NCBI GenBank assembly: GCA_903872505.1
Contig: CAIQKV010000056.1
Coordinates: 1-64,000 of the forward strand
Origin: an uncultured Opitutia bacterium
GTDB taxonomy: Bacteria; Verrucomicrobiota; Verrucomicrobiia; Opitutales; Opitutaceae
Direction: 5' to 3'
Length of the DNA: 64,000 nt
In this document: in pieces, positions 1-64,000 of the stretch
How the letters are laid out: every line of letters begins with the position of its first letter
Numbering within the stretch: position 1 is the stretch's first letter
The notes under the pieces: generated by a model
The model's database searches: none
The model's input: only the letters and a program-made list of their open reading frames with translations
What the model was told of the DNA's origin: nothing
Made by a program: the position numbers and the translations under genes

Positions 1-1
1 C

Positions 2-316
2 TTCATCGACCCCGACACCTTTGACCAGATCGAGCTGAGCGCCGAGCTGCTCGGCGACAGCAAGCACTACCTCACCGCCGGCGGGAAGGTGGACGTGCTC
101 TTCGTGGACGACAAGCCGCTCACGCTCGAGCTGCCCTCCACCGTCGCGCTCAAGGTCATCGAGAGTTCCGAGGGCATCAAGGGCGACACCGCCAGCAACG
201 TCCAGAAGCCCGCCAAGCTCGAGACCGGCCTGATCGTGCAGGTCCCGCTCTTCATCAAGGAAGGCGAGATCATCAAGGTCAGCACCGCCGACGGCACCTA
301 TCTCGGCCGCGACTGA
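2..316 (+). CDS. efp: Elongation factor P, C-terminal part (cut by window start)
   Basis: The visible 104 codons are the middle OB domain and the C-terminal OB domain of translation elongation factor P, which binds between the ribosomal P and E sites and relieves stalling at polyproline stretches. Recognisable family motifs are GDTASNVQKPAKLETG and VQVPLFIKEGEIIKV near the C-terminus, ending in a short GTYLGRD tail, as usual for EF-P. The N-terminal KOW domain with the modifiable lysine lies upstream of the window. A hairpin followed by a T-run comes just after the stop, so the gene probably ends its transcript here. Confidence 0.96.
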   Translation, partial: FIDPDTFDQIELSAELLGDSKHYLTAGGKVDVLFVDDKPLTLELPSTVALKVIESSEGIKGDTASNVQKPAKLETGLIVQVPLFIKEGEIIKVSTADGTYLGRD

Positions 317-337
317 GGCGGGGGATTGATTCCAGAC

Positions 338-360
338 CGCGGCACATGCCGCGCGTTTTC
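338..360 (+). terminator. Rho-independent terminator after efp
   Basis: A 6-bp GC stem (CGCGGC / GCCGCG) with the 4-nt loop ACAT is followed by CGTTTTC. It lies 21 bp after the efp stop and upstream of the next gene on the same strand. Confidence 0.7.
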
Positions 361-434
361 CTTGGCCGGTGCGCACACCGCGGGTCCGGCGCAATTCACT
401 TGTCCCAGGGGACGGCCGTCACTATGCGGCTGCC

Positions 435-908
435 ATGGAATGGATACCTTCATGGCGGCGTTTGCTGATACTCGCAGCTTTATGGTCCGCGGTCTGGCCG
501 ACGATGGGGGCAGCCCAAACCGAACAGCTCGATACAGCCGGCCTGAGGCAGCTGTTCTCCGATCTGGGCTATACCCTGAAAGACCTCGACAAGGACTTGG
601 GAAAATTTGAATTCACGGTCCAATCGACCGAATTGGAAATTCCAATCGCGGCGGAAATCAGCACCAGCAAGAACTACATCTGGCTGACGGTGAACCTCGG
701 GAAAAACCGACCGTCCCTGAATCACGAGGAACTGTTGAAGCAGAATTTCATCATCCAGCCGGATTTCTTTTATATCACCACGAAGGGCAATATGATGATG
801 GGCACGGCCATGGTGAACCGGAGCTTGAGGCCGGCCGATGTGCGCCGAATCGTGGAAAAACTGCTGCGGGATGTGCAAAGCACGAGACCCGTCTGGGATG
901 TGCCATAG
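435..908 (+). CDS. Secreted YbjN/CesT-fold-like protein of unknown function
   Basis: A 157-residue protein starting MEWIPSWRR, with a hydrophobic signal peptide that probably ends near MGAAQ. An upstream in-frame start at 369 would put 22 residues before the signal peptide and is less likely. The mature part has the alpha-beta pattern seen in YbjN or type III chaperone-like proteins: a short helix (LRQLFSDLGY), several strands around SKNYIWLTVNLG and FFYITTKGN, and a closing helix (DVRRIVEKLLRDV). I recognise the fold only by pattern and propose no function. Base composition is visibly less GC-rich than the neighbours. Confidence 0.7.
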   Translation: MEWIPSWRRLLILAALWSAVWPTMGAAQTEQLDTAGLRQLFSDLGYTLKDLDKDLGKFEFTVQSTELEIPIAAEISTSKNYIWLTVNLGKNRPSLNHEELLKQNFIIQPDFFYITTKGNMMMGTAMVNRSLRPADVRRIVEKLLRDVQSTRPVWDVP

Positions 909-985
909 GCGGGCCTGAGGCCAGGCGGCCGGGGTTACGTCAACGCCGCAGGAAGCTGCTCGCCTTCGCCGGCAGGATGTGACGC

Positions 986-1630
986 CTAGACGGTGACCGC
1001 CGCGACCGCCGCCGTGTAGTTCGCGGCGGCCTCCGCCGGGTTGCCCGCCGTGCAATTGAGGTCGCGGAGCCGGCCGTCGCGCAGCCCGTAGATCCAGCCG
1101 TGCACGGTCAGCTCCTGGCCCCGCGTCCAGGCGTCGCGCACCACGGTGGTCTGCCAGACGTTCGCCACCTGCTCGATCACATTGAGCTCGCTCAACCGGT
1201 CGGCCCGCGGCTCGCCCGCGAGCCGGCAGAGGCAGGCATCGTGTTTTTCCCGCACGTCCTGCACGTGGCGCAACCAGTTGTCGGCCAGCCCCACCCGCTC
1301 GCAACGGACCACCGCCCGGACACCGCCGCAGCCGTAGTGCCCCACCACCATGATGTGCTTCACCTTCAGCACATCCACGGCGAACTGGATCACGGAAAGA
1401 CAGTTCAGGTCGGTGTGCGCGACCACGTTGGCAAGGTTGCGGTGGACGAAGACTTCGCCGGGCAGCAGCCCGATGATCTCGTTCGCCGGCACCCGGCTGT
1501 CGGAACAGCCGATCCACAGGTATTCCGGGCTCTGCTGGTGGGAGAGTTTTTCGAAAAACTGCGGGTCGCGCCGCCGGATCGCGTCCGCCCAGGCTTGGTT
1601 CTGCGCAAACAGGTGGCTCAGGGTGTCCAT
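986..1630 (-). CDS. can: Beta-class carbonic anhydrase
   Basis: A 214-residue cytoplasmic beta-carbonic anhydrase, which interconverts CO2 and bicarbonate. The zinc ligands are visible: Cys42 with the Asp44-Arg46 dyad in CSDSRVPANE, then His98 and Cys101 in GHYGCGGV. Length matches the usual 210-220 residues. I chose ATG at 1630 (MDTLSHLF), which fits the family N-terminus; an ATG four codons upstream (MPGVMDT) is also possible. It is divergent from the YebC-family gene, with a shared 99-bp intergenic region. Confidence 0.95.
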   Translation of the reverse strand: MDTLSHLFAQNQAWADAIRRRDPQFFEKLSHQQSPEYLWIGCSDSRVPANEIIGLLPGEVFVHRNLANVVAHTDLNCLSVIQFAVDVLKVKHIMVVGHYGCGGVRAVVRCERVGLADNWLRHVQDVREKHDACLCRLAGEPRADRLSELNVIEQVANVWQTTVVRDAWTRGQELTVHGWIYGLRDGRLRDLNCTAGNPAEAAANYTAAVAAVTV

Positions 1631-1729
1631 GACGCCCGGCATCGTCGGAACCCCGCCAGGTTTGTCCACCTCGAATCCCGCGCGATTCGGCATTGCCCGC
1701 CGGCGGGGCGGGCGCACACTGGCCGGTCT

Positions 1730-2461
1730 ATGGGACGTCAGTGGCTCCACGCAAAACGCGCTATCGTCAACCTCAAGAAGGGCCAGACGGTCGGCAAACT
1801 GGTCAAGGAAATCACCGTCGCCGCCAAGCTCGGCGGCCCGGACCTCGCCGGCAACGCCCGGCTCTTTGCCGTGGTCGAGAAGGCCCGCAAGGCGAGCGTC
1901 ACGCGCGACGTGATCGAGCGCGCCATCGCCAAGGGCGCGGGCGGCGGCGGCGACAAGAGCGGCCTCGAGCACATTGTCTTCGAGGGCTACGCGCCGCACA
2001 AGGTGCCGGTCATCGTCGAGGTCTACACCGACAACCACCAGCGCACCGCGCCGGACATCCGGATGCTGTTCCGCCGGGGCGTGCTCGGCAATGCCGGCAG
2101 CAACAAGTTTCTCTTCGAGCACGTCGGCATCGTCGAGGCGCACCACGCCGATTCCGCCATCGACTGCGAGGCCGCCGCCATCGAGGCGGGGGCGAACGAG
2201 GTCGAGACCCTCACCCGCGAGCAGAACGACGACATTCCCGAGAACCGCACCGGCGCGCGGTTCATCACCGACCGCACCGCCGTGCACGCCGTCTCGGTCT
2301 GGCTGGCGAAGAACGGCTGGACCGTCATCACCAGTGAAATCGGCTACCTCGCCAAGACCTTCCCGGAACTCGACGAAGCCACGCGCGCCGATGTCGGCGA
2401 ATTTCTCCAGGCGCTCGAGGATCACGACGACGTCCAGCGCGTCTGGGCCGCCGTAAAATAA
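1730..2461 (+). CDS. YebC/PmpR (TACO1) family protein
   Basis: 243 residues, the usual length. The family core is clear: KLVKEITVAAKLGGPDL, then VVEKARKASVTRDVIERAI and the KGAGGGG linker, followed by two alpha-beta domains. YebC-type proteins act as DNA-binding regulators and, in some bacteria, as ribosome-associated factors that help translate proline-rich segments. The N-terminus MGRQWLHAKRAIVNLKKGQ lacks the canonical AGHSKWANIKHRK start and is closer to the YeeN-like branch. Which role applies here cannot be read from the sequence. Confidence 0.9.
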   Translation: MGRQWLHAKRAIVNLKKGQTVGKLVKEITVAAKLGGPDLAGNARLFAVVEKARKASVTRDVIERAIAKGAGGGGDKSGLEHIVFEGYAPHKVPVIVEVYTDNHQRTAPDIRMLFRRGVLGNAGSNKFLFEHVGIVEAHHADSAIDCEAAAIEAGANEVETLTREQNDDIPENRTGARFITDRTAVHAVSVWLAKNGWTVITSEIGYLAKTFPELDEATRADVGEFLQALEDHDDVQRVWAAVK

Positions 2462-2517
2462 CCGGAGCGGCCTTTCCCTGGCCCACGCATTCCGCCCAAA
2501 CCTCAACCTCCCCTCTT

Positions 2518-2754
2518 ATGCCCACACCCAACATCCCCCAGAAATCGCCCATCGTCAAAGCCATGCCCGCCGGGACCTACTGGTGGTGCACGTGCGGCCA
2601 TTCCAAGAACCAGCCGTTCTGCGACGGCGCGCACAAGGGCACCGGTTTCGCCCCGCACAAGACGGAGCTGACCGAGGCCAAGACCGTGGCGTGGTGCGCC
2701 TGCAAGCACTCGAAGAACGGCCCGTTCTGCGACGGCTCGCACAAGGCGCTGTAA
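2518..2754 (+). CDS. Small protein with two CDGSH iron-sulfur domains
   Basis: A 78-residue protein consisting almost only of two CDGSH zinc-finger-like motifs: CTCGHSKNQPFCDGAHK at about residues 24-40 and CACKHSKNGPFCDGSHK at about 60-76. Each has the Cys-x-Cys...Cys-x2-x-His ligand pattern (3 Cys, 1 His) that binds a 2Fe-2S cluster. The tandem layout resembles mitochondrial CISD3. There is no membrane segment. The role is probably electron or cluster transfer; the partner is unknown. It lies 56 bp after the YebC-family gene and may be cotranscribed. Confidence 0.9.
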   Translation: MPTPNIPQKSPIVKAMPAGTYWWCTCGHSKNQPFCDGAHKGTGFAPHKTELTEAKTVAWCACKHSKNGPFCDGSHKAL

Positions 2755-2763
2755 GTTGGTTCA

Positions 2764-2802
2764 GCCCTCTGGGCCGGACGAAAGAATCAAGCCCTGGAGG
2801 GC
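2764..2802. terminator. Imperfect hairpin between convergent genes
   Basis: An 11-12 bp imperfect stem (GCCCTCTGGGC pairing with GCCCTGGAGGGC) with a 16-nt loop lies between the CDGSH gene and the convergent oxygenase gene. There is no T-run on either side, so terminator function is only likely. Confidence 0.45.
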
Positions 2803-2811
2803 GGGTCCCGC

Positions 2812-3759
2812 TCAGCAGATCATCGACCGCTTGGCCGCGAGGCCGTGGCCGATCGGGTTCTCACCGATCCAGCGGCCGTCGATCGGCTCCGAGGCCGGCT
2901 GGTACCGCGTGTCGGTGGAGAACCGAAAAAAGTGCGTCTGGTTGTCGAGGCTCGCATGCACCGTGCGCATGCCGAAGATCAGGATGTCGCCCATCCGGTA
3001 CTCCGCGGTCAGCCAGCGGCCGCCGAGGTGCGCGCGCAGGGTGTAGGGATTGTTCGAGAGGACGCCGCCCCACTTCCAGGGAATCTCACCCGCCTCGATC
3101 CGTTTCGCCTCCGGGCGGTTTTCGCAGTAAGTGTCCACGTCGCGGTTGAGATAGTGCTTCAGCCGCTCCGCCTGCCGGTGCGAGCCCTCGAGCAACATCA
3201 GCCCGCCGATGTCGTAGGTGATGTCGCCGTACGGCACCCAGAGGGTGCACAGCCGGGAGCTGCCGCGCCCCATGTAAACGTTGTCGCAGTGGGGATCCGT
3301 GCCGAAGCCCTTCCCCATCGTGCGCACCCAGGTGAAGTCGAAATGCCGGATGCTCTCGCCGAAGAAGCCCTCGAACAGCCGGATGATCTTCCCCGAGTAC
3401 AGCAGGCGCTGCATCGCGGGATTCGCCCGCGCGATGGAGTTCATGAAGTCCACGGTCGGCCGCGGGTCCGCGAGGAAGCTCAGGTCCGCGCCCTCCTTTT
3501 TCACTCCTTCGATCGCCGGGCAGGCCGGGTCCAGCAGGCCTTTTTGGGCGAGCACCGTGGTGATGTGCTGCCGTGCCTCCACGACGTCCGCCCGGGCAAA
3601 AAAGCCGGGGATGTACAGATAGCCGTCCTCCGCGAAGCGCTGCCGCAGGGCGGCGGCGTCCGCCGCCACGTCATCCGAGCGGCGCAATTCGCCAAACGTG
3701 TGTTCCGAAAGGTCCAGTTCGTGGCCCTTGGCCAGGATGCGGGGCAGCGTTGCGTTCAT
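2812..3759 (-). CDS. Phytanoyl-CoA dioxygenase (PhyH)-like Fe(II)/2-oxoglutarate oxygenase
   Basis: 315 residues. The fold belongs to the PhyH superfamily of non-haem iron oxygenases: the iron-binding His-x-Asp appears as TDPHCDNVYM at about residue 160, the distal His in MRTVHASLDN and the 2-oxoglutarate-binding Arg a few residues later in FFRFSTDTRY. The start at ATG 3759 gives MNATLPRILAKGHEL with no signal peptide, so it is cytoplasmic. Substrates in this superfamily vary widely (fatty acyl-CoA, ectoine, mitomycin and others) and the neighbours do not indicate one. Confidence 0.85.
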   Translation of the reverse strand: MNATLPRILAKGHELDLSEHTFGELRRSDDVAADAAALRQRFAEDGYLYIPGFFARADVVEARQHITTVLAQKGLLDPACPAIEGVKKEGADLSFLADPRPTVDFMNSIARANPAMQRLLYSGKIIRLFEGFFGESIRHFDFTWVRTMGKGFGTDPHCDNVYMGRGSSRLCTLWVPYGDITYDIGGLMLLEGSHRQAERLKHYLNRDVDTYCENRPEAKRIEAGEIPWKWGGVLSNNPYTLRAHLGGRWLTAEYRMGDILIFGMRTVHASLDNQTHFFRFSTDTRYQPASEPIDGRWIGENPIGHGLAAKRSMIC

Positions 3760-3843
3760 GCGGGAATTCTCGAGGGGGTGGATTTCCGACTGCCGGGGAC
3801 TCAGCCGGACCCCGGACCGGCCCGCAATCCTTTTGATGAGTTG

Positions 3844-3943
3844 TGGCACGGGTCTCCCGACCCGTGTAAAAGATTCCGCCGCAGGATTTGCGCCTCGCTC
3901 AATCTGTCGGCGCCCGAATCCACGGGTCAGGAGACCCGTGCCA
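3844..3943. repeat. Long inverted repeat pair (REP-like, GGCACGGGTCTCC type)
   Basis: The left arm at 3844-3866 and the right arm at 3921-3943 are reverse complements over 23 nt with one mismatch. Each arm is itself nearly palindromic (ACGGGT...ACCCGT). The right arm forms the last codons and the TGA stop of the AlkZ-related gene. A partial copy (GGCACGGGTCT) follows that gene's start at about 4519. This is typical of REP-type dispersed elements. Confidence 0.8.
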
Positions 3944-4517
3944 CGCCGTATGCGCCGATTTTCGGATAGAGCTCCGCGAATCGCAGCCAGGTGTCGGCCT
4001 CGATCTCCGGCGCGTTCGAGCGCACGATGTTCAGCGTCACCTGCAGCTCGACCAAGGCCTTCGCAAACGCGGCGCGCAGGGCCTTGTCCTTGCCTGCGAC
4101 CGCATTCCGCAGCGCCGTGGTCGTCATCGGCTCCACCTTCACCAGCGCGTAGATCTTCCGTGCCATCACACTGCACTGCTCGACCGGCCGGTGAAATTTC
4201 GGGTAATGCTCCTCCGCCAGGTGCGCGAGCGTCATGAGCACGGCCCGGCCGCCCTTGTCCTTGCCGTAGAAGATCTCGTCGGGATAGGTCGCCGGGAGCA
4301 GATTCTTCCAGCTCCATACCGCGCCGATTTTCTGGCCCCAGCCTTTTTCCCCCGGCGCTTTCTCCGGCAGGTCGACGGCGTCCCAGAGGTTCGGCAAGTC
4401 CTGCTTCTTATCCGCAAAGATCGCGCACTTGCCGACCGCCCGCACGAACGCCTGGGCCTGCTCGAGGGTCTTGACGCCGGCTTTGCGCGGCTTGGGGCGG
4501 GATGCCTTGGCTGCCAT
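3927..4517 (-). CDS. AlkZ-related (AlkX-like) protein
   Basis: A 196-residue protein I recognise as the AlkZ-related family from blocks such as LPNLWDAVDLPE, GEKGWGQK, AVWSWKNLLPATYPDEIFYG and KGGRAVLM. AlkZ/YcaQ proteins are winged-helix DNA glycosylases that unhook crosslinks; members of this related short family are uncharacterised and I cannot confirm a glycosylase activity. ATG at 4517 (MAAKASRPKPRK) is preferred over a GTG two codons upstream. The C-terminal GVARVS and stop come from an inverted-repeat element, so the original end may have been replaced. Confidence 0.7.
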   Translation of the reverse strand: MAAKASRPKPRKAGVKTLEQAQAFVRAVGKCAIFADKKQDLPNLWDAVDLPEKAPGEKGWGQKIGAVWSWKNLLPATYPDEIFYGKDKGGRAVLMTLAHLAEEHYPKFHRPVEQCSVMARKIYALVKVEPMTTTALRNAVAGKDKALRAAFAKALVELQVTLNIVRSNAPEIEADTWLRFAELYPKIGAYGVARVS

Positions 4518-4527
4518 CGGCACGGGT

Positions 4528-6042
4528 CTACTCGACGACCGTCACGGCGCGCGACGCCAAAAACACCTGCCCCGCCGGATCGGTGGCGCGGACCTCGATG
4601 GTGTGGTTCCCGGCCGCGAGATCGCCGGGCAGGTAGGCCCGCCACAGGTGATAGCACACGGTCGGATCCGGCAGCCGCTTGCCCGGCAGCGGCACCGCCA
4701 TGGTGTCCTGCGCGAGGTAGGCCTGCGCGTAGGCCGGGTCCCACTCGATGACCCGCCGCATCGGGCTCCAGTCGCGGCGGTCGACCCGCGACTCGATGGT
4801 CCAGCCCTCGTGGCCGTTGAAGACATTGGCCCAGTACGAGACGTAGCCGAGCCGGGCCTTCGCCGACTGCGGCGCGTGCAGGCCGATCTGGTAATCCGCG
4901 GGCGCGCGGGCGGCGCGGTAGTCGGCGCTGATGTTATCCCCGTCCACGTTCAGCACCGCATAACCGTGCGGCGTGCCGTCCCACATCGTGGCGATGGGGA
5001 TGCCGCTGGCGTCGGGCGGGCCGCCCCAGAAACCGCCGCAGGCGGCCGCGACGTTGTACTCGTGCAGCGGCGACGCGCCGTGCCAGCCGTCGGCCGCGCC
5101 GTAAAACACGTGCCGCTGGTAATGGGTGTGGCCGGACAGCCAGAAATTATGCGGCCGGTCCTGGAACAGCGCGAAGAGCCGCGCCCGGTCGGCGGCCCGG
5201 AAGGTCTCGGCATTGGCGGGATTGGGATAGAACCAGGGGATGTGCATCATCAGCACCACGGGTTCGTCGCGCGGCGTCACGCGCAGCAGGTTTTCCAGGA
5301 ACGTCAGTTGGTCGGGGCGCAGGCCGCCGATGTAGCGCGGCCCGCCGAGGTAGCGAACGTTGTTGAGCGCGATGAACAGCACGCGGCCGTAGTGAAACGC
5401 GAAGGTGGACGGCCCGTAGACCGCCTCGAAGCTCGCGGCCGACCCAGGGTCGGCACCCGCGCCGAGGTCGAGGTCGTGGTTGCCGATGAGGCTGTACCAC
5501 GGGAGGCCGATGCGGGCCATGGCGGCGTTGAGCGGCGCAAACAGGTCGTGCCGGTCAAAGACGACGTCGCCGAGCGTCACGCCAAACGCAAAGCCGCGCG
5601 CCCCCGCCAGCGGATCCACCAGCGTGCGCTCGAGGTAACCCACCTCCTGCGGTGTGGCCGGCTGCGGATCCGAAAATAGCAGGGCGCGAAAACGGTCGGG
5701 CTCCGCGCCGGCCAGGAGCGGAAAATCCACCGCGGCCCCGTCCGGCGCGGGGCGGCGGAAGAACTGCGGCAGATTCTGCGCGCTGACCGGCGGGTGCCAG
5801 CCGCGGGGCTTGACCACGAAGAGCGTCGCGCCGTCGGCCGCCGCGATTTCGTAGCGCCCACCGGCGTCGGTCAGCACCAGGGCGGTGCCGTCCGACACGG
5901 CCACGCCGGCCAGGCCGGGCTCGCCGGAATCGCGGAGGCCGTTGCCATTGCGGTCGTCAAAGACCACGCCGTGCACAGCCGCCGCGGCGGCCAATGCCGG
6001 CAGGGCCAGGCTCAACGCGACAGTCAGTCGGAGCGTGTTCAT
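4528..6042 (-). CDS. Secreted calcineurin-like metallophosphoesterase with N- and C-terminal beta domains
   Basis: 504 residues with a signal peptide (MNTLRLTVALSLALPALAAAAA). After it comes a SdrD/MetallophosN-type beta domain carrying the calcium-binding-like DDRNGNGLRDSGEPGL, then the catalytic domain with FSDPQP, LGDVVFDRHD, IGNHDLDL, MMHIPW and SGHTHYQRH, and a C-terminal beta domain (about 350-504). This three-part layout is known in Bacteroidetes and Verrucomicrobia exported phosphoesterases. The protein probably hydrolyses phosphate esters in the periplasm; the substrate is not evident. It lies directly upstream of the AlkZ-related gene on the same strand (10-bp gap). Confidence 0.85.
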   Translation of the reverse strand: MNTLRLTVALSLALPALAAAAAVHGVVFDDRNGNGLRDSGEPGLAGVAVSDGTALVLTDAGGRYEIAAADGATLFVVKPRGWHPPVSAQNLPQFFRRPAPDGAAVDFPLLAGAEPDRFRALLFSDPQPATPQEVGYLERTLVDPLAGARGFAFGVTLGDVVFDRHDLFAPLNAAMARIGLPWYSLIGNHDLDLGAGADPGSAASFEAVYGPSTFAFHYGRVLFIALNNVRYLGGPRYIGGLRPDQLTFLENLLRVTPRDEPVVLMMHIPWFYPNPANAETFRAADRARLFALFQDRPHNFWLSGHTHYQRHVFYGAADGWHGASPLHEYNVAAACGGFWGGPPDASGIPIATMWDGTPHGYAVLNVDGDNISADYRAARAPADYQIGLHAPQSAKARLGYVSYWANVFNGHEGWTIESRVDRRDWSPMRRVIEWDPAYAQAYLAQDTMAVPLPGKRLPDPTVCYHLWRAYLPGDLAAGNHTIEVRATDPAGQVFLASRAVTVVE

Positions 6043-6089
6043 GGGCGGAAACAAAAGCGCCCCGCCCCGCCGCGTCGAGAACGATGAAG

Positions 6090-6167
<78 letters not shown>

Positions 6168-6188
6168 CAGACCCGTACGGTCCCCCGC

Positions 6189-6371
6189 TCACGCCCAGGT
6201 GCTCTTGCGCCCGAACAGGAAATAGAGAATCGAGCCGAGGAACGGCAGCAGGATGATGGCGACAATCCAGACAACCTTGTTGGGGTTGTCACTCTTCGCG
6301 CAGTCAACGATCGCCACGATCCAAAGGACAAACCAGAGAATCGAGAGGACTAAACTCAGGCTGTTGTTCAT
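6189..6371 (-). CDS. Small membrane protein with a PLDc_N-type domain
   Basis: 60 residues made of two hydrophobic helices separated by CAKSDNPNKVVW, ending in the FGRKSTWA tail. The pattern IVDCAKS...VVWIVAIILLPFLGSILYFL is that of the phospholipase-D-nuclease N-terminal domain (PLDc_N) found alone in many small inner-membrane proteins. The function is unknown. The start at ATG 6371 gives MNNSLSLVLSILW. Confidence 0.8.
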   Translation of the reverse strand: MNNSLSLVLSILWFVLWIVAIVDCAKSDNPNKVVWIVAIILLPFLGSILYFLFGRKSTWA

Positions 6372-6572
6372 GGTGTTACCGTGTACCCCCGCGACGAAAG
6401 GTTCCCAACTAACGCGCGTACCGGCGGCCGGGGACCAGGGCCGACTGGCGAAATAACACTCTCCGGGCTTGTCCGGGCACGGCATTCTCGTGTCTGCTCG
6501 CACCCGGCCATGCGCCCCACCCCCACCAACCGCGCCGCCGCGGCCGTCGCGCCCGCCCGGGTGCCGTGCCGC

Positions 6573-7388
6573 ATGATCCTTGTCCGGTGCATCGCGCTGG
6601 CCGCCCTCGGCGCCGGGGGCGGGCTCGCGCTGCCGCTGCCCGCGGCGCAACCGGCCGCCGCGCCGCAGCTGACCGATGCGTGGCAGGCGTTGTCCATCGG
6701 ATCGTATGAGGACGCCGGCGCCCAATTCGAGCGGACGGGCGCCGGCCGCGAAGCCCGGCTCGGCGCCGCGATCGCGCTGATCAACCGCCCCCCGGTCACG
6801 CCGTCGTCGCTGGCCGAGGCGCAGAGCCGTTTCACCGCGCTGGCACAGGGCGACGACGAGGCCGCGCACGCCGCGCGCTACTTTCTCGGGCGGATGCAGC
6901 AGCTGCACCCGATCGCCCCCGACCTGCCCGCCGCCGCCCGCGAGTACGAAACCCTGGTCGCCACCGGCGCCGACGACACCTGGTGCCGGCTCGCGCTGGT
7001 CAAGCTCGCGATCCTCCGCCTCACCCTCCTGCCCGGCGCCGGCAACCCCGCGGCGCGGTTCGCCGCGGTCGAGCCGCTGCTGGCGCAGACCCGGGACGCC
7101 GTCACGCGACGCGACCTGCACCTCGTGATCGCCGAGGCGCGGATGAGCCGGCGGGTTTACGATCCGGTCACCCTCGGCCACCTGCAGGCGGCGCTGGCGG
7201 CCACGGATGCCGCCGATGCGCTCCGCCCCGACATTCTGGTGCAGACCGGCCGCCTCGCCCACTTGGCCGGGGACCGGGCCACCGCGCGCGCCAGCTATGC
7301 GGCGTTCCTGCGGGATTATCCCAAGGACCGCCGCTGCTACACGGTCAACGCCGCGCTGACCCACGTCGACGGGAGCTTTCCCCCATGA
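6573..7388 (+). CDS. Exported TPR-like helical protein
   Basis: 271 residues from ATG 6573 (MILVRCIALAALGAG), which places a signal peptide at the very N-terminus; an ATG at 6510 would add 21 residues. The mature part is alanine-rich and helical, with repeat units like SLAEAQSRFTALAQGDDEAAHAARYFLGR and LAHLAGDRATARASYAAFLRDYP that fit tetratricopeptide repeats. It is the first gene of a three-gene set and its stop overlaps the start of the solute-binding protein gene (ATGA). A role as an accessory factor for that protein is inference. Confidence 0.75.
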   Translation: MILVRCIALAALGAGGGLALPLPAAQPAAAPQLTDAWQALSIGSYEDAGAQFERTGAGREARLGAAIALINRPPVTPSSLAEAQSRFTALAQGDDEAAHAARYFLGRMQQLHPIAPDLPAAAREYETLVATGADDTWCRLALVKLAILRLTLLPGAGNPAARFAAVEPLLAQTRDAVTRRDLHLVIAEARMSRRVYDPVTLGHLQAALAATDAADALRPDILVQTGRLAHLAGDRATARASYAAFLRDYPKDRRCYTVNAALTHVDGSFPP

Positions 7389-8995
7389 ACCGGCGCAAGC
7401 GCTCCGTCCTCGTCGCCTTCGCCCTGCTCGGCGCCGCCTACGCGTTCTCGCTCGTCTACGTCTTTCATCTGGGCCGCCCGGCCCCGGCTCCGGTCGCGGG
7501 CCGGCCGCCCGTGGTCATCCGCTTCGTCCACTGGCAGCTCGAGTCGGGCATGCGCGAGGCCTTCGACCTGATCGCGCGGCGCTACATGGAGCTGCACCCG
7601 GAGGTGCGGGTCGAGCAGTTTGCCGTGCCGGGCAACGTCTACCCGCAGTGGCTGCGGACCCAGCTCGCCGGCGACGACGTGCCCGACCTCGTCTGCTTCA
7701 ACTCCACCGACCCGTCACAGGTGTCCCAGCTGCCGCGCTACTTCCAGGCGATCACGCGCTGGATCAACGAGCCGAACCCCTACAACGCCGGCACCCCGCT
7801 GGCGGGCGTGCCGTGGCGGCTGACGTTCATCGACGGCGGGCGCAACCGCGCGACCTACATCGACCAGTACCGCAACTATTACGCGGTCGGGCTGAGCGCG
7901 CACACGATGCAGATGTTCTACAACCGCGACCTGCTGGTCGCCATCACCGGCCGGGACGAGCCGCCGAAGGATTTCCAGTCCTGGATAGAACTCGGGAAAA
8001 TGGTCCGCGCCTACCGGCCCGGCTTGATCCACATCGCCGGCGCGCACGACAACACCATCTGGCTGATGCCGACCCTGGTGAACTCCGCCCTCTCGCGCTG
8101 GCTGCTCGAGTACGACCATGAGCTGCGCTTCGCCGCCTCGGGCTTCGACTTTTACGGCGCCATGCTCGAGGGCCGCTGGGATCTCCGCAGCCCGCCGCTG
8201 CAGGCCGCGCTGCGCATCATGCAGGCGTTCGGCCGCGAGATGAGCCCCGGGTTCCTCCAGCTGAACCGCGACAGCGCGATGCGGGCGTTCCTGCGCGGCG
8301 AGGCCCTGTCGATTCCCAACGGGACGTGGGACTACCCCACCATGCGCGCGCAGGCCACATTCCGCATCGGCGCCTTCGCCCTGCCCATGCCCGGCCCGGA
8401 GGACCGCGAATTCGGCGGCTACGCGCTGCTGCCCCTCCCCTCCGTCGGCGGCATCACGACCGCGATGCCCTTCTACCTCACCCGGCAAAGCCGCCACCCG
8501 GAGGTCGCGATCGATTTCCTGCGGTACGTCACGAGCATGGACGGCAACCGGCGGTTCTCGCGGGCCAGCCACTGGATGCCCTCGGTCGAGGGCGTGGAGA
8601 TCGAGCCTGAGATGCAGCCTTTCAAGCAGAACAACACCGGCTTCACGACGACCGACCTGCAAAACGGCCCGATCGTGATGAACGGCCCGGGCGCGGATTA
8701 CACCCAGCTGTTCGAAACCAACCTCCACGTGCTCTACGCCCCGAACGGCGGGGTCGAGGCCTACACGCGCGCGCTCGAGGGCCAGCTCCGCGAGACGGTC
8801 GTGAGCGACCTGCGCAAACAGATCCATGTCCAGAGCGAGAACCTCCGCCGCCGTGACGCCGCGCTCGCCGCCCAGCATTTTCTCGACGCCGCCGAACAGG
8901 CCGAGGCCGTCCGGCAGCAGTCCGGCCTGCACCTCAGCGAGATTCAGGTCTACCTCATGGAGGAGACCCTCGCCCGGACGACCGGCTCGCCCTGA
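7385..8995 (+). CDS. ABC-type sugar solute-binding protein (family 1), membrane-anchored
   Basis: 536 residues. The type I solute-binding fold of carbohydrate ABC importers is visible in VVIRFVHWQLESG, VEQFAVPGNVYPQWLRTQLAG, DVPDLVCFNSTDPSQV and MQMFYNRDLLVAI. The N-terminus has one hydrophobic segment (VLVAFALLGAAYAFSLVYVF) without a lipobox Cys, so it looks like a membrane anchor or uncleaved signal. It is larger than typical binding proteins (400-450) because of a long helical C-terminus (about 450-536). No permease or ATPase gene is nearby, so it must use a distant transporter or act as a sensor or scaffold. Confidence 0.88.
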   Translation: MNRRKRSVLVAFALLGAAYAFSLVYVFHLGRPAPAPVAGRPPVVIRFVHWQLESGMREAFDLIARRYMELHPEVRVEQFAVPGNVYPQWLRTQLAGDDVPDLVCFNSTDPSQVSQLPRYFQAITRWINEPNPYNAGTPLAGVPWRLTFIDGGRNRATYIDQYRNYYAVGLSAHTMQMFYNRDLLVAITGRDEPPKDFQSWIELGKMVRAYRPGLIHIAGAHDNTIWLMPTLVNSALSRWLLEYDHELRFAASGFDFYGAMLEGRWDLRSPPLQAALRIMQAFGREMSPGFLQLNRDSAMRAFLRGEALSIPNGTWDYPTMRAQATFRIGAFALPMPGPEDREFGGYALLPLPSVGGITTAMPFYLTRQSRHPEVAIDFLRYVTSMDGNRRFSRASHWMPSVEGVEIEPEMQPFKQNNTGFTTTDLQNGPIVMNGPGADYTQLFETNLHVLYAPNGGVEAYTRALEGQLRETVVSDLRKQIHVQSENLRRRDAALAAQHFLDAAEQAEAVRQQSGLHLSEIQVYLMEETLARTTGSP

Positions 8996-9014
8996 TTTTC
9001 CACCGCTCGCCCGG

Positions 9015-11114
9015 ATGTTTCCCGTCACCCGCACCACCCCGATCTTTTGCCAAGGCCGCTCGCCGGTCCACCAGACCGCGGCGGCGGAGCTGGCGCGGAT
9101 TTTCGGCGTGCCGGATTGGACGGACCTGCGGCGCGAGACGCCGGCCGCCGTTACGCCCGAGACCATTCATCTGGTCGTGGCAAGCGAATCGCCCCCGGTC
9201 ACCTTGCTGCTCCACCATGCGGCCATCGATCTCGGCGGCCCGCCGGGCTCGGATGCCTTTGCCGTGCTTGAGCGCGGCGGGGCGCTGATCCTCGCGGCGG
9301 CCAGCCCGCGAGGTTTGCTGCAGGCGGTCTTTGAGCTGGAGGACGTGCTGGTCCGCGCCCCGCGAGCGCCCGGCGGAATTGCCGTGTGGCGGGAGTTTGC
9401 GTTCGCCAGGCGCATCTTCCACCAGCGGCTCGAGGGCTGGCCCGGCACGCTCAACGATCTCCGCTTCCTCAGCCGGTTCGGCGCCTCCCATTGCCTGGTC
9501 TGCCATGACTGGAACGGCCCGCTGCGCAACCTCCAGGGCTATGTCACCAGCGAGGTCTTCCCGCACGGAGTCGATCCGGCGGTCGTGGCGAAGCAGCGCG
9601 CGGGGCTGCGGTTCCTGGTCGAGGGGTGCGCCCGGTTCGGGCTGGAGCCATGCCTGTGGCTGACCGAGCTGCCGTGCCAGGGCGGGCCGTGGGTGCCCGA
9701 GCCGGAGCGGCAGGCGTTTTCGCGGAAATTTTCCGCGGAGGTCCTGAGCGACAGCGGCACGTACGAGGGGACCGTGCTGTGCTTCGGCCACGAGAAGGTG
9801 CAGGCCTACTACCGCGAACTCATCCGGAAATTCTGCACCGACTTTCCCGAGGTCGGCACCTGGTTCGTCTTCGGCCTCGATTCGGGCGGCGAGTTTTGTG
9901 ATCCGCAGTCGTGTCCCCGCTGCCGGGGACTCAGCCGGCTGGACCAGCGCGACCGTTTCCTGAAATTCCTGCTCGCGGAGGGCCGCGCGATCCGCCCGGG
10001 CCTGGAGGTGCTCACCACGGGCTGGAAGTGGGACCAGGATCCGGCCGCCTTCCTCGCCCACCAGCGCGCGCTTCCGCCCCATTGCGGGGTTTACCTGGCC
10101 GCGGAGAAGGACGGCTGGCAGCCCGAGCGCCAGACGCATGATTTCCTGCGGGAGGTGCGGGCCGTCACCCGGCAGCGCGAACAGCCGTTCATCGGTTACG
10201 ATGATTTTTTCTGGGGTGATGACACCGTGCACCGCCTCGGCGATATCCAGGACTTTCCGCTCGGCATCGCGGCCAAGCTCCGGCGCTGGCACGAGCTCGG
10301 GGCCGACGGTTTTTTCGACCACTGGGGCACGGCCTATTCGGACCTGCCGTGCAATGCCATGGCCCTGCGCGAATTCATGCTCAACCCGGCCGGCGATGCC
10401 GTGGCCGCCGGCCGGACCCTCGCCCGCGCGCAATTCGGACCGGATGCTGGCGCCAAGGTCGCCGCGGCGTGGGAAGCCCTGGAGCAGGCCCATGCCATCC
10501 TTTCCCGGGCCTGCACCTGGTCGCCGCTGCAGTGGCCGGGCTGGTACCGCGGCCGGGGGTACGTCCCGACGCCGGAGGTTTTTCGCGCCGAGAGCAAAGT
10601 GCTGGGCTCGGGCGACACCCGGCCCGAGGCGATGAAACCGAACGGCGCATCCCCCTACAATCACGGCACCCTCGCCGACCTGCTGGCCAACGTCGGGGCC
10701 ACGTGGGCCGAAGCCAGCCCGCACTACCACCGGGCGATCGCCGCGATGCGGGCCGCCGCGAACCTCGCGGCCGACGCGCCGCTCGGCTTTGGCTATTGGT
10801 GGACGGGTTCACCCGCCGCGCCCACAGCGCGCGAACACCTCTGCCGCCAGCTGCTCTACCTCGAGTCCATGGCCCTCACCGGCCGGGAGATCGGGCTGAA
10901 CTTCGCCCTCCACGCCGTCGCCGAGCGCACCGGCCATCAGGACGCAGCATATCGCGCCGCGGCCGCCAACCTGCTGCAGGAAGACCGCGCGGCGTGCCTC
11001 GACGTCGCGGCCTTTTTCGAGCGGTTGGCACCCGCCAACCCCGGTGCCCCCTGGGCGACATGGCCCGCGCTTTACCGCAAGAAAGCCGGGGGTATCACGG
11101 CGTATCTGGCCTGA
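9015..11114 (+). CDS. Glycoside-hydrolase-like TIM-barrel protein, family not identified
   Basis: 699 residues without an evident signal peptide from ATG 9015 (MFPVTRTTPIFCQG). The N-terminal part carries a GH20/GH67-type non-catalytic domain with the pattern GGALILAAASPRGLLQAVFELEDVL (about 95-120). The middle resembles a TIM barrel, including WFVFGLDSGGEFCDPQSC, a CPRC pair, and VYLAAEKDGW / FIGYDDFFWGDD. The C-terminal third is helical. I expect action on a glycan, perhaps the sugar handled by the upstream binding protein, but I cannot assign catalytic residues or a CAZy family. Confidence 0.65.
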   Translation: MFPVTRTTPIFCQGRSPVHQTAAAELARIFGVPDWTDLRRETPAAVTPETIHLVVASESPPVTLLLHHAAIDLGGPPGSDAFAVLERGGALILAAASPRGLLQAVFELEDVLVRAPRAPGGIAVWREFAFARRIFHQRLEGWPGTLNDLRFLSRFGASHCLVCHDWNGPLRNLQGYVTSEVFPHGVDPAVVAKQRAGLRFLVEGCARFGLEPCLWLTELPCQGGPWVPEPERQAFSRKFSAEVLSDSGTYEGTVLCFGHEKVQAYYRELIRKFCTDFPEVGTWFVFGLDSGGEFCDPQSCPRCRGLSRLDQRDRFLKFLLAEGRAIRPGLEVLTTGWKWDQDPAAFLAHQRALPPHCGVYLAAEKDGWQPERQTHDFLREVRAVTRQREQPFIGYDDFFWGDDTVHRLGDIQDFPLGIAAKLRRWHELGADGFFDHWGTAYSDLPCNAMALREFMLNPAGDAVAAGRTLARAQFGPDAGAKVAAAWEALEQAHAILSRACTWSPLQWPGWYRGRGYVPTPEVFRAESKVLGSGDTRPEAMKPNGASPYNHGTLADLLANVGATWAEASPHYHRAIAAMRAAANLAADAPLGFGYWWTGSPAAPTAREHLCRQLLYLESMALTGREIGLNFALHAVAERTGHQDAAYRAAAANLLQEDRAACLDVAAFFERLAPANPGAPWATWPALYRKKAGGITAYLA

Positions 11115-11143
11115 AACAGCGGTTTTCCCTTCCCTTGACGCGC

Positions 11144-11177
11144 GCAGGAGAAAAATGATGAAACCTCCTGCCTTTTT
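11144..11177 (+). terminator. Rho-independent terminator after the glycoside-hydrolase gene
   Basis: A 7-bp stem (GCAGGAG / CTCCTGC) with an A-rich 14-nt loop, followed by CTTTTT. It ends the three-gene set starting at 6573. A TATAGT hexamer at 11190-11195 just downstream could be the -10 box of the next gene. Confidence 0.75.
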
Positions 11178-11211
11178 CCGCAGTCATAGTATAGTGATCC
11201 ACAACCATCCC

Positions 11212-11826
11212 ATGAGAACAAAACTTCTCCCTGCTTTCATCATCGCTGCCGGTTGCCTCGCCCTTGGGGCCAGCGCCCAGACGCCCGCACCCGCACCCGT
11301 CGCGGAAGCGCCGGCCAGCCTGGCGCCCAGCCGGATCATCTACGCGCCGCGACTGCCCTCGGTGCCGGAACTGATGAATGTCGCCGCGGCGCAGGGTCTT
11401 GGCGTTGAGCGGGTCGACCAGACCGCCAACCAGATCACCGTCACCTACAAATCCGGCGGCCAATTGAGCACCGTCGTTTACAACCTTCTTCCCGGCGTCG
11501 CGACGGCCACGACCAGTGCGCCGGCGCCAGAAGCCCCGACCCTGGCTCAGGCTCCTGCCACCGTGCAGGTCACGGCGCCGGTGCAGCAGGGCACCACGGT
11601 GATCAGCACCACGCCGGCGCCGGTGGTGATCTATCAGCAGCCCGAGACGGTCTACTATCGCACCGCTCCGTACTATTACAGCGATCCCTACTATCCGTGG
11701 GGCTGGGTTGCGCCCGTCGCCCTCAGCGTCGGCTTTGGCTATTATTGGGGCGACCATTACGGCTATCACGGCCATGGCGGTTACCATGGCGGCGGTCACA
11801 ACGGTGGTCACGGCGGTCATCACTGA
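11212..11826 (+). CDS. Exported His/Gly-rich protein of unknown function
   Basis: 204 residues. MRTKLLPAFIIAAGCLALGASAQ is a signal peptide. The next part contains a small domain (PSVPELMNVAAAQGLGVERV...ITVTYKSGG), followed by a Pro/Thr-rich linker, a Tyr-rich segment (YYRTAPYYYSDPYYPWGW) and a Gly/His tail of HGGYHGGGHNGGHGGHH type. The tail could bind metal or carry the protein to the cell surface; no function can be assigned. It lies 34 bp before a lipoprotein gene and may share its transcript. Confidence 0.75.
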   Translation: MRTKLLPAFIIAAGCLALGASAQTPAPAPVAEAPASLAPSRIIYAPRLPSVPELMNVAAAQGLGVERVDQTANQITVTYKSGGQLSTVVYNLLPGVATATTSAPAPEAPTLAQAPATVQVTAPVQQGTTVISTTPAPVVIYQQPETVYYRTAPYYYSDPYYPWGWVAPVALSVGFGYYWGDHYGYHGHGGYHGGGHNGGHGGHH

Positions 11827-11860
11827 GCCAAGGCCGTCAGTTCTCCCCCTCCTCTCACCG

Positions 11861-12397
11861 ATGCATTCGACCCTTCGCTTCATCCCCGCCCTCGCCCTCG
11901 TCACGTTGCTGACCGGATGTGTCGGCACCGGCCCCAACACCCAGCAAGGCGCCGTCACCGGCGGCGTCCTGGGCGCGATAGCCGGCGCGGTCATTGGCAA
12001 CAACAGCTCCGGGCACAATGGCGCGGCCGGCGCGCTCATCGGCGCTACCGCCGGCGCCATCGCGGGCGGCACGATCGGCAACAGCGTCGATAACCAGAAC
12101 GGCACGCTCTACCCCGGCACAGCCCCGGCTCCGCGTCCCACTCACTACACCACCACGCAGGTGGTGCAGTCGGGGCCGCCACCCGCGCCGCCGGCCCCGC
12201 CAAACGCCGACGTCGTGACCCCGTCGCCCTCCCCCAACGCCCTGTGGGTCCCCGGCTACTGGGACTACAACGGCTCGGGCTACGCCTGGGCCGCCGGGCA
12301 TTGGGAGCTGCCCCCGCCGAACGCCCAAACCTACATCGCCGCCCACTGGGAAAACCGGGCGGGCAGCTACGTCTTCGTGCGCGGCTACTGGCAGTAA
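11861..12397 (+). CDS. Glycine-zipper lipoprotein with a YXWXAGHW C-terminal repeat
   Basis: 178 residues. The signal peptide ends in the lipobox LTGC, so the protein is a lipoprotein. A glycine-zipper region follows (GVLGAIAGAVIGNN and ALIGATAGAIAGGTIGN), as in OmpA-associated SlyB/17-kDa-antigen-like proteins. After a Pro-rich linker come WVPGYWDYNGSGYAWAAGHW and a second WENRAGSYVFVRGYW unit of the YXWXXGXW type. The protein probably sits in the outer membrane. A strong hairpin follows the stop. Confidence 0.82.
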   Translation: MHSTLRFIPALALVTLLTGCVGTGPNTQQGAVTGGVLGAIAGAVIGNNSSGHNGAAGALIGATAGAIAGGTIGNSVDNQNGTLYPGTAPAPRPTHYTTTQVVQSGPPPAPPAPPNADVVTPSPSPNALWVPGYWDYNGSGYAWAAGHWELPPPNAQTYIAAHWENRAGSYVFVRGYWQ

Positions 12398-12405
12398 ATA
12401 AAAAA

Positions 12406-12423
12406 CCCGGCGTTGCGGCCGGG
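12406..12423. terminator. Bidirectional terminator hairpin
   Basis: Stem CCCGGC / GCCGGG with 6-nt loop between convergent genes. Read on the minus strand it is followed by TTTTTTATTT, a strong terminator for the esterase gene. On the plus strand the tail is only GCGTTTC. Confidence 0.8.
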
Positions 12424-12463
12424 GCGTTTCTGGGCAATTCCGCGGGGCGGCGCCGCAGGCGGT

Positions 12464-13171
12464 TCACCAGTGCTTTTCCAGCCAGTCCGCCGCCGCCTGA
12501 TAAGCCACCGGGGGCGCGAAGATGTGCCCGCCGGCAAACTCGACCCACGTCGTCGTCCAGCCGCGCGCATCGAGGAACGCCCGATCGCGTTTCATTTCCC
12601 CGTAGCGGAAATCGGTCGGGCTCGCCAGGAACACCGCCAGTTTTCCCCGGGGGTATCTCGCGTCCATGAACGCTTCCTCCATCTTGCCGGTGTTCAGGAC
12701 GAGCGCCCGGATGCGCCCGGGGTGATAATAGGTGATGCCCAGCGATCCCATCGCACCTCCGGAGAGCCCCGTGAAAACGACCCGGTCCCGATCCACGGCG
12801 TAGGCGCGCTCAACCGCATCGAGTTCCGCCATCACCTGAGGAGTGAGGACCTCCCACGCCACGCCGTTGCGGAATTCCTTCGACGCGGCAACGAGCCAGC
12901 CGTGCGTCTCCGCCACCCGCGCCCAAACGCGGATCATCGAGCCGGCATCGGCACCGGGCGAAAGCGCGAACACCAGCGGCACCTTCCTTCCGGCCGGTAC
13001 GCTGTCCGGCACGTAGGCCAGGTAGGTTCCGCCGTCACGCAGCTGGCCGTGCAGCGAAGCGAGAGGCGCGGTGTCGGCCTGGTCGAGGCGGACCCAGTAC
13101 AACTCCAACAACGCCAAGCCTCCGGCCACGACGGCCGTCAGGAGGAGAAGCTGGGTGCGCCGTGACGCCAT
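12464..13171 (-). CDS. Membrane-anchored or exported alpha/beta hydrolase (esterase-like)
   Basis: 235 residues. The N-terminus MASRRTQLLLLTAVVAGGLALLELYW is a signal peptide or anchor. The catalytic triad of an alpha/beta hydrolase is visible: nucleophile Ser in VFTGLSGGAMGS, Asp in SPTDFRYG and His in GGHIFAPP. The overall form is that of PHB-depolymerase/feruloyl-esterase-like proteins. The substrate is unknown. It lies 21 bp downstream of the nucleoside phosphorylase gene on the same strand, probably cotranscribed, and ends at a strong terminator. Confidence 0.8.
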   Translation of the reverse strand: MASRRTQLLLLTAVVAGGLALLELYWVRLDQADTAPLASLHGQLRDGGTYLAYVPDSVPAGRKVPLVFALSPGADAGSMIRVWARVAETHGWLVAASKEFRNGVAWEVLTPQVMAELDAVERAYAVDRDRVVFTGLSGGAMGSLGITYYHPGRIRALVLNTGKMEEAFMDARYPRGKLAVFLASPTDFRYGEMKRDRAFLDARGWTTTWVEFAGGHIFAPPVAYQAAADWLEKHW

Positions 13172-13192
13172 GGGGCGTCGCGCGGGGCCGGA

Positions 13193-14536
13193 TCAGGCCA
13201 CGCGCTCGACGATGAGCGGCGGAGGCGTCGGACGCTTCGGCGCGAGCCGGTAGGCGTTCTTGAAGTGGTCGAGCGCCTGCTCGAGCTTCGCCTCGTCGTT
13301 GTAATGGATCATCATCAGCGGCTCGCCCTGCTTCACCTGCGTGCCGACCTTCTTGATCTCGGAAACGCCGACGGCGTAATCAAGCTTGTCGTGCGCATGC
13401 TCGCGGCCGGCGCCCAGCAGGTGCACGCCGCGGGCGATCATCGCCGCGTTGATGGTGTGCACGTAGCCGCGCTTCGGGGCGGGGAGCTTGCGGATGTGTT
13501 TCGCCGCCGGGAACTTGTCCGGGTGGTCGATGAAGGTCGTGTCGCCGCCCTGCGCGCGCACCAGGTCCTTGAACTTCGCGAGCGCGGAGCCGTCGGTGAG
13601 GTGGCGCTGCACGGTCTGCTTGGCCGAAAGGGTCGAGCCCGCCACGCCGGCGAGGCGGACGATCTCCATGCCGAGCTTGAGGACGAGTTCCTTCATGTCC
13701 TCGGGACCCTCGCCCTTGAGGAGCGAGATGGCTTCCTTGACCTCGAGGGAGGTGCCGACGGTGTCGCCGAGCGGCTGGTTCATGTCGGTCACCAGCGCGA
13801 CGCAGCGGCGCTTCATCGAGCGGCCGACGCGGGTCATGGAGCGCGCAAGCTGCTTGGCCTGCTCGAGGTCCTTGATGAAGGAGCCGTTGCCCCACTTCAC
13901 GTCGATCACGAGGCCCTCGGAGCCCTCGGCGAGCTTCTTGGAGAGGACGGAACCGGTGATCAGCGGGAGGCTGGGGATGGTGCCGGTCTCCTTGCGGAGC
14001 GCGTAGAACTTGGCGTCGGCCGGGGCCAGGGCCTCGCTCTGCGTGACGATGGCGCCGCCGATGCGGGCCAGCTGGGAGGTGAACTGCTCGATGGTCTGGT
14101 GGCTCTTGAAGCCGTGGAAGCAGCCGAGCTTGTCGAGGGTGTTGATGACGTAGTCGTGCTCGACCCCGCACATCATCGGGACCACGACGCCGCTGGCCAT
14201 GGCAAGCGGCACGAGGACCAGCGATGTCTTGTCGCCCACGCCGCCGGTGGAATACTTGTCGATCTTGGGCTTCGCGATATGCGAAAGGTCGATCACCTCG
14301 CCGGAAAGCATCATTTCCTCGGTCAGGTCGGCCGTCTCCTGGGCCGACATGTTGGAAAAGTAGATGGCCATCATGAGGGCTGAGAGCTGGTGCTGGGGCA
14401 TTTCGCCATCCAGCGTGCTGTCAATGATATAGCGAATTTCCTCCTGCGAGAACTCACCGCCGTCGCGCTTCTTCTCGATCAAGAACTCGAAGGTGGGTTT
14501 GATGAACCGGCGGGTGGGAATATTGCGTTTGCTCAT
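13193..14536 (-). CDS. Thymidine/pyrimidine-nucleoside phosphorylase family protein, divergent active site
   Basis: 447 residues, normal length for the family that splits pyrimidine nucleosides with phosphate. It has the helical domain (YFSNMSAQETADLTEEMM), the glycine-rich STGGVGDKTSL loop, FYALRKETGTI, and ITGSVLSKKLAEG with the base-contacting Ser and Lys. The family signature normally reading SGRGLGHTGGTLDKLE is here CGVEHDYVINTLDKLG, so the phosphate-side Ser is Cys and the Gly-rich stretch is gone, while the Thr and DKL remain. VDVKVGSGAFM has become IDVKWGNGSFI. It may have an altered substrate or be a structural paralogue. Divergent from argS. Confidence 0.85.
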   Translation of the reverse strand: MSKRNIPTRRFIKPTFEFLIEKKRDGGEFSQEEIRYIIDSTLDGEMPQHQLSALMMAIYFSNMSAQETADLTEEMMLSGEVIDLSHIAKPKIDKYSTGGVGDKTSLVLVPLAMASGVVVPMMCGVEHDYVINTLDKLGCFHGFKSHQTIEQFTSQLARIGGAIVTQSEALAPADAKFYALRKETGTIPSLPLITGSVLSKKLAEGSEGLVIDVKWGNGSFIKDLEQAKQLARSMTRVGRSMKRRCVALVTDMNQPLGDTVGTSLEVKEAISLLKGEGPEDMKELVLKLGMEIVRLAGVAGSTLSAKQTVQRHLTDGSALAKFKDLVRAQGGDTTFIDHPDKFPAAKHIRKLPAPKRGYVHTINAAMIARGVHLLGAGREHAHDKLDYAVGVSEIKKVGTQVKQGEPLMMIHYNDEAKLEQALDHFKNAYRLAPKRPTPPPLIVERVA

Positions 14537-14751
14537 GAGGGTAAGGTGCTTGCCGAGGTGGGAGCCGCGGCGCGGAAAAGTTTGCCATCACACCCTACCG
14601 GGGGAATTTGTCGAGCCAAAACTGCCCGGCCCGGACGGCCTTCCGGAGGCCAAATCCGGGGGTTGGGCGCGGCAAATTGGGCCCGGCGCCGGGGGTGGGA
14701 TGGGCAACTCCACGCTTGCGCGTTTCCCACCCCCGCCCGGAATGTGTGCCG

Positions 14752-16527
14752 ATGCATGTCGCCTTCAACCTCGCCGCCGATCTCGACGCGGCCCTGACCT
14801 CCGCCGCGACCGCCGCCGGGTTGGAGGCTGCCGGCTTTGCGCCCGAGGTACGGACGGCCGACCCGCGGCACGGCGATTTCCAGGCGAACGGCGTGCTCGG
14901 CTACGCCAAGGCGCGCAAACTCAACCCCCGCGCCGTCGCCGAAAAGCTGGTGGCCGCGCTGCCGGCCAGCGTGAAGGAGGCCTGTGAGATCACCATCGCC
15001 GGGCCCGGTTTCATCAACTTCTCCCTCAAGCCCGCCGCGCTTTTCGGCTGGCTGCGCACCCACGACTCGGCCGCCCATCTCAAGGCCGGCGCCGGCACCG
15101 CCAAGTCGGGCCAGCAGTGGGTCGTCGATTACAGCTCGCCCAACACCGCGAAGCAGATGCACGTCGGCCACCTGCGCTCGGCGGTCATCGGCGAGGCGAT
15201 CTGCCGGCTGCTCGAGTTCAACGGGGCGAAGGTCGTTCGCGACAACCATATCGGCGACTGGGGCACGCAGTTCGGCAAGCTCATCTGGGCCTGCAAAAAA
15301 GCGCAGGTCGCGGACGCGGCTGCCCTCGATGCCGCGCTCGCCCGCGACCCGCTGGAGGAGTTCGAACGGCTTTACAAGGTGGGCAATGACGCCGCCGAGG
15401 CCGATCCCGCGGTCATGGACGCGGCGCGGGCCGAACTTGTGAAGCTGCAGGCCGGCGACGCCGAGAACCTCGCCGTTTGGAAGCACATCAACGGGGTCTC
15501 GCTCGCGGCCTTCCAGCAGATCTACGACCAGCTCGGCATCAGGTTCGACGTCACCCTCGGCGAGAGTTTCTACAACGACCAGGTCGAGCGCATCTACCGC
15601 GAGCTCACCGCGACCGGCATCGCGGAGGAAAGCCAGGGCGCGCTCGTGGTGTTTCACCCCGAGCATCCGCGGTTCAAGACGCAGCCCTTCATCATGCGCA
15701 AGGCCGACGGCGCGAGCAATTACGCCACCACCGACCTCGCCACCGCGCTCTACCGCGTCGAGCACTTCCACGCCGACGGCATCGTGGTCGTCACGGACTT
15801 CCGCCAGGGCGATCATTTCGAGCAGCTCTTCCTCACCGTCAGGAAATGGTTCGCCGCCAAGCACTACCGCGTGCCGGAACTGCATCACGTCACGTTCGGC
15901 GCGGTGACCGGCGAGGACGGCAAGGCGCTGCGCACCCGCGATGGCGGCATCGTCAAGCTCAAGGAGCTCCTCGCCGAGGCCGAGGCGCGGGCGTTCGCCC
16001 TCGTGAGCGAGCGGAGCGCGGACATCCCGGCGGAGGAACGCCACGCGATCGCCGCCACCGTGGGCGTGGCCTCGGTGCAATACGCCGACCTGTCGCAAAA
16101 CCGCTCCAGCGACTACGTCTTCGCGTGGGACAAGATGATCTCCCTCGAGGGGAACACCGCCGCTTACCTGCTCTACGCCGGCGCCCGCATCCACTCGATC
16201 TTCCGCAAGCTCGGCGCCACGCCCGGCGACGCCGCCACTGAGGCCGCCGCCAGCGCGCTGGAGACGCCCGCCGAGCTCGCCCTCGCCCGCAAGCTCGTGA
16301 AGTTCGCCGACGCCATCCGCATCGCCACCGACACGCTCCGGCCGCACTTCCTCAGCCTTTACCTCTACGAGCTCGCCGGGGAATTCAGCGCGTTCTACGG
16401 GGCCGACAAGGTCGCGGTGGACGATCCCGCCGTGCGGGCCCGCCGGCTGATGCTCTGCGCCCGCACCCTGCTGGTGCTCGAGACCGGGCTCCACCTGCTC
16501 GGGTTGCGCACGCTCACCCGCATGTAG
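14752..16527 (+). CDS. argS: Arginyl-tRNA synthetase
   Basis: 591 residues, a class Ia synthetase that charges tRNA-Arg. The Add1 N-terminal domain, the HIGH motif region (SSPNTAKQMHVGHLRS), NHIGDWGTQFGKLI, and the degenerate KMSKS equivalent TGEDGKALRTRDGG are all in place. The DALR anticodon-binding C-terminus ends in the usual LGLRTLTRM. The ATG at 14752 (MHVAFNLAADLD) is the natural start. A 215-bp region separates it from the divergent phosphorylase gene. Confidence 0.97.
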   Translation: MHVAFNLAADLDAALTSAATAAGLEAAGFAPEVRTADPRHGDFQANGVLGYAKARKLNPRAVAEKLVAALPASVKEACEITIAGPGFINFSLKPAALFGWLRTHDSAAHLKAGAGTAKSGQQWVVDYSSPNTAKQMHVGHLRSAVIGEAICRLLEFNGAKVVRDNHIGDWGTQFGKLIWACKKAQVADAAALDAALARDPLEEFERLYKVGNDAAEADPAVMDAARAELVKLQAGDAENLAVWKHINGVSLAAFQQIYDQLGIRFDVTLGESFYNDQVERIYRELTATGIAEESQGALVVFHPEHPRFKTQPFIMRKADGASNYATTDLATALYRVEHFHADGIVVVTDFRQGDHFEQLFLTVRKWFAAKHYRVPELHHVTFGAVTGEDGKALRTRDGGIVKLKELLAEAEARAFALVSERSADIPAEERHAIAATVGVASVQYADLSQNRSSDYVFAWDKMISLEGNTAAYLLYAGARIHSIFRKLGATPGDAATEAAASALETPAELALARKLVKFADAIRIATDTLRPHFLSLYLYELAGEFSAFYGADKVAVDDPAVRARRLMLCARTLLVLETGLHLLGLRTLTRM

Positions 16528-16588
16528 GCGCAAGGCGCCGCCCAATAAACTCTTGCTGCGCCTTCGGGCCGCTGCCAGCGTGGACGCC

Positions 16589-17338
16589 ATGGCCATGGAG
16601 GAAATCTACATCCGGGGTGAGACCGAGACGGAGGCCCGCGGGCCGTTCAACCTGGAGCAGCTGGTGTCCCTCGCCGACACCGGCCAGGTGACCGCGGAGA
16701 CCCTGTTCTACGACGCGACCACCGAGCAATGGTGCGCCATCGGCTCGAACGAGGGACTCCTGTCCCAGATCCTGCCCCAGCGGAAAAAATTGAAGATCAA
16801 GAGCAAGGCGGCGCTGACCTCGCTGAACGAGGACGCCGATTCCTCGCCCCCCATCACGGTGGACGAAATGCTGGCCGCGGCCGAGGGCCGCACCGCCGAG
16901 ACCTCGAGCAAGAAGGATCCCACCATCGCCATGGCCCGCGCCGCCGCCATCGGCCGCTGGGCCGTGATCGTCATGCTCCTGCTCTCCGCCGGCGGCGAAC
17001 TGCTGCCCGGGGCGGACGCGGTCATGACGCTGGACCCGATGAAGATCCTCCCCTATCCGCTCGTCCTTCTCGGCGCGATTGACCTGGTGCTGGCCACGCT
17101 GCTCGGCCTCGGCGTCATCAGCCTCTATCCCATGGTGCGCTTCCGCGCCGCGGCGGGGCTGGGTTTCGTCGGGTTCATCTTCTGGACCCACGGCCAGATG
17201 ATGCCGCTGCTCGCCCTCGCCGGCGGCTCGTTCGGCCTCTACACGAGCACCATCCTCGTGAGCTACCTGCCCGTTTTCCTGGCGTCGGCGCTCGGGCTCG
17301 CCGGGCTGGGCGCGGTCGCCTGGTTTATGATTTCCTGA
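16589..17338 (+). CDS. Membrane protein with N-terminal GYF_2 (DUF4339) domain
   Basis: 249 residues. The first 60 residues (IYIRGETETEARGPFNLEQLVSLADTG and WCAIGSNEGLL) form a GYF_2-like domain, which in bacteria is often the cytoplasmic head of small membrane proteins. After a Ser/Thr-rich linker there are about five hydrophobic helices (from about residue 125 to the end). The function is unknown. It sits between argS and the YihY gene, with gaps of 61 and 9 bp, so cotranscription with the latter is likely. Confidence 0.75.
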   Translation: MAMEEIYIRGETETEARGPFNLEQLVSLADTGQVTAETLFYDATTEQWCAIGSNEGLLSQILPQRKKLKIKSKAALTSLNEDADSSPPITVDEMLAAAEGRTAETSSKKDPTIAMARAAAIGRWAVIVMLLLSAGGELLPGADAVMTLDPMKILPYPLVLLGAIDLVLATLLGLGVISLYPMVRFRAAAGLGFVGFIFWTHGQMMPLLALAGGSFGLYTSTILVSYLPVFLASALGLAGLGAVAWFMIS

Positions 17339-17347
17339 GCCGCGCCC

Positions 17348-18853
17348 ATGGCCAGCCCCGCCGAGCACGGATCGAGGATCGGTCGTTTTTTCCGCCGGGA
17401 TATCTGGCAGCCGGAGCACCTGAAGGACCGTTCGCCGCGTGGTTGGCTCTACGCCGTCCTGCGCGTCGGCTCGATCACCTGGACGGTGTTCAACGAGACC
17501 AAGGCCGCCAGCCGCGCCGCCGCCCTCAGCTTCAGCTCCCTGCTCGGCCTCGGCCCGCTCGTCGCGGTCGCGGTGCTCGTCGGCGGCTTCATGCTGGGCG
17601 AGAATGGCGATTCCAACCTGGTCGCGGACAAGCTCAGCGACCTGATCAAGCTGGCCGCTCCGCAGCTCGCCCAGTTGGAGACGATGAACAGCCAGCAGGC
17701 CGAAGCGGCCAACGCCGTGGCCGCGCCGGGCGCCGCGCAAAAAATCGCGGTCAACCCAAAGCTGGTCGACCTCATCAACGGCATCATTGCCGGCGCCCAC
17801 TCCAGCTCGGCCGGCGTGCTGGGCGCCCTCTCCCTCATCCTGATCGTGCTGCTGCTCTTCAAGTCGATCGAGGATGCCTTCAACGACATCTGGGGCGTCC
17901 GGATCGGCCGCTCGATCCTGGTCCGCGTGGTGTTCTACTGGACGATCCTGACCCTCGGCGCAGTGCTGTTCTTCGCTGCGGTCGCCCTGCTCGGGGCGGG
18001 CGCCTTCATCAACGTTTTCATGGTACGGCTCCCCGGCGGCGCCGAGTTGCTGCAGATGCTGCGCTGGGCGCTGCCCGCGGTCTCATTCACCCTGCTGGTG
18101 GTGTTGCTGACGGTGTTCTACCGGGTGATCCCCAACACCCGGGTCCAGTGGCGCGTGGCGTTCGGCGGCGCACTGCTGGTGGTGGCGCTGCTGCTGCTGA
18201 ACAACTTCCTCGCGTTCCTCTACGTGAAACGCGTCTACCTCGAGCGCAGCCTCTACGGTTCGCTCGGCATCGTCCCGGTGCTCATGATCGGCCTCTACAT
18301 CTTCTGGTTTTACGTGCTGATCGGCGCCGCCCTCACCTACGCCCTGCAGAACGTGCACTTCCGCAACAGCCAGGTCGCCTGGCACAGCCTCACCGAGGCC
18401 ATGCGCGAGCGCCTGTCGCTCATCGTCCTCCTCACCATCTGCCGGCGGTTCCACGCCTGCCTGCCGCCCATCTCCGCCTCCCAGCTCAGCACCTTCGTCA
18501 AGGTGCCGGCCCAGGTGCTCAACGAGTGCCTCAACCGCCTCGCCGACATGCAGTTCATCACCGCGCTGCGCCCGGACCCCGGGGCCCCCGTGACCGACCC
18601 GCTCTACCTGCCGACCCGCCCGCTCAGCCACATCACCCTCCGCGACTTCAAGCGGCTCGATGACAACCTCGGGGAAGACCCGATCGGCCAGGCCCTCGAG
18701 CACATCGACCCGATCCTCCAGCACTACAATGCCGCGCTCGACCGGGTCGCGGAGCAGGAGTTTTTCCAAAAAAGCCTCGAGCAGCTTTTCGCCGACCACG
18801 CGTTTGACGGGTCGCGGCCGCCCTACGCCATGGGCGAGCCGCCCCGGCGCTAG
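17348..18853 (+). CDS. YihY/BrkB family inner-membrane protein
   Basis: 501 residues. Typical features of the YihY family: the amphipathic start (VFNETKAASRAAALSFSSLLGLGPL), a region with ILIVLLLFKSIEDAFNDIWGV, and six membrane helices to about residue 335. A roughly 165-residue cytoplasmic C-terminal tail follows, with a winged-helix-like part (LPPISASQLSTFVKVPAQVLNECLNRL). The family was once annotated as ribonuclease BN; that assignment is wrong. Its true role is not settled. A strong terminator follows. Confidence 0.88.
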   Translation: MASPAEHGSRIGRFFRRDIWQPEHLKDRSPRGWLYAVLRVGSITWTVFNETKAASRAAALSFSSLLGLGPLVAVAVLVGGFMLGENGDSNLVADKLSDLIKLAAPQLAQLETMNSQQAEAANAVAAPGAAQKIAVNPKLVDLINGIIAGAHSSSAGVLGALSLILIVLLLFKSIEDAFNDIWGVRIGRSILVRVVFYWTILTLGAVLFFAAVALLGAGAFINVFMVRLPGGAELLQMLRWALPAVSFTLLVVLLTVFYRVIPNTRVQWRVAFGGALLVVALLLLNNFLAFLYVKRVYLERSLYGSLGIVPVLMIGLYIFWFYVLIGAALTYALQNVHFRNSQVAWHSLTEAMRERLSLIVLLTICRRFHACLPPISASQLSTFVKVPAQVLNECLNRLADMQFITALRPDPGAPVTDPLYLPTRPLSHITLRDFKRLDDNLGEDPIGQALEHIDPILQHYNAALDRVAEQEFFQKSLEQLFADHAFDGSRPPYAMGEPPRR

Positions 18854-18882
18854 ACGGCCACTTCGCCCTTGCCACCCACCGC

Positions 18883-18906
18883 CGGCGACCTAGCGTCGCC
18901 GTTTTT
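18883..18906 (+). terminator. Strong rho-independent terminator just before the PpiD-like gene
   Basis: A perfect 7-bp stem (CGGCGAC / GTCGCCG), loop CTAGC, and five T residues. The T-run ends six bases before the ATG of the next gene, which leaves almost no room for a separate promoter and leader. Confidence 0.85.
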
Positions 18907-18912
18907 CCCTCC

Positions 18913-20577
18913 ATGATCTCCTGGATCCAACGCTACTTTCAGCACCATTTCCGCATCGTTTTCGCCCTGGTGCTGCTCGCGACCATCATCTCGTTCATCA
19001 TCGCCTTCGGCCCCGGCTCCAGTGTCGGCCGCGGCGGGCAGCGGACCGTGATCACGCGGGAGTTCTTCGGCTATAACCTCGGCTCGCAGGAGGACCAGGG
19101 CCGCCTCTTCGGCGACGCCAACCTCAGCGCCACCCTGCAGACCGGCAACAGCTCGATCGACAGCAGCGACCTCCAGAACTACGCGCTCCAGCGGACCGCC
19201 GCCCTCGCCCTCGCCGACCAGTTTCACCTCCCCGCCACCAGCAACCAGGAAATCACCGACTTTATCAAGGGGCTCCGGGCCTTCGTCGGCGAGGACGGCC
19301 AGTTTGACGCGCGGCGCTACGAGACCTTCCGCGACTCGCTCAAGACCAACCCGCGGCTCACCGAGGCCATGGTCCGCCGTGTCCTCGCCGACGATGTCCG
19401 CGCCGACAAGGTCCGGAAAATCATCGCCGGCCCGGGCTACGTGCTGCCCGCGGATGTGAAAACCCAGCTCGATCGCGCCGACTCGGTCTGGACCCTCGGC
19501 GTGGCCACCGCCAGCTACGCGAGCTTCAACCCGTCCATCCCCGCCACGGACGGCCTCCTCGCCAAGTATTTTGAGGAGAATGCCTTCCGCTACACCGTCC
19601 CGCCCCGCGTCGTCACGACCTGCGCCTTTTTTCCCGCCGCCGCCTACACCGGTTCGGTCGCGGTGACTGACGCCGACGTGCGCGCCTACTACGGCGCCAA
19701 TCCGGCGCGTTTCCCCAACGCCGCCGCCAAGCCGGCCGGCGCGAAGCTCGACCCCGCCGCCGATTTCGCCGCCGTCCGCCCGCAGGTCGAGGCCGCGCTG
19801 AAGCTCGAGCGCGCCCAGCGCATCGCCGCCAAGACCGCGTCCGACCTCTCGTTCGCGCTCTACGAGGGCAAGATCGCCCCCGGCACGCCGGCGTTCGACG
19901 CCCTCCTTACCGCGCAGCACCTGACGCTCCGGCCCCTGGCGCCCTTCACGCACGAGGACGGCCCGGCCGAATTCGGCGGCTCGCCCGAGATCGCCGATGT
20001 CGCCTTCAAGCTCGGCCCCGACCGCGCGTTCTCCGACGCCCTGGCCGCGCCCGACGGCGCCGTGGTGCTGTTCTGGAAGGAAACCCTGCCGTCGCGCCAG
20101 CCCCTGCTGGCCGAGGTGCGCGCCCGGGTCGCCGCCGATTACACCGACAACGAGAAGCGCAAGCGTTTCGTCGAGTTCGGCCGGACCCTCCGCAGCCTCA
20201 TCGAGAACCGCCTCCGGGCCGGGGACAGCTTCGAAAAGTCCGTGGCCGCCGCCGCCGGCGCGACCTCGGTCAAGCTCGAGGCCCGCACGCTGGCGCCGTT
20301 TTCCCGCCGCAATCCGCCCAGCGACCTCGACAGCGCGGTGGCCGGTGCGCTGGACCGGCTGGAGAAGGGCCGGATCTCGGACATGAGCATCGTCAAGGAC
20401 CAGGGCACCTTCGTCTATGCCATCGACAAGAAGCTGCCCGACCTCAGCGAGTCCGGCGCCGCCTATTCCGCGATGCGTGCCCAGCTGGCCTACTTGAACG
20501 CCCGCATCGGCGCCAGCTCCTACCTGGGTGAGATCGTCGCGCAGGAGCTCAAGAAGTCTGAGCCGCCCGTGAAGTGA
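18913..20577 (+). CDS. PpiD/SurA-N-like membrane-anchored periplasmic chaperone
   Basis: 554 residues. One N-terminal membrane helix (IVFALVLLATIISFIIAF) is followed by a periplasmic SurA_N-type domain (DLQNYALQRTAALALADQF, ITDFIKGLRAF, RYETFRDSLK, MVRRVLADDVR). This is the layout of PpiD, the inner-membrane chaperone at the Sec translocon exit. The central part (about 230-420) occupies the place of the parvulin domain, but I cannot point to clear PPIase active-site residues, so it may be chaperone-only. Located between a strong terminator and the TolC-family gene. Confidence 0.78.
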   Translation: MISWIQRYFQHHFRIVFALVLLATIISFIIAFGPGSSVGRGGQRTVITREFFGYNLGSQEDQGRLFGDANLSATLQTGNSSIDSSDLQNYALQRTAALALADQFHLPATSNQEITDFIKGLRAFVGEDGQFDARRYETFRDSLKTNPRLTEAMVRRVLADDVRADKVRKIIAGPGYVLPADVKTQLDRADSVWTLGVATASYASFNPSIPATDGLLAKYFEENAFRYTVPPRVVTTCAFFPAAAYTGSVAVTDADVRAYYGANPARFPNAAAKPAGAKLDPAADFAAVRPQVEAALKLERAQRIAAKTASDLSFALYEGKIAPGTPAFDALLTAQHLTLRPLAPFTHEDGPAEFGGSPEIADVAFKLGPDRAFSDALAAPDGAVVLFWKETLPSRQPLLAEVRARVAADYTDNEKRKRFVEFGRTLRSLIENRLRAGDSFEKSVAAAAGATSVKLEARTLAPFSRRNPPSDLDSAVAGALDRLEKGRISDMSIVKDQGTFVYAIDKKLPDLSESGAAYSAMRAQLAYLNARIGASSYLGEIVAQELKKSEPPVK

Positions 20578-20879
20578 TCCGCGGCGCGGGCCCGCGCCAA
20601 CCGTTCATCCCCGTTGCGAACCGCTCGACTCGATTCCACTCGAATCGGAGCCCCGCCGCGTCGAATCTATCCGCGCCATGCTGCCTTCCTCCCCTTATCC
20701 GGCCTCAGTCCCGGGATCCGGCCTGCACCCCGGCAGCGGGAGCCCTAACTTCCTCCCCGGTCGAAACTTTTGCGCCGCCCCGCCGTCTCATCCCCGGGTC
20801 GCCCGTTGACTTGAAGTCGCGTAACTTTTCGACACCAGCCGTGTTCTCAGCATCACTCCCCTTCCACGCCCTTTCCATC
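20578..20879 (+). other. Intergenic region before the TolC-family gene
   Basis: 302 bp without a supported gene. It starts with a perfect 16-bp palindrome (GGCGCGGGCCCGCGCC, 20583-20598) just after the preceding stop. A TTGACT hexamer at 20806-20811 could be a -35 box, but no convincing -10 box lies at the proper distance. A reading frame is open through this stretch upstream of the TolC ATG, but it encodes no signal-peptide-like start and is taken as non-coding. Confidence 0.5.
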
Positions 20880-22430
20880 ATGTCCCGCCCATCCGCCCGC
20901 GCCCTCCTCCTCACGCTCAGCCTAGCCGCCCTCACCCGCCTTTCCGCCCAGGAGCCTGCCAGCGCAACCGTCGTCCCGGCGGCGACGCCGGCCGCCCCGA
21001 CCGCTCCCGCAGCCGCCGCGCCGGCCGCCCCGGAGCTCACCCTCGAGGAGTGCATCGCCCGGGTGCTCGAGAAAAATTTCAGCCTCCGGATCCAGGGTTT
21101 CAACAGCGCCAACGCCAAGGAATCCCTCGTCATCGCCAAGGCCGGCTTCGAACCGACGTTCAACGCCACGGGCTCGCGGGCCCACTCCCAGGGCGTCACC
21201 TCCTTTACTTCCGGCACCATCACGGGCACCGACTTCCGACAGGACCAGTCCGACGTCCGCCTCGGCGCCACGCAGAACATCACGACCGGCGCGGCCTTGA
21301 GCGTGAGCACGAGCGTCCTGCGCAGTTCCAACAACATCCCGCTCAACAGCCTCAACCCGGCCTACGACAGCGACATCGCCTTCTCCATCACCCAGCCCCT
21401 GCTCAAGGGCGCCGGCCCCAAGGTCAACCGCGCGGGTATCGAGACCTCCAAGCTCGGCATCACCATCGCGAACCTCAACTACAAGGGCAGCGTCCTCCAG
21501 GCGGTGCGCGACACGGAGGCGGCCTACTACAACCTCGTCTTCACGCGCGGGCAGCTGGTCGTGAAGCAGCACAGCCTTGAGCTCGCCGCCAAGCTCTACG
21601 ACGAGAACAAGGTTCGGAAAAACACCGGGGTCGCCACCTCGCTCGACGTGCTCACCGCCGAGGTGGGCGTCGCCGCCGCCCAGAACGGCGTGGTCCTCGC
21701 CGCGCAGCAGGTGCGCAACGCCGAGGATGCCCTGCTCGCCCTCACCGGCCAGTTCGAGTTCAACGAGCCCCCCGGCGCCGTGCAGTTCACGCCCTTCACC
21801 GATCCCGCGCCCTCCGTCGGGGAATCCTTCCGCCTGGCCCGCGACCTCCAGCCCAATTACCTCGCCGCCCTCAACACCATCAAGCAGCTCGAGATCGCCG
21901 TCAGCACGGCCCAGAATGGCAGCCTGCCCACGCTGAACCTTGGCGGCGCGGTCGGCTTCAACGGCCGCGACCACACCACCGGCAGCGCCTACGACAACCT
22001 CAACACCCGCGAGAACTACAACTGGCAGGTCGACCTTTCCCTGAGCGTGCCGTGGGGCGCGCATGCCGACAAGGCCCGCGCCCGCACCGCCGTCAACAAC
22101 CTCCACCAGGAGCAGGCCCTGCTCCAGCAGATCGAGCAGACCCTGCTCGTCCAGGTGCGCGCCGCCGTGCTCGCCGTTGAGACGAACATCGAGAGCGTGC
22201 AGATTTCCAACCAGGCCACCACGCTGGCCGAGAAGCAGTACGAGCTCCAGCGCGCCAAGTTTGACGCCGGCCTCGCCACCAGCCGCGAGGTGCTGCAGTC
22301 GCAGACCGACCTCGAGACCGCGCGGGTCGCCAACCTCCAGGCCAAGGTCAACCTGCGCATCGCCGTCGCCAACCTGCACCAGCTGGACGGCTCCTCCGTC
22401 GACCGCTACCACATCGCGCTCGCGGAGTAA
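20880..22430 (+). CDS. TolC-family outer-membrane efflux protein
   Basis: 516 residues from ATG 20880. MSRPSARALLLTLSLAALTRLSAQ is the signal peptide, followed by an Ala/Pro-rich spacer. The TolC repeats are recognisable: LTLEECIARVLEKNFSLRI at the start of the first, long helices such as LELAAKLYDENKVRKNTGVATSLDVLTAEV, and the matching second-half helix YELQRAKFDAGLATSREVLQSQTDL. Such proteins trimerise as outer-membrane channels for efflux or type I secretion. No pump or adaptor gene is adjacent, so the partner system is not known. Confidence 0.92.
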   Translation: MSRPSARALLLTLSLAALTRLSAQEPASATVVPAATPAAPTAPAAAAPAAPELTLEECIARVLEKNFSLRIQGFNSANAKESLVIAKAGFEPTFNATGSRAHSQGVTSFTSGTITGTDFRQDQSDVRLGATQNITTGAALSVSTSVLRSSNNIPLNSLNPAYDSDIAFSITQPLLKGAGPKVNRAGIETSKLGITIANLNYKGSVLQAVRDTEAAYYNLVFTRGQLVVKQHSLELAAKLYDENKVRKNTGVATSLDVLTAEVGVAAAQNGVVLAAQQVRNAEDALLALTGQFEFNEPPGAVQFTPFTDPAPSVGESFRLARDLQPNYLAALNTIKQLEIAVSTAQNGSLPTLNLGGAVGFNGRDHTTGSAYDNLNTRENYNWQVDLSLSVPWGAHADKARARTAVNNLHQEQALLQQIEQTLLVQVRAAVLAVETNIESVQISNQATTLAEKQYELQRAKFDAGLATSREVLQSQTDLETARVANLQAKVNLRIAVANLHQLDGSSVDRYHIALAE

Positions 22431-22472
22431 GGGCGGGTGGAACGCGTGGTCCCAAACGCGTTGGCCTGGAAA

Positions 22473-22527
22473 TGGAGCCGCGGCGCCCTCGCCGCGGATG
22501 ACGTCTGAAACGCGGCGGGGGCGCCGC
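22473..22527. repeat. Inverted repeat (GGAGCCGCGGCGCCCTCGCCG type)
   Basis: Arms at 22480-22496 and 22511-22527 are reverse complements over 17 nt with one mismatch. The first 22 nt (22473-22494) recur exactly at 32152-32173. Just upstream, AACGCG...CGCGTT at 22441-22462 forms another hairpin. It lies between the convergent tolC-like and miaA genes. Confidence 0.75.
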
Positions 22528-22545
22528 ATCCCCAAAATCAGCCTC

Positions 22546-23448
22546 TCACGAGCCGAACAGCCCGCCGACCGTCAGGCCGGCCACCGCCACCGTCCGGTGC
22601 GGGGGCAGCTGGGTGCGAAACCAGGTGCGCTGCTTCTTCACCAGCGCCCGCGTGTTTTTCACGATTTCCGCCGCGAGTTTTTCCTCCGGCAGCCTGCCGT
22701 CGAGCAGGTCGATCACCTCCCGGTAGCCGATCGCCCGGGCCGCGCTCGGGTTGTCCCGCAGCCCGGCCCCGAGCAGCTGCCGCACCTCGTCCACCAGCCC
22801 CGCGCGCAGCATGGCGGCGACCCGCACCTCGATCCGCCCGGCCAGCTCGTCCGCCGGCCGTTCCAGCCGGGTCAGCTCGACCTGCCAATCCGCAAATGGC
22901 CCGGGCTGCCGGGCGAAATCCTCCGCCAGCGCGGGCAGCGTCCGGCCCGAGGCAAGGCACCGCTCCAGCGCCCGCGTCACGCGCCGCGGGTTCGACGTGT
23001 CGAGCGCGCCCAGCCCCGCCGGGTTGAGCCCCCGCAGCCGCGCCAGCGCCTCCGCGGGCGCCAGCCGGGCGACCTCCGCCCGCAGCGCGGCCGGCACGGC
23101 AACCTCGTCCGCCACCGGCGCAAAAAACGCCTTGAGATAGAAGCCGCTCCCGCCGGTCACGAGCACCGGCCGGCCCCGCGCCGTGATGTCCCCGATGGCC
23201 GCCCGCGCCTTTGCGACATACTGCGTGATGTCCATCCGCTCCGCCACCGCACAGATATCGATGAGGTGATGCGGGACGCGCGCCTGCTCCGCCGCGGTCG
23301 GTTTCGCGGTGCCGAGATTCATGCCCCGGTAGAACAACAGCGAGTCGCACGACACGATCTCGGCGTTCCGCGCCTCGGCCCACCGCAGGGCCCACTCCGT
23401 CTTGCCGACGGCGGTGCAGCCCGTGAGGACGTGGAGCACGGGTTTCAT
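22546..23448 (-). CDS. miaA: tRNA dimethylallyltransferase
   Basis: 300 residues. MiaA adds a dimethylallyl group to A37 of tRNAs reading UNN codons. The P-loop LTGCTAVGKTEWAL is near the N-terminus, followed by EIVSCDSLLFYRGMNLGTAKP with the catalytic/substrate Asp, the VTGGSGFYLKAFF motif, and DTSNPRRVTRALE. ARAIGYREVIDLLDG and the tail KNTRALVKKQRTWFR are typical. Start at ATG 23448 gives MKPVLHVLTG. Confidence 0.95.
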   Translation of the reverse strand: MKPVLHVLTGCTAVGKTEWALRWAEARNAEIVSCDSLLFYRGMNLGTAKPTAAEQARVPHHLIDICAVAERMDITQYVAKARAAIGDITARGRPVLVTGGSGFYLKAFFAPVADEVAVPAALRAEVARLAPAEALARLRGLNPAGLGALDTSNPRRVTRALERCLASGRTLPALAEDFARQPGPFADWQVELTRLERPADELAGRIEVRVAAMLRAGLVDEVRQLLGAGLRDNPSAARAIGYREVIDLLDGRLPEEKLAAEIVKNTRALVKKQRTWFRTQLPPHRTVAVAGLTVGGLFGS

Positions 23449-23515
23449 CGCCCCCCAGCCAAGACTTCTTTGCGCCGCCGCGCGAGGCGAAGAATCCGCC
23501 CCGTCCCGGCGGCCG

Positions 23516-24418
23516 CTACAGCTCGTTGAACGCCACCACCCGGTTGCGACCGCGGGCCTTGGCCGCATACAGCGCCTTGTCGGCCGCCGCCACCAGCCCG
23601 GCGCCGGCGGCGACATCGGCCGGCAACTCCGCCACGCCCGCGCTGATGGTGATCCGCAGCGCGAGTTCCGGGCTGATCACGAAGGGCGCCCGCTCCACGG
23701 CCGTCCGGGCGCGCTGCGCCGCCTCCGTCGCCGCCGCGCGGTCCGCCTGCATGACGACCAGGGCAAATTCCTCGCCGCCGAAGCGCACCGCCCGGTCCAC
23801 GTCACGCAGGCCCTCCGCCAGCCGGCGGGCGAGCTCCACCAGCACCTTGTCCCCGACCTGGTGGCCATGCGTGTCGTTGACCCGCTTGAAGTGGTCGATG
23901 TCCATCAGCACCAGCGAAAACGGGTGCCCGAACCGCCGCGCCCGCTCCTCCTCCTCGGCGATGATGCGGTCGAATTCGCGCCGGTTGAGCAGGCCCGTCA
24001 GTTGGTCGCGCGTCGCCAGCCGGCGCAGCGCCTCGAGGGTCTCGGCGAGCTTCAGCGCGTACCGCAGCGAACGCTCCAGCGTGTGCGAGGAGATCTCGCC
24101 CTTCACCAGGTAGTCGAGCGCCCCCGCATTCATCGCCTCGATGTCCACGCGCTCCGACGACTCGGCCGTCAGGAACACGATCGGCGTGCGCGACCCGGCC
24201 GCCACGGCGGCGCGGATGAGTTCCAGCCCGTTGCGCTCGCCCAGCTGGTAGTCGAGCAGGCAGGCGGCGTGCTTGCCCTCGAGCAGCTTCGCGAGCCCCT
24301 CCTCAAACGTCCCGGCCCAGTCCAGCTCGAACGCCTCGCCCCGGAAGTTCTTGAAATGCGCCTGCGTGAGCCGGTACTGCAGCCGGTCGTCGTCGATCAG
24401 GAGGATGCGCCGGTTCAT
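23516..24418 (-). CDS. Response regulator with GGDEF output (diguanylate cyclase)
   Basis: 300 residues. REC domain at 1-120 with acidic pocket LLIDDD, phospho-acceptor Asp in CLLDYQLGERNG and the conserved Lys in LVKGE. GGDEF domain at about 135-300 with catalytic RFGGEEFALVV, DIDHFKRVNDTHGH and an RDVD inhibitory I-site ahead of the active loop. It should make c-di-GMP and be feedback-inhibited. Its ATG overlaps the stop of the upstream epimerase gene (ATGA), so the two are translationally coupled. No histidine kinase is adjacent. Confidence 0.93.
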   Translation of the reverse strand: MNRRILLIDDDRLQYRLTQAHFKNFRGEAFELDWAGTFEEGLAKLLEGKHAACLLDYQLGERNGLELIRAAVAAGSRTPIVFLTAESSERVDIEAMNAGALDYLVKGEISSHTLERSLRYALKLAETLEALRRLATRDQLTGLLNRREFDRIIAEEEERARRFGHPFSLVLMDIDHFKRVNDTHGHQVGDKVLVELARRLAEGLRDVDRAVRFGGEEFALVVMQADRAAATEAAQRARTAVERAPFVISPELALRITISAGVAELPADVAAGAGLVAAADKALYAAKARGRNRVVAFNEL

Positions 24419-25368
24419 GACAGGACGGGCACCGCCGGGCCGTTGATGAGTTCCGCCAACCCCTCGGCCACGCCCATGCGCGCCGTGAAACCGAGCTCCG
24501 CCGCCGCCGCCGCGGGGTCGCCCAGCGAGTGGACGATATCCCCGGCCCGCGCGGGCCGGTGCACCGGCGCGGCGGCCCCGGCGTGGCGCGCGGCAAAAAT
24601 CCCCGCCAGGTCGAGCAGCGACGTCGCGCGCCCCGTGCAGATGTTGGCCGCCCCCGAAACCACCCCGGGTCGCGTCGCCGCGAGCAGGTTGGCGCGGGCC
24701 ACGTCGCGCACCGCGATGAAGTCGCGGGTCTGCCGGCCGTCGCCGTAGATCGTCACCGGCCGGCCCTCGCGGTCGCACCGCGCGAAGATCGAGATCACCC
24801 CCGAGTAGGGCGACGACGGGTCCTGCCGCGGCCCGAACACGTTGAAGTACCGCTGGCAGCGGACCGTGAAACCGTAGCACGCGCCGTGGCCGAGCAGCAG
24901 CGCCTCGGCGGCGAGCTTCGCCGCGCCATACGGGCTGACGGGCCGCTTCTCCGCGGACTCGCGGATCGGCCGCTCGGCCGCGTCGCCGTAAATCGCGGCC
25001 GACGAGGCGAACACCACGCGGTTGACGCCGTGCAGCCGCGCCGCCTCGGCGACGAACTGGCTGGCGTGGACGTTGAGCGAAAAATTCAGCGCCGGGTCCG
25101 CAATGCTCTCCTGCACGCTCACCAGCGCGGCCAGGTGGATGATGGCGTCGGGCTGCTCCGCGGCCACCAGCTTGGCCAGGGCGCCCGGCACGGCGACATC
25201 CAGCTCATGGAGGGTGAAGCCGGTCGAGTGCAGCGCGGCCGAGAGATTTTCCCGCCGGCCGGTGCGGAAATTGTCCACGCCCACGACCGCATGGCCTTCC
25301 GCCAGCAGGAGGTCGGACGTGTGGCTGCCGATGAAGCCGGCGGCGCCCGTGACGAGGATCTTGGCCAT
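24415..25368 (-). CDS. NAD-dependent sugar epimerase/dehydratase (UDP-glucose 4-epimerase-like)
   Basis: 317 residues, extended short-chain dehydrogenase fold. The Rossmann glycine motif is GAAGFIGSHT at residues 8-17, followed by VGVDNFRTGRREN, the active-site Ser region FASSAAIYGD and the Tyr-x3-Lys pair in SPYGAAKLAAE. FNVFGPRQDP, YGDGRQTRDF and VRDVARANL match UDP-sugar epimerases. It probably makes an activated sugar for envelope polysaccharide. Its stop overlaps the start of the diguanylate cyclase gene. Confidence 0.88.
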   Translation of the reverse strand: MAKILVTGAAGFIGSHTSDLLLAEGHAVVGVDNFRTGRRENLSAALHSTGFTLHELDVAVPGALAKLVAAEQPDAIIHLAALVSVQESIADPALNFSLNVHASQFVAEAARLHGVNRVVFASSAAIYGDAAERPIRESAEKRPVSPYGAAKLAAEALLLGHGACYGFTVRCQRYFNVFGPRQDPSSPYSGVISIFARCDREGRPVTIYGDGRQTRDFIAVRDVARANLLAATRPGVVSGAANICTGRATSLLDLAGIFAARHAGAAAPVHRPARAGDIVHSLGDPAAAAAELGFTARMGVAEGLAELINGPAVPVLS

Positions 25369-25411
25369 GGCGGGAGGCTACCGCGGCGGGGCGGTGGCGC
25401 AAGCCGTCTTG

Positions 25412-26215
25412 CTAGCGGCGGGTCCCCGCCACCAGGTCCGCCGTGACCGCCGCGAGCCGGGCCGTCATTTTCGCGGGGTTGCCGAGATTCTCGCGGATGC
25501 AATTGACCAGTGCACTGCCCACCACGACGCCGTCGGCCTGCGCCGCGACCTGCGCCACCTGGGCGCGGGTGGAAATGCCAAAACCCACCGCCACCGGGAG
25601 CGAGGTGTGGGCACGGATGCGCGCCACGGCCGCGGGCACGTTGGCCGCCGCGTCGGTGCGCACGCCCGTGACGCCCTCGCGTGAAACGTAGTAGATGAAG
25701 CCGGTCGCCGCCGCGGCGACGATCGGGATGCGGGCGTCGGGCGTGGTCGGGGCGACGATGAAAACCGTGTCGAGGCCGTGCTTCCGCGCCGCCGCGACGA
25801 CCTCCCCCGCCTCTTCCGGCGGCAGGTCGAGGGTGAGCATCCCGTCCACGCCGGCGTCCCGGGCGGCGTGCACGTAGGCCTCCACGCCGTTCGCGAACAC
25901 CAGGTTGTAGTAGGTGTAGAACACGAGCGGGGCCGCGGGAAACTCGGCGCGCAGGCGCCGCACCAGCTCCAACACGCGCGCGGCCGTCATGCCGCTTTCC
26001 AGCGCCCGCTGGGCCGCCAGTTGGTTGGTCAGCCCGTCGGCCAGCGGATCGGAAAACGGCACGCCGAGCTCGAGGATGTCCACGCCATTGCCGAGCAGCG
26101 TGCGGCCGATGGCGAGCGAGGTGTCGAAATCGGGATCACCCGCGCAGACGTAGCCGATGAAGGCGGCGCGGTTCTGGGCCCGGGCGCGGGCGAAGGCGGA
26201 GGCGAGGCGGGACAT
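25412..26215 (-). CDS. trpA: Tryptophan synthase alpha chain
   Basis: 267 residues, TIM barrel that cleaves indole-3-glycerol phosphate in the last step of tryptophan synthesis. The catalytic Glu49 (DILELGVPFSDP) and Asp60 (PLADG) are at the usual positions. FYTYYNLVF, GMLTLDLPPEE, FIYYVSREGVTG and VAVGFGIST follow in order. No trpB is visible on either side, so the gene lies apart from its partner. Start at ATG 26215 gives MSRLASAFARA. Confidence 0.96.
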   Translation of the reverse strand: MSRLASAFARARAQNRAAFIGYVCAGDPDFDTSLAIGRTLLGNGVDILELGVPFSDPLADGLTNQLAAQRALESGMTAARVLELVRRLRAEFPAAPLVFYTYYNLVFANGVEAYVHAARDAGVDGMLTLDLPPEEAGEVVAAARKHGLDTVFIVAPTTPDARIPIVAAAATGFIYYVSREGVTGVRTDAAANVPAAVARIRAHTSLPVAVGFGISTRAQVAQVAAQADGVVVGSALVNCIRENLGNPAKMTARLAAVTADLVAGTRR

Positions 26216-26273
26216 GCGAGGGGGCAAATCAACGGTTATCCCAAAACAGTGCAACGGTGGTTTTTGGCGGCCC

Positions 26274-27047
26274 TCACGCCAGGTCGAAATCCACCAGGAC
26301 CGGACGGTGGTCCGAGAGAAACGAGCGCAGGACCTCGCTGCGGACCATGCCGCAGGCGGGTGGCAGCAGCACGAAATCGAGCAGGCGGCTGGGCAGCGGC
26401 GAGGGAAAGGTGCGGCCTTTCAGGGGATGCAGGGAGTAATCCGCATAGTCCGAGAGGTGGCTGAGCAGCGCGGCGGTCGCGTCGGGCTTGGTCCCGGGAT
26501 TGTTGAAGTCCCCGCAGATGATCGGCGGCAGCTGCCAGTGCGGGTGGCGTTCGCGCTGCTTTTCGCGCAGCCAGGCCAGCAGGCGGCCGATCTGCCGGAT
26601 GCGGTGCTCGCGCGAGCCGAAATGGAGGTGCAGGTTCACGACCGGCACGAGCCGGCCCGCGACGTCGAACTCGGCGAAGAGAAAGCCCTTCTCCCCCAGG
26701 CGGCGCTGGCCGAACACGATCGTCTCGGTCGCCATGATCGGGTGGCGGGAGAGCAGCGCGTTGCCGTAGCAGAGGTTGAGCAGGCCGTGCCGGCGGGTGT
26801 TGATGCCGAAGACCGCATGGGGAAACCCGGCGTGCAGCCGCAAGTATTCGAGCTGGTCGAAATTCCCCGCCCAGCGCGAACGCTCGTCGATCTCCTGCAA
26901 CGCCACGATGTCCGGGTGCAGCCGCTCGATCAGCCGCGCGATCTTGCGGAGATTGGCCCGCATCCGGTTCACCGAGGTCAGGCCCTGGATAGGGTTGAGC
27001 CCCCGGGCATGCGCGATGTTGTAGGTAAGGAGACGCAACCGCAGCAT
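26274..27047 (-). CDS. Endonuclease/exonuclease/phosphatase (EEP) family protein
   Basis: 257 residues, no signal peptide. The EEP motifs are complete: LLTYNIAH at the start, DIVALQEIDER with the metal-binding Glu, YGNALLSRHP, VVNLHLHFGS, IICGDFNNPG with Asp-Asn, and the C-terminal SDHRPVLVDF with catalytic His. The family includes DNA repair nucleases, sphingomyelinases and inositol phosphatases; this short form with VNLHLHFGS is of the general hydrolase type and the substrate is unknown. Confidence 0.88.
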   Translation of the reverse strand: MLRLRLLTYNIAHARGLNPIQGLTSVNRMRANLRKIARLIERLHPDIVALQEIDERSRWAGNFDQLEYLRLHAGFPHAVFGINTRRHGLLNLCYGNALLSRHPIMATETIVFGQRRLGEKGFLFAEFDVAGRLVPVVNLHLHFGSREHRIRQIGRLLAWLREKQRERHPHWQLPPIICGDFNNPGTKPDATAALLSHLSDYADYSLHPLKGRTFPSPLPSRLLDFVLLPPACGMVRSEVLRSFLSDHRPVLVDFDLA

Positions 27048-27070
27048 TACCTTACGTTAACCAACAAACC

Positions 27071-27096
27071 CGCCCCGGTCGAGGCCCGGGCGCTGT
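27071..27096 (-). terminator. Possible terminator after tRNA-His
   Basis: Read on the minus strand, CGCCCGG and CCGGGGCG form a stem with one bulge, followed by GGTTTGTTGG. The T content is modest. Confidence 0.4.
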
Positions 27097-27101
27097 TAAA
27101 A

Positions 27102-27179
27102 TGGGGCGGCCAACGGGACTCGAACCCGCGACCCCAAGATTCACAATCTTGTGCTCTAACCAACTGAGCTATGACCGCC
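27102..27179 (-). tRNA. tRNA-His (anticodon GTG)
   Basis: Minus-strand cloverleaf with 5' G-1 and an acceptor stem GGCGGTCA pairing with TGGCCGCC, discriminator C73 opposite G-1, and an encoded CCA end (27102-27104). The anticodon stem is CAAGA/TCTTG with loop TTGTGAA, giving anticodon GTG. D-arm GCTC...GAGC and the T-arm with GGTTCGAGTCCC are normal. G-1 is encoded, as is usual in bacterial tRNA-His. Confidence 0.97.
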
Positions 27180-27325
27180 GTAAAGAGCCGGCGAACTTCG
27201 CGAGCCGGCCCGGCACTGTCAATCCCTTCTGCGCCCGGTGGCGACTGCCGGCGCCCGGTCACCGCCCCATCCCAGCCCGGCCCCCCGGCGACGGGCCGCG
27301 TGGCGACGGGGTCTTCGGCGCTCCC

Positions 27326-27913
27326 TTACCTTGGGGTCGGGGGGCGGAGGGGAAATTCGACGATGTAGCGGAGCCGCCGCAGGAATGCCGGGTCCAGGTT
27401 CGCTTTCGCGTTGGTCGTCAGGATCATCAGGTCGGGATGGGATTCGAGGCGCAGCAGGAGGTAGTTGGTCTCGGTATTCGCGAAGCGGTCGTGGCTGTCC
27501 GTGACCTCGGTCCGCCGGCCAAACAAGGCGTCGGCCTCGTCGAAAAACAGGATGGCCCCGGCCGCCTCGGCGGCGTCAAACAGCCGGTGGAGGTTTTTCT
27601 CGGTTTCGCCGATGTACTTGCTGACCACCGCCGCCAGATCGATCCGGTACAACGGCCTTCCCAGCGCGCCCGCGAGCATCTCGGCGGCCAGGGTTTTGCC
27701 CGTGGCGTCGCTACCCGCAAAGAGCACGCCCGTGCCTGCGCGGTCGGTGGCGGCGCCTTTCGTCCGGGCCACGATCTGCCGCAGCACCTTGGTTTGGATA
27801 ACCGGCAGCGCCAACTCCAACCCCGTGGTGTTTGGCCGGACAACCTGCACCAAGTCTCCGATGCCGGACGACTTGGGACGGGGCTTCACGCTGTTCCGGG
27901 CTTTTTTGGTCAT
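27326..27913 (-). CDS. Small stand-alone AAA+ ATPase
   Basis: 195 residues, essentially a single AAA+ core. Walker A is FAGSDATGKTLAAEML, then YRIDLAAVVSKYIGETEKNL, Walker B AILFFDEADALFGRRTEV, sensor 1 LTTNAKANLD and an RR finger in FLRRLRYIVEF; it ends right after, with no lid domain. The SKYIGETEKN and RTEVTDSHDRFAN blocks resemble the AAA ATPases that accompany extracellular contractile injection systems, but no tail, sheath or baseplate gene is visible. Start ATG 27913 gives MTKKARNSVKP. It may be a remnant or serve a distant system. Confidence 0.85.
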   Translation of the reverse strand: MTKKARNSVKPRPKSSGIGDLVQVVRPNTTGLELALPVIQTKVLRQIVARTKGAATDRAGTGVLFAGSDATGKTLAAEMLAGALGRPLYRIDLAAVVSKYIGETEKNLHRLFDAAEAAGAILFFDEADALFGRRTEVTDSHDRFANTETNYLLLRLESHPDLMILTTNAKANLDPAFLRRLRYIVEFPLRPPTPR

Positions 27914-28020
27914 GCGAATTCGCCGTTTCCTGCGGCCAACGATTGAGCCGGCCGCTTCCCGCCGGCAAGCATTTCGCAAAAAATGCGGGGTAAAGCGCCG
28001 GGGGCATGCGATAGTGCGGC

Positions 28021-28287
28021 ATGAAGAACCACCTCGGTCAGGAATCGGTGTCATTGCCGGCTCGTTCCACGGTGGAACGGCCCAATGTGACGGACCAGCC
28101 CGCCCCGGCGCCGCAACTCGGTCCCTCACTGTTCCATTACCCCCACCCCGATGTCCATGAGCACGACAAGCGCGGGCACATTGCCACGGGCGAAATGCTG
28201 CAGCGGATCCGGGCCCGGCAGATGGAGCCCCGCACGGCCGTTGACTGCCATGTCCGGACCCGCCGCCGCTCCCGGATGGACGGGTAG
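28021..28287 (+). CDS. Small hypothetical protein
   Basis: 88 codons from ATG 28021, divergent from the AAA+ gene. The product is polar and Pro/His/Arg-rich, with PHPDVHEHDKRGHIATGEMLQRIRARQ as its most structured part. There is no signal peptide or known motif. It is kept because the 435-bp space between the flanking genes would otherwise be empty and the codon usage is plausible; it could also be chance. Confidence 0.35.
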   Translation: MKNHLGQESVSLPARSTVERPNVTDQPAPAPQLGPSLFHYPHPDVHEHDKRGHIATGEMLQRIRARQMEPRTAVDCHVRTRRRSRMDG

Positions 28288-28348
28288 CCAACTGCGGCAA
28301 CCGTGGAAGCCGGACCGTCGGGACGAGCTTTCGTCCTGAACAGCCGGC

Positions 28349-29467
28349 TCACAGCCCCATCCGCGCCCAGCCTTTCTGCTGCGGGTCGCGCGGCGGCAGG
28401 CCGAGGATCTCGCGGCCGAGGTCGACGTAGTACCGGTAGTTCGCGAGCGGCGTGCCGTTGGGAATCTGGTGGTCGAGTCCGAACACGCAGCCGCCCTCGC
28501 GCATCAGGGGCTGCAGCTTGTATTCGAGCTCGCGGCGGATCGCCGCCTGGTCCTGGCGAAGGACGTGCTTGTCGATGCCGCCGAGCATCTGGAGTTTTCT
28601 CCCGTACTGCTTCCGCGCCGTCACGATGTCCATGCCCGCGGCCGGCTCCATCGGGTAGAGGCAGGTGATGCCGCAGTCGAGGAGCGCCGGGATCACGGAG
28701 TCGATGTTCCCGTCCGTGTCCATCTGGAAAATCCTCGCGCCGCGCTCCGCCAGCGGCTCCCAAATCGCGCGATAGTAGGGCCGGAAGTGCTCCGAGATCT
28801 GCCGCGGACCCACCAGCGGGCCCGACTTGCCCGCAAAGTCCTCGTGCACCGAGAGCTGGTCGATCTGCACCACCGCGGCGATTGGCTCGAGCACGCGCCG
28901 CGTCGTGTCCAGCAGCGTCGCCATGATGTCCGCCATCAGCTCGGGCTGCTCGTAGTAAGCGAGGCACGCGATCTCCTCCCCCATCAGGTCGCGGGGCATG
29001 TCGAACGCCCCGGGCATGTACGCCCGGACCAGCGCGCCGTTCGCGTAGGCGCGCTGCGCCGCCGCCACCTCGTCCCAGTTGATCCGGTCCGGGGAGAATT
29101 CGTAGAACGGCTTCACCCGCAGCCAGTCGTCCATCGTCCGGACCGGGAAATCCATCGGCAGCGCGTGCGTCGCCGTCTTCTTCAGCAGCATCAGCGTCCG
29201 GCCGAGAAAATCCCGCTGCACCAGCTTTTCGTCGGTTTCCTCCAGCGTCACGGGGGCCGCGCCCCGGGGCAGCGGGTGCCCGCCGAAGTCCACGATGTCC
29301 GCGTAGTCCCAGTCCCATGCCGTCAGGTTGATCTCGTCCGCGGTGGCCCCCTGCGCCCGCCACTCGTCCTCCAGCCCGATCAACGGGCCGAACAGCTCGA
29401 CGAACATCGGCCGCGGGGCGGGCCCGAAGGTCATGAGGTCGAGGTATTGCTGGCGGTGGAAACGCAT
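28349..29467 (-). CDS. Uroporphyrinogen-decarboxylase-like protein
   Basis: 372 residues with a URO-D/cobalamin-methyltransferase-type TIM barrel. Visible parts: MFVELFGPLIGLEDEW near the N-terminus, a mid barrel with MPGAFDMPRDLMGEE, the VVQIDQLSVHEDFAGKSGPL strand, the MDTDGNIDSVIPALLDCG block, YPMEPAAGMDIVTARKQYG and LGGIDKHVL, and the C-terminal GLDHQIPNGTPLANYRYYV. This subfamily is expanded in Verrucomicrobia and Planctomycetes, often as methyltransferase-like enzymes. It is not a haem-pathway HemE by sequence. The substrate is unknown. Confidence 0.82.
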   Translation of the reverse strand: MRFHRQQYLDLMTFGPAPRPMFVELFGPLIGLEDEWRAQGATADEINLTAWDWDYADIVDFGGHPLPRGAAPVTLEETDEKLVQRDFLGRTLMLLKKTATHALPMDFPVRTMDDWLRVKPFYEFSPDRINWDEVAAAQRAYANGALVRAYMPGAFDMPRDLMGEEIACLAYYEQPELMADIMATLLDTTRRVLEPIAAVVQIDQLSVHEDFAGKSGPLVGPRQISEHFRPYYRAIWEPLAERGARIFQMDTDGNIDSVIPALLDCGITCLYPMEPAAGMDIVTARKQYGRKLQMLGGIDKHVLRQDQAAIRRELEYKLQPLMREGGCVFGLDHQIPNGTPLANYRYYVDLGREILGLPPRDPQQKGWARMGL

Positions 29468-29571
29468 GGGAGGAGGGACGAAGTTCGCTTGTCACCCCCG
29501 CCCGCCGGGGCTTCATGGGTGACGGCTCCGCAAAATCGAAACCCGTTGGCGCCCCAATTGAAAGACACGAT

Positions 29572-30363
29572 ATGCTGTTTTGGCTGAAAAAGACCATTGG
29601 TTACTGGCTGATGCCGTTCCCGTTCTGCCTCGCGCTGATGGTGGCGGGCCTGCTCCTGCTGCGCTCCACCCGGTACCCCCGGGCCGGCCGCCGCCTGCTC
29701 GTGACCGGGGTCCTGCTCCTGCTGGTCCTGAGCAACCGGCAGGTCGGCCAAGCCCTGCTCCGGCCGCTGGAGCGCCAGTATGCGGCCATCCCCGAACTGG
29801 CGCCCGGGGCGCCCTTGCCGGAGCCGCTCGCGGCCTGCCGCACGATTGTCATCCTCGGCGGCGGCCACGCGGACCGCGCGGGTTTTTCGGCGACCAACCA
29901 GCTCAGCTCCTCCGCCCTGGCGCGGCTCACCGAGGGCGTGCGGCTGGCCCGCCGGTTGCCCGAGGCCACCCTGATCGTCTCCGGGCCGGCTGCCGGCAAT
30001 GGCGCGACCCATGCCTCGGTCCTCGCGCAGGCCGCGGTTTCCCTGGGCCTCGACCCCCGCCGGATCGTCCAGATCGACACCGCGCGCGACACCGACGACG
30101 AGGCGCAGGAGTTGCGGCGGCGGATCGGTCCCGGCGTGCCCTTTGCCCTGGTGACCTCGGCCTGGCACATGCCGCGGGCGGTGGCACTGATGCGGCGGGC
30201 GGGGCTCGCCCCCCTGCCCTGCCCGGCGGGTTTCCTCTCGCGCGACGGCACCGAAACCCATGCCGGCGACTGGCTGTGCGACCTTTCCGGCCTCGAGCAA
30301 AGCACGTGGGCCATCTACGAGCGCCTGGGCGCCGCGTGGGCCCGCCTGCAGGGCAAGCTCTAG
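29572..30363 (+). CDS. YdcF/ElyC-family (DUF218) membrane protein
   Basis: 263 residues from ATG 29572 (MLFWLKKTIGYW). Two N-terminal membrane helices are followed by the DUF218 domain: TIVILGGGHADR, LARLTEGVRLARRLPEATLIVSG, IDTARDTDDEAQEL and VTSAWHMPRAVALMRRAG. The close relative ElyC (SanA/YdcF group) affects peptidoglycan precursor lipid metabolism in the envelope. It is 62 bp upstream of the DUF47 gene; membership of the phosphate set is not implied by its sequence. Confidence 0.88.
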   Translation: MLFWLKKTIGYWLMPFPFCLALMVAGLLLLRSTRYPRAGRRLLVTGVLLLLVLSNRQVGQALLRPLERQYAAIPELAPGAPLPEPLAACRTIVILGGGHADRAGFSATNQLSSSALARLTEGVRLARRLPEATLIVSGPAAGNGATHASVLAQAAVSLGLDPRRIVQIDTARDTDDEAQELRRRIGPGVPFALVTSAWHMPRAVALMRRAGLAPLPCPAGFLSRDGTETHAGDWLCDLSGLEQSTWAIYERLGAAWARLQGKL

Positions 30364-30425
30364 CCGCCCGGACTTCCGCCCGGTTTTTGCCTCGCAAACT
30401 CCGCCTCCCCCGTTACCCAAAACCC

Positions 30426-31067
30426 ATGATCTCGTGGCTCAAAAAAATCTTCGGCAAGGAGGACAAGTTCTTCGACCTCCTCGAGGCCGGCGCCCAAGAG
30501 GCCAAGACCAGCGTCAACCTGCTCGCCAGCTACCTGCACACGCTGAGCGCGGGCGGCCCCCCCGCGAACCTCGACGATTTCGTGCAGTCCCGCCGCAAGG
30601 AGAAGCGGATCCGGTACGAGATGACCGAGCAGCTGAGCCGCACCTTTGTCACGCCGCTCGAGCGGGAGGACATCGAGGCCCTCTCCTTCGCCCTCTACCG
30701 CATCCCGAAGTCCGTCGAGAAGATCGTCGAGCGCCTCTCCATCTATCCCGGCCGCGTGCCGCACGCCGCCTTCCAGCGCCAGGCCGAGCTGCTCAACCTC
30801 GCGGCCGACGCCGTCATGTTCATGGTGAAGGAGCTGCGCGGCGGCACCAACATCGAGCGGATCCGCGAGTCCAACGACCGCCTGCAGTATGCCGAGGGCG
30901 AAGCCGACAAGGTCATGCTCACCCTGCTCAAGGACCTCTACCACGGCCCGTACGACGCCAAGGAGCTGGTCATCCTCCAGGAGATCTACGAACTGGTGGA
31001 GCAGGCCGTGGACCGCTGCCGCAACGCCGGCAACATCGTCGTCCAGATCGTGCTGAAGCACTCCTGA
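30426..31067 (+). CDS. DUF47/PhoU-like protein, partner of Pit transporter
   Basis: 213 residues, all helical, from ATG 30426. The DUF47 start FFDLLEAGAQEAKTSVNLL and the later PLEREDIEALSFALYRIPKSVEKI are typical. These proteins are distant PhoU homologues that almost always precede a Pit-type phosphate transporter gene, as here (16-bp gap), and are thought to adjust Pit activity. Confidence 0.93.
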   Translation: MISWLKKIFGKEDKFFDLLEAGAQEAKTSVNLLASYLHTLSAGGPPANLDDFVQSRRKEKRIRYEMTEQLSRTFVTPLEREDIEALSFALYRIPKSVEKIVERLSIYPGRVPHAAFQRQAELLNLAADAVMFMVKELRGGTNIERIRESNDRLQYAEGEADKVMLTLLKDLYHGPYDAKELVILQEIYELVEQAVDRCRNAGNIVVQIVLKHS

Positions 31068-31083
31068 GCCGGGCGCCTCCGCC

Positions 31084-32148
31084 ATGACGCTCTTCCTGCT
31101 CGTTCTGCTGGCCGCGCTCGTTTTCGAGTACATCAACGGCTTTCACGACACGGCCAACGCCATCGCGACGGTCGTCTCGACCAAGGTGCTGCGGCCCCGC
31201 TGGGCGATCACCTGGGCCGCCGGGTTCAACCTGCTCGGCGCACTGACGGGCACGGCCGTCGCCACCACCATCGGCAAGGGCCTCGTCGACACCCAGTTCG
31301 TCACCATGGCCACGGTGATGGGCGCGCTGCTCAGCGCGATCATCTGGGGCCTGATCACCTGGTGGCTCGGGCTGCCCTCCAGCTCAAGCCATGCGCTCGT
31401 CGGCGGCCTGTGCGGCGCCGCGCTGGGCACCGCGCACGGCAACTGGGGCGTGCTGCACTGGTCGGTCACCAACGCCCAGGGCGCCCATTCCGGGCTCTGG
31501 CCGAAAATTGTGATGCCCATGATTCTCTCGCCGACGCTGGGCTTCTTCGGGGGCGCAATCCTGATGGCCATCCTGACTTTGCTCCTGCGCAAGGTCACAC
31601 CCCGGATCGTCAACCTCGTCTTCGGCAAGGCCCAGCTCATCAGCGCGGGCTTCATGGGCTTCAGCCACGGCTCGAACGACGCGCAGAAGACCATGGGCAT
31701 CATCGCGCTCGCCCTCTTCACCGGCACCACCCAGGGCGCCTTCAAGGACCTGCCGGCGTGGGCGGGTTTCCTGCGGACGCCCGAATTCACCATCCCCTAT
31801 TGGGTGATGATCACCTGCGCCCTCACCATGGCCGCCGGCACCGCCGCGGGCGGCTGGCGGATCATCCGCACGATGGGCCACAAGATGGTCAAGATGCAGC
31901 CGGTGCACGGCTTCGCCGCGGAGACGACCGCCGCGCTCATCATTCACGGCGCCTCCACCTACGGCGTGCCCGTCTCGACAACGCACGTCATCGCCACCTC
32001 GATCATGGGCGTGGGGGCGATGAAGCGGTTCAGCCTGGTGAAGTGGGGCCTCGTCGGCCGCATCGTGTGGGCGTGGGTCCTCACCCTCCCGCTCACCGGC
32101 CTGCTGGGCTACGGTCTCGTGGAGCTCCTGCGCGCCTGCGGCGTGTGA
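31084..32148 (+). CDS. pit: Low-affinity inorganic phosphate transporter (PitA type)
   Basis: 354 residues with about ten membrane helices in two inverted repeats. The PiT signatures are FEYINGFHDTANAIATVVSTK near the N-terminus and FSHGSNDAQKTMGIIALAL in the second half; VPVSTTHVIATSIMGVG is also typical. It imports metal-phosphate using the proton gradient. Its operon converges on the high-affinity Pst operon. Confidence 0.95.
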   Translation: MTLFLLVLLAALVFEYINGFHDTANAIATVVSTKVLRPRWAITWAAGFNLLGALTGTAVATTIGKGLVDTQFVTMATVMGALLSAIIWGLITWWLGLPSSSSHALVGGLCGAALGTAHGNWGVLHWSVTNAQGAHSGLWPKIVMPMILSPTLGFFGGAILMAILTLLLRKVTPRIVNLVFGKAQLISAGFMGFSHGSNDAQKTMGIIALALFTGTTQGAFKDLPAWAGFLRTPEFTIPYWVMITCALTMAAGTAAGGWRIIRTMGHKMVKMQPVHGFAAETTAALIIHGASTYGVPVSTTHVIATSIMGVGAMKRFSLVKWGLVGRIVWAWVLTLPLTGLLGYGLVELLRACGV

Positions 32149-32151
32149 CCT

Positions 32152-32173
32152 TGGAGCCGCGGCGCCCTCGCCG
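32152..32173. repeat. Second copy of the GGAGCCGCGGCGCCCTCGCCG repeat
   Basis: 22 nt identical to 22473-22494. It starts 3 bp after the pit stop, in the gap between convergent pit and phoR. The downstream arm is degenerate (CGCCGCGG). Confidence 0.75.
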
Positions 32174-32250
32174 TGTTCAGGGATTGCCGCCGCGGATCCA
32201 ATCCTGCGCCTGGAGGATAATGCATACCACCCCCGGGTCTGTCCTCCGCC

Positions 32251-33435
32251 TCAGGCGGCCGGCAGCGTGAAGTAGAACGCCGCGCCCTGTCCCAGCTCGC
32301 TTTCCACGCGGACTTCGCCGCCGTGGGCCTGGACGGCGTGCTTCACGATGGCGAGGCCGAGGCCGGTGCCGCCCTGCTCACGGGACCGGGCCTTGTCCAC
32401 GCGGTAGAACCGCTCGAACACCCGGGCCAGCGCCTCGGGCGGAATGCCGGGGCCGTCGTCGCGCACGCAGACCTCGAGCCAGCCGCCGGCCTTCGCCCCG
32501 GCGCTCACGGTCAGGCTGCCGCCCGGGCGGCCATACTTGATGCCATTGTCCACGAGGTTGGAGAGCACCTGCCGCAGCCGGTCCGAATCAACCTTCGCCG
32601 TCAGCCCGTCGGGAATGGCGTTTTCCAGCCGGACCTCGCGGGCCTGGGCGCGTTTCGCGAGGTCGTCGAAGACCTCCTGCACGGCGGCGCGCACCGGCGC
32701 GGGTTGCGGATGCAGGACCAGCCGGCCCGAATCCAGCTGCGCGAGCAGCAGCAGGTCATCGATCAGCAGCGTGAGCCGGTCGGCGTGGCGGTCGATGATC
32801 GCGAGCAGCCGGTCCAGCGCGGCGGGATCGGACTTGGTGCCGTCGAGCAGCGTCTCGGCCGCGCTCTTGATCAACGAGAGCGGCGTGCGCAGCTCGTGGC
32901 TGACGTTGGCGACAAATTCCTGCCGGGCGCCCTCGAGTTCCCGCAGCCGCGTCAGGTCGTGAAACACCAGCATCGCGCCGGTACCGGTGCCGGCGGCGTC
33001 GTGCAGGCCGATCGCGTTGACCTGGAGTACGCATGGCTGCAATCCCTCGAGCCGCAGCTCGTGGTCAAGAATGGCCGCCTCCGCGCCAAGCCGGGTCACC
33101 AGCGCCGCGACCTCGTGGTGGCGGACCGCCTCGAGCAGCGTGCAGCCCACCATCTGACGGGAAAATCCGAACAGCGTCTCGGCGGCACGGTTGGACAGGG
33201 CAATGCGCCCGCGCGTATCCAGCACGATGAGGCCGTCAACCATGCTGTCCAGCAGCGTCTCGAGCCGGCGCTGGTGGCCAGCGAGTTCCTCGTTGTGCCT
33301 GACCTTCAGTGCCGCGAGCGCGGTGGCGTGGGCCGACGACTCCGCGGTGCGCAGGCGGCGGACGCGCCACCAGGCAACGAGGGCGGCGAGGGCGGCAACG
33401 GCGGCAACGGCGAGGAGGAGGGTCACGGCAGGCAA
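32251..33435 (-). CDS. phoR: Phosphate regulon sensor histidine kinase PhoR
   Basis: About 394 residues. One N-terminal membrane helix, a PAS domain (LLDSMVDGLIVLDTRGRIALSNRAAETLFGF), HisKA with phospho-His in NVSHELRTPLSLIKSAAETLLDG, and the ATPase domain with N box LVDNGIKYG, DDGPGIPPE, RVFERFYRVDKARS and GGTGLGLAIVKH. The start is uncertain: TTG at 33435 is the best placed after the phoB stop; GTG at 33426 is an alternative, and there is no ATG before the helix. It is the last gene of the Pst operon. Confidence 0.93.
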   Translation of the reverse strand: MPAVTLLLAVAAVAALAALVAWWRVRRLRTAESSAHATALAALKVRHNEELAGHQRRLETLLDSMVDGLIVLDTRGRIALSNRAAETLFGFSRQMVGCTLLEAVRHHEVAALVTRLGAEAAILDHELRLEGLQPCVLQVNAIGLHDAAGTGTGAMLVFHDLTRLRELEGARQEFVANVSHELRTPLSLIKSAAETLLDGTKSDPAALDRLLAIIDRHADRLTLLIDDLLLLAQLDSGRLVLHPQPAPVRAAVQEVFDDLAKRAQAREVRLENAIPDGLTAKVDSDRLRQVLSNLVDNGIKYGRPGGSLTVSAGAKAGGWLEVCVRDDGPGIPPEALARVFERFYRVDKARSREQGGTGLGLAIVKHAVQAHGGEVRVESELGQGAAFYFTLPAA

Positions 33436-33451
33436 TGAGAACGCCTGCCGC

Positions 33452-34138
33452 TCACGAGTCAGCCTTGAAACGATAACCGACGCCCCGGATCGTCTCGAGG
33501 TAGCCCGCCGCCGCACCGATCTTCTCGCGCAACCGGCGCATGTGGGTGTCGACCGTGCGGGTGTCGATGGCCGCCTCGTAGCCCCAGACGTCCTGCAGGA
33601 GTCGTTCCCGCGACTGCACCCGGCCGCGGCGCCGGGCCAGCAGGGCGAGCAGGTTGAACTCCGTGGCGGTGAGCGTCACGGCCTTGCCGCCAACGCGCGC
33701 CGCATGGCGCGGGATGTCGATCTCGAGCACGCCGAGCTGAAGCTGGTCGCCGGGCTCATCGGCGGCCTTGATCCGCTTGAGCAGCTTGCGGATGCGCAGC
33801 ACCAGCTCGCGCGGGCTGTAGGGCTTGGTGACGTAATCGTCGGCCCCGAGTTCGAGGCCGACCACGCGGTCCATTTCGGCGGCCTTGGCGGTCAGCATGA
33901 GGACGGGGATGCCCGCCGTGGCCGGATCGCGCCGCATGAGCTTGCAGACCTCGAGACCGTCGAGCTCGGGCAGCATCAGGTCGAGCACGACGAGGTCGGG
34001 CCGCTCGGCGCGCACGGCGGCGAGCGCCTTCAGCCCGTCGGTGGCGAAAATCGGCGCGAATCCGGCCTCGCGCAGCTTGAACCCGAGCACCTCGAGTGCG
34101 TCGAGTTCGTCGTCGACCACCAGGATCTTAGGTTTCAT
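33452..34138 (-). CDS. phoB: Phosphate regulon response regulator PhoB
   Basis: 228 residues: receiver domain with VVDDE, phospho-Asp in VVLDLMLPELDG, Thr in MLTAKA and Lys in VTKPYSPREL, then an OmpR-type winged helix with LTATEFNLLALLARRRGRVQSR and RTVDTHMRRLREKIG. It follows phoU with an 11-bp overlap (start at 34138) and precedes phoR, so kinase and regulator are made with the transporter. It probably activates this operon. Confidence 0.95.
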   Translation of the reverse strand: MKPKILVVDDELDALEVLGFKLREAGFAPIFATDGLKALAAVRAERPDLVVLDLMLPELDGLEVCKLMRRDPATAGIPVLMLTAKAAEMDRVVGLELGADDYVTKPYSPRELVLRIRKLLKRIKAADEPGDQLQLGVLEIDIPRHAARVGGKAVTLTATEFNLLALLARRRGRVQSRERLLQDVWGYEAAIDTRTVDTHMRRLREKIGAAAGYLETIRGVGYRFKADS

Positions 34139-34793
34139 TGGGCTTGGGGGCCGTGTGGCGGATATCCTTCGCCTCGTAAAGGTAGACCACCTGCTGGGCC
34201 ACGTTGGTGGCGTGGTCCGCGATGCGCTCAAGGCACTTGGAAATGACCATGAGGTTCAGGCACCGGGTGATGGTGGTTGGCCGCTCCACCATGTAGCTGG
34301 ACAGCTCGCGGTGCAGCTGGCGGTTGAGCTCGTCGACGTCCTTGTCCCGCGGAACGACTGTGCGGGCCTTGTCCGGCTGGTGCTCGATGAAGGCCGTCAG
34401 CGCATCGCGCAGCATCTCCAGCGACATCGTCGCCATGCGCGGCAGGTCGATGTAGGGCTTGAGCTGCGGCTCGGCATTGAGGTCGTGGGCCCGGCGGGCG
34501 ATGCTGCACGCCTCGTCGCCCACCCGCTCGAGGTTCTGGGAGATCTTCATCGCCACGGTGATGAGGCGCAGCTCGGTCGCCAGCGGCGCCTTGGCCAGCA
34601 GGTGGATGGCGATGTCGTCCACCTCGATCTCGAACTGGTCGATGATGTTGTCGTCCGCCTGCACCTTGAGCGCGAGGGCGTCGTTGCGTTCGACGAGCGC
34701 GCGCATGGACCGCGCGACCGCGGACTCAGCGTGGCTCGCCATCGCCAGGATCGTCTCGTTGAGCTTGGTCATTTCCTCGGAGAAGTGTGTCAT
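34128..34793 (-). CDS. phoU: Phosphate signalling protein PhoU
   Basis: 221 residues, two three-helix PhoU bundles. Metal-binding motifs of the family are seen as DNIIDQFEIEVDDIA and DVDELNRQLHRELSS, and each half has its ERVGDEACSIA / ERIADHATNVAQ repeat. PhoU links the Pst transporter state to PhoR and keeps the regulon off in high phosphate. The reading frame overlaps phoB by 11 bp. Confidence 0.96.
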   Translation of the reverse strand: MTHFSEEMTKLNETILAMASHAESAVARSMRALVERNDALALKVQADDNIIDQFEIEVDDIAIHLLAKAPLATELRLITVAMKISQNLERVGDEACSIARRAHDLNAEPQLKPYIDLPRMATMSLEMLRDALTAFIEHQPDKARTVVPRDKDVDELNRQLHRELSSYMVERPTTITRCLNLMVISKCLERIADHATNVAQQVVYLYEAKDIRHTAPKPNET

Positions 34794-34809
34794 GGTGGGG
34801 GGATGAAGT

Positions 34810-35664
34810 TCAGCCGAACCGGCCGGAGACGTAGGCCTCGGTCTGCGGGCTGGCGGGGTTCATAAAGATGTCACGCGTGGGGGCATATTCAATGAGTTTA
34901 CCCATGTAGAAAAAGGCGGTGCTGTCGGAGCAACGGGCCGCCTGCTGCATGTTGTGGGTGACAATCACAATGGTGTAGCGCTCGCGGAGGGACTGGATCA
35001 GCTCCTCGACCTTGGCCGTGGCGACCGGGTCGAGGGCCGAGCAGGGCTCATCCATCAGGATGATCTCGGGCTCGACCGCGATCGCGCGCGCGATGCACAG
35101 GCGCTGCTGCTGGCCGCCGGAGAGGCCGAGCCCGCTGGTGTGCAGCCGGTCCTTGACCTCGTTCCAGAGGGCGGCGCCGCGGAGGGACTTTTCCACGACC
35201 TCGTCCAGGCGGGCCGCATTGTTCACGCCCTGCAGCTTCAGGCCGTAGGTGATGTTCTCGTAGATGGACTTCGGGAAGGGGTTGGATTTCTGGAACACCA
35301 TGCCCACGCGCTTGCGCAGCTCGATGACATCCACATCCGGCCGGTGGATGTCGATGCCGCGGATCTTGATGGTGCCCGACGCGACGCGGGTGCCGTCGAT
35401 CAGGTCGTTCATGCGGTTGAAGCAGCGCAGGAGCGTGGACTTGCCGCAGCCGGAAGGCCCGATGAAGGCCGTGACCTTCTTGTGCTCAATGTGGAGGCTG
35501 ATGTCGTGGAGGGCCTGCACGGCGCCGTAGAAGAAATCGACATGGTCGATGTCGATGAGCGTTTCGCCCGCGGGGGCGACGGCACTGCCGGGGGCCGCGG
35601 GGATGGCGGCGGGGGCGGAGAGCGGGCGGAGCGTGATCGCGGGTGCGGGGGCGGTGGATTCCAT
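34810..35664 (-). CDS. pstB: Phosphate ABC transporter ATP-binding protein
   Basis: 284 residues from ATG 35664; an ATG at 35688 overlapping the pstA stop would add 8 residues. After an Ala/Pro-rich extension of about 35 residues comes the ABC domain: Walker [13 protein letters not shown]-loop [18 protein letters not shown], signature [16 protein letters not shown], Walker [14 protein letters not shown] and H-loop IVTHNMQQA. The C-terminus ends in YVSGRFG as usual for PstB. Confidence 0.96.
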
Positions 35665-35681
35665 GACGAGCGGGGCGGAAA

Positions 35682-36725
35682 TTACCATTTGTAGCGGTTG
35701 CGAAGCCGGGTGCGCAGCACAATCGAGGCCGCGGCGGTGAGGGCGACGATGAACAGGAAGACGAAGGCGGTGCCGTACTGGACGCGCTCGGTGTATTCGT
35801 TCTGGGGGATCTTCGCGCTGACCACGTAGATGTGGTACGGCAGCGCCATCACGCCCTGGAAGAAGAAGTCTGTCCAGCGGGTGAGGCCCTGCCACGGCAG
35901 CTGGGTTCTCAAGACTGAGGCGGCGGTGAACATGATCGGAGCCGTCTCACCCGCCACGCGCGCGATGCCGAGGATGGACGAGGTCAGGATGCCCGGCAGG
36001 GCGTAGGGCAGCACGTTCTTCCGGATGGTCTGCCACTTGGTCGCGCCCAGCGCCAGCGAGCCCTCGCGGAAACCCTTCGGCACCGCCTTGAGGGACTCCT
36101 CCGAGGCCGTGATCACGACCGGCAACACCATGAATGCGAGGGTGAACCAGCCGGCCAGCAGCGACGTATTCCAACCAAAAAAGATCACGAACATACCGTA
36201 CCCGAAAAGGCCGAACACAATCGAGGGCACGCCGGCGAGATTGAGGATCGCGAGCCGCACGAAACGGATGAACGTCCCGTCGCGCGCATATTCGTTCAGG
36301 TAGACCGCCGCGCAGACGCCGAGGGTGAGCGCGATGGTCATCGAGCCGATGACCAACAAAACGGTGCCGACGATGCACGGGAAAATGCCCCCTGCGCAGT
36401 AAACGTAGCTCTCAGATTTCACGTTGGCGGCGGCCGGATTCCTTTCCTTGAATACCCGGAACTCCTTGTCACCCATCTCCATCTTCTTCCCCTGCCACTC
36501 GAACACGTAGAGCGACTCGGGCGCCTCGGTCAGGAAGGTCGTGTTGACGAACGGCGCCTTGGTCTGGAAGACCGTGCTCAAGCCCTTGATGAAGATGTTC
36601 AGGAACACGACGGCACCGCACAGCAGCACCAGATAGGTGGCCCCGCGGAACAGCCAGAAGATGGCGGACTCCGAACGGCGCAGCGCCGAGGGCCGGGCCT
36701 GGAAATGGTGCGTCGGATCAGCCAT
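35682..36725 (-). CDS. pstA: Phosphate ABC transporter permease PstA, with enlarged periplasmic loop
   Basis: 347 residues, against about 280-300 in E. coli. TM1 ([18 protein letters not shown]) is followed by an unusual 60-70-residue periplasmic stretch (about 55-115, with [19 protein letters not shown]). The transmembrane domain then continues with [27 protein letters not shown] and the coupling-helix region [29 protein letters not shown]. It lies 3 bp after pstC. Confidence 0.93.
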
Positions 36726-36728
36726 GGT

Positions 36729-38330
36729 TCAGCCGATGGAAATCCGGTAGCGGCGCACAATGTGCTGCGCCGCATAGTTGATGGCGAGGGAGAGGAAAAA
36801 AAGCAGGATGCCGACGACAAACAGCGCCCGGTAGTGGATGCTGCCCTGCACGACCTCGCCCATTTCCTGGGCGATGATGCCCGTCATGGTGTGGACCGGC
36901 TGGGTGATGACGGCGAGCCCCGCCGTGAAATCCGGGATGGCGATGCGGTTGCCCGCGCACAGCAGGACGACCATCGTCTCGCCGATCACCCGGCCGAACC
37001 CGAGCAGCACCGCCGAGATGATGCCGGAAAGCGACGCCGGCACGATGATGCGCATGACGGTCTGCAACCGCGTGGCCCCCAGCGCAAACGACGCCTCCTT
37101 GAACGAGCGCGGCACATTGTTGAGCGCGTCCTCCGCGAGGGTGAAAATTGTGGGCACGGCCAGCAGCGCGAGCAGGCAGCCCGCGGTCAGGATGTTGAGC
37201 CGCTCGCTGTACGGAAAGCCCGGGACCCAGGCGAGCCAGGTTTGCTGGGAGAGCGCACGCAGGGTCTGGCCGAGCACGGCGATGCCGAAAAAGCCCAGCA
37301 CCACCGACGGCACGGCCGAGATGAACTCAATGCAGGGCTTGATCAGCCGCTGTTCCCACGGGCTGGCGATCTGGTTGACGTAAATCGCCGCGCCCACGCC
37401 AAGCGGCACGGCCAGCACCAGCGCGACCAGCGAGACCATGAGCGATCCGGCGACCAACGGGATCACCCCATACCAGTCCTGCCAGAAGCTGGCGGTCACC
37501 CATTCCCGGCCAAACAGGAACGCGGAAAACTCCTGCGTCGCCGGGACGGGCCGGCGGTAATCCCAGGTTTCCAGGTTCCGGGCGACCGCGGGGAACCCGG
37601 CCAGATATTCGGCCGTGAGCTGCCGGAAGCGGTCCAGCCGGGCCTGCAACTCCGGAGTTGGCATCGCGGGCGCCGCGGCCACGATCCCGGCCAGGCGCTT
37701 CGCCAGGTCCGCGCTGGCCTCCCGGTATGCGGGCAGCGTGCCGAGGATCGGCTTGAGCTCCGCCACGAAATCCACCGGGGTGATTCCCACCTCCGCCGCC
37801 GCCTGGGCCTTGCCCGCGGCGAGCAACTGGGCGCGCTCGGTCTTCCGGTCTTCCATCACGGTGAACCGCTCCTTGATGGCCGTGGCCTGCTCGGTGAGGT
37901 CCGAGACCAGGGTCCGCAGCGGCTCGACCGCATCGCCATACTGCCCGGCGAATTCATCGAAGCCGGCCAGCGCCGCGTTGGCCGCCGCCGGCGTGAGATG
38001 CTGATGCTGCGTGAAGTGCTGGAACTGGCGGAGCCGGAGATCCGACAGGTAGCGGGTCAACGCCGTGTGGTCGTCCTGCTGCGCCCGGATGAAATCCACG
38101 TACTCCAGTCCCGCCTCGCGGTAGACTTTCAGGTTCTGGCGGTTCTGGCCGAAGAAACCCGCCCCCTCCCGGAACAGGAAGATGGTGATCAGCGCCAGGA
38201 CGATGATCGAGACGACCGCGTTCCCGCCGAAAAACACCTTGATGCAGGTATCGAGCGTCAGGCCAAACAGCCGGAACTTCCCCTTGTGGGCAATGAAGTG
38301 GGCGCTGTCAGCGGGTGCGGGGGAAGCCAT
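36729..38330 (-). CDS. pstC: Phosphate ABC transporter permease PstC with a large periplasmic insert
   Basis: 533 residues, much longer than E. coli PstC (319). TM1 spans about residues 38-53. Then about 235 mostly helical, polar residues (54-287) intervene before TM2 (GVIPLVAGSLMVSLVALVLAVPLG). The rest is canonical: PCIEFISAVPSVVLGFFGIAV and the EAA-like loop EASFALGATRLQTVMRIIVPASLSG, ending IVRRYRISIG. The insert must lie in the periplasm, where it could contact PstS or sense phosphate. ATG 38330 gives MASPAPADSAHF. Confidence 0.92.
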   Translation of the reverse strand: MASPAPADSAHFIAHKGKFRLFGLTLDTCIKVFFGGNAVVSIIVLALITIFLFREGAGFFGQNRQNLKVYREAGLEYVDFIRAQQDDHTALTRYLSDLRLRQFQHFTQHQHLTPAAANAALAGFDEFAGQYGDAVEPLRTLVSDLTEQATAIKERFTVMEDRKTERAQLLAAGKAQAAAEVGITPVDFVAELKPILGTLPAYREASADLAKRLAGIVAAAPAMPTPELQARLDRFRQLTAEYLAGFPAVARNLETWDYRRPVPATQEFSAFLFGREWVTASFWQDWYGVIPLVAGSLMVSLVALVLAVPLGVGAAIYVNQIASPWEQRLIKPCIEFISAVPSVVLGFFGIAVLGQTLRALSQQTWLAWVPGFPYSERLNILTAGCLLALLAVPTIFTLAEDALNNVPRSFKEASFALGATRLQTVMRIIVPASLSGIISAVLLGFGRVIGETMVVLLCAGNRIAIPDFTAGLAVITQPVHTMTGIIAQEMGEVVQGSIHYRALFVVGILLFFLSLAINYAAQHIVRRYRISIG

Positions 38331-38375
38331 GTTGCGGCAGAAGGATAGGCTGCAATGCGCGGGTGGGAGGTGGTG

Positions 38376-38411
38376 AAACAAAAGCCCGCCGACTTTAGGT
38401 CAAGCGGGCTT
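38376..38411 (-). terminator. Attenuator-like terminator between pstS and pstC
   Basis: On the minus strand an 8-bp stem AAGCCCGC / GCGGGCTT (38404-38411 and 38382-38389) with a 14-nt loop is followed by TTTGTT. It lies 21 bp after the pstS stop and upstream of pstC in the same operon. Such elements raise binding-protein levels over permease levels. Confidence 0.8.
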
Positions 38412-38432
38412 GGGTGACATTGTTGGAACGAT

Positions 38433-39239
38433 TCAGCGGATGGGCACGAAACCGATCTTCTCGGCGATCTTCTGGCCCGCGTCACTGAGGGTGAACTCGA
38501 CGAACTTCGCGGCCTCGCCCACGGGCTCGCCGTTCGTGTAGTAGAACGTTGGCCGGGCGTAGGGATATTTCTTCGCAAGCACGGAAGCCTTGCTCGGGAC
38601 GCTGCCCTCGATTGAAGCCACCTTGACGCCCGGTTCATTCATATAGGCCAGGCCGCAATAGCCGATGCCGCTCGGATTCTTGGCCACCTCGGCGACGATC
38701 TGCTCGTTGCCGGCCATCTTTTGCGAGGAGGAGGCATAATCGCGGTTCTTCATGGCGAGGGCCTTGAAGTCCGAGTACGTGCCGGAGGACGTGTTGCGGG
38801 TGTAGATCGAGATCGTACCCGCCGTACCGCCCACCGCCGACCAGTCGGTGATGTCACCGGCGAAGATCTGCTCGACCTGGCGCTTGGTGAGGGTCGCCAC
38901 CGGGTTGGCCGCGTTCATGACCACCGCGATGCCGTCATAGGCGACGATCGTGGGCTTCATGCTCACGCCCTTGGACAGCGCGAGGGACATTTCCGTGGGT
39001 TTGGCGCGGCGGGAGGACATGCCGATCTGCGCGGTGCCGTCAATGATGGCCGCAATGCCGGTGGTCGAGCCCTCGGCGGCGATCTCGAAGGAGACCCCGG
39101 GATTCCTCGCCTTGTATTCCTCGGCGAGCGTGGGGACCAGCTTGGCCCCAAGGGTGTCAGAACCCTTGATGACCAGTTTCTGGGCTTGGAGTGAAGTCGC
39201 GGCGAGCATCGCCACGGCAATGAGGGTGAGTTTGTTCAT
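38433..39239 (-). CDS. pstS: Phosphate-binding periplasmic protein
   Basis: 268 residues with signal peptide MNKLTLIAVAMLAATSLQAQ. The PBP-like fold shows KLVIKGSDTLGAKL, FEIAAEGSTTGIAAIIDGTAQIGMSSR, the VMNAANPVATLTKRQVEQIFAGDITDW block and YTRNTSSGTYSDF, all phosphate contacts in PstS. It has no lipobox, so it is soluble in the periplasm. It follows the porin gene by 39 bp and precedes the attenuator. Confidence 0.96.
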   Translation of the reverse strand: MNKLTLIAVAMLAATSLQAQKLVIKGSDTLGAKLVPTLAEEYKARNPGVSFEIAAEGSTTGIAAIIDGTAQIGMSSRRAKPTEMSLALSKGVSMKPTIVAYDGIAVVMNAANPVATLTKRQVEQIFAGDITDWSAVGGTAGTISIYTRNTSSGTYSDFKALAMKNRDYASSSQKMAGNEQIVAEVAKNPSGIGYCGLAYMNEPGVKVASIEGSVPSKASVLAKKYPYARPTFYYTNGEPVGEAAKFVEFTLSDAGQKIAEKIGFVPIR

Positions 39240-39278
39240 GATTGGATTGGTTTGGGATGTATTTGGGATCAGGGCGGA

Positions 39279-40535
39279 TTAGAAGTTCACCTGCATCTGG
39301 CTGCGGATGCCGTCCGTCTTCGCCTCGGCATGGGCCCCGGTAACCGTGTCCTTGGATTCGGCATGGAGATATCCGAGTTGGAGTTTCACGTCATTGCCGC
39401 GGAAGAGATAATTCCCGCCGAAGTACCATTCGGACATCTTGTTCATCGTGCCGCCGCCGGGAGCCGACCGAGTGCCGTCGCTGATGTTCACCCCGCGGCC
39501 GTTGGAGTCGACGGAGGTGTAGCGGATGACCGCCTCCAGCTTGTCGGTGACAAAGTAAGCGGGCTGAATCCAGTAGGCCGTGGGCTTGGCGGTGGCAGTG
39601 CCCGAGACCTGGCCATTCTGGTTGTTGCCACTCCAATACTCCCCCTCGAGGTCGAACGGCCCGGACGTGACCACGCCATAAACCGAGTAGACCGTGAGGT
39701 TGTTGCCCTTGCCGAGAACGAGGCCGCCCTGGTCGGGCAAATAGCCAACGGATGCGCCAAGCCGGTAGGTGTTGCCCTCGCCGAACTTGCCCTTGTAACC
39801 GGCGTTGCCCCAGTAGGCCTGATTGTTGTTGGCGTTGGAACCCGCGCTGTTGACCCCCGCGGTGCCGTCTTCGTTGCGCTCAGGATTGGTGACCGCCACA
39901 TTGTAGAAAAGACCGTTGTCGGCTTTGCCGCCGGCAAAGACACCGATGCGGTAGCTGCCCGCACCCAGCCGCCGGCCGTTGTTGGCCTCGACGAAGTAGC
40001 GGGTGGCAGGCGAACGTTCGATGGCCTTCAGGCTGCCGGAGGAGGTATCCCATTCCTCCAGGCCGATGGGCGCCTTGCGGAAGCCGATGTCGACCGCCAG
40101 GGCATCGCTCTGGGTCCACGTGATCTTGGCCTCGTCAAACGTGGTGCCCGCAAAATCGTAGTTGATGCTGGAGGTCCAATTGTTGCCGAGATTGGCCTTC
40201 GCCCCGAGATAGATGCGGCGGAGGAAGAAGTGCTCGGTGGAAACGGGATTTGCGGAGGTGCCATCAATCGAGGTGCCCAGGCCGGCATATTGCACCTGGA
40301 TGCGGCCCGCGATGGTCAGGCCGACGGTGCTCTTGCCGCCGGAGATGGTCGAGATAATGCCGGCGCTGGCATCCCGGGTGAGATCCGCGCGGAGATCCTC
40401 GGCCTCTTGGTCGGTGACGATGCCTTTCTTGACCAGCAGGTCGACGAGCGGGCCGCTGTCCTGCGCGAATGCAGTGCCAGTGGCGAGAAGTGCGCCGCCA
40501 AGCAGCGCGAGCCATTTTGATTTCAAGTTGAACAT
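39279..40535 (-). CDS. OprP/OprO-type phosphate-selective porin
   Basis: 418 residues. Signal peptide MFNLKSKWLALLGGALLATGTAFAQ, a short periplasmic helix (VDLLVKKGIVTDQEAEDLRADLT), and a beta barrel starting with GGKSTVGLTIAGRIQVQYAG, typical of phosphate-selective porins O and P. Amphipathic strands alternate to the C-terminal IRSQMQVNF with terminal Phe for BAM recognition. Selectivity for phosphate is inferred from the family and from its place at the head of the Pst operon. Confidence 0.9.
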   Translation of the reverse strand: MFNLKSKWLALLGGALLATGTAFAQDSGPLVDLLVKKGIVTDQEAEDLRADLTRDASAGIISTISGGKSTVGLTIAGRIQVQYAGLGTSIDGTSANPVSTEHFFLRRIYLGAKANLGNNWTSSINYDFAGTTFDEAKITWTQSDALAVDIGFRKAPIGLEEWDTSSGSLKAIERSPATRYFVEANNGRRLGAGSYRIGVFAGGKADNGLFYNVAVTNPERNEDGTAGVNSAGSNANNNQAYWGNAGYKGKFGEGNTYRLGASVGYLPDQGGLVLGKGNNLTVYSVYGVVTSGPFDLEGEYWSGNNQNGQVSGTATAKPTAYWIQPAYFVTDKLEAVIRYTSVDSNGRGVNISDGTRSAPGGGTMNKMSEWYFGGNYLFRGNDVKLQLGYLHAESKDTVTGAHAEAKTDGIRSQMQVNF

Positions 40536-40577
40536 GATGATGAGTGCGTTCGGTGTTGGTTGCCTAAAACGCCCGGC

Positions 40578-40623
40578 ATCATGCCCGCCAATTGTTACAA
40601 ATGTGTGGCGGTCAGGTTACAAA
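40578..40623 (-). promoter_or_regulatory. Candidate Pho-box promoter of the porin-pst operon
   Basis: On the minus strand two exact copies of TTTGTAAC (40616-40623 and 40594-40601) are spaced by 22 bp, two turns of 11 bp. Ten bases downstream of the second lies CATGAT (40583-40578), a possible -10 box. PhoB-type activators bind direct repeats in 11-bp steps that end about 10 bp before the -10 box. The motif itself is not the E. coli CTGTCAT consensus. Confidence 0.5.
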
Positions 40624-40665
40624 CCGGCAAATCCCCCCGCCCTGCCTGCCTGTTGCCAATACCGC

Positions 40666-42444
40666 TCAGGCCACCGGCTTGCGGCGCTTTTCCACCAGCG
40701 CCAGCAGCAGGTCGCCCTTGGCAAGGCTGCCCAGCAGGCGGCCGGTCCCGGGCGCCACCACGGGAATCCGCTCGGCGGTGAACCCGAGGAACATCCCCAG
40801 CGCATCGCTCAGCGTCTGGTCCGGGCCGATCCGCGGGAAATCCTCGCGCAGGATGTCGCGCGCAATGACCAGCTCGGCGAGCTCGGGCTGGCCGAGGTAG
40901 GGCTTGATGTCGTGCAGCGACACCGCCCCGAGGAAGCGCCCCTCGTCGTCCCGCACGTACAGGTTGTTCACCCGCACGGAGAGGAACGTCTGCGCGATCT
41001 CGGCGAAGCGCGCCGCCGCGGGGATGGTGGGCGGGTCGGCCCGCATCAGGTCCGCCACGCGGCCCGTGGGCAGCACGGGCTCCGGCTCCGCGGCGGCCTT
41101 GCGCCGCAGGGAGGCGCTGTAGAGCGACTCCCCCGCCAGGCCCTTGGCCGTGTAGTACGCGATCACGCTGCAGAGCATGAGCGGCAGGATGATGTCGTAG
41201 CTCAGCGTCATCTCGAACAGCATGATCACGGCCATGATCGGCGCGCGGCTCGCCGCCGAGAGGAACGCGCCCATGCCCACCAGCGCAAACGCGCCGGGAT
41301 TCACGGCGCCCGCCGGCCACACCGCGTGCACCGCGCCGCCGAACAGGTAGCCCGCGCTCGCGCCCATGAACAGCGACGGCGTGAACACGCCGCCCGGCGC
41401 GCCCGAGCCGAACGACGCCATCGTCGCGAGCCATTTGCAGGCCACGACGCCGAGCAGCACCTTCCAGACCACGGGCCCGTTGAGGATCTGCACCACCACG
41501 CTGTAGCCGTTGCCGCAGACCTGCGGCACGTTGATCGCGATGACGCCGACCGCGAGCCCGCCCAGCGCCAGCCGCGCGACGATGGGCAGCCGCAGGGAGA
41601 GGAAGAATTCCTCCGACTGCTTGAGCGAGCGCAGGAACAGCGGGGCCAGCGTGCCCGAGAACAACCCGAGCACCACGTACGGGCCCATCTCCCAGGGCGA
41701 ATAGAGCTGGAACTCCGGCACGCGGTACATCACCTGCGCCGCCGTGAGCACGCGGATGGTCAGCGTCGCCACGACCGCCGACACGACCAGGGGCCCGAGG
41801 CTCTCCATCGCGATCGAGCCCAGGATGATCTCCGCCACGAAAAACGACCCGGCGATCGGCGCGTTGTAAGCCGAGGCGATGCCCGCCGACGCGCCGCAGG
41901 CCACCAGCAGCCGCAGTTGCGGCCCGGTGAACAGCCGCCAGCGGCCGACGAGCGAGGCGGCGACCGCCGAGAGCTGCACCATCGGGCCCTCCCGCCCGAT
42001 GGATCCGCCCGAGCCGATGGAGAACAGCGCCGCCGTGCTCTTGACCAGGCTGGCGCGGACCGGCACCCGGCCGTTGCCGATGACGATGGCCTCCATGTAG
42101 TCGGTCGAGCTCTGCGACCGCGTGAGCCGCGAGCCGTAGAGCAGCACCAGGCCTGCCGCCGCCCCGCCGAGGGTCGGCACGAGCAGGCAGCCCCACCAGG
42201 GCAGATGCCGCATCGATTCGACGACGCCGGCGCTCGAGCCGGTCAGCAGCTCATGCACGCCTTCCGCGAGCGCGGAGAAAATCATCGAGGCCATCGCGCC
42301 GAGGAAGCCCGCGAGCGCCGCCCACAGCAGCGTGACCTGCCAGTCGCTCAGCTGCAGCTTTTCCCGGACCCACAGCCGCCAGCGCAGCAGCCGTTGCAGG
42401 CGCCGCAGCAGCTCCATTGCCGGGTCGATGGCCGTATTCTTCAT
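40666..42444 (-). CDS. ClC-type chloride channel or antiporter with C-terminal CBS pair
   Basis: 592 residues. The ClC core has GSGGSIGREGPMVQL (anion site and gating Glu), AYNAPIAGSFFVAEI (proton-pathway Glu position) and GSGAPGGVFTPSLFMG. Two CBS domains lie at about 460-590 (VADLMRADPPTIP and DFPRIGPDQTLSDAL), which often bind nucleotides and tune activity. Presence of the second Glu favours a chloride/proton antiporter. The start overlaps the stop of the PTS-IIA gene (ATGA). Confidence 0.93.
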   Translation of the reverse strand: MKNTAIDPAMELLRRLQRLLRWRLWVREKLQLSDWQVTLLWAALAGFLGAMASMIFSALAEGVHELLTGSSAGVVESMRHLPWWGCLLVPTLGGAAAGLVLLYGSRLTRSQSSTDYMEAIVIGNGRVPVRASLVKSTAALFSIGSGGSIGREGPMVQLSAVAASLVGRWRLFTGPQLRLLVACGASAGIASAYNAPIAGSFFVAEIILGSIAMESLGPLVVSAVVATLTIRVLTAAQVMYRVPEFQLYSPWEMGPYVVLGLFSGTLAPLFLRSLKQSEEFFLSLRLPIVARLALGGLAVGVIAINVPQVCGNGYSVVVQILNGPVVWKVLLGVVACKWLATMASFGSGAPGGVFTPSLFMGASAGYLFGGAVHAVWPAGAVNPGAFALVGMGAFLSAASRAPIMAVIMLFEMTLSYDIILPLMLCSVIAYYTAKGLAGESLYSASLRRKAAAEPEPVLPTGRVADLMRADPPTIPAAARFAEIAQTFLSVRVNNLYVRDDEGRFLGAVSLHDIKPYLGQPELAELVIARDILREDFPRIGPDQTLSDALGMFLGFTAERIPVVAPGTGRLLGSLAKGDLLLALVEKRRKPVA

Positions 42445-42905
42445 CGCCGGGCCCCGCGCGCCAGCAGCGCGGTGAATTCCGCCTCCGTGCGCGCGGCCAG
42501 CAGGCCGGCGCGGACCCCCTCCGCCTTCAGCAGCCGCGAGATGGCCGCCACCGCCAGCAGGTACTCCTCCACCTGCGACTTCGGGGTGCCGACCATGAAC
42601 ACCAGCCGCACGTGTGGGTGCTCGGCGTCAAAGCCGACGCCCGGCGCCGTGATCCGGGCCACGCCCAGCACCACCCGTGAGACGGCGTCCGTGCGGGCAT
42701 GCGGCAGCGCCACGTCGGGCGCGACGCACACCGGCGCCATCATCGCGCGCTCCAGCAGGCCGTGCAGGAACTTGGGCGCGTCCGTGACCGCGGGGCTCAG
42801 CGCGAGCCGCGCATGCAGGGCGATGATCGCCGATTCGCGGGAGTTTGCCGCCAGGTCCAGCATCAGCGCATCCGGCTGGGCGAGTAGTTGGGTCGGCAGG
42901 TCCAC
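42441..42905 (-). CDS. PTS EIIA-like protein (PtsN/fructose IIA family)
   Basis: 154 residues from GTG 42905; the first ATG (42863) would cut the start of the domain. The IIA domain has its phospho-accepting His69 in VALPHARTDA and LVFMVGTPKSQVEEYLLAVAAISRLL. There is no EIIB or EIIC in the window, so it is likely regulatory, as PtsN in the nitrogen PTS. It is directly coupled by an ATGA overlap to the ClC gene, a pairing that suggests control of the transporter. Confidence 0.85.
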   Translation of the reverse strand: MDLPTQLLAQPDALMLDLAANSRESAIIALHARLALSPAVTDAPKFLHGLLERAMMAPVCVAPDVALPHARTDAVSRVVLGVARITAPGVGFDAEHPHVRLVFMVGTPKSQVEEYLLAVAAISRLLKAEGVRAGLLAARTEAEFTALLARGARR

Positions 42906-42974
42906 GTCGCGGTCACCGTAGCCGGGCCCCGCCGCAAAACAAGTCCGCGCTCGGCCCATTTCTCCCGGGCCGGG

Positions 42975-45593
42975 TCACGCCGCCGGCTCCGCCGGCTCGG
43001 GCGAAACTTCCGGCACCACCTGCGCCGTCAGCTGCACCAGCCCGCGCAACGAGGTGAAGTGCTGGCTCAGGTCGAAGTCGCCGCCGAGGCCGCCGATCAG
43101 CTTGTCGAACAGGTCCTTCTTCGACGCCTTCAACGCCTGGATGCGTTCCTCGATCGTGCCGGCCGTGACCATGCGGTAGACGAACACCGTGCTCTTCTGC
43201 CCGATGCGGTGCACGCGGTCCACCGCCTGCGCCTCCACCGCCGGGTTCCACCAGGGGTCGAGCAGGAAGACGTAGTCCGCGGCGTGCAGCGTGATGCCCG
43301 TGCCGGCCGCCTTCAGCGACACCAGCATCACCGCCGCGCCCTCGGCGCCCTGGAACGCCTGCACCGGCTTCAGGCGGTCGAGCGTCATGCCCGTCAGCTC
43401 GTAGCGCGGCAGGTCGGGGAAATTCTTCACCAGCGCCTCGCGCACCCGGTCCAGCAGCATGACGAACTGCGAGAAGATGACGACCTTGTGCCCGCTGCCG
43501 ATCACCTCGGCGAGTTTCTCGACGAGCAGGTTGATCTTGCCCGAGTCGGTGAGCGGCGCCTTGAGCCAGGGCAGCATGTCGGGATCGCAGCAGGTCTGCC
43601 GCAGGCGCGTGAGCAGCGCGAGGAAGCCGAAGGATTTCTCGCGCATCGCCGTGCCGACGTCGTCGCCCAGGCGCTCGAGCCCCTCGGAGCAGATGCGCGC
43701 ATACTCGGCCCGCTGCACGTCGGTCATCGGGCAGAGCAGGTCCATCTCCACCTTGGGCGGCAGCTCCGTGGCCACCTCGCCCTTGGTGCGGCGGAGGATG
43801 AACGGGGCCAGCTGGGCGCGCAGCCGCTCCAGCGTGACGGCCCGGTCCGCGTTGAGCGCCGCCTCGAAGCCCGTGCGCGAGCCCAGCAGGCCCGGCAGGA
43901 GGAAGCGGAAGATGCTCCACAGGTCGAGCTGGCGGTTCTCGAGCGGCGTGCCGGTCAGCACCAGCCGGTGCCGCGCCCGCACCGCGAAGCAGGTCTGGGT
44001 GATCTTCGCGTCGGGATTCTTGATGAACTGGCCCTCGTCGAGCACCGCGTAGCCGAACTCGTGCGCCTCGAGGAGGTGGCGGTGCTTGCGCAGCTGGGTG
44101 TAGCTGGCGAGCCAGATGACCGTGTCGGTGCGCGAGGTGAAATCATGGCCGGTCTTGAGCACGTCGACGGCGAGCGCCGGGAAAAACTTCGCGATCTCCT
44201 CGCGCCACACCGGCACCACGCTGGCGGGGCAGACGATGAGCGTGGGCTTGTCCGCCACGGGGCGCGTGGCGAGCAGCGTCAGCACCTGCAGGGTCTTGCC
44301 GAGGCCCATCTCGTCGGCGAGCAGGCCGTGGCAGCCCACGTCGCAGAGGTGCGCCATCCACTCGACGCCGCGGCGCTGGTACGGCCGCAGGATCTCGGGG
44401 AGCGCCGGCGGCTCCGGCGGCGGCGCGAGCACCTGCTGGCGCCAGGCCTCGATCTCGGGCGAGAGCGTGAGCTTCAGCCGCGCGTCGTTGAACAGGGAGA
44501 AGATCAGGTAGGGCGAGAGCGTGCCGTCGGCATGCGTCTCGGCGATGTTGTGGCGCCACGCGCTGAACGAATCCCACCGCTCGCCGGCCAGCGTCACAAT
44601 GCCGAGGTTCGGCAGGATGACCGGCGCCCCGCCCCGCCGGAGCAGCGTGTTGACCTCGGAATCGGTGAGCATCCGCTCGCCCGCGCGGAAGATCCAGCGG
44701 AGGTTCAGCCCCGCGCCGTCGCCCCCGCCGCCGGACCCGGATCCGGCGCGCTCGGCCACGGCCTCGATCTCGACGAGGCGCGTGCCCTTGAGCAGGTTCG
44801 CCGCCTTCTCGTCGAGCTCGACCGTGAACATCCGGCGCCAGGCGGGCAGCGTGGTCTTGAGGAAGTTCGGGATCTCCACCAGCGACTCGAGCACGTAGAG
44901 CCCCGTGTCCTGGTGATAATGGAAGTGCGCCTTGCGCGCGTAGGCCGCGAGGCCGATGAGCTTGGCGCGCTCGCCGGAAGTGACGTGGCCGTTGCCGTTC
45001 GCATGCGCCGCGTTGCCCAGCGCGGGGTGCCGGGTCTTGCCGTCGGCCTCGGCCCAAAAGGCCTGGAAGGTCAGGCCGGCGGTCTTCGTCTTGAACGCCA
45101 GCACCAGGGGCCGCGAGACGCCCGGCGCCGGGGCCTCGGGTCCGGGCTTGGCCGCGGCCGGGGCGTGGCCGTTGGCCCCGCCGTTGCCGTTCCCATTGAC
45201 CTGACCGTGGTTGAGAGGGCCCTGCGGGCGGTGGGAACGCGGGGGCTCGCCCGGCAGCGGGGAAATCTCGTCGGCGACCAGTTCCTCGATCTCGTGCAGG
45301 CCGGCGACCGCCAGCGCCCGGGCGATGTCGAGGTCGGTCGTCGAGGAACGCACCGCCAGCCCCTCCCCCTCCCACTCGATCACGACATACTCGTCCTTCT
45401 TTTCCACCCGCCGGTGGATGATGGCGTCCTTGGCGGTCAGCTCCAGTTCGCGCACCTCGCCGTCGCGGTAGATGCGGCGACCCTCCTCGAGCTGCGTGGC
45501 GCTAAACGCGCCGGACCAATCATTTTCGAGTCTGTCGAACCAGGATTCGAGGGAATGAGGAGTGTAAACGCGCTTGGGGCCGTGCGATTGCAT
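42975..45593 (-). CDS. SNF2-family DEAD-like helicase
   Basis: 872 residues from ATG 45593 (MQSHGPKRVYTPHS); a TTG 16 codons upstream is possible. The N-terminal 400 residues include a SWIM-like or beta-rich module and a Gly/Asn-rich linker (QVNGNGNGGANG). The helicase half has Walker A LLADEMGLGKTLQV, the box II DEGQ (VLDEGQFIKNPDA), LTGTPLENRQLDLWSIF, and motif V-VI LVSLKAAGTGITLHAADYV, FLLDPWWNPAVEAQAVDRVHRIGQ. Such proteins translocate on DNA and remodel nucleoprotein; the specific role is unknown. Confidence 0.92.
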   Translation of the reverse strand: MQSHGPKRVYTPHSLESWFDRLENDWSGAFSATQLEEGRRIYRDGEVRELELTAKDAIIHRRVEKKDEYVVIEWEGEGLAVRSSTTDLDIARALAVAGLHEIEELVADEISPLPGEPPRSHRPQGPLNHGQVNGNGNGGANGHAPAAAKPGPEAPAPGVSRPLVLAFKTKTAGLTFQAFWAEADGKTRHPALGNAAHANGNGHVTSGERAKLIGLAAYARKAHFHYHQDTGLYVLESLVEIPNFLKTTLPAWRRMFTVELDEKAANLLKGTRLVEIEAVAERAGSGSGGGGDGAGLNLRWIFRAGERMLTDSEVNTLLRRGGAPVILPNLGIVTLAGERWDSFSAWRHNIAETHADGTLSPYLIFSLFNDARLKLTLSPEIEAWRQQVLAPPPEPPALPEILRPYQRRGVEWMAHLCDVGCHGLLADEMGLGKTLQVLTLLATRPVADKPTLIVCPASVVPVWREEIAKFFPALAVDVLKTGHDFTSRTDTVIWLASYTQLRKHRHLLEAHEFGYAVLDEGQFIKNPDAKITQTCFAVRARHRLVLTGTPLENRQLDLWSIFRFLLPGLLGSRTGFEAALNADRAVTLERLRAQLAPFILRRTKGEVATELPPKVEMDLLCPMTDVQRAEYARICSEGLERLGDDVGTAMREKSFGFLALLTRLRQTCCDPDMLPWLKAPLTDSGKINLLVEKLAEVIGSGHKVVIFSQFVMLLDRVREALVKNFPDLPRYELTGMTLDRLKPVQAFQGAEGAAVMLVSLKAAGTGITLHAADYVFLLDPWWNPAVEAQAVDRVHRIGQKSTVFVYRMVTAGTIEERIQALKASKKDLFDKLIGGLGGDFDLSQHFTSLRGLVQLTAQVVPEVSPEPAEPAA

Positions 45594-45812
45594 CCGCTTA
45601 AAAAAGGAGACCGTAGGACGCGAACTAATGCCCGCAATCAAAATCTCACATTATTTGCATTGCCGCGGATTTGCGGAACTTACGCGAGCCGGAGACCCGG
45701 AATCCGCCCCGGCTGGAGGGGCCGAATTCCCGGAAACGTAACCCAATCGCCACGCATTTGGCACCTCAACCAGTTACGTTACCCCCCGTCCAAGCATGCC
45801 ATTATCACCCAT
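45594..45812. promoter_or_regulatory. Divergent intergenic region (SNF2 / lipid operon)
   Basis: 219 bp that must hold promoters for both flanking genes. It has lower GC than the surroundings. I see CGTAAC (45738-45743) and GTTACG (45773-45778) as an inverted pair and CATTAT (45800-45805) as a possible -10 box for the lipid operon. No TTTGTAAC repeat like the one before the porin is present. Confidence 0.4.
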
Positions 45813-46955
45813 GTGAAGCTCACGATCGTCACCGAAACCTTCCCGCCCGAGATCAACGGCGTGGCCATGACCTTCGGCCACATTGCCCGTGAACTTGGCC
45901 GGCGCGGGCATCAGGTGACCGTGTGCCACCCCAGGCGCAGCGATCTGGCCAACGGGGCCGCTCATCCCGAGTTCACTTCCGTGCCGCTGCCCGGGATGCC
46001 CATCCCCGGCTATCCGTTGCTGCGCTTCGGTTTGCCGGCCGGGGGCAGGCTCCGGCACCGGTGGCGGTCCGACCGGCCGGATCTCGTGCACGTCGTCACC
46101 GAGGGTCCGCTGGGCGCTTCGGCCGTCAGCGCGGCCCGGGCCCTGGGGCTCCCCGTCACCTCAAGCTTCCACACGAATTTCCACGCCTACACCCGGCACT
46201 ACGGTTTCGCCCCATTGCACCGCGCCGCGCTCGGCTGGCTGCGCCGGGTCCACAACCGCACGCAGCGCACGTTCGCGCCGACCCCCGAGCTTTGCGCGGA
46301 ATTGTCGGCCCTCGGTTTTGTCGGCCTGGGCGTGCTGTCCCGCGGCGTCGACACCGGACAATTCACCCCGGCCAAGCGTGCGCCGGACCTGCGCGCGGCC
46401 TGGGGCGCCGGGCCCGAGGATCCGGTCGTGCTGCACGCCGGCCGCATGGCGGCCGAGAAAAACTTTCCCCTGCTCTTCCGCGCCTTCGCTGCCATGGGCC
46501 GGGTCAATCCCCGCTGCCGCTTCGTCCTGGTGGGCGATGGGCCGCTGCGGGCGGGTTTCGCCCGCGAGCATCCGGAGTGCATCTTTCCCGGCTTCATCCC
46601 GCGCGAGGAGCTCGCGCGGCACTATGCCTCGGCCGATATCTACATTCATGCCAGCCTGACCGAGACCTTCGGCAACGTCCTCACCGAGGCGATGGCCAGC
46701 GGGCTCGCGGTCGCCGGCTTCGACTACGCCGCTGCCCGCCTGTTCGTGCGCGACGGCGAGAACGGCCTGACCGTGCCCTGCGACCAGCCGGACGCGCTGG
46801 TCGCCGCCGCGCTGCAGCTCGCCACGCAGGCCCCGCTGCGGGCTCGCCTCGGCGCCGCCGCCCGCACCACCATCGAGCCGCAATCCTGGGATAACGTCAT
46901 CGCCCGATTCGAAACGGACCTGCTCGCGATCATCGCCGCCCACCGCCCTTCATGA
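45813..46955 (+). CDS. GT4 glycosyltransferase (lipid glycosyltransferase-like)
   Basis: 380 residues from GTG 45813 (M/VKLTIVTETFPPEINGVA). TETFPPEINGVAMTFGHIARELGRRGH is the start of the SqdX/Agt/PimB-like group of family 4 retaining glycosyltransferases. The C-terminal domain shows VVLHAGRMAAEKNFPLLFRAF, FVLVGDGPLR and the EX7E motif in SLTETFGNVLTEAMASG. These enzymes often glycosylate diacylglycerol. It is the first gene of a set joined by ATGA overlaps. Confidence 0.88.
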   Translation: MKLTIVTETFPPEINGVAMTFGHIARELGRRGHQVTVCHPRRSDLANGAAHPEFTSVPLPGMPIPGYPLLRFGLPAGGRLRHRWRSDRPDLVHVVTEGPLGASAVSAARALGLPVTSSFHTNFHAYTRHYGFAPLHRAALGWLRRVHNRTQRTFAPTPELCAELSALGFVGLGVLSRGVDTGQFTPAKRAPDLRAAWGAGPEDPVVLHAGRMAAEKNFPLLFRAFAAMGRVNPRCRFVLVGDGPLRAGFAREHPECIFPGFIPREELARHYASADIYIHASLTETFGNVLTEAMASGLAVAGFDYAAARLFVRDGENGLTVPCDQPDALVAAALQLATQAPLRARLGAAARTTIEPQSWDNVIARFETDLLAIIAAHRPS

Positions 46956-48082
46956 CCAAGATCCTCGTCCTCACCGCCGGTTTTGGCGAAGGCCACAACG
47001 CCGCCGCCCGGGCGCTCGCCGCCGCGCTCGACCGTGAGGCCGGCCCCGGCACCGCGGTGATCGCCGACATCTTCGCCCTCGCCGCGCCGCGGTACAACGA
47101 GCTCGTGCGCCGCACCTATCTCAGCCTCATCAACCGGGCCCCGCGGCTCTGGATCCGCTTCTACCGGTGGAGCGACCGCTCGTCGCTGGTGGCGAACACC
47201 CCGGCGCTGTTCTTCCGCGAATTGCGCGTGCTCCGGCGGCTGCTCGCCCGCGAGCAACCCGCGGCCGTCTGCTGCACGTTTCCGGTCGCCACGCTCCTCC
47301 TCGAGCACCTCGCGCGCACCGGCGGCCCCGCCCTGCCGCGCTACAACATCGTCACCGACTCCATCAGCATCCACTCGCTCTGGTGCCGCGGCGCCTGTGA
47401 CGGCTGGTTCGTGCCCAACGAGGACTCCGCCGCCGTCGTCCTCCAGGCCGGCCTCAACCCCGCGCGGGTGCATGTCTCCGGCTTTCCCGTGCCCGCCATT
47501 TTCACCGAGCAGGCCGGCGTGCTCGCCCCGCCCGACCTGGCCGCCGGCGCCGCGCCGCGCGTGCTGCACATCATCAATTCCGGCACCCGGCACGCCGCCG
47601 AGACCGCGCGCCGCCTCCTCGCCGAGGAGGACTGGGAAATCACCTGCGCGGTCGGCCGCAACGAGGGCCTGCACCGTCAACTCGCCGCGCTGGCCGCCGG
47701 CCGCCGCCGGCCGGCGACGATCCTCGGCTGGACCAAGGAGGTGCCCCGCCTGCTCATGACCCACCACGTCGTCGTCAGCAAAGCCGGCGGCGCCACCACG
47801 CAGGAGGCCATCAACGCGCTCTGCCCGATGGTCGTGAGCCAGGTCGTCCCCGGCCAGGAGGAGGGCAACTACGAGCTGCTCCGCCGCCACCGCGCCGGCA
47901 CGCTGGCCGAATCTCCCGATGCCGTCATCGCCGCCCTGCGCCTCGCCTTCGCCGACCGCGGCCGCGTCCTGGCGGGGTGGCGCGACGCCCTCTCGCGCCT
48001 GGCCCATCCCACCGCCGCGCAGGATATTGCCCGGCACGTCCTTGCCCCCAGCGCACCGGTCCCCGCCGCCAGCCTGCCATGA
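46952..48082 (+). CDS. MGDG-synthase-like glycosyltransferase (GT28)
   Basis: 376 residues. The N-terminal domain matches the MGDG synthase group (LVLTAGFGEGHNAAARALA, VIADIFALAAPRYNELV, YLSLINRAPRLWIRFY), and the C-terminal half the GT28 nucleotide-sugar domain (SKAGGATTQEAINALCPMVVSQVVPGQEEGNYELL). These enzymes transfer galactose or glucose to diacylglycerol. Starts on the stop of the GT4 gene (ATGA) and its stop overlaps the next start the same way. Confidence 0.9.
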   Translation: MTKILVLTAGFGEGHNAAARALAAALDREAGPGTAVIADIFALAAPRYNELVRRTYLSLINRAPRLWIRFYRWSDRSSLVANTPALFFRELRVLRRLLAREQPAAVCCTFPVATLLLEHLARTGGPALPRYNIVTDSISIHSLWCRGACDGWFVPNEDSAAVVLQAGLNPARVHVSGFPVPAIFTEQAGVLAPPDLAAGAAPRVLHIINSGTRHAAETARRLLAEEDWEITCAVGRNEGLHRQLAALAAGRRRPATILGWTKEVPRLLMTHHVVVSKAGGATTQEAINALCPMVVSQVVPGQEEGNYELLRRHRAGTLAESPDAVIAALRLAFADRGRVLAGWRDALSRLAHPTAAQDIARHVLAPSAPVPAASLP

Positions 48083-49017
48083 AAATCCGCTTCATCGTCA
48101 ACCCCTGCTCGGGCCGCAACGCCCGCCGCCCGTGGCTCGCGGACTTCATCCGGGAGTTCATCGCCACCCGCTCGCTGGACGCGGGGCTCGTCACCACCAC
48201 CGGCCCCCGGCATGCGACCGAGCTGGCGCGGGCCGCGCTCGCGGACGGCTGCGATCGCGTCATCGCCGTCGGCGGCGACGGCACGATGAATGAGATCGCG
48301 CAGGCGCTGCTGCACTCGCCCGCCGCCCTCGGCCTCGTGCCCTGCGGCTCGGGCAACGGCCTCGCCCTGCATCTCGGCATTCCCACCGGCCTCCGCGACG
48401 CCCTCGCGCTGGCGGCCGACGAGGCCGCCCGCGTCGCGGCGATCGACACGGGCACGGCCAACGGCCGCCCGTTTTTCAACGCGATGGGCAGCGGGTTCGA
48501 CGCCGAGATCAGCCGCCGCTTCAACCGGCTCGCCCGCCGCGGACTCGCGGCCTACGCCCGCACCGGCCTCTCCGCCTTCCGGGCCCGCCGGTCCGAGTGG
48601 ACCGTGATCCACGGGGGCGGTCGCTCCGAGGCGCTGCACACGCTGCTCGTCGCCGTCGCCAACTCCGACCAGTACGGCAACGGCGCCCGCATCGCGCCCG
48701 GCGCGCGCGTCGACGACGGCCAGCTTGACCTCGTCGCCGTGCGGCCCGTCGGGATCGCCGGGGCGACCCCGCTCATCGCCCGGCTGTTCCTGGGCAAGAT
48801 CTCCGGCAGTCCGCAGGTGTTCCGCCTCCGCGGCGCGCGCTTCCTCATCGAGCGGGTCGGTCCCGGCTTGATCCACACTGACGGCGAGACGCACGAGACC
48901 GGCGCGTTGGTTGAGGTCAAGGTCCACCCGCGCAGCCTGCGCCTCCTCGTGCCCGTGGGCACGCGGGTCGCCGCCGCCGACCCCGTTCCCCGCGATTGCG
49001 CGGCACCCCTCCCATGA
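48079..49017 (+). CDS. Diacylglycerol-kinase-family lipid kinase (DgkB/YegS-like)
   Basis: 312 residues. FIVNPCSGRNARRP at the N-terminus and VIAVGGDGTMNEIAQALL carry the ATP/Mg loop, followed by LGLVPCGSGNGLALHLG and the C-terminal beta domain ending in the ...ETHETGALVEVKVHPRSLRLLVP fold. Family members phosphorylate diacylglycerol or related lipids. In this operon it could return diacylglycerol to phosphatidate. Both gene junctions are ATGA overlaps. Confidence 0.9.
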   Translation: MKIRFIVNPCSGRNARRPWLADFIREFIATRSLDAGLVTTTGPRHATELARAALADGCDRVIAVGGDGTMNEIAQALLHSPAALGLVPCGSGNGLALHLGIPTGLRDALALAADEAARVAAIDTGTANGRPFFNAMGSGFDAEISRRFNRLARRGLAAYARTGLSAFRARRSEWTVIHGGGRSEALHTLLVAVANSDQYGNGARIAPGARVDDGQLDLVAVRPVGIAGATPLIARLFLGKISGSPQVFRLRGARFLIERVGPGLIHTDGETHETGALVEVKVHPRSLRLLVPVGTRVAAADPVPRDCAAPLP

Positions 49018-49838
49018 AATCCGCCCTCCGTGTCCGCACCGTGATTCTCTCCGACGTGCATCTCGGCACCTCGGACTGCAAGGTTCGCGAGGTGAACCAT
49101 TTTCTCCGCCACACCCGCTGCGAGAAACTCATCCTCAATGGCGACATCATCGACGGCTGGCAGCTCCGGCGCGGCGGCCAGTGGACCAAGGCCCACACGC
49201 GCTTTGTCCGCATTATCCTCAAGAAGCTCGAGAAAAAGGACACCGAGGTCGTCTACCTGCGCGGCAACCACGACGACATCCTCGCCTCGTTCCTCCCGCT
49301 CGACTTCGAGAACCTGAGCATCGTCGAGGAGCACGTGCACGAGGGGCCGGCCGGCCGCTACCTCGTGCTGCACGGCGACGTGTTCGACACGGTCACCAAG
49401 AATTTCGTCTTCCTCGCGCATCTCGGCGACTGGGGCTACCGCCTCCTGCTCCGGCTCAACCGCGCCTACAACGCGTGGCGCGCCTGGCGCGGCAAGGAAT
49501 ACTGGTCGCTCAGCAAGGCGATCAAGGCCCGCGTCAAGGAGGCCGTCAGCCACGTCTCGAACTTCGAGGAGCACATCGCGCAGCTCGCCCGCGAGCGCGG
49601 CTGCACCGGCGTCATGTGCGGCCACATCCACACGCCCGCCGACAAGATGCTCGGCAGTGTTCACTATCTGAACTCCGGCGACTGGGTCGAGTCGCTCACC
49701 GCGATCGTCGAGCATTTCGACGGCCGCTACGAGCTGGTGGATTTCGTGAAATTCGCGCGCCAATTCCCCCTGGACCAGCCGATGGAGCTGGAAACCGGCG
49801 AGGAAACCCGCGTCGAGGCCTCCGAGCTGGAGGCCTAG
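49014..49838 (+). CDS. PlcP-like metallophosphoesterase (UDP-2,3-diacylglucosamine-diphosphatase family)
   Basis: 274 residues from ATG 49014. The calcineurin-type metal site is complete: ILSDVHLGTSDC, LILNGDIIDGWQLR, YLRGNHDDILASFL, VLHGDVFDTVTK, GVMCGHIHTPAD and LNSGDWVESLTAIVEHFDG. Length and blocks such as HLGDWGYRLLLRLNRAYN match the PlcP group of phospholipase C enzymes that release diacylglycerol from membrane phospholipid when phosphate is scarce. LpxH-like hydrolysis of UDP-diacylglucosamine is the alternative. Its neighbours favour PlcP. Stop overlaps the convergent waaA stop (CTAG). Confidence 0.85.
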   Translation: MKSALRVRTVILSDVHLGTSDCKVREVNHFLRHTRCEKLILNGDIIDGWQLRRGGQWTKAHTRFVRIILKKLEKKDTEVVYLRGNHDDILASFLPLDFENLSIVEEHVHEGPAGRYLVLHGDVFDTVTKNFVFLAHLGDWGYRLLLRLNRAYNAWRAWRGKEYWSLSKAIKARVKEAVSHVSNFEEHIAQLARERGCTGVMCGHIHTPADKMLGSVHYLNSGDWVESLTAIVEHFDGRYELVDFVKFARQFPLDQPMELETGEETRVEASELEA

Positions 49839-51121
49839 CCCAGCTTCGCCAGCTCCTCGCGGAGGATCGCCAGCGTGCGGTCCATCGCGCCGGCGTTGGC
49901 GCGGTGCCACTGCCCGGCGGCCGCAGCGATCGCGCCCCGCCGGGCCGCATCCGGCAGCAGGGCGGCCGTCGTCGCGGCGAGGGCGGCGGCGTCGGCCACC
50001 TCGAGTGCCGCGCCGGCCTCGAGCAACTCGTGCGCAATCAGCCGGAAATTTCCCATGCCCGGCCCGAAGAGGATCGGCTTCTGCAGGGCGGCGGCCTCCA
50101 CCGGCGTCTGCCCCTCGGTGTGCGGCGGCAGGCTCTTGCCGACAAACACGAGGTCGGCGAGCTGCAGCAGCCGGCGCATCTCGCCGGTCGTGTCGGCCAC
50201 GGCGACATCCACCTCGCCCGGCGCGTTGCCGCTGGTGCGGAAGTGAAACCGCAGCCCCGAGCCCGCCAGCAGCGGCTCGATTTCCGGGCGCCGCTCGGCA
50301 TGGCGCGGCACGATGAGCAGCGCGCAGCGCTGCCCCCGCCCCCGGGCGAGCCGCAGCGCCTCCAGCAGGGCGGCTTCCTCGCCCGGCCAGGTGGACGATC
50401 CCATCAGCACGAGGCCGTCCGGCAGGCCGAGTTCGCGCCGCAGCCGGAGCTTTTCCTCCCCGGTGAGCAGCGGGATGTTCACGTCGAGCTTGATGTTGCC
50501 GGTCGTCTGCAGGCGTTCGCGCGGAAAGCCCAGGGCCACAAACCGCTCCTCGTCCTGCTCCGAGCACGGGAGCAATCGTGTGATCCCGTCCAGGGTGACC
50601 CGACCAGCCGGGGGATAGAGCATGAGCCGGCGATAGCTGCGGTCGGACATCCGCGCATTGACGCAGAGGACCGGCACCCCGCGCGCCGCCGCCTGGTGCA
50701 GGTGCTCGGGCCAGCGCTCGCCCTCGGTCAGGATGACGAGATCCGGCGCGATCCGCCGCCACGCCCGGCGCGAGAACAGCCACCAGTCGAGGGGGAAATA
50801 ACCGATCCCGATGGTCCGGCTGCAGTAGCGCTCCTGGGCCAGCCGGTAGCCGGTGCTGGTCGTCGTGGTCAGGTAGACCTCGACGCCGCCCGTGGCCGCC
50901 AGCGCCTCCAGCAGCGGCGCAATCGCGAGCATCTCGCCCACGCTGACCGCCTGCAGCCACACCCGCCGGACCCCGGGTCGCTTGGCCGGCAAACCGTCGT
51001 GCGCGCCAAACCTCTGGGAAAACTTGCTCCCGTAGCCCCCGCGCCGCCGCATCCGCCGCAGGTAGGCCGGGGCCAGCACCAGGAGCGAGGGGAGGAAAAG
51101 GAGTCGGTAGAGCCAGAGCAT
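49835..51121 (-). CDS. waaA: 3-deoxy-D-manno-octulosonic acid (Kdo) transferase
   Basis: 428 residues. N-terminal membrane anchor MLWLYRLLFLPSLLVLAPAYLRR, then the GT30 pattern: VWLQAVSVGEMLAIAPLLEAL with the catalytic Glu, LTTTTSTGYRLA, ILTEGERWPEHL, GVPVLCVNARMSDRSYR, and the C-terminal FVGKSLPPHTEGQTPVEAAALQKPILFGPGMGNF. It adds Kdo to lipid A precursor. WaaA normally reads SVGE then E near WPN, both consistent. Start ATG 51121. Confidence 0.95.
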   Translation of the reverse strand: MLWLYRLLFLPSLLVLAPAYLRRMRRRGGYGSKFSQRFGAHDGLPAKRPGVRRVWLQAVSVGEMLAIAPLLEALAATGGVEVYLTTTTSTGYRLAQERYCSRTIGIGYFPLDWWLFSRRAWRRIAPDLVILTEGERWPEHLHQAAARGVPVLCVNARMSDRSYRRLMLYPPAGRVTLDGITRLLPCSEQDEERFVALGFPRERLQTTGNIKLDVNIPLLTGEEKLRLRRELGLPDGLVLMGSSTWPGEEAALLEALRLARGRGQRCALLIVPRHAERRPEIEPLLAGSGLRFHFRTSGNAPGEVDVAVADTTGEMRRLLQLADLVFVGKSLPPHTEGQTPVEAAALQKPILFGPGMGNFRLIAHELLEAGAALEVADAAALAATTAALLPDAARRGAIAAAAGQWHRANAGAMDRTLAILREELAKLG

Positions 51122-51219
51122 CACGGGGGGGACGGCCCCGCCTACTTCAAAAGGCCCGCGCCGATTTGCCGAGACATTTGTGCGGCGGATCGCGGGGCGA
51201 AATACCCCCACGAACCCGG

Positions 51220-51840
51220 TCAGCGCTGCGCTGACACCTTCGCCAGCGACCGGTCGTGCAGCCGGCTGAACAGCGTCACTGCCAGTGTCGCGCCGATCAG
51301 CGCCCACAGCATGTCCGTCTGCGTGTCCCACGGGTCACCCTGCGTGCCGAGGAAGTCATTGGCCGCCTCGCCGCTCGTGACCGCCGTGAACCACTCGATG
51401 AGCTCGTAAAAGGCCGAAAACGCCAGGCAGACGCACACCACCAGGAAGCCGAGCCACTTGCTGCCTTTCAGCGGCGAGGTGCGGAGCAGGATCTCGCGCC
51501 CCAGGATCGCGGGCACGAAGCCCTGCGTGAAGTGGCCGAGCTTGTCGTAATTGTTGCGTGTCCAGCCAAACCAGCCCCTCGCCCACTCGCCGAGCGGCAC
51601 CTGCGCATAGGTGTAGTGCCCGCCCACCACCAGCAGCACGCAGTGGAACCAAAGCAGGACCAGCAACAGCGACGACAGCGGGAATTTCCTCTGCAGCGCA
51701 ATCATGAGCGGCACGCCCACGACCGCGGGCGCCGACTCCAGCCACCAGGTGAACCGGTCGTGCGGCCCGATCCACGACCACACGACCACGGGGGCAAGCA
51801 GCGCGAGAAACCAGGTGAGACGGCGGTCCATGGCCTGCAT
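51220..51840 (-). CDS. DUF2238 (YjdF-like) membrane protein
   Basis: 206 residues from ATG 51840 (MQAMDRRLTW); ATG 51831 is equally possible. Five or six helices, with the family core NNYDKLGHFTQGFVPAILGREILLR, then SAFYELIEWFTAV and the GDPWDTQTDMLWALIGA motif. The function of the family is unknown. It is the last of three genes (tetR, fabF, this), 41 bp after fabF. Confidence 0.88.
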   Translation of the reverse strand: MQAMDRRLTWFLALLAPVVVWSWIGPHDRFTWWLESAPAVVGVPLMIALQRKFPLSSLLLVLLWFHCVLLVVGGHYTYAQVPLGEWARGWFGWTRNNYDKLGHFTQGFVPAILGREILLRTSPLKGSKWLGFLVVCVCLAFSAFYELIEWFTAVTSGEAANDFLGTQGDPWDTQTDMLWALIGATLAVTLFSRLHDRSLAKVSAQR

Positions 51841-51881
51841 TTGGCGGGGCGCGGGGAAAAAATCAACTTCCCACCCGCCGG

Positions 51882-53204
51882 TCAGACCTGGCTGAAGACC
51901 AGCGAGGCGTTGGTGCCGCCGAAGCCGAAGCTGTTGGCGAGCGCCGCGCGCACCGGCTTGCGGACCGCGGTGTTGGGCGTGAAATTCAGGCCGGTCGCGG
52001 CGCACACGGGGTCGACGTTTTCCAGGTTGATCGTCGGCGGCACGATGCCGTCCTTGATGGCCATGACCGCGGCGAATGCGCCCATCGCGCCCGCGCCGCC
52101 GAGCAGGTGGCCGGTCATCGATTTCACGCCGCTCACGTGCAGGTTCGCCTTGTTCTCGGCGAACACCGCCGCGATCGCCGCCGCCTCCTCGCCGTCGCCA
52201 CCGGGCGTCGAGGTCGCATGCGCGGAGACGTAGTCGATTTCCGTCGGCGCCAGGCCGGCGCGGTGGAGCGCGGCGCGCATCGCGCGGGCCGAGCCCTCGG
52301 CGCCGGGCGCGAGCGAGGAAAGGTGGTACGCATCCGCCGACGCGCCGTAGCCCCGCAGCTCGGCGTAGATCCGGGCGCCGCGCTGCACGGCCTGCCCGTG
52401 TTCCTCGAGCACGAAGACCACCGAGCCCTCGGACAGCACGAAGCCGTCGCGGTCCCGGTCGTAGGGCCGGGAGGACTGCTCGGGCGCGTCGTTGCGCGTC
52501 GAGAGCGCGCGCATCTGGGCGAACGCCCCGATGGCCAGCGGCGTCACCGTGGATTCGGCCCCGCCCGCGATCATCACGTCCGCGTCGCCGCGCGCGATGG
52601 CCGCGGCCGCCTCGCCCAGGGAGTGGCCGCTCGTGGCGCAGGCCGACGCCACGCTCATGTTGGGCCCGCGGAAATCCAGCAGCAGGCTCACCTGCCCCGC
52701 GAGGAGGTTGGGCGCGATCTGGATGATGAAGAACGGCGAGATCTTCCGGAAGCCGCCGGCCTTCCACGTGTCGTGCATCGCCTCCATCTCGGGCAGGCCG
52801 CCGAGGCCCACGCCCAGGTTCACGCCCAGCCGGTCGGGGTTCAGCGTCGCGCGGTGCGCATCGAGCCCGGAGTCGGCATAAGCCTCGACCGCCGCCGCCG
52901 CGCCGAGGTGCGTGAAGCGGCCGAATTTCTTCACGTCCTTCAGCGTCATGGAGTGCAGCAACGGCTCGTGGCCGGGGCCGCGCGGGTGCAGCGGCGCCGG
53001 CAGCGGGCGCGCGGGATCGAAGTTCTTCACCTCCCCGGCGAGCTGCGCGTGGCACAGGCTGGCGTCGAAACGCGTGATGCGGCCGAGGCCGCTGCGGCCG
53101 GCGATGAGCGCGGCCCAGGTGTCGGGAGCGGTGTTGCCGCAGGGGTTGACGGCGCCGATGCCGGTGATGACGACGCGACGGGCGGGAATGGAGGCAGGAT
53201 TCAT
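51882..53204 (-). CDS. fabF: Beta-ketoacyl-ACP synthase II (KAS II)
   Basis: 440 residues, thiolase fold, condensing malonyl-ACP with acyl-ACP. The Cys-His-His triad is Cys189 (SVASACATSGHS), His329 (SAHATSTPGGDGEE) and His366 (SMTGHLLGGAG). VVITGIGAVNPCG at the N-terminus and SFGFGGTNASLVF at the end are typical. No acpP or fabD is adjacent. The ATG overlaps the tetR stop (ATGA), so its level is tied to that of the regulator, perhaps as an inducible second copy. Confidence 0.94.
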   Translation of the reverse strand: MNPASIPARRVVITGIGAVNPCGNTAPDTWAALIAGRSGLGRITRFDASLCHAQLAGEVKNFDPARPLPAPLHPRGPGHEPLLHSMTLKDVKKFGRFTHLGAAAAVEAYADSGLDAHRATLNPDRLGVNLGVGLGGLPEMEAMHDTWKAGGFRKISPFFIIQIAPNLLAGQVSLLLDFRGPNMSVASACATSGHSLGEAAAAIARGDADVMIAGGAESTVTPLAIGAFAQMRALSTRNDAPEQSSRPYDRDRDGFVLSEGSVVFVLEEHGQAVQRGARIYAELRGYGASADAYHLSSLAPGAEGSARAMRAALHRAGLAPTEIDYVSAHATSTPGGDGEEAAAIAAVFAENKANLHVSGVKSMTGHLLGGAGAMGAFAAVMAIKDGIVPPTINLENVDPVCAATGLNFTPNTAVRKPVRAALANSFGFGGTNASLVFSQV

Positions 53205-53791
53205 GGGAAAGAGGCGAAGGTCTTGCGGAGGATGCGGCGGGAGGAGGCCAGCAGCGCATCGCTGCGCGCCGGGTCGTCGGTCGCGCGGGCGAAGATCAGC
53301 GCACCCACCAGCGAGCTCATCAGGTGCGTGACACGGTCGCGGTTCTCCTCGGGATCGCGCGCCAGACGCAGCGCCGCGCACAGCCGGTCGATGTGGCGGA
53401 CAAACCCGCGCGCGTAGCCGGCGCGGGCCGGGCCGCTCAGCCGCGGCATGTCGGCGCCGACCGCCACGACCAGGCAGCCCGAGCCGCGGTTGTCGCGGTG
53501 ATGGGTGGAAAGATAGCTGTCGATCAGCAGCCGCGCCCGCCGGGCCGCCGTGGGCTGCGCCGCGATGCGCTCCAGGTTGATGACCGCGGCGTCGAACGCC
53601 TCCGCGCACGCCTCCGCGACGAGCTCGGACTTGTCGCGAAAGTGCGCGTAAAAGCCCCCGTGGGTCAGCCCGGCCCGGCGCATGACCTCGTCCACGCCGG
53701 TCCCCTCGACCCCCTGCTCACGAAACGCCGCGCTCGCCGCGGCCACAATGCGGCGGCGGGTGGTGAGCTTGTGGGCGGGAGGATAACGCAT
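53201..53791 (-). CDS. TetR-family transcriptional regulator
   Basis: 196 residues. TetR_N helix-turn-helix at about 11-57: RRRIVAAASAAFREQGVEGTGVDEVMRRAGLTHGGFYAHFRDKSEL (the last part is the recognition region). The C-terminal part is of the AcrR/TetR ligand-binding type with ...SGCLVVAVGADMPRLSG. A perfect-armed palindrome 14 bp upstream of the start is probably its operator. First gene of a unit with fabF and a membrane protein. Confidence 0.93.
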   Translation of the reverse strand: MRYPPAHKLTTRRRIVAAASAAFREQGVEGTGVDEVMRRAGLTHGGFYAHFRDKSELVAEACAEAFDAAVINLERIAAQPTAARRARLLIDSYLSTHHRDNRGSGCLVVAVGADMPRLSGPARAGYARGFVRHIDRLCAALRLARDPEENRDRVTHLMSSLVGALIFARATDDPARSDALLASSRRILRKTFASFP

Positions 53792-53804
53792 GGGAGCGCA
53801 TCAA

Positions 53805-53818
53805 ATGACGGTCGTCAT
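53805..53818. promoter_or_regulatory. Candidate TetR operator (ATGACG-GT-CGTCAT)
   Basis: A 14-bp palindrome with 6-bp perfect arms, located 14 bp before the tetR ATG. The ATGAC...GTCAT form is frequent among TetR-family operators. No other copy of this palindrome was noticed in the window. Confidence 0.7.
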
Positions 53819-54079
53819 ACCAACCGGCAAGCGGAATTCTGGTTCCGGTCCATCCCACGGCCGAAGAACCGCCCGGCAACCTGCCATCTGCAGCCAGCCA
53901 TCCAATGGCATCCTTTTGTCGTCAGCTGCCTTACATGACTTATCGCCGCAACCCTAACCTGGCACCGGCAGTGATCCAACCAGCCAAAAAAGTCACCGGC
54001 GCCCGGCGCCAAGGCCGGTTTGCCCCACCCGGGCTTTGACTTTGCCGGGGCCGCCAGCTTTGATCGGCACCCTTTGAAC

Positions 54080-54604
54080 ATGCAGCAGCTGCACGCCTAT
54101 TGGCGCATGGATTACATCGAGGCGCCGCGCTATCCCGCTGCGCTCAAGCGCCCGTTCACCGAGCTGCCCGCCCTGGGTGACGACCGTGCCGCGCTGATCG
54201 TGCACCGCACCCCCCTCACCTACCTGCTCCTCAACCGCTTCCCCTACAACCCGGGCCACCTGCTCGCGGTGCCGTTTCGCGAAGTATCCGACCTCGAGGA
54301 ACTCACCCCCGCCGAGCGCGCCGACCTGATGGAGGAGATGACTTTCGCCAAGCGCCTCCTCGCCGCCACGCTCCGGCCGGATGGTTTCAACCTCGGTTTC
54401 AACCTCGGCTCCGCCGCCGGCGGCAGCATCGCCCACCTGCACGCCCACATCGTCCCGCGGTGGAACGGCGACAACAACTTCATGCCCGTCCTCGGCCAGA
54501 CCCGCGTGCTCCCCCAGTCGCTCGAGGCGGCGTGGGAACGGCTGTCCGCCGCCGCCGCGAAGCTCCAGCCGGTGAAGCGCGCCAAGCGTTCCAAGCGAAA
54601 GTAA
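54080..54604 (+). CDS. HIT-family hydrolase
   Basis: 174 residues from ATG 54080 (MQQLHAYWRMDYIE). The histidine triad is His119-x-His121-x-His123 in IAHLHAHIVPRWNGD, with NRFPYNPGHLLAVPFREVSDLEEL before it, as in Ap4A phosphorylase/HIT proteins. The tail is Lys/Arg-rich (KRAKRSKRK). It hydrolyses nucleotide phosphates. It is 69 bp before phoH and starts the plus-strand block. Confidence 0.92.
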   Translation: MQQLHAYWRMDYIEAPRYPAALKRPFTELPALGDDRAALIVHRTPLTYLLLNRFPYNPGHLLAVPFREVSDLEELTPAERADLMEEMTFAKRLLAATLRPDGFNLGFNLGSAAGGSIAHLHAHIVPRWNGDNNFMPVLGQTRVLPQSLEAAWERLSAAAAKLQPVKRAKRSKRK

Positions 54605-54673
54605 ACGCGCCGGCTTCCGTCCTTCGCCCGCCGTTTCTTGTTTCTCCTTTTTCCCCTTTCTCATTTTCCGCTC

Positions 54674-55684
54674 TTGCCCTCGAAGACCCTGCATTTCCCG
54701 AGTCCGCGCCACCTGCATTCGCTCTACGCCGGTCGGGAGGAGAACCTCGCCCACGCCGAGCGCACGCTCGGCGTGAAGCTCGTCACCCGCGAGGGCTGGC
54801 TGAAGATCGAGCCGGCTGCCGGCGCCTCCGCGGCCGCCGCCGCCGAGCCCATCGCCCGCGCCGTGGCGCTCTTCAATTTCCTCCACGAGGCCCGCGGCCA
54901 GGGCATGACCATCCGCACGCCCGACTTCCACCGCATCACCGACGGTTTCGCCCGCGGCGAGGGCGACCAGATGCGCGCGCTGATTGACGAGGCGCTGGTC
55001 ATCACCACCAACCGCCGGACCATCGTCCCCAAGACGCTCGGCCAGAAGCTCTACCTCCAGTCGATGCTGGCCCACCCGATTGTCTTCGGCATCGGCCCGG
55101 CCGGCACCGGCAAGACCTACCTCGCCATGGCCGCCGCGGTTTCCGCGCTCCTGCGCAACGAGGTCGAGCGCATCATCCTCACCCGCCCCGCGGTCGAGGC
55201 GGGCGAGACGCTGGGCTTCCTCCCCGGCGACCTGCGCGAGAAAATCCTCCCCTACCTCCGCCCGCTCTACGACGCCCTCGGCGACATGCTCGATGCCGAG
55301 GACGTGGCCCGGCTCACCGAGAAGGGCATCATCGAGGTCGCCCCGCTCGCCTACATGCGCGGCCGCACACTCTCGCGCGCCTTCGTCGTCCTCGACGAGG
55401 CGCAGAACACCACGCCCGAGCAGATGATGATGTTCCTCACCCGCCTCGGCGAGGACTCGCGCATGGTCGTCACCGGCGACGTCACGCAGATCGACCTCCC
55501 GCGCGCCAAGCAGAGCGGCCTGCTGGAGGCCCGCCATATCCTCGGCGACATCCCCGGGATCGATTTCCATACCTTCGCCAGTTCCGACGTCGTCCGGCCG
55601 CCGCTCGTCCAGAAGATCATCGAGGCCTACGACCGCTACCGGAACCCCATCACCGGCGAAAACGGCGCGGCCGGAAAACCCTGA
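54674..55684 (+). CDS. phoH: PhoH-family ATPase
   Basis: 336 residues if TTG 54674 ([14 protein letters not shown]) is the start; no ATG is available upstream of the conserved N-terminal KH-like part ([21 protein letters not shown]). The ATPase domain has Walker [35 protein letters not shown] and Walker [17 protein letters not shown], ending in [11 protein letters not shown]. PhoH, PgpH-type HD protein and YbeY in order is a widely conserved cluster linked to RNA turnover. The upstream 40 bp are pyrimidine-rich. Confidence 0.9.
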
Positions 55685-55699
55685 CCCGCCGCCCTCCCC

Positions 55700-58039
55700 A
55701 TGTCGGTTCGCAACCAGCTCAAGCTCCTCGTCGGCGGCCTCAGCGCCCGCCGGGCGGGACGCACCGCCCCGGCGCACTCCGCCACGCGGGAGTTCTTCGA
55801 CCGGAGCCCGATGGTGGCGATGCTCATCTTCGTCGCGACCGTCACCGCGATCGTGCTCATCAGTTCGGCCGGCCTCACCACGCTCAACGTCCCCGTCCTC
55901 CCCAACCAGGTCGCGACCGCGCGGGTCGTCGCGCGCACCGCGTTCACCTACCCGAGCGTCGAGCAGACCAGCGCCGCCAGCGAGCAGCTCGTCACCCGGC
56001 TGCCGCCGGTCTACCGGATCAACCTCGAGCCCTTCCGGCGCTTCGAGGCCGCCGCCCGCTACCTGCTCGCGCGCCTGGAGGCCTACGAGCGGGACCATCC
56101 GGCCAACGCCCCGATCCTGACCGACCGCCAGGCGGAGTTCGCCGCCCTCGTCGAGAGCTTCAACGCCCGCGGCCCCTACCGCGTCAGCGTCGAGGACGTC
56201 AGCGCCCTGCTCGCCGCCGGCGACGCCAAGGCGCGCGCCGCCGTGTTCGAGACCGGCCTCGCCACGCTGCGCGACATCGCCACCGCCGGCGTGCAGGACG
56301 ACACCCTCGGCAACTCCGCCGCGGGCAACATCACCGTCTTCCAGGTCGTGCGCCCCTCGGGCGGGATCGCGGTCCGGCCCGTCCAGTCGATGGAGGAGGC
56401 GATGACTTTCCTGCGCGTCAACCTCGCGGTCGAGGGCCTCCCGCGCCCGGCGGGACTCGCGTTCTTCCGCTTCTTCCGCGCCGGCCTGACCACCAACCTC
56501 GCCTTCGACCGCACCGCCACCGCGGAACGAGAGGCCGACGCCCGGCGCCAGGTGAAGCCCGTGCTCGTCAGCGTCGCCCGCGGCCAGACCATCATCGAGC
56601 CCGGCCAGCGCGTGTCGCCCGAGCAGTTCGAGATGCTCATGGCCTACCGCCATTACCTCCGCGAGCACACCGACGCCCCGTTCGACGAGGGCCTCACGCT
56701 CTTCGGCCGCATCCTCCTCGTGCTCGCGATGGTCATCGCCAGCGTCCTCTACATCCGGCTCGAGGACCCCGAGACCCTCCAGCGCAACGGCCGGCTGGGC
56801 CTCCTCGCCCTCGTCGTCATCGTCAACCTCGCGCTCGTGCGGCTCGTCTACTCGATCGGCGGCCTCGACTTCTTCATCCACGACGGCTCGTGGGCCTCCA
56901 CCCTGCCGTATGTCGCGCCCACCGCGCTCGCGCCGCTGATCGTGGCCATCCTGATCGACGCGGGCTCCGCCATCTTCATGGCGCTGCTCATCTCGATCTT
57001 CACCGGCGTCATCTACGGCAACCGGCTCGACCTCGTCGTGCTCACCTTCCTCGCCTCGCTGGTCGCCATCTTCGGCTGCCGCGCGGTGCACACCCGCGGG
57101 CGCGTCGTCCGCGCCGCCGTCGCGGGCGGCCTCACCCTGGCGCTGTTCGCCCTGCCGATCGGCTTCGCCGACCAGGTGCCGTTCGCGACGCTCGCCCGCC
57201 AGATGACCGCCGCCGTCGCCACCGGCCTGCTCACCGGCATGGCCGTGGTCGGGGTGCTGCCGGTGCTGGAGTCGCTCTTCAAGCGCACCACCGACATCAC
57301 GCTGCTCGAGCTTACGGACTTCAACCACCCCCTGCTGCGCCAGCTGCAGTTCGACGCCCCCGGCACCTACCACCACTCGCTCGTCGTCGCCCAGCTCGCC
57401 GAGAATGCCGCCAATGCCATCGGCGCCAACCCGCTGCTCGCCCGCGTCTGCGCCCTGTTTCACGACATCGGCAAGACGGTCAACGCCGGCTACTTCACCG
57501 AGAACCAGCGCGACAACGTGAGCCCGCACGAGGGCCTCACGCCGGCCGAGTCCGCCCGCCTCATCCGGCAGCACGTGCCCCACGGGGTCGAGCTCGCCCA
57601 GCGCCATCGCCTGCCCCGCGCCGTGGTCGACGTCATCACGCAGCACCACGGCACCACCCTGGTGCGCTCCTTCTACCAGCGCGCCGTCGAGCAGTCGCGC
57701 TCGCCCTTCCCCGAGAAAAAGCTGCCGCCGCCGGCCGAGGGCGACTTCCGCTACGACGGGCCGAAGCCGCAGTTCAAGGAGAGCGCCGTGGTCTCGCTCG
57801 CCGACGGCGTCGAGGCCGCCACCCGCTCGCTCCGCTCCGCCACCGCCGCGCAGCTCAGCCAGCTCATCGATCGGGTCACCGCCGGCCGGGTCGCCGACGG
57901 CCAGCTCGACGAGGCGCCGTTGACCTTCGAGGAACTGGCCAAGCTGAAAAACAGCTTCCAGTTCACGCTCCTCAACATGCTCCATGCCCGCGTCGCCTAC
58001 TCCGCCGGCGAGTCCCCCCGGGCCGAGGAAAAGGCGTGA
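55700..58039 (+). CDS. 7TM-HD phosphohydrolase PgpH/YqfF family (c-di-AMP phosphodiesterase type)
   Basis: 779 residues. N-terminal helix ([18 protein letters not shown]), a long extracytoplasmic 7TMR-HDED domain (to about 330), seven membrane helices (about 340-500) and a cytoplasmic HD domain: [45 protein letters not shown]-type [11 protein letters not shown], and [15 protein letters not shown]. In other bacteria this family degrades c-di-AMP. It lies between phoH and ybeY. The start is ATG 55700. Confidence 0.92.
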
Positions 58040-58076
58040 GACCCGTTTTTCCGCGATCCGAGCCAGACCCACGATA

Positions 58077-58601
58077 ATGCCGTCGCGCCCCATCCTCGTC
58101 GCCAACCGCCACCCGCGCCTGCGCCTCGACCGCCGCGCCGTGGCCCGCGTCATCCACACCCTCGACGCGCACTTCCACGCCGCGCCCTCCGGCCAATCGA
58201 AAATCAAAATTCGAAAATCGAAACCGGGCCCGCCGCCCGGCGAGCTCTCCCTCGTCTTCCTGACCGACGCCGCCCTCGCGCAGCTGCATGCCGACTTCCT
58301 CGGTGATCCGACGCCCACCGACGTCATCACCTTTGCCGGCGACCCCGCCGAAGGCACCGCCGGCGAGATCTGCGTCTCGGCCGACGCCGCCCTCCGCCAA
58401 GTCTCATCTTCCGCCTTTCGCCTTTCGCCTTCCGCCTTGTCAGCGGAGCTGACGCTCTACCTCGTCCACGGCTGGCTGCATCTCGCCGGCTACGACGACC
58501 TCCAGCCCGCCAAGAAACGCCGCATGCGCCGCGCCGAGGCCCGGGCAATGAAGCTCCTTAAAACCGCGGGCGCTCTCCCAGATTTTTCGCTGCGTCGCTA
58601 G
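58077..58601 (+). CDS. ybeY: Endoribonuclease YbeY with altered zinc motif
   Basis: 174 residues, slightly longer than usual. The family core is VFLTDAALAQLHADFLGDPTPTDVITF and the zinc site LYLVHGWLHLAGYDD: His131, His135 and then Asp141, where most YbeY proteins have a third His. Two stretches look inserted: 38-51 (GQSKIKIRKSKPG, an A/T-rich stretch of ATCGAAAATC-like repeats) and 109-121 (SSSAFRLSPSAL, CGCCTTT-like repeats). YbeY matures 16S rRNA and has a role in ribosome quality control. Confidence 0.9.
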   Translation: MPSRPILVANRHPRLRLDRRAVARVIHTLDAHFHAAPSGQSKIKIRKSKPGPPPGELSLVFLTDAALAQLHADFLGDPTPTDVITFAGDPAEGTAGEICVSADAALRQVSSSAFRLSPSALSAELTLYLVHGWLHLAGYDDLQPAKKRRMRRAEARAMKLLKTAGALPDFSLRR

Positions 58602-58606
58602 CGATG

Positions 58607-58662
58607 GTCCGACAACTATTCCAGGCTCGCTGCCCGCGCGTGGCTCAGCATTAATGTTGGGC
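58607..58662. repeat. attC-like imperfect inverted repeat
   Basis: A 56-bp segment beginning GTCCGAC and ending GTTGGGC, in the relative positions of the R'' and R' boxes of integron attC sites, with the partial symmetry CAGGCTCGCTG / GCGTGGCTCAGC between. A matching GCCCAAC occurs at 59114-59120 at the end of the next gene. The match to the RYYYAAC box has one deviation. This is suggestive only. Confidence 0.35.
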
Positions 58663-58670
58663 GAGAGATT

Positions 58671-59147
58671 ATGATCTACGAATATCGCGAGGGACTGCAT
58701 CGGATCCGCATTGATCAGGTCGGAGATGCCGTGTCGGTTGTCCGAAAATCGCCCGACTCTTCCGCCAGTCAATCTTTTGCGCTTACGGACCTTTCGCCGA
58801 TTCCAGCGTTGGCGATGCAAAGAGACAGTGGCCTTAAGACAGTCCTGGTCCTTGGCGGTGTTGTGACATTCGCCGCGATCATTGTGATTTCGATGATTCG
58901 CTTTTCCATTGGGTGGTCGACGTTCGTCGTCGCCCTTGCCGTGCTCCTGGGCTGTGTTGGCGCGGCCTACTTTCTTACTCCTACCCGACGCTATGCCATC
59001 TTCTACCGTACCTCTGGCGTGCTAGCGTTTAGCCTCAAGAGCCGCGCCCCGGAATCCGAGTTCGACGCGACTGTGGCTACTCTCACGCGCAAGATCGCTG
59101 AGTCAAGGGAGGCGCCCAACCAGGCGCCAGAGTCAACGCCTCGCTGA
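58671..59147 (+). CDS. Low-GC membrane protein of unknown function
   Basis: 158 residues. The N-terminal 55 residues are soluble (IYEYREGLHRIRIDQVGDAV), two membrane helices follow (VLVLGGVVTFAAIIVISMI and TFVVALAVLLGCVGAAYFL), then a cytoplasmic tail with YAIFYRTSGVLAFSLKSR. The base composition is clearly lower in GC than the flanking genes, and it interrupts the ybeY-DUF502-recO series, so it looks acquired. Its last codons EAPNQAPESTPR arise from a GCCCAAC-containing sequence resembling the left end of an attC site. Confidence 0.65.
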   Translation: MIYEYREGLHRIRIDQVGDAVSVVRKSPDSSASQSFALTDLSPIPALAMQRDSGLKTVLVLGGVVTFAAIIVISMIRFSIGWSTFVVALAVLLGCVGAAYFLTPTRRYAIFYRTSGVLAFSLKSRAPESEFDATVATLTRKIAESREAPNQAPESTPR

Positions 59148-59226
59148 CAGAGCAGCCTGACTGTCTTCTCGTTTTGCGCAAAAAACTTTGCGTCTTAGCG
59201 GCTTTGCGTGAGCCTAGGCCCGCACC
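59148..59226 (+). other. Short repeat-like intergenic stretch
   Basis: 79 bp. It contains TTTTGCGCAAAAAACTTTGCG and GGCTTTGCGTGA, a T/G-rich simple pattern (CTTTGCGTC / CTTTGCGTG) unlike the GC-rich genes on both sides. I see no further signal. Confidence 0.4.
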
Positions 59227-59895
59227 ATGGACGAACGCTCCACCACCCATCTTGTCACGCTCCGCACCGCCTTTTTTTCGGGGGTGCTGCTCACTGCGCC
59301 GCTTTTCGTCACGATCTGGGCGTTCACCCAGATCATCGCGATGATCGGCGGCACCGTCCGCCCGCTGTTCTTCACCTACCTGCCCGCCCCGCTGCGCGAG
59401 GTGCCGTTCCTCTGGGACGTGGTCAGCACCATCATCGTCCTCCTGCTCGTCACGCTGCTCGGCTACTTCTCGCGCTACGTATTCGGCAAATACTTCCTCG
59501 AGGTCTCCGAGCGCTTCATCCAGGGCATCCCCGGGGTCAGCGCCGTCTACAACACCGTCAAGCAGATCGTCGACACCTTCGGCACGCAGAACCGCAACCT
59601 CTTCAGCAAGGTCGTGCTCGTGGAGTATCCGCGCCAGGGCGTGTGGGCGCTCGGCTTCCTCACCAGCAAGGACCAGGCCGAGGCGCAGATCAGCACCGGC
59701 CACGAGGTCTGGACCGTGTTTGTGCCCACCTCCCCCAATCCCACCAGCGGCTTCCTCCTCATGCTGCCGAAGGACGACGTGGTGGAACTCGAAATGCCCG
59801 TCGGCGACGGCATGAAGATGGTCATTTCCGGCGGCGCCGTGGTGCCGCCCTGGAGGCACAAGGACCGCAACCCGCCGCCCGACCTGAAGGCCTAA
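59227..59895 (+). CDS. DUF502-family membrane protein
   Basis: 222 residues. Two N-terminal helices (FFSGVLLTAPLFVTIWAFTQ and VSTIIVLLLVTLLGYFSRYVFG), then the DUF502 core: RFIQGIPGVSAVYNTVKQIVDTF, FSKVVLVEYPRQGVWALGFLT and VFVPTSPNPTSGFLLMLPK. The function is unknown. The C-terminal tail is Pro/Lys-rich. It is followed by recO at 4-bp distance, so cotranslation is probable. Confidence 0.9.
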   Translation: MDERSTTHLVTLRTAFFSGVLLTAPLFVTIWAFTQIIAMIGGTVRPLFFTYLPAPLREVPFLWDVVSTIIVLLLVTLLGYFSRYVFGKYFLEVSERFIQGIPGVSAVYNTVKQIVDTFGTQNRNLFSKVVLVEYPRQGVWALGFLTSKDQAEAQISTGHEVWTVFVPTSPNPTSGFLLMLPKDDVVELEMPVGDGMKMVISGGAVVPPWRHKDRNPPPDLKA

Positions 59896-59899
59896 GCGC

Positions 59900-60550
59900 G
59901 TGCCCGGCCTCCCGCTCCAGACCGATGCGTTCGTGCTGCTGAAGCGCCCGCCGTCCGACGCGTTTCAGGGGTTCAACGTCTTTTCCGCCGAGCACGGCGC
60001 CCTGCTGGTGCACCAGCGGTTGCCGGGCGGCGCGTCCCGCCGTGGCGGGACGAAGTCGGCACCGTCCCGCGACTGCGGGATCGCCCTCGACCTGTTCGAC
60101 GAGGTCTCGCTCCGCCTTGAGAGCTCCAACCAGGGCCAGACCTGGTTCGTGCAGGAGACCCGCCTTATCACCCGCCACGCCGGTATCGGCCGCAGCTACG
60201 AGACTCTCCGCCACGCCTCCGCGCTCGCGACGCTCGTCGCGCGCAATCCCGTGCACGAGGACAGCCGCGACCAGGTCGCCGCGCTCCTCCGGCAGGCCTT
60301 CGCCTCGTTCGCCGCGGGCGCGCGGCCCGACCTCGTCTGGTTCAAGAGCCTCTACTGCTTCGCGCGCGACGAGGGCTACCCGGTGAAGCAGCAGTGGTTC
60401 CCCACGCTGGCCGCCGCCGACCGCGAGGTCGTCGCGGCGCTGCTCAACCAGCCGCTGGCGGGGCAGACCGCCCCCGCCGCCGCCGTCGCGCGTCTGGCCC
60501 AGCGCCTCGAGGACTACCTCCGCGGCCACACCGAAATCCTGCTGGACTGA
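59900..60550 (+). CDS. recO: DNA repair protein RecO
   Basis: 216 residues from GTG 59900. The N-terminal OB fold shows DAFVLLKRPPSDAFQGFNVFSAEHG, with the usual helical C-terminal half; RecO loads RecA onto SSB-coated DNA with RecR. It lacks a recognisable zinc finger, as many RecO do. Residues 43-60 (GGASRRGGTKSAPSRDCG) come from a palindromic repeat doublet inserted in frame within the OB region. The overall match is by position and pattern, so I am less sure of this one than of its neighbours. Confidence 0.75.
   Translation: MPGLPLQTDAFVLLKRPPSDAFQGFNVFSAEHGALLVHQRLPGGASRRGGTKSAPSRDCGIALDLFDEVSLRLESSNQGQTWFVQETRLITRHAGIGRSYETLRHASALATLVARNPVHEDSRDQVAALLRQAFASFAAGARPDLVWFKSLYCFARDEGYPVKQQWFPTLAAADREVVAALLNQPLAGQTAPAAAVARLAQRLEDYLRGHTEILLD
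60034..60081. repeat. Palindromic repeat doublet inside recO
   Basis: Two hairpins in a row: GTCCCGCC-GT-GGCGGGAC (60034-60051) and GTCCCGC-GACT-GCGGGAT (60064-60081). They are 12 nt apart, as in REP/BIME doublets, and keep the reading frame of recO open. Confidence 0.8.
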
Positions 60551-60555
60551 CGCGC

Positions 60556-62925
60556 ATGGAGTTCAACCTCGACCAGCGCACCGCCAGCCTGAGCGTGGGC
60601 GAGTTTGCCGAGTTCACCACCGGCCCGCACGACGCGGGCGGCGGCCGGCAGGGCGTGTGGCGCGCCCAGCTCGGCACCCACTGGCACAACGAGCTCCGCG
60701 CCCGCGCCGCCGCCGAGACGCCGGCAGCCGAGTTCGAACTCGCGATCGCCGGGCGGATTTTCCACGGCGGCTGGACGCTCGCGCTCACCGGCCGCATCGA
60801 CCAGTTCCTGCGCGCCGACGGCATCGCGACCCTGCGCGAGATCAAGACCGTCACCCGGCCGCTGCCCGCCGACGAGGCCGGTCTGCGCGCCGACTATCCG
60901 GGGTATTTCGTCCAGCTCGCGACCTACGCGGCGCTGCACCGCCTCACCCCGCCGGCCGGGTCGCTCCGCCCCGAGTTGGTCTTCGTTGAGATCGCCAGCG
61001 GCCTCGCGCAGACCGTCCCGCTCGCGCCCGGGGATGACGCGCTTTTCCGCGGGCAGCTCGAGCGCGTGGTCGAGTTTCTCGACCTCCGCCTCCGCGCCCG
61101 CGAGCGGCTGCGCCACCTCCGCTTCTCGCCGCCCTTCGCCACGCTGCGCCCCGGCCAGGAGACCACCGAGGCGGAGCTGACCGCGGCCTTCGAGCGCCAT
61201 CCGCTCGTGCTGTTCGAGGCGCCGACGGGCTTCGGCAAGACCGGCGTGCTCCTCGAGTTCGCGCTCGGCCAGCTCCGCGCCGGCCACTTCGACCGCGCCC
61301 TCTACCTCACGAGCAAGTCCACCGGCCAGCTGCAGGTGGTCCGCACCCTCGCCGCCATGACCGGCGGCGCCGGTGGCACGCCCCTCGCCGCCTGGCACGT
61401 CCGCAACAAGGCAGAGCACTGCATCAACAGCGTCTTTCACTGCGTGCGAGAGTCCTGCAGCTATCTCGACCGGCTCGAGGAGCGCTGGCCCGCGAGCGGC
61501 TTGTCGCGCTTCTACCGGTTCGAAAACCACGCGCGCGACCTCGAGACGCTCCGCGCCGCCGGCCGCGACGCGCGCCTCTGCCCCTACGAGATCACCCGCG
61601 CCGCCCTCGCTTTCAACGATGTGTGGATCGGCGACTACAACTATGTCTTCGCCCCGCGCAGCCGCACGCTGTTCTACAACCAGCCCGGCTTTGATCCCGC
61701 GCGCACGCTCCTGATCCTCGACGAAGCCCACAACCTGCCCTCGCGCGTCGCCGACGCCCACTCGCATTCCGCCCGGGCGAGCGACGCCCGCGCGCTGCTC
61801 GCCGAGCTCGACCACGTGCAGGCCGCCACGCCGCTCGTCCGCGCGTGGGAGAGCTGGGCCCAACTCCTCCTCGCGCTTCAGCCCGTGCCCGTCCTCGACC
61901 CGGCGCTGGAGGCCGACGTGGCCGACACCCTCGCGAAGGTCGCCGAGCTGCTCGCCGAGCTGCCGCTCGACTACGCGGCGCTCGGCCCGCAGTTCAGCGA
62001 GCAGCTTTGGCAGACCCAGCAGCTCGCCGAGTGGCTCGCCGATGCGCGGCTGAAAAAACTCGTCTGGTGCCCGCATGCCGGGAAACTCGCCTTCACCTGC
62101 CTCGATGCCGCCGACGCCATCGGCGAGGCGCTCCGCGAGTTCGGCGGCGTGGTCTTGGCCAGCGCCACGCTCTCGCCCACCGACACCTTTGCCGAGAGCT
62201 GCGGACTGGCCTCCGCGAATGCCGCCGGCGACCTGGCCGTCGCCCAGCCGGTCCTGGTCACCGCCCACACCCCGTGGCGCGACGGCGCCTACGACGTCGC
62301 CGTGGATGCGCGGGTGGACACGACCTTCCAGCACCGCTCGCACTACTTCGCCACCACCGCCGCCACGGTCGCCGCCCTGCAGGCCGCGGCGAACGGGCCG
62401 GTCGCGGTTTTCTTCCCGTCCTACGCCTATGCCGAGTCGGTCGCGCGCGAACTCGAGCGCGCCTCCCCGTTGCGGGTCGCGCTCCAGCCCCGGCTGCACG
62501 ACCTCGCCGCGCAGACCGCGTGGGTGGAGCAGTCGCTGGCGTTCACCGACGCGCTCTTCCTCGTCCTCGGCTCGAGCTTCGCCGAAAGCATCGACGCCCT
62601 CGGCGGCCGCGTGACCCACGCGATGGTCGTCGGCCCCGCGCTGCCCGAGGTGAACGCCGTCCAGCGCGCCCGGCTTGCGGAATTTTCCGCGCTCGGCCGC
62701 GAGGCCGCGTTCCGGCGCGTCTACCAGATTCCCGGCATGACGAAGGTGAACCAGGCCCTCGGCCGGCTGGTGCGCGCCCCGGGCCAACGGGCGCGCGTGA
62801 TCCTGCACTGCCGCCGCTTCCTCGAGCCCGCCTACGCCAGCCTGCTCGCCCGCGACTATCAGTTTGGCGTCAATGTCCTCGACGACGCCGACCTCGCCGC
62901 GTGGCTCGGGCGGCGCACGCGCTAG
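60556..62925 (+). CDS. PD-(D/E)XK nuclease fused to XPD/DinG-type Fe-S DNA helicase
   Basis: 789 residues. Residues 1-190 look like a Cas4/RecB-type nuclease: GRIDQFLRADGIATLREIKTV with Asp and the E-x-K pair, then GYFVQLATYAALHRL (QxxxY motif). The helicase part has Walker A FEAPTGFGKTGVL, four Cys (CINSVFHC, SC, LCPYE) spaced for an Fe-S cluster, DEAH box LLILDEAHNLPS, ASATLSPTDTF and the late QALGRLVRAPGQRARVILHCRR. This suggests a single-strand-unwinding nuclease for repair. Start ATG 60556, 6 bp after recO, so the two probably act together. Confidence 0.9.
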   Translation: MEFNLDQRTASLSVGEFAEFTTGPHDAGGGRQGVWRAQLGTHWHNELRARAAAETPAAEFELAIAGRIFHGGWTLALTGRIDQFLRADGIATLREIKTVTRPLPADEAGLRADYPGYFVQLATYAALHRLTPPAGSLRPELVFVEIASGLAQTVPLAPGDDALFRGQLERVVEFLDLRLRARERLRHLRFSPPFATLRPGQETTEAELTAAFERHPLVLFEAPTGFGKTGVLLEFALGQLRAGHFDRALYLTSKSTGQLQVVRTLAAMTGGAGGTPLAAWHVRNKAEHCINSVFHCVRESCSYLDRLEERWPASGLSRFYRFENHARDLETLRAAGRDARLCPYEITRAALAFNDVWIGDYNYVFAPRSRTLFYNQPGFDPARTLLILDEAHNLPSRVADAHSHSARASDARALLAELDHVQAATPLVRAWESWAQLLLALQPVPVLDPALEADVADTLAKVAELLAELPLDYAALGPQFSEQLWQTQQLAEWLADARLKKLVWCPHAGKLAFTCLDAADAIGEALREFGGVVLASATLSPTDTFAESCGLASANAAGDLAVAQPVLVTAHTPWRDGAYDVAVDARVDTTFQHRSHYFATTAATVAALQAAANGPVAVFFPSYAYAESVARELERASPLRVALQPRLHDLAAQTAWVEQSLAFTDALFLVLGSSFAESIDALGGRVTHAMVVGPALPEVNAVQRARLAEFSALGREAAFRRVYQIPGMTKVNQALGRLVRAPGQRARVILHCRRFLEPAYASLLARDYQFGVNVLDDADLAAWLGRRTR

Positions 62926-64000
62926 CTCTTCGGCGGCGGTGCGGCTGGTGCATTGGTCGACTGCCGGAGCAGGATTTCCGGCTTCAGCCACTTACCCGGG
63001 CGAAAATCCTTCTCGACCAGGCCGTCGCTGTGCGCGCTCCGCACCAGCGCGCCCACGGGCCAGTAGGCCACTTTCAGCAACTCGGCCCGATCCAGCCAGT
63101 TGGGCTCGGCGGGATTGGCCAGCTGCCGGGCATCGCAGCCAAAGCTTTGCCGCACCACCATGACCGACTTGGTCATCGTATAGGTTTCCGCGTGCGACTG
63201 GAGCTGCACAAACTTGGTCCGGTCCTGGCTGCACAAGACATAACGCGAGGGCGGACCAACAAAATGCCCGGGGAACACCACGAGGGAAAAGATCTCGCTC
63301 GCCAGGATGGGAAACGATTCCGCCGTATTCAGGACCAGCCCGCCGTTCTCGAGGCGCTCGATTCCCATGATTTGAACATGGTAGCCGCTGTGGCCGCCCC
63401 TCGCGCCCTCCCGCAGCGGCGCGTTTGCCACCATTTCACCCTGGTAGGCGGTTAGTTCCACCCGGCCGTCCAGCACCGGGGCTTGCTGCCGCAGCTTGGC
63501 CGCGAACGAGCGCGGTATCAGGGACATGGCGATGTCGCCCCGGTCCTGCATGACTTCCCGCCATTTTTCCGGCGTGACGCCCGCCGGCGCCTTCAATCCC
63601 ATGATGCGCCAGGCGGTGGAGGTGGGATAGGACTGAATCCAGCCTGAGCCCGTTCGTTTCATGCCATCGGGCCACATCAACGTGCCGGTGATTCTTCCGG
63701 TGCTGAGTTCATAGTCCGCGGGCAGGTTGGCATACCGCAATTCCAGGTCCATCCGGACCAGTGACGGATCCTCATTGGAGCCGAGCTTCGTGAACGCCAC
63801 GGTGCCCGGCGTGACCGTCACTGAGGCGAGGGCCGGCGGTTCGCTGCTCCGCCACGTCGTCCAATTTGACCAATCCCATGGCCAATAAGCGGCCACCGCT
63901 AGGATCAGGATGAACCCCGCGGAAAAAATCATCCACGAGTGGGTGCTTCGGCGGGTGAGGTACTGATGCACCACCACCACGCCGATTCCCACCACGGCCA
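62922..64000 (-). CDS. Membrane protein of unknown function, 5' end cut by window
   Basis: At least 359 codons; the frame is open to the window edge, and no convincing start is seen, so it is partial. A hydrophobic helix (WMIFSAGFILILAVAAYWPWDW) near the visible N-terminus is preceded by another hydrophobic patch (VGIGVVVVHQYL), suggesting two membrane helices. The periplasmic-like rest is beta-rich and ends in Pro/Ala/Ser. It shows no motif I recognise. Stop overlaps the helicase stop (CTAG). GC content is lower than the average here. Confidence 0.7.
   Translation of the reverse strand, partial: AVVGIGVVVVHQYLTRRSTHSWMIFSAGFILILAVAAYWPWDWSNWTTWRSSEPPALASVTVTPGTVAFTKLGSNEDPSLVRMDLELRYANLPADYELSTGRITGTLMWPDGMKRTGSGWIQSYPTSTAWRIMGLKAPAGVTPEKWREVMQDRGDIAMSLIPRSFAAKLRQQAPVLDGRVELTAYQGEMVANAPLREGARGGHSGYHVQIMGIERLENGGLVLNTAESFPILASEIFSLVVFPGHFVGPPSRYVLCSQDRTKFVQLQSHAETYTMTKSVMVVRQSFGCDARQLANPAEPNWLDRAELLKVAYWPVGALVRSAHSDGLVEKDFRPGKWLKPEILLRQSTNAPAAPPPKS

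Follow-up and report, generated by a model that had tools for sequence, protein, structure and literature searches.

The window, by which we mean the whole stretch of 64,000 nucleotides analysed here, carries on its plus strand four intact open reading frames joined by ATGA overlaps at all three junctions, as the initial annotation had described. The start of the first gene lies 5.3 kb from the start of a pst-pho operon on the other strand, in agreement with the 5 kb given for a Pst/PhoBR operon in that annotation. The features are as follows:

32251 to 40535, minus strand: pst-pho operon (porin, PstS, PstC, PstA, PstB, PhoU, PhoB, PhoR), from open reading frames and Pfam domains
40594 to 40633, minus strand: Pho-box-like element of the pst-pho promoter, the same element as in the GT4 promoter, with the second-best PWM score
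45725 to 45764, plus strand: Pho-box-like element of the GT4 promoter, made of direct repeats of 11 bp and located 88 to 49 bp upstream of the GT4 start
45813 to 46955, plus strand: GT4 gene, GTG start, intact, from Pfam and NCBIfam
46952 to 48082, plus strand: GT28 gene, intact, PF06925
48079 to 49017, plus strand: diacylglycerol (DAG)-kinase family gene, intact, PF00781 and PF19279
49014 to 49838, plus strand: PlcP-like metallophosphoesterase gene, intact, from its Metallophos domain and a tree

The Pfam domains of the Pst/Pho island are PstS, two permeases, an ABC ATPase, PhoU, a response regulator and a histidine kinase; the names PstC, PstA, PstB, PhoB and PhoR rest on domain and gene order, and the porin preceding PstS was read by eye.

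A link between the four genes and phosphate had initially been drawn from proximity alone, and it now gains support in three ways. First, the promoters of the operon and of pst have an element in common, which holds for the window and for two relatives. Second, in family f2 (G001 and G074) a GT4-PlcP pair lies within the pst-pho operon itself. Third, pst genes adjoin PlcP in several further arrangements among relatives. A PWM trained on other loci, with the window promoters, including that of pst, outside the training set, ranked the GT4 promoter first in the window (34.5) and the pst promoter second (26.5), followed by an overlapping site (12.1) and the next site at 7.4; the best score on 20 random 64-kb sequences was 13.0. 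The two elements match each other at 21 of 30 positions, the runner-up among 127,942 positions reaching 17 of 30. There are three exact matches to the pattern in the 3.55-Mb assembly, one being the GT4 promoter element and another being flanked by ispG-like and dnaA-like genes. A genome-wide scan tolerating one mismatch gives six matches for the pattern, but also four for a reversed control pattern. By a simpler motif score, 34 of 43 named-locus GT4 promoters reach at least 14 of 15 (expected, 0.0), but only 4/15 G-handle promoters of family f1 have the element. Before pst, the PWM found no element in L118 and scored only 11.6 to 15.1 in L046, L047, L051 and G013.

These data bear on the possibility that the operon is a constitutive pathway whose glycolipids are a normal membrane component at any phosphate level, the pst neighbour being incidental. 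Consistent with this, the simpler score mostly fails to find the element outside Opitutaceae (1/19 in other families of the order, 0/7 in family f29 and 0/2 further promoters), and most fetched loci lack a nearby pst gene, any pst/pho match being seen in 14 of 138, a figure that counts overlapping loci and comes from short flanks. However, the common element, the pair inside the pst-pho operon and the other pst-adjacent arrangements all speak against it, and we consider it unlikely. Phosphate control is the reading we prefer: in the window, as in its close relatives, the element probably marks membership of the Pho regulon, with PhoB as the presumptive binder.

The first gene product matches Glyco_transf_4 (2.6e-29) and Glycos_transf_1 in Pfam. 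Its closest characterised relative found is a Pseudomonas aeruginosa glycosyltransferase (45% identity over 373 aa) which we take, from gene order, to be PA0842 (Agt2); identity to Agt1 is 34% over 306 aa. In the GT4 tree, where deeper forks are weak, the Agt2-candidate row falls within the Opitutales GT4 group (89/98), together with a row from A. baumannii. In vitro, Agt2 yields glucuronosyl-DAG and Agt1 glucosyl-DAG (PMC8528852). By analogy with these relatives, the GT4 is a predicted diacylglycerol glycosyltransferase that would make glucuronosyl- and/or glucosyl-DAG. An NDP-sugar dehydrogenase family is encoded in the genome, but this is unspecific for UDP-glucuronate, as the family is present in 14/14 control genomes. 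Could the GT4 instead glycosylate phosphatidylglycerol or another phospholipid, with the kinase acting on a glycolipid or sphingoid base? Its top NCBIfam score is indeed for GlcNAc-phosphatidylglycerol synthase (138 bits, far under the cut-off of 480), and the kinase has weak matches to sphingosine kinases (about 3e-6), but with an Agt2 candidate as closest relative, and with the GT4 paired or fused with a diacylglycerol-releasing enzyme, we regard this as quite improbable and retain diacylglycerol as the predicted acceptor.

The GT28 passes the cut-off for MGDG_synth (PF06925; 1.9e-18, 67.6 bits against 25), and its PDB matches include 9wde (1.1e-21) and MGD1 (4wyi, 2.9e-17). It thereby resembles UgtP/YpfP and MGDG synthase, but differs in scoring below the NCBIfam equivalog cut-off for UgtP, the diglucosyl-DAG synthase (148.3 of 500 bits). 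We predict that this MGDG-synthase/UgtP-like protein either adds a second sugar or takes DAG itself as acceptor. The third protein exceeds the Pfam cut-offs for DAGK_cat (PF00781, 1.9e-26) and YegS_C (PF19279), falls narrowly under that of TIGR00147 (118.5 of 118.65 bits) and has the GGDGT and GSGN motifs. It is probably a lipid kinase of the YegS/BmrU type, with surplus DAG as its putative substrate and phosphatidate as product. Although it is the sole DAGK_cat match in the genome (94.8% complete), it is not the only type of diacylglycerol kinase there, as a DgkA-type kinase is also encoded. The initial annotation's complete and reversible route is not supported, and we reject its reversibility, because diacylglycerol kinase chemistry turns DAG into phosphatidate and removes no sugar.

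The fourth protein (Metallophos, 2.7e-12 in Pfam) is 48.5% identical to PlcP of P. aeruginosa, 41.5% to PlcP of S. meliloti and 25% to LpxH of E. coli. In the tree, a 100/100 branch separates five LpxH rows from 62 rows on the PlcP side, the window protein among the latter; the rows for P. aeruginosa and S. meliloti are those we take to be PlcP from neighbouring genes and papers. Residues D14, H16, D44, D47, N85, H86, H204 and H206 are invariant across 25 sequences, and the protein has DxH, GDxxD, GNH and GHxH, the metal-ligand motifs of metallophosphoesterases. The initial assignment as PlcP-like is thus upheld, and the grouping with LpxH that had been set against it in advance was looked for by phylogeny and not seen. 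By analogy with characterised relatives, this would be a phospholipase C of the metallophosphoesterase family, cleaving phospholipids. An LpxH-type step in lipid A synthesis we judge highly improbable and have discarded: sub-cut-off matches to both NCBIfam LpxH models (41.1 bits against a cut-off of 134, and 19.8 against 190.35), a predicted structure with the LpxH fold and LpxH as top structural matches (Z 18.3, rmsd 4.2, 188 aligned), and a KdtA-like (Kdo transferase) gene, named by eye, as convergent neighbour in many relatives are outweighed by the tree, by an LpxI above its family cut-off elsewhere in the genome, by linkage to glycosyltransferases and pst genes, and by the fact that, in a sequence search of the PDB at E 0.01, the protein had no relative, LpxH heading the fold list because no PlcP is among the solved structures, which left the fold comparison unable to discriminate. 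The record name of many such genes, 'UDP-2,3-diacylglucosamine diphosphatase', is suggested to be misleading.

The gene set, which the initial annotation had proposed to seek in other Verrucomicrobiota, is found whole or in part across Opitutales loci. We counted neighbourhoods where at least 3.6 kb of upstream sequence was available, which left 44 of 52 named Opitutae loci and excluded 6/36 loci of the order and 1/26 of the class and phylum. All four genes lie on one strand in 28 of the 44; GT4, GT28 and PlcP are kept in ten, GT4, kinase and PlcP in four, and PlcP stands without any of the three partners in two. Linkage in the named loci thus exceeds chance. Geminisphaera colitermitum TAV2 (L054), an Opitutaceae isolate, has GT4, GT28 and PlcP. 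In other families of the order, PlcP lacks all three neighbours in 11 of 30 loci. Named and G-handle loci overlap (e.g. L032 and G066:C24), so that counts are not additive; G113 and G301 have two PlcP loci per genome, and genes of five low-GC loci were called by length.

Co-occurrence was scored in 103 genomes of the order (thresholds E 1e-3 for PlcP and E 1e-40 for GT4, with G048 and G064, whose PlcP gene is partial or broken, taken as positive): 43 have both, 53 lack both, five have PlcP only and two GT4 only (Fisher 7e-21, without correction for kinship). An unexpected observation came from family f29 (perhaps Akkermansiaceae): according to the match table, 63 of its 117 genomes encode GT4 and PlcP as a single fused protein. 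Nine loci of the family were read and their glycosyltransferase motif checked (L183-L189, L191 and L192); in L183 the fused gene spans 3191 to 5149. The fusion links both activities by sequence alone and offers a single protein for testing diacylglycerol channelling. An apparent fusion in G137 (a 700-aa frame) was rejected, GT4 and PlcP being in different frames, and the glycosyltransferase encoded next to PlcP in Parabacteroides showed no match to any of the four operon proteins. The fusion, the promoter element and the closer kinship to Agt2 go beyond the initial annotation. GT4 and PlcP are the core of the system; GT28 and kinase are lineage-dependent extras.

The principle of PlcP and Agt is known. 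Proteobacteria have the two as an operon-like pair (PMC9239053), for example in SAR11, Erythrobacter, Methylosinus and P. aeruginosa (PA3219-PA3218), and Pho boxes are reported upstream of plcP-agt clusters (PMC4796936, PMC8528852). In contrast to these pairs, the window GT4 is nearer Agt2 than Agt1 and precedes plcP, GT28 and lipid-kinase genes are added, and the host belongs to Verrucomicrobiota. In P. aeruginosa, the gene taken to be agt2 lies apart from plcP, downstream of a phospholipase C gene and plcR, whereas here the GT4 shares an operon with plcP. In marine bacteria, two or more glycosyltransferase genes are described downstream of plcP (PMC4796936, types 3 and 5; compare L146, Fuscovulum), but there one enzyme makes di- and triglycosyl-DAG, while the second enzyme here is a GT28. 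In Pseudomonas putida BIRD-1, PlcP and the diacylglycerol kinase DagK both rise at low phosphate, although the part of the report available mentions no shared operon (PMC5082522). Given these last two precedents, the initial view that the combined form is undescribed was too broad. Neither the four-gene cluster in Verrucomicrobiota nor the GT4-PlcP fusion was found in the literature searched; the same search returned nothing relevant on Opitutaceae polar lipids or on Akkermansia with PlcP.

Support at the sequence level comprises gene identities, conserved clustering, the shared promoter element, co-occurrence and the fusion. The phospholipid-to-glycolipid operon of PlcP-Agt type first proposed is backed by the PlcP tree, the kinship to Agt2 and the element shared with pst, and we consider it very likely that the operon serves PhoB-controlled membrane-lipid remodelling of this kind, with catalysis and sugar read across from characterised relatives and PhoB as the supposed binder. 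At low phosphate, PhoB would bind the repeated element upstream of the GT4 gene. PlcP would then remove the phospho-head of phospholipids, leaving diacylglycerol in the membrane, to which the Agt2-like GT4 would add glucuronic acid and/or glucose. The GT28 may supply a second glycolipid, either as an extended form of the first or directly from diacylglycerol, in an order that we can only surmise, and the kinase could be a safety valve turning unused diacylglycerol into phosphatidate.

More tentatively, and with rather less than even confidence, we suggest that Verrucomicrobiota have their own branch of this conversion, built around an Agt2-like GT4: the bifunctional fusion of one family may pass diacylglycerol between active sites without free release, whereas in Opitutaceae the enzymes may have stayed separate and been joined by a second glycosyltransferase and, for diacylglycerol that leaks, by a kinase. 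Verrucomicrobiota are common in lakes, soils and guts. At low phosphate, these bacteria probably swap the phospho-heads of their own membrane lipids for sugars, which would extend phosphate-driven membrane remodelling, mainly proteobacterial so far, to Verrucomicrobiota, where the promoter element is open to immediate testing.

The initial annotation described four linked genes close to a Pst/Pho operon as a candidate phospholipid-to-glycolipid remodelling operon. ORF reading bears out the operon, with four plus-strand genes and an ATGA overlap at every junction, and its proximity to the pst-pho genes, which lie on the opposite strand and start 5.3 kb from the GT4 start. Domain profiles (Pfam, NCBIfam) identify a GT4 glycosyltransferase, an MGDG-synthase-type GT28, a YegS-type lipid kinase and a metallophosphoesterase. 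The features are as follows:

32251-40535 (-), pst-pho operon
40594-40633 (-), Pho-box-like element before pst
40666-42444, chloride-channel-like gene (named by eye), between the two operons
between the two operons, a short ORF
between the two operons, an SNF2-helicase-like gene (named by eye)
45725-45764 (+), Pho-box-like element before GT4
45813-46955 (+), GT4
46952-48082 (+), GT28
48079-49017 (+), DAG-kinase family protein
49014-49838 (+), PlcP-like metallophosphoesterase
downstream of the four genes, convergent, KdtA gene (named by eye)

The phosphoesterase had been read as PlcP-like, and a 67-row tree agrees, a branch with 100/100 support separating the five rows of the lipid A enzyme LpxH. 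Its identity is 48.5% to a P. aeruginosa protein that we take to be PlcP (PA3219), 41.5% to its presumed S. meliloti counterpart and 25% to E. coli LpxH. Since characterised PlcPs share 46-47% identity (available text of PMC8528852), the protein resembles them almost as much as they resemble each other. The genome also encodes LpxI, a family found in 1/14 control genomes. An AlphaFold model (mean pLDDT 76) has the LpxH fold, which is expected for PlcP as well and so does not discriminate. Most PlcP-like genes in plasmid records bear the name UDP-2,3-diacylglucosamine diphosphatase (LpxH), an annotation to which the tree gives no support for the rows tested.

The closest relative of GT4 in the plasmid collection is in a P. 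aeruginosa record, directly after cerN, plcR and a phosphocholine-specific phospholipase C gene; from gene order we presume it to be PA0842. PA0842 has been named Agt2 and in vitro converts diacylglycerol to glucuronosyl-DAG, using UDP-glucose to some extent (PMC8528852, in its available portion). GT4 shares 45% identity over 373 aa with the Agt2 candidate, versus 34% over 306 with Agt1, and in a 45-row tree whose deeper forks are weak the Agt2 row and an A. baumannii row fall among Opitutales GT4s, the Agt1 kind forming a separate group. The main product is predicted to be glucuronosyl-DAG and/or glucosyl-DAG; two NDP-sugar dehydrogenase matches occur in the genome, in a family too broad to establish that UDP-GlcA is supplied. 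An A. baumannii relative of GT4 (locus L148:3854-5728) adjoins a PAP2-type phosphatase gene, which could provide diacylglycerol there in place of PlcP.

GT28 has matches to plant MGDG synthases and to UgtP-type enzymes, with a score well under the NCBIfam UgtP equivalog cut-off. In family f19 (G019, G068 and G093; loci L115, L116 and L123) GT28 directly follows PlcP, with an MGDG_synth protein confirmed in G019, and at E 1e-40 GT4 was matched in none of these three genomes, an arrangement suggesting that GT28 is able to glycosylate diacylglycerol itself; in f19 it may replace an Agt-type enzyme. The operon kinase is the sole DAGK_cat match in the genome (94.8% complete). Because a DgkA-type kinase is also encoded, it is an addition, not the only route back to phosphatidate.

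All or some of the set recurs in other Verrucomicrobiota, as counted in partly overlapping lists of loci. Among the 44 of 52 named Opitutae loci with enough upstream sequence (at least 3.6 kb), 28 have all four genes, 10 GT4, GT28 and PlcP, four GT4, kinase and PlcP, and two PlcP without partners. Partners at 18 same-family loci from comparison genomes are all four genes (2), GT4 and kinase (6), GT4 with downstream GT28 (5), GT4 and GT28 (1), GT4 (1), kinase (1) or none (2). In other families of the order (30/36 loci with enough upstream sequence) they are GT4 (15), downstream GT4 (1), GT4 and kinase (1), downstream GT28 (2) or none (11); at class and phylum level (25/26), GT4 (14), downstream GT28 (2) or none (9). 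From these counts, GT4 and PlcP are the core and the remaining genes vary. Across 103 genomes of the order, PlcP and GT4 occur together in 43, PlcP alone in five, GT4 alone in two and neither in 53 (Fisher 7e-21, uncorrected for kinship; PlcP-positives include G048 and G064, whose gene is partial or broken). In Parabacteroides (L139:3977-5898) a PlcP-like gene overlaps a glycosyltransferase lacking a BLAST match to the four operon proteins, possibly another PlcP partner.

Family f29, of the same class, carries PlcP in frames of 646-762 aa in 21/22 PlcP genomes. Seven of nine fetched loci have GT4 with a SETETFGN-type motif, presumably catalytic, followed by PlcP; L188 and L189 have lost the motif and kept PlcP. 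The gene for one fusion protein is:

L183:3191-5149 (-), GT4 at residues 14-330 and metallophosphoesterase at 387-588 (Pfam)

With this protein as query, 68/117 f29 genomes match at E 1e-40. In 63 of them one uninterrupted frame spans both halves, 62 at 52-100% identity and G188, whose GT half has decayed, at 37%; among the remaining five, G379 is partial and has a stop, G398 is split, and G397, G402 and G428 have GT4 alone. Neighbouring elsewhere and fused here, the two genes give strong sequence evidence that GT4 and PlcP work on one pathway.

Evidence for phosphate control comes from the promoters. The best other match in the window to the stretch upstream of pst (40594-40623, minus strand) lies 78 bp before the GT4 start (21/30; runner-up 17/30 among 127,942 positions). 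A motif derived de novo from 66 GT4 promoters of other loci (duplicates counted once, window excluded) has its top score in the window at the GT4 promoter (34.5), followed by the pst promoter (26.5) and an overlapping site (12.1), with at most 7.4 elsewhere; the top score in 20 Markov-random 64-kb sequences was 13.0. As training included a same-genus relative, the GT4 score is not fully independent; the pst score, from a promoter never in training, is. The element shares an 11-bp repeat array with the Pho box, CTGTCATNNNNCTGTCAT (PMC8528852, available part), but its letters are its own. It also precedes pst genes in G066 (26.1) and G080 (27.1), and weakly in G013 (15.0), L046 (14.1), L047 (11.6) and L051 (15.1); by motif score it was not found before those of L118. 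The three-repeat pattern has three exact matches in the assembly: pst, the four-gene operon and an ispG-like/dnaA-like intergenic site. With one mismatch there are six, versus four for the reversed control, so exact matches alone carry weight. The third (G000:C5:11139-11166; loci L152, L158) lies ~450 bp before the dnaA-like gene, names being by eye. By a simpler score the element occurs in 34/43 named-locus promoters, 4/15 from f1 comparison genomes, 1/19 from elsewhere in the order, 0/7 in f29 and 0/2 further promoters.

Gene order, a line of evidence separate from the motif, also links PlcP to pst, within fetched stretches of mostly 4 to 8 kb per side. G001 and G074 (family f2) have PstS-GT4-PlcP-response regulator-histidine kinase-PstC on one strand, G001 matching PstS, PhoB, PhoR/PnpS and PstC profiles (PhoB and PhoR under equivalog cut-offs). 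Pst genes follow PlcP on the same strand in G013; PhoU/PstB and PlcP stand tail to tail 107 bp apart in L068; PlcP lies 79 bp after a same-strand PhoU match in G214 and precedes PstC-PstA-PstB matches in G113; and pst matches lie ~2 kb from the PlcP locus in G328 and G112. As these arrangements differ, the link was formed or kept more than once.

In the portions available, published accounts report that the single-cell genome of a verrucomicrobium contains PlcP and that plcP occurs next to several glycosyltransferases (PMC4796936), that no PlcP was found in verrucomicrobial methanotrophs (PMC9239053), and that PlcP and DagK are phosphate-responsive (PMC5082522). Neither the four-gene set nor the fusion was found described in the literature searched, outside which most subscription papers and supplements lay. 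The PlcP-Agt principle is known, and the gene combination and fusion are apparently new. The operon is real and conserved, of the PlcP-Agt lipid-remodelling kind and very probably under PhoB control; it would extend this pathway to a lineage for which the literature searched held little on it.
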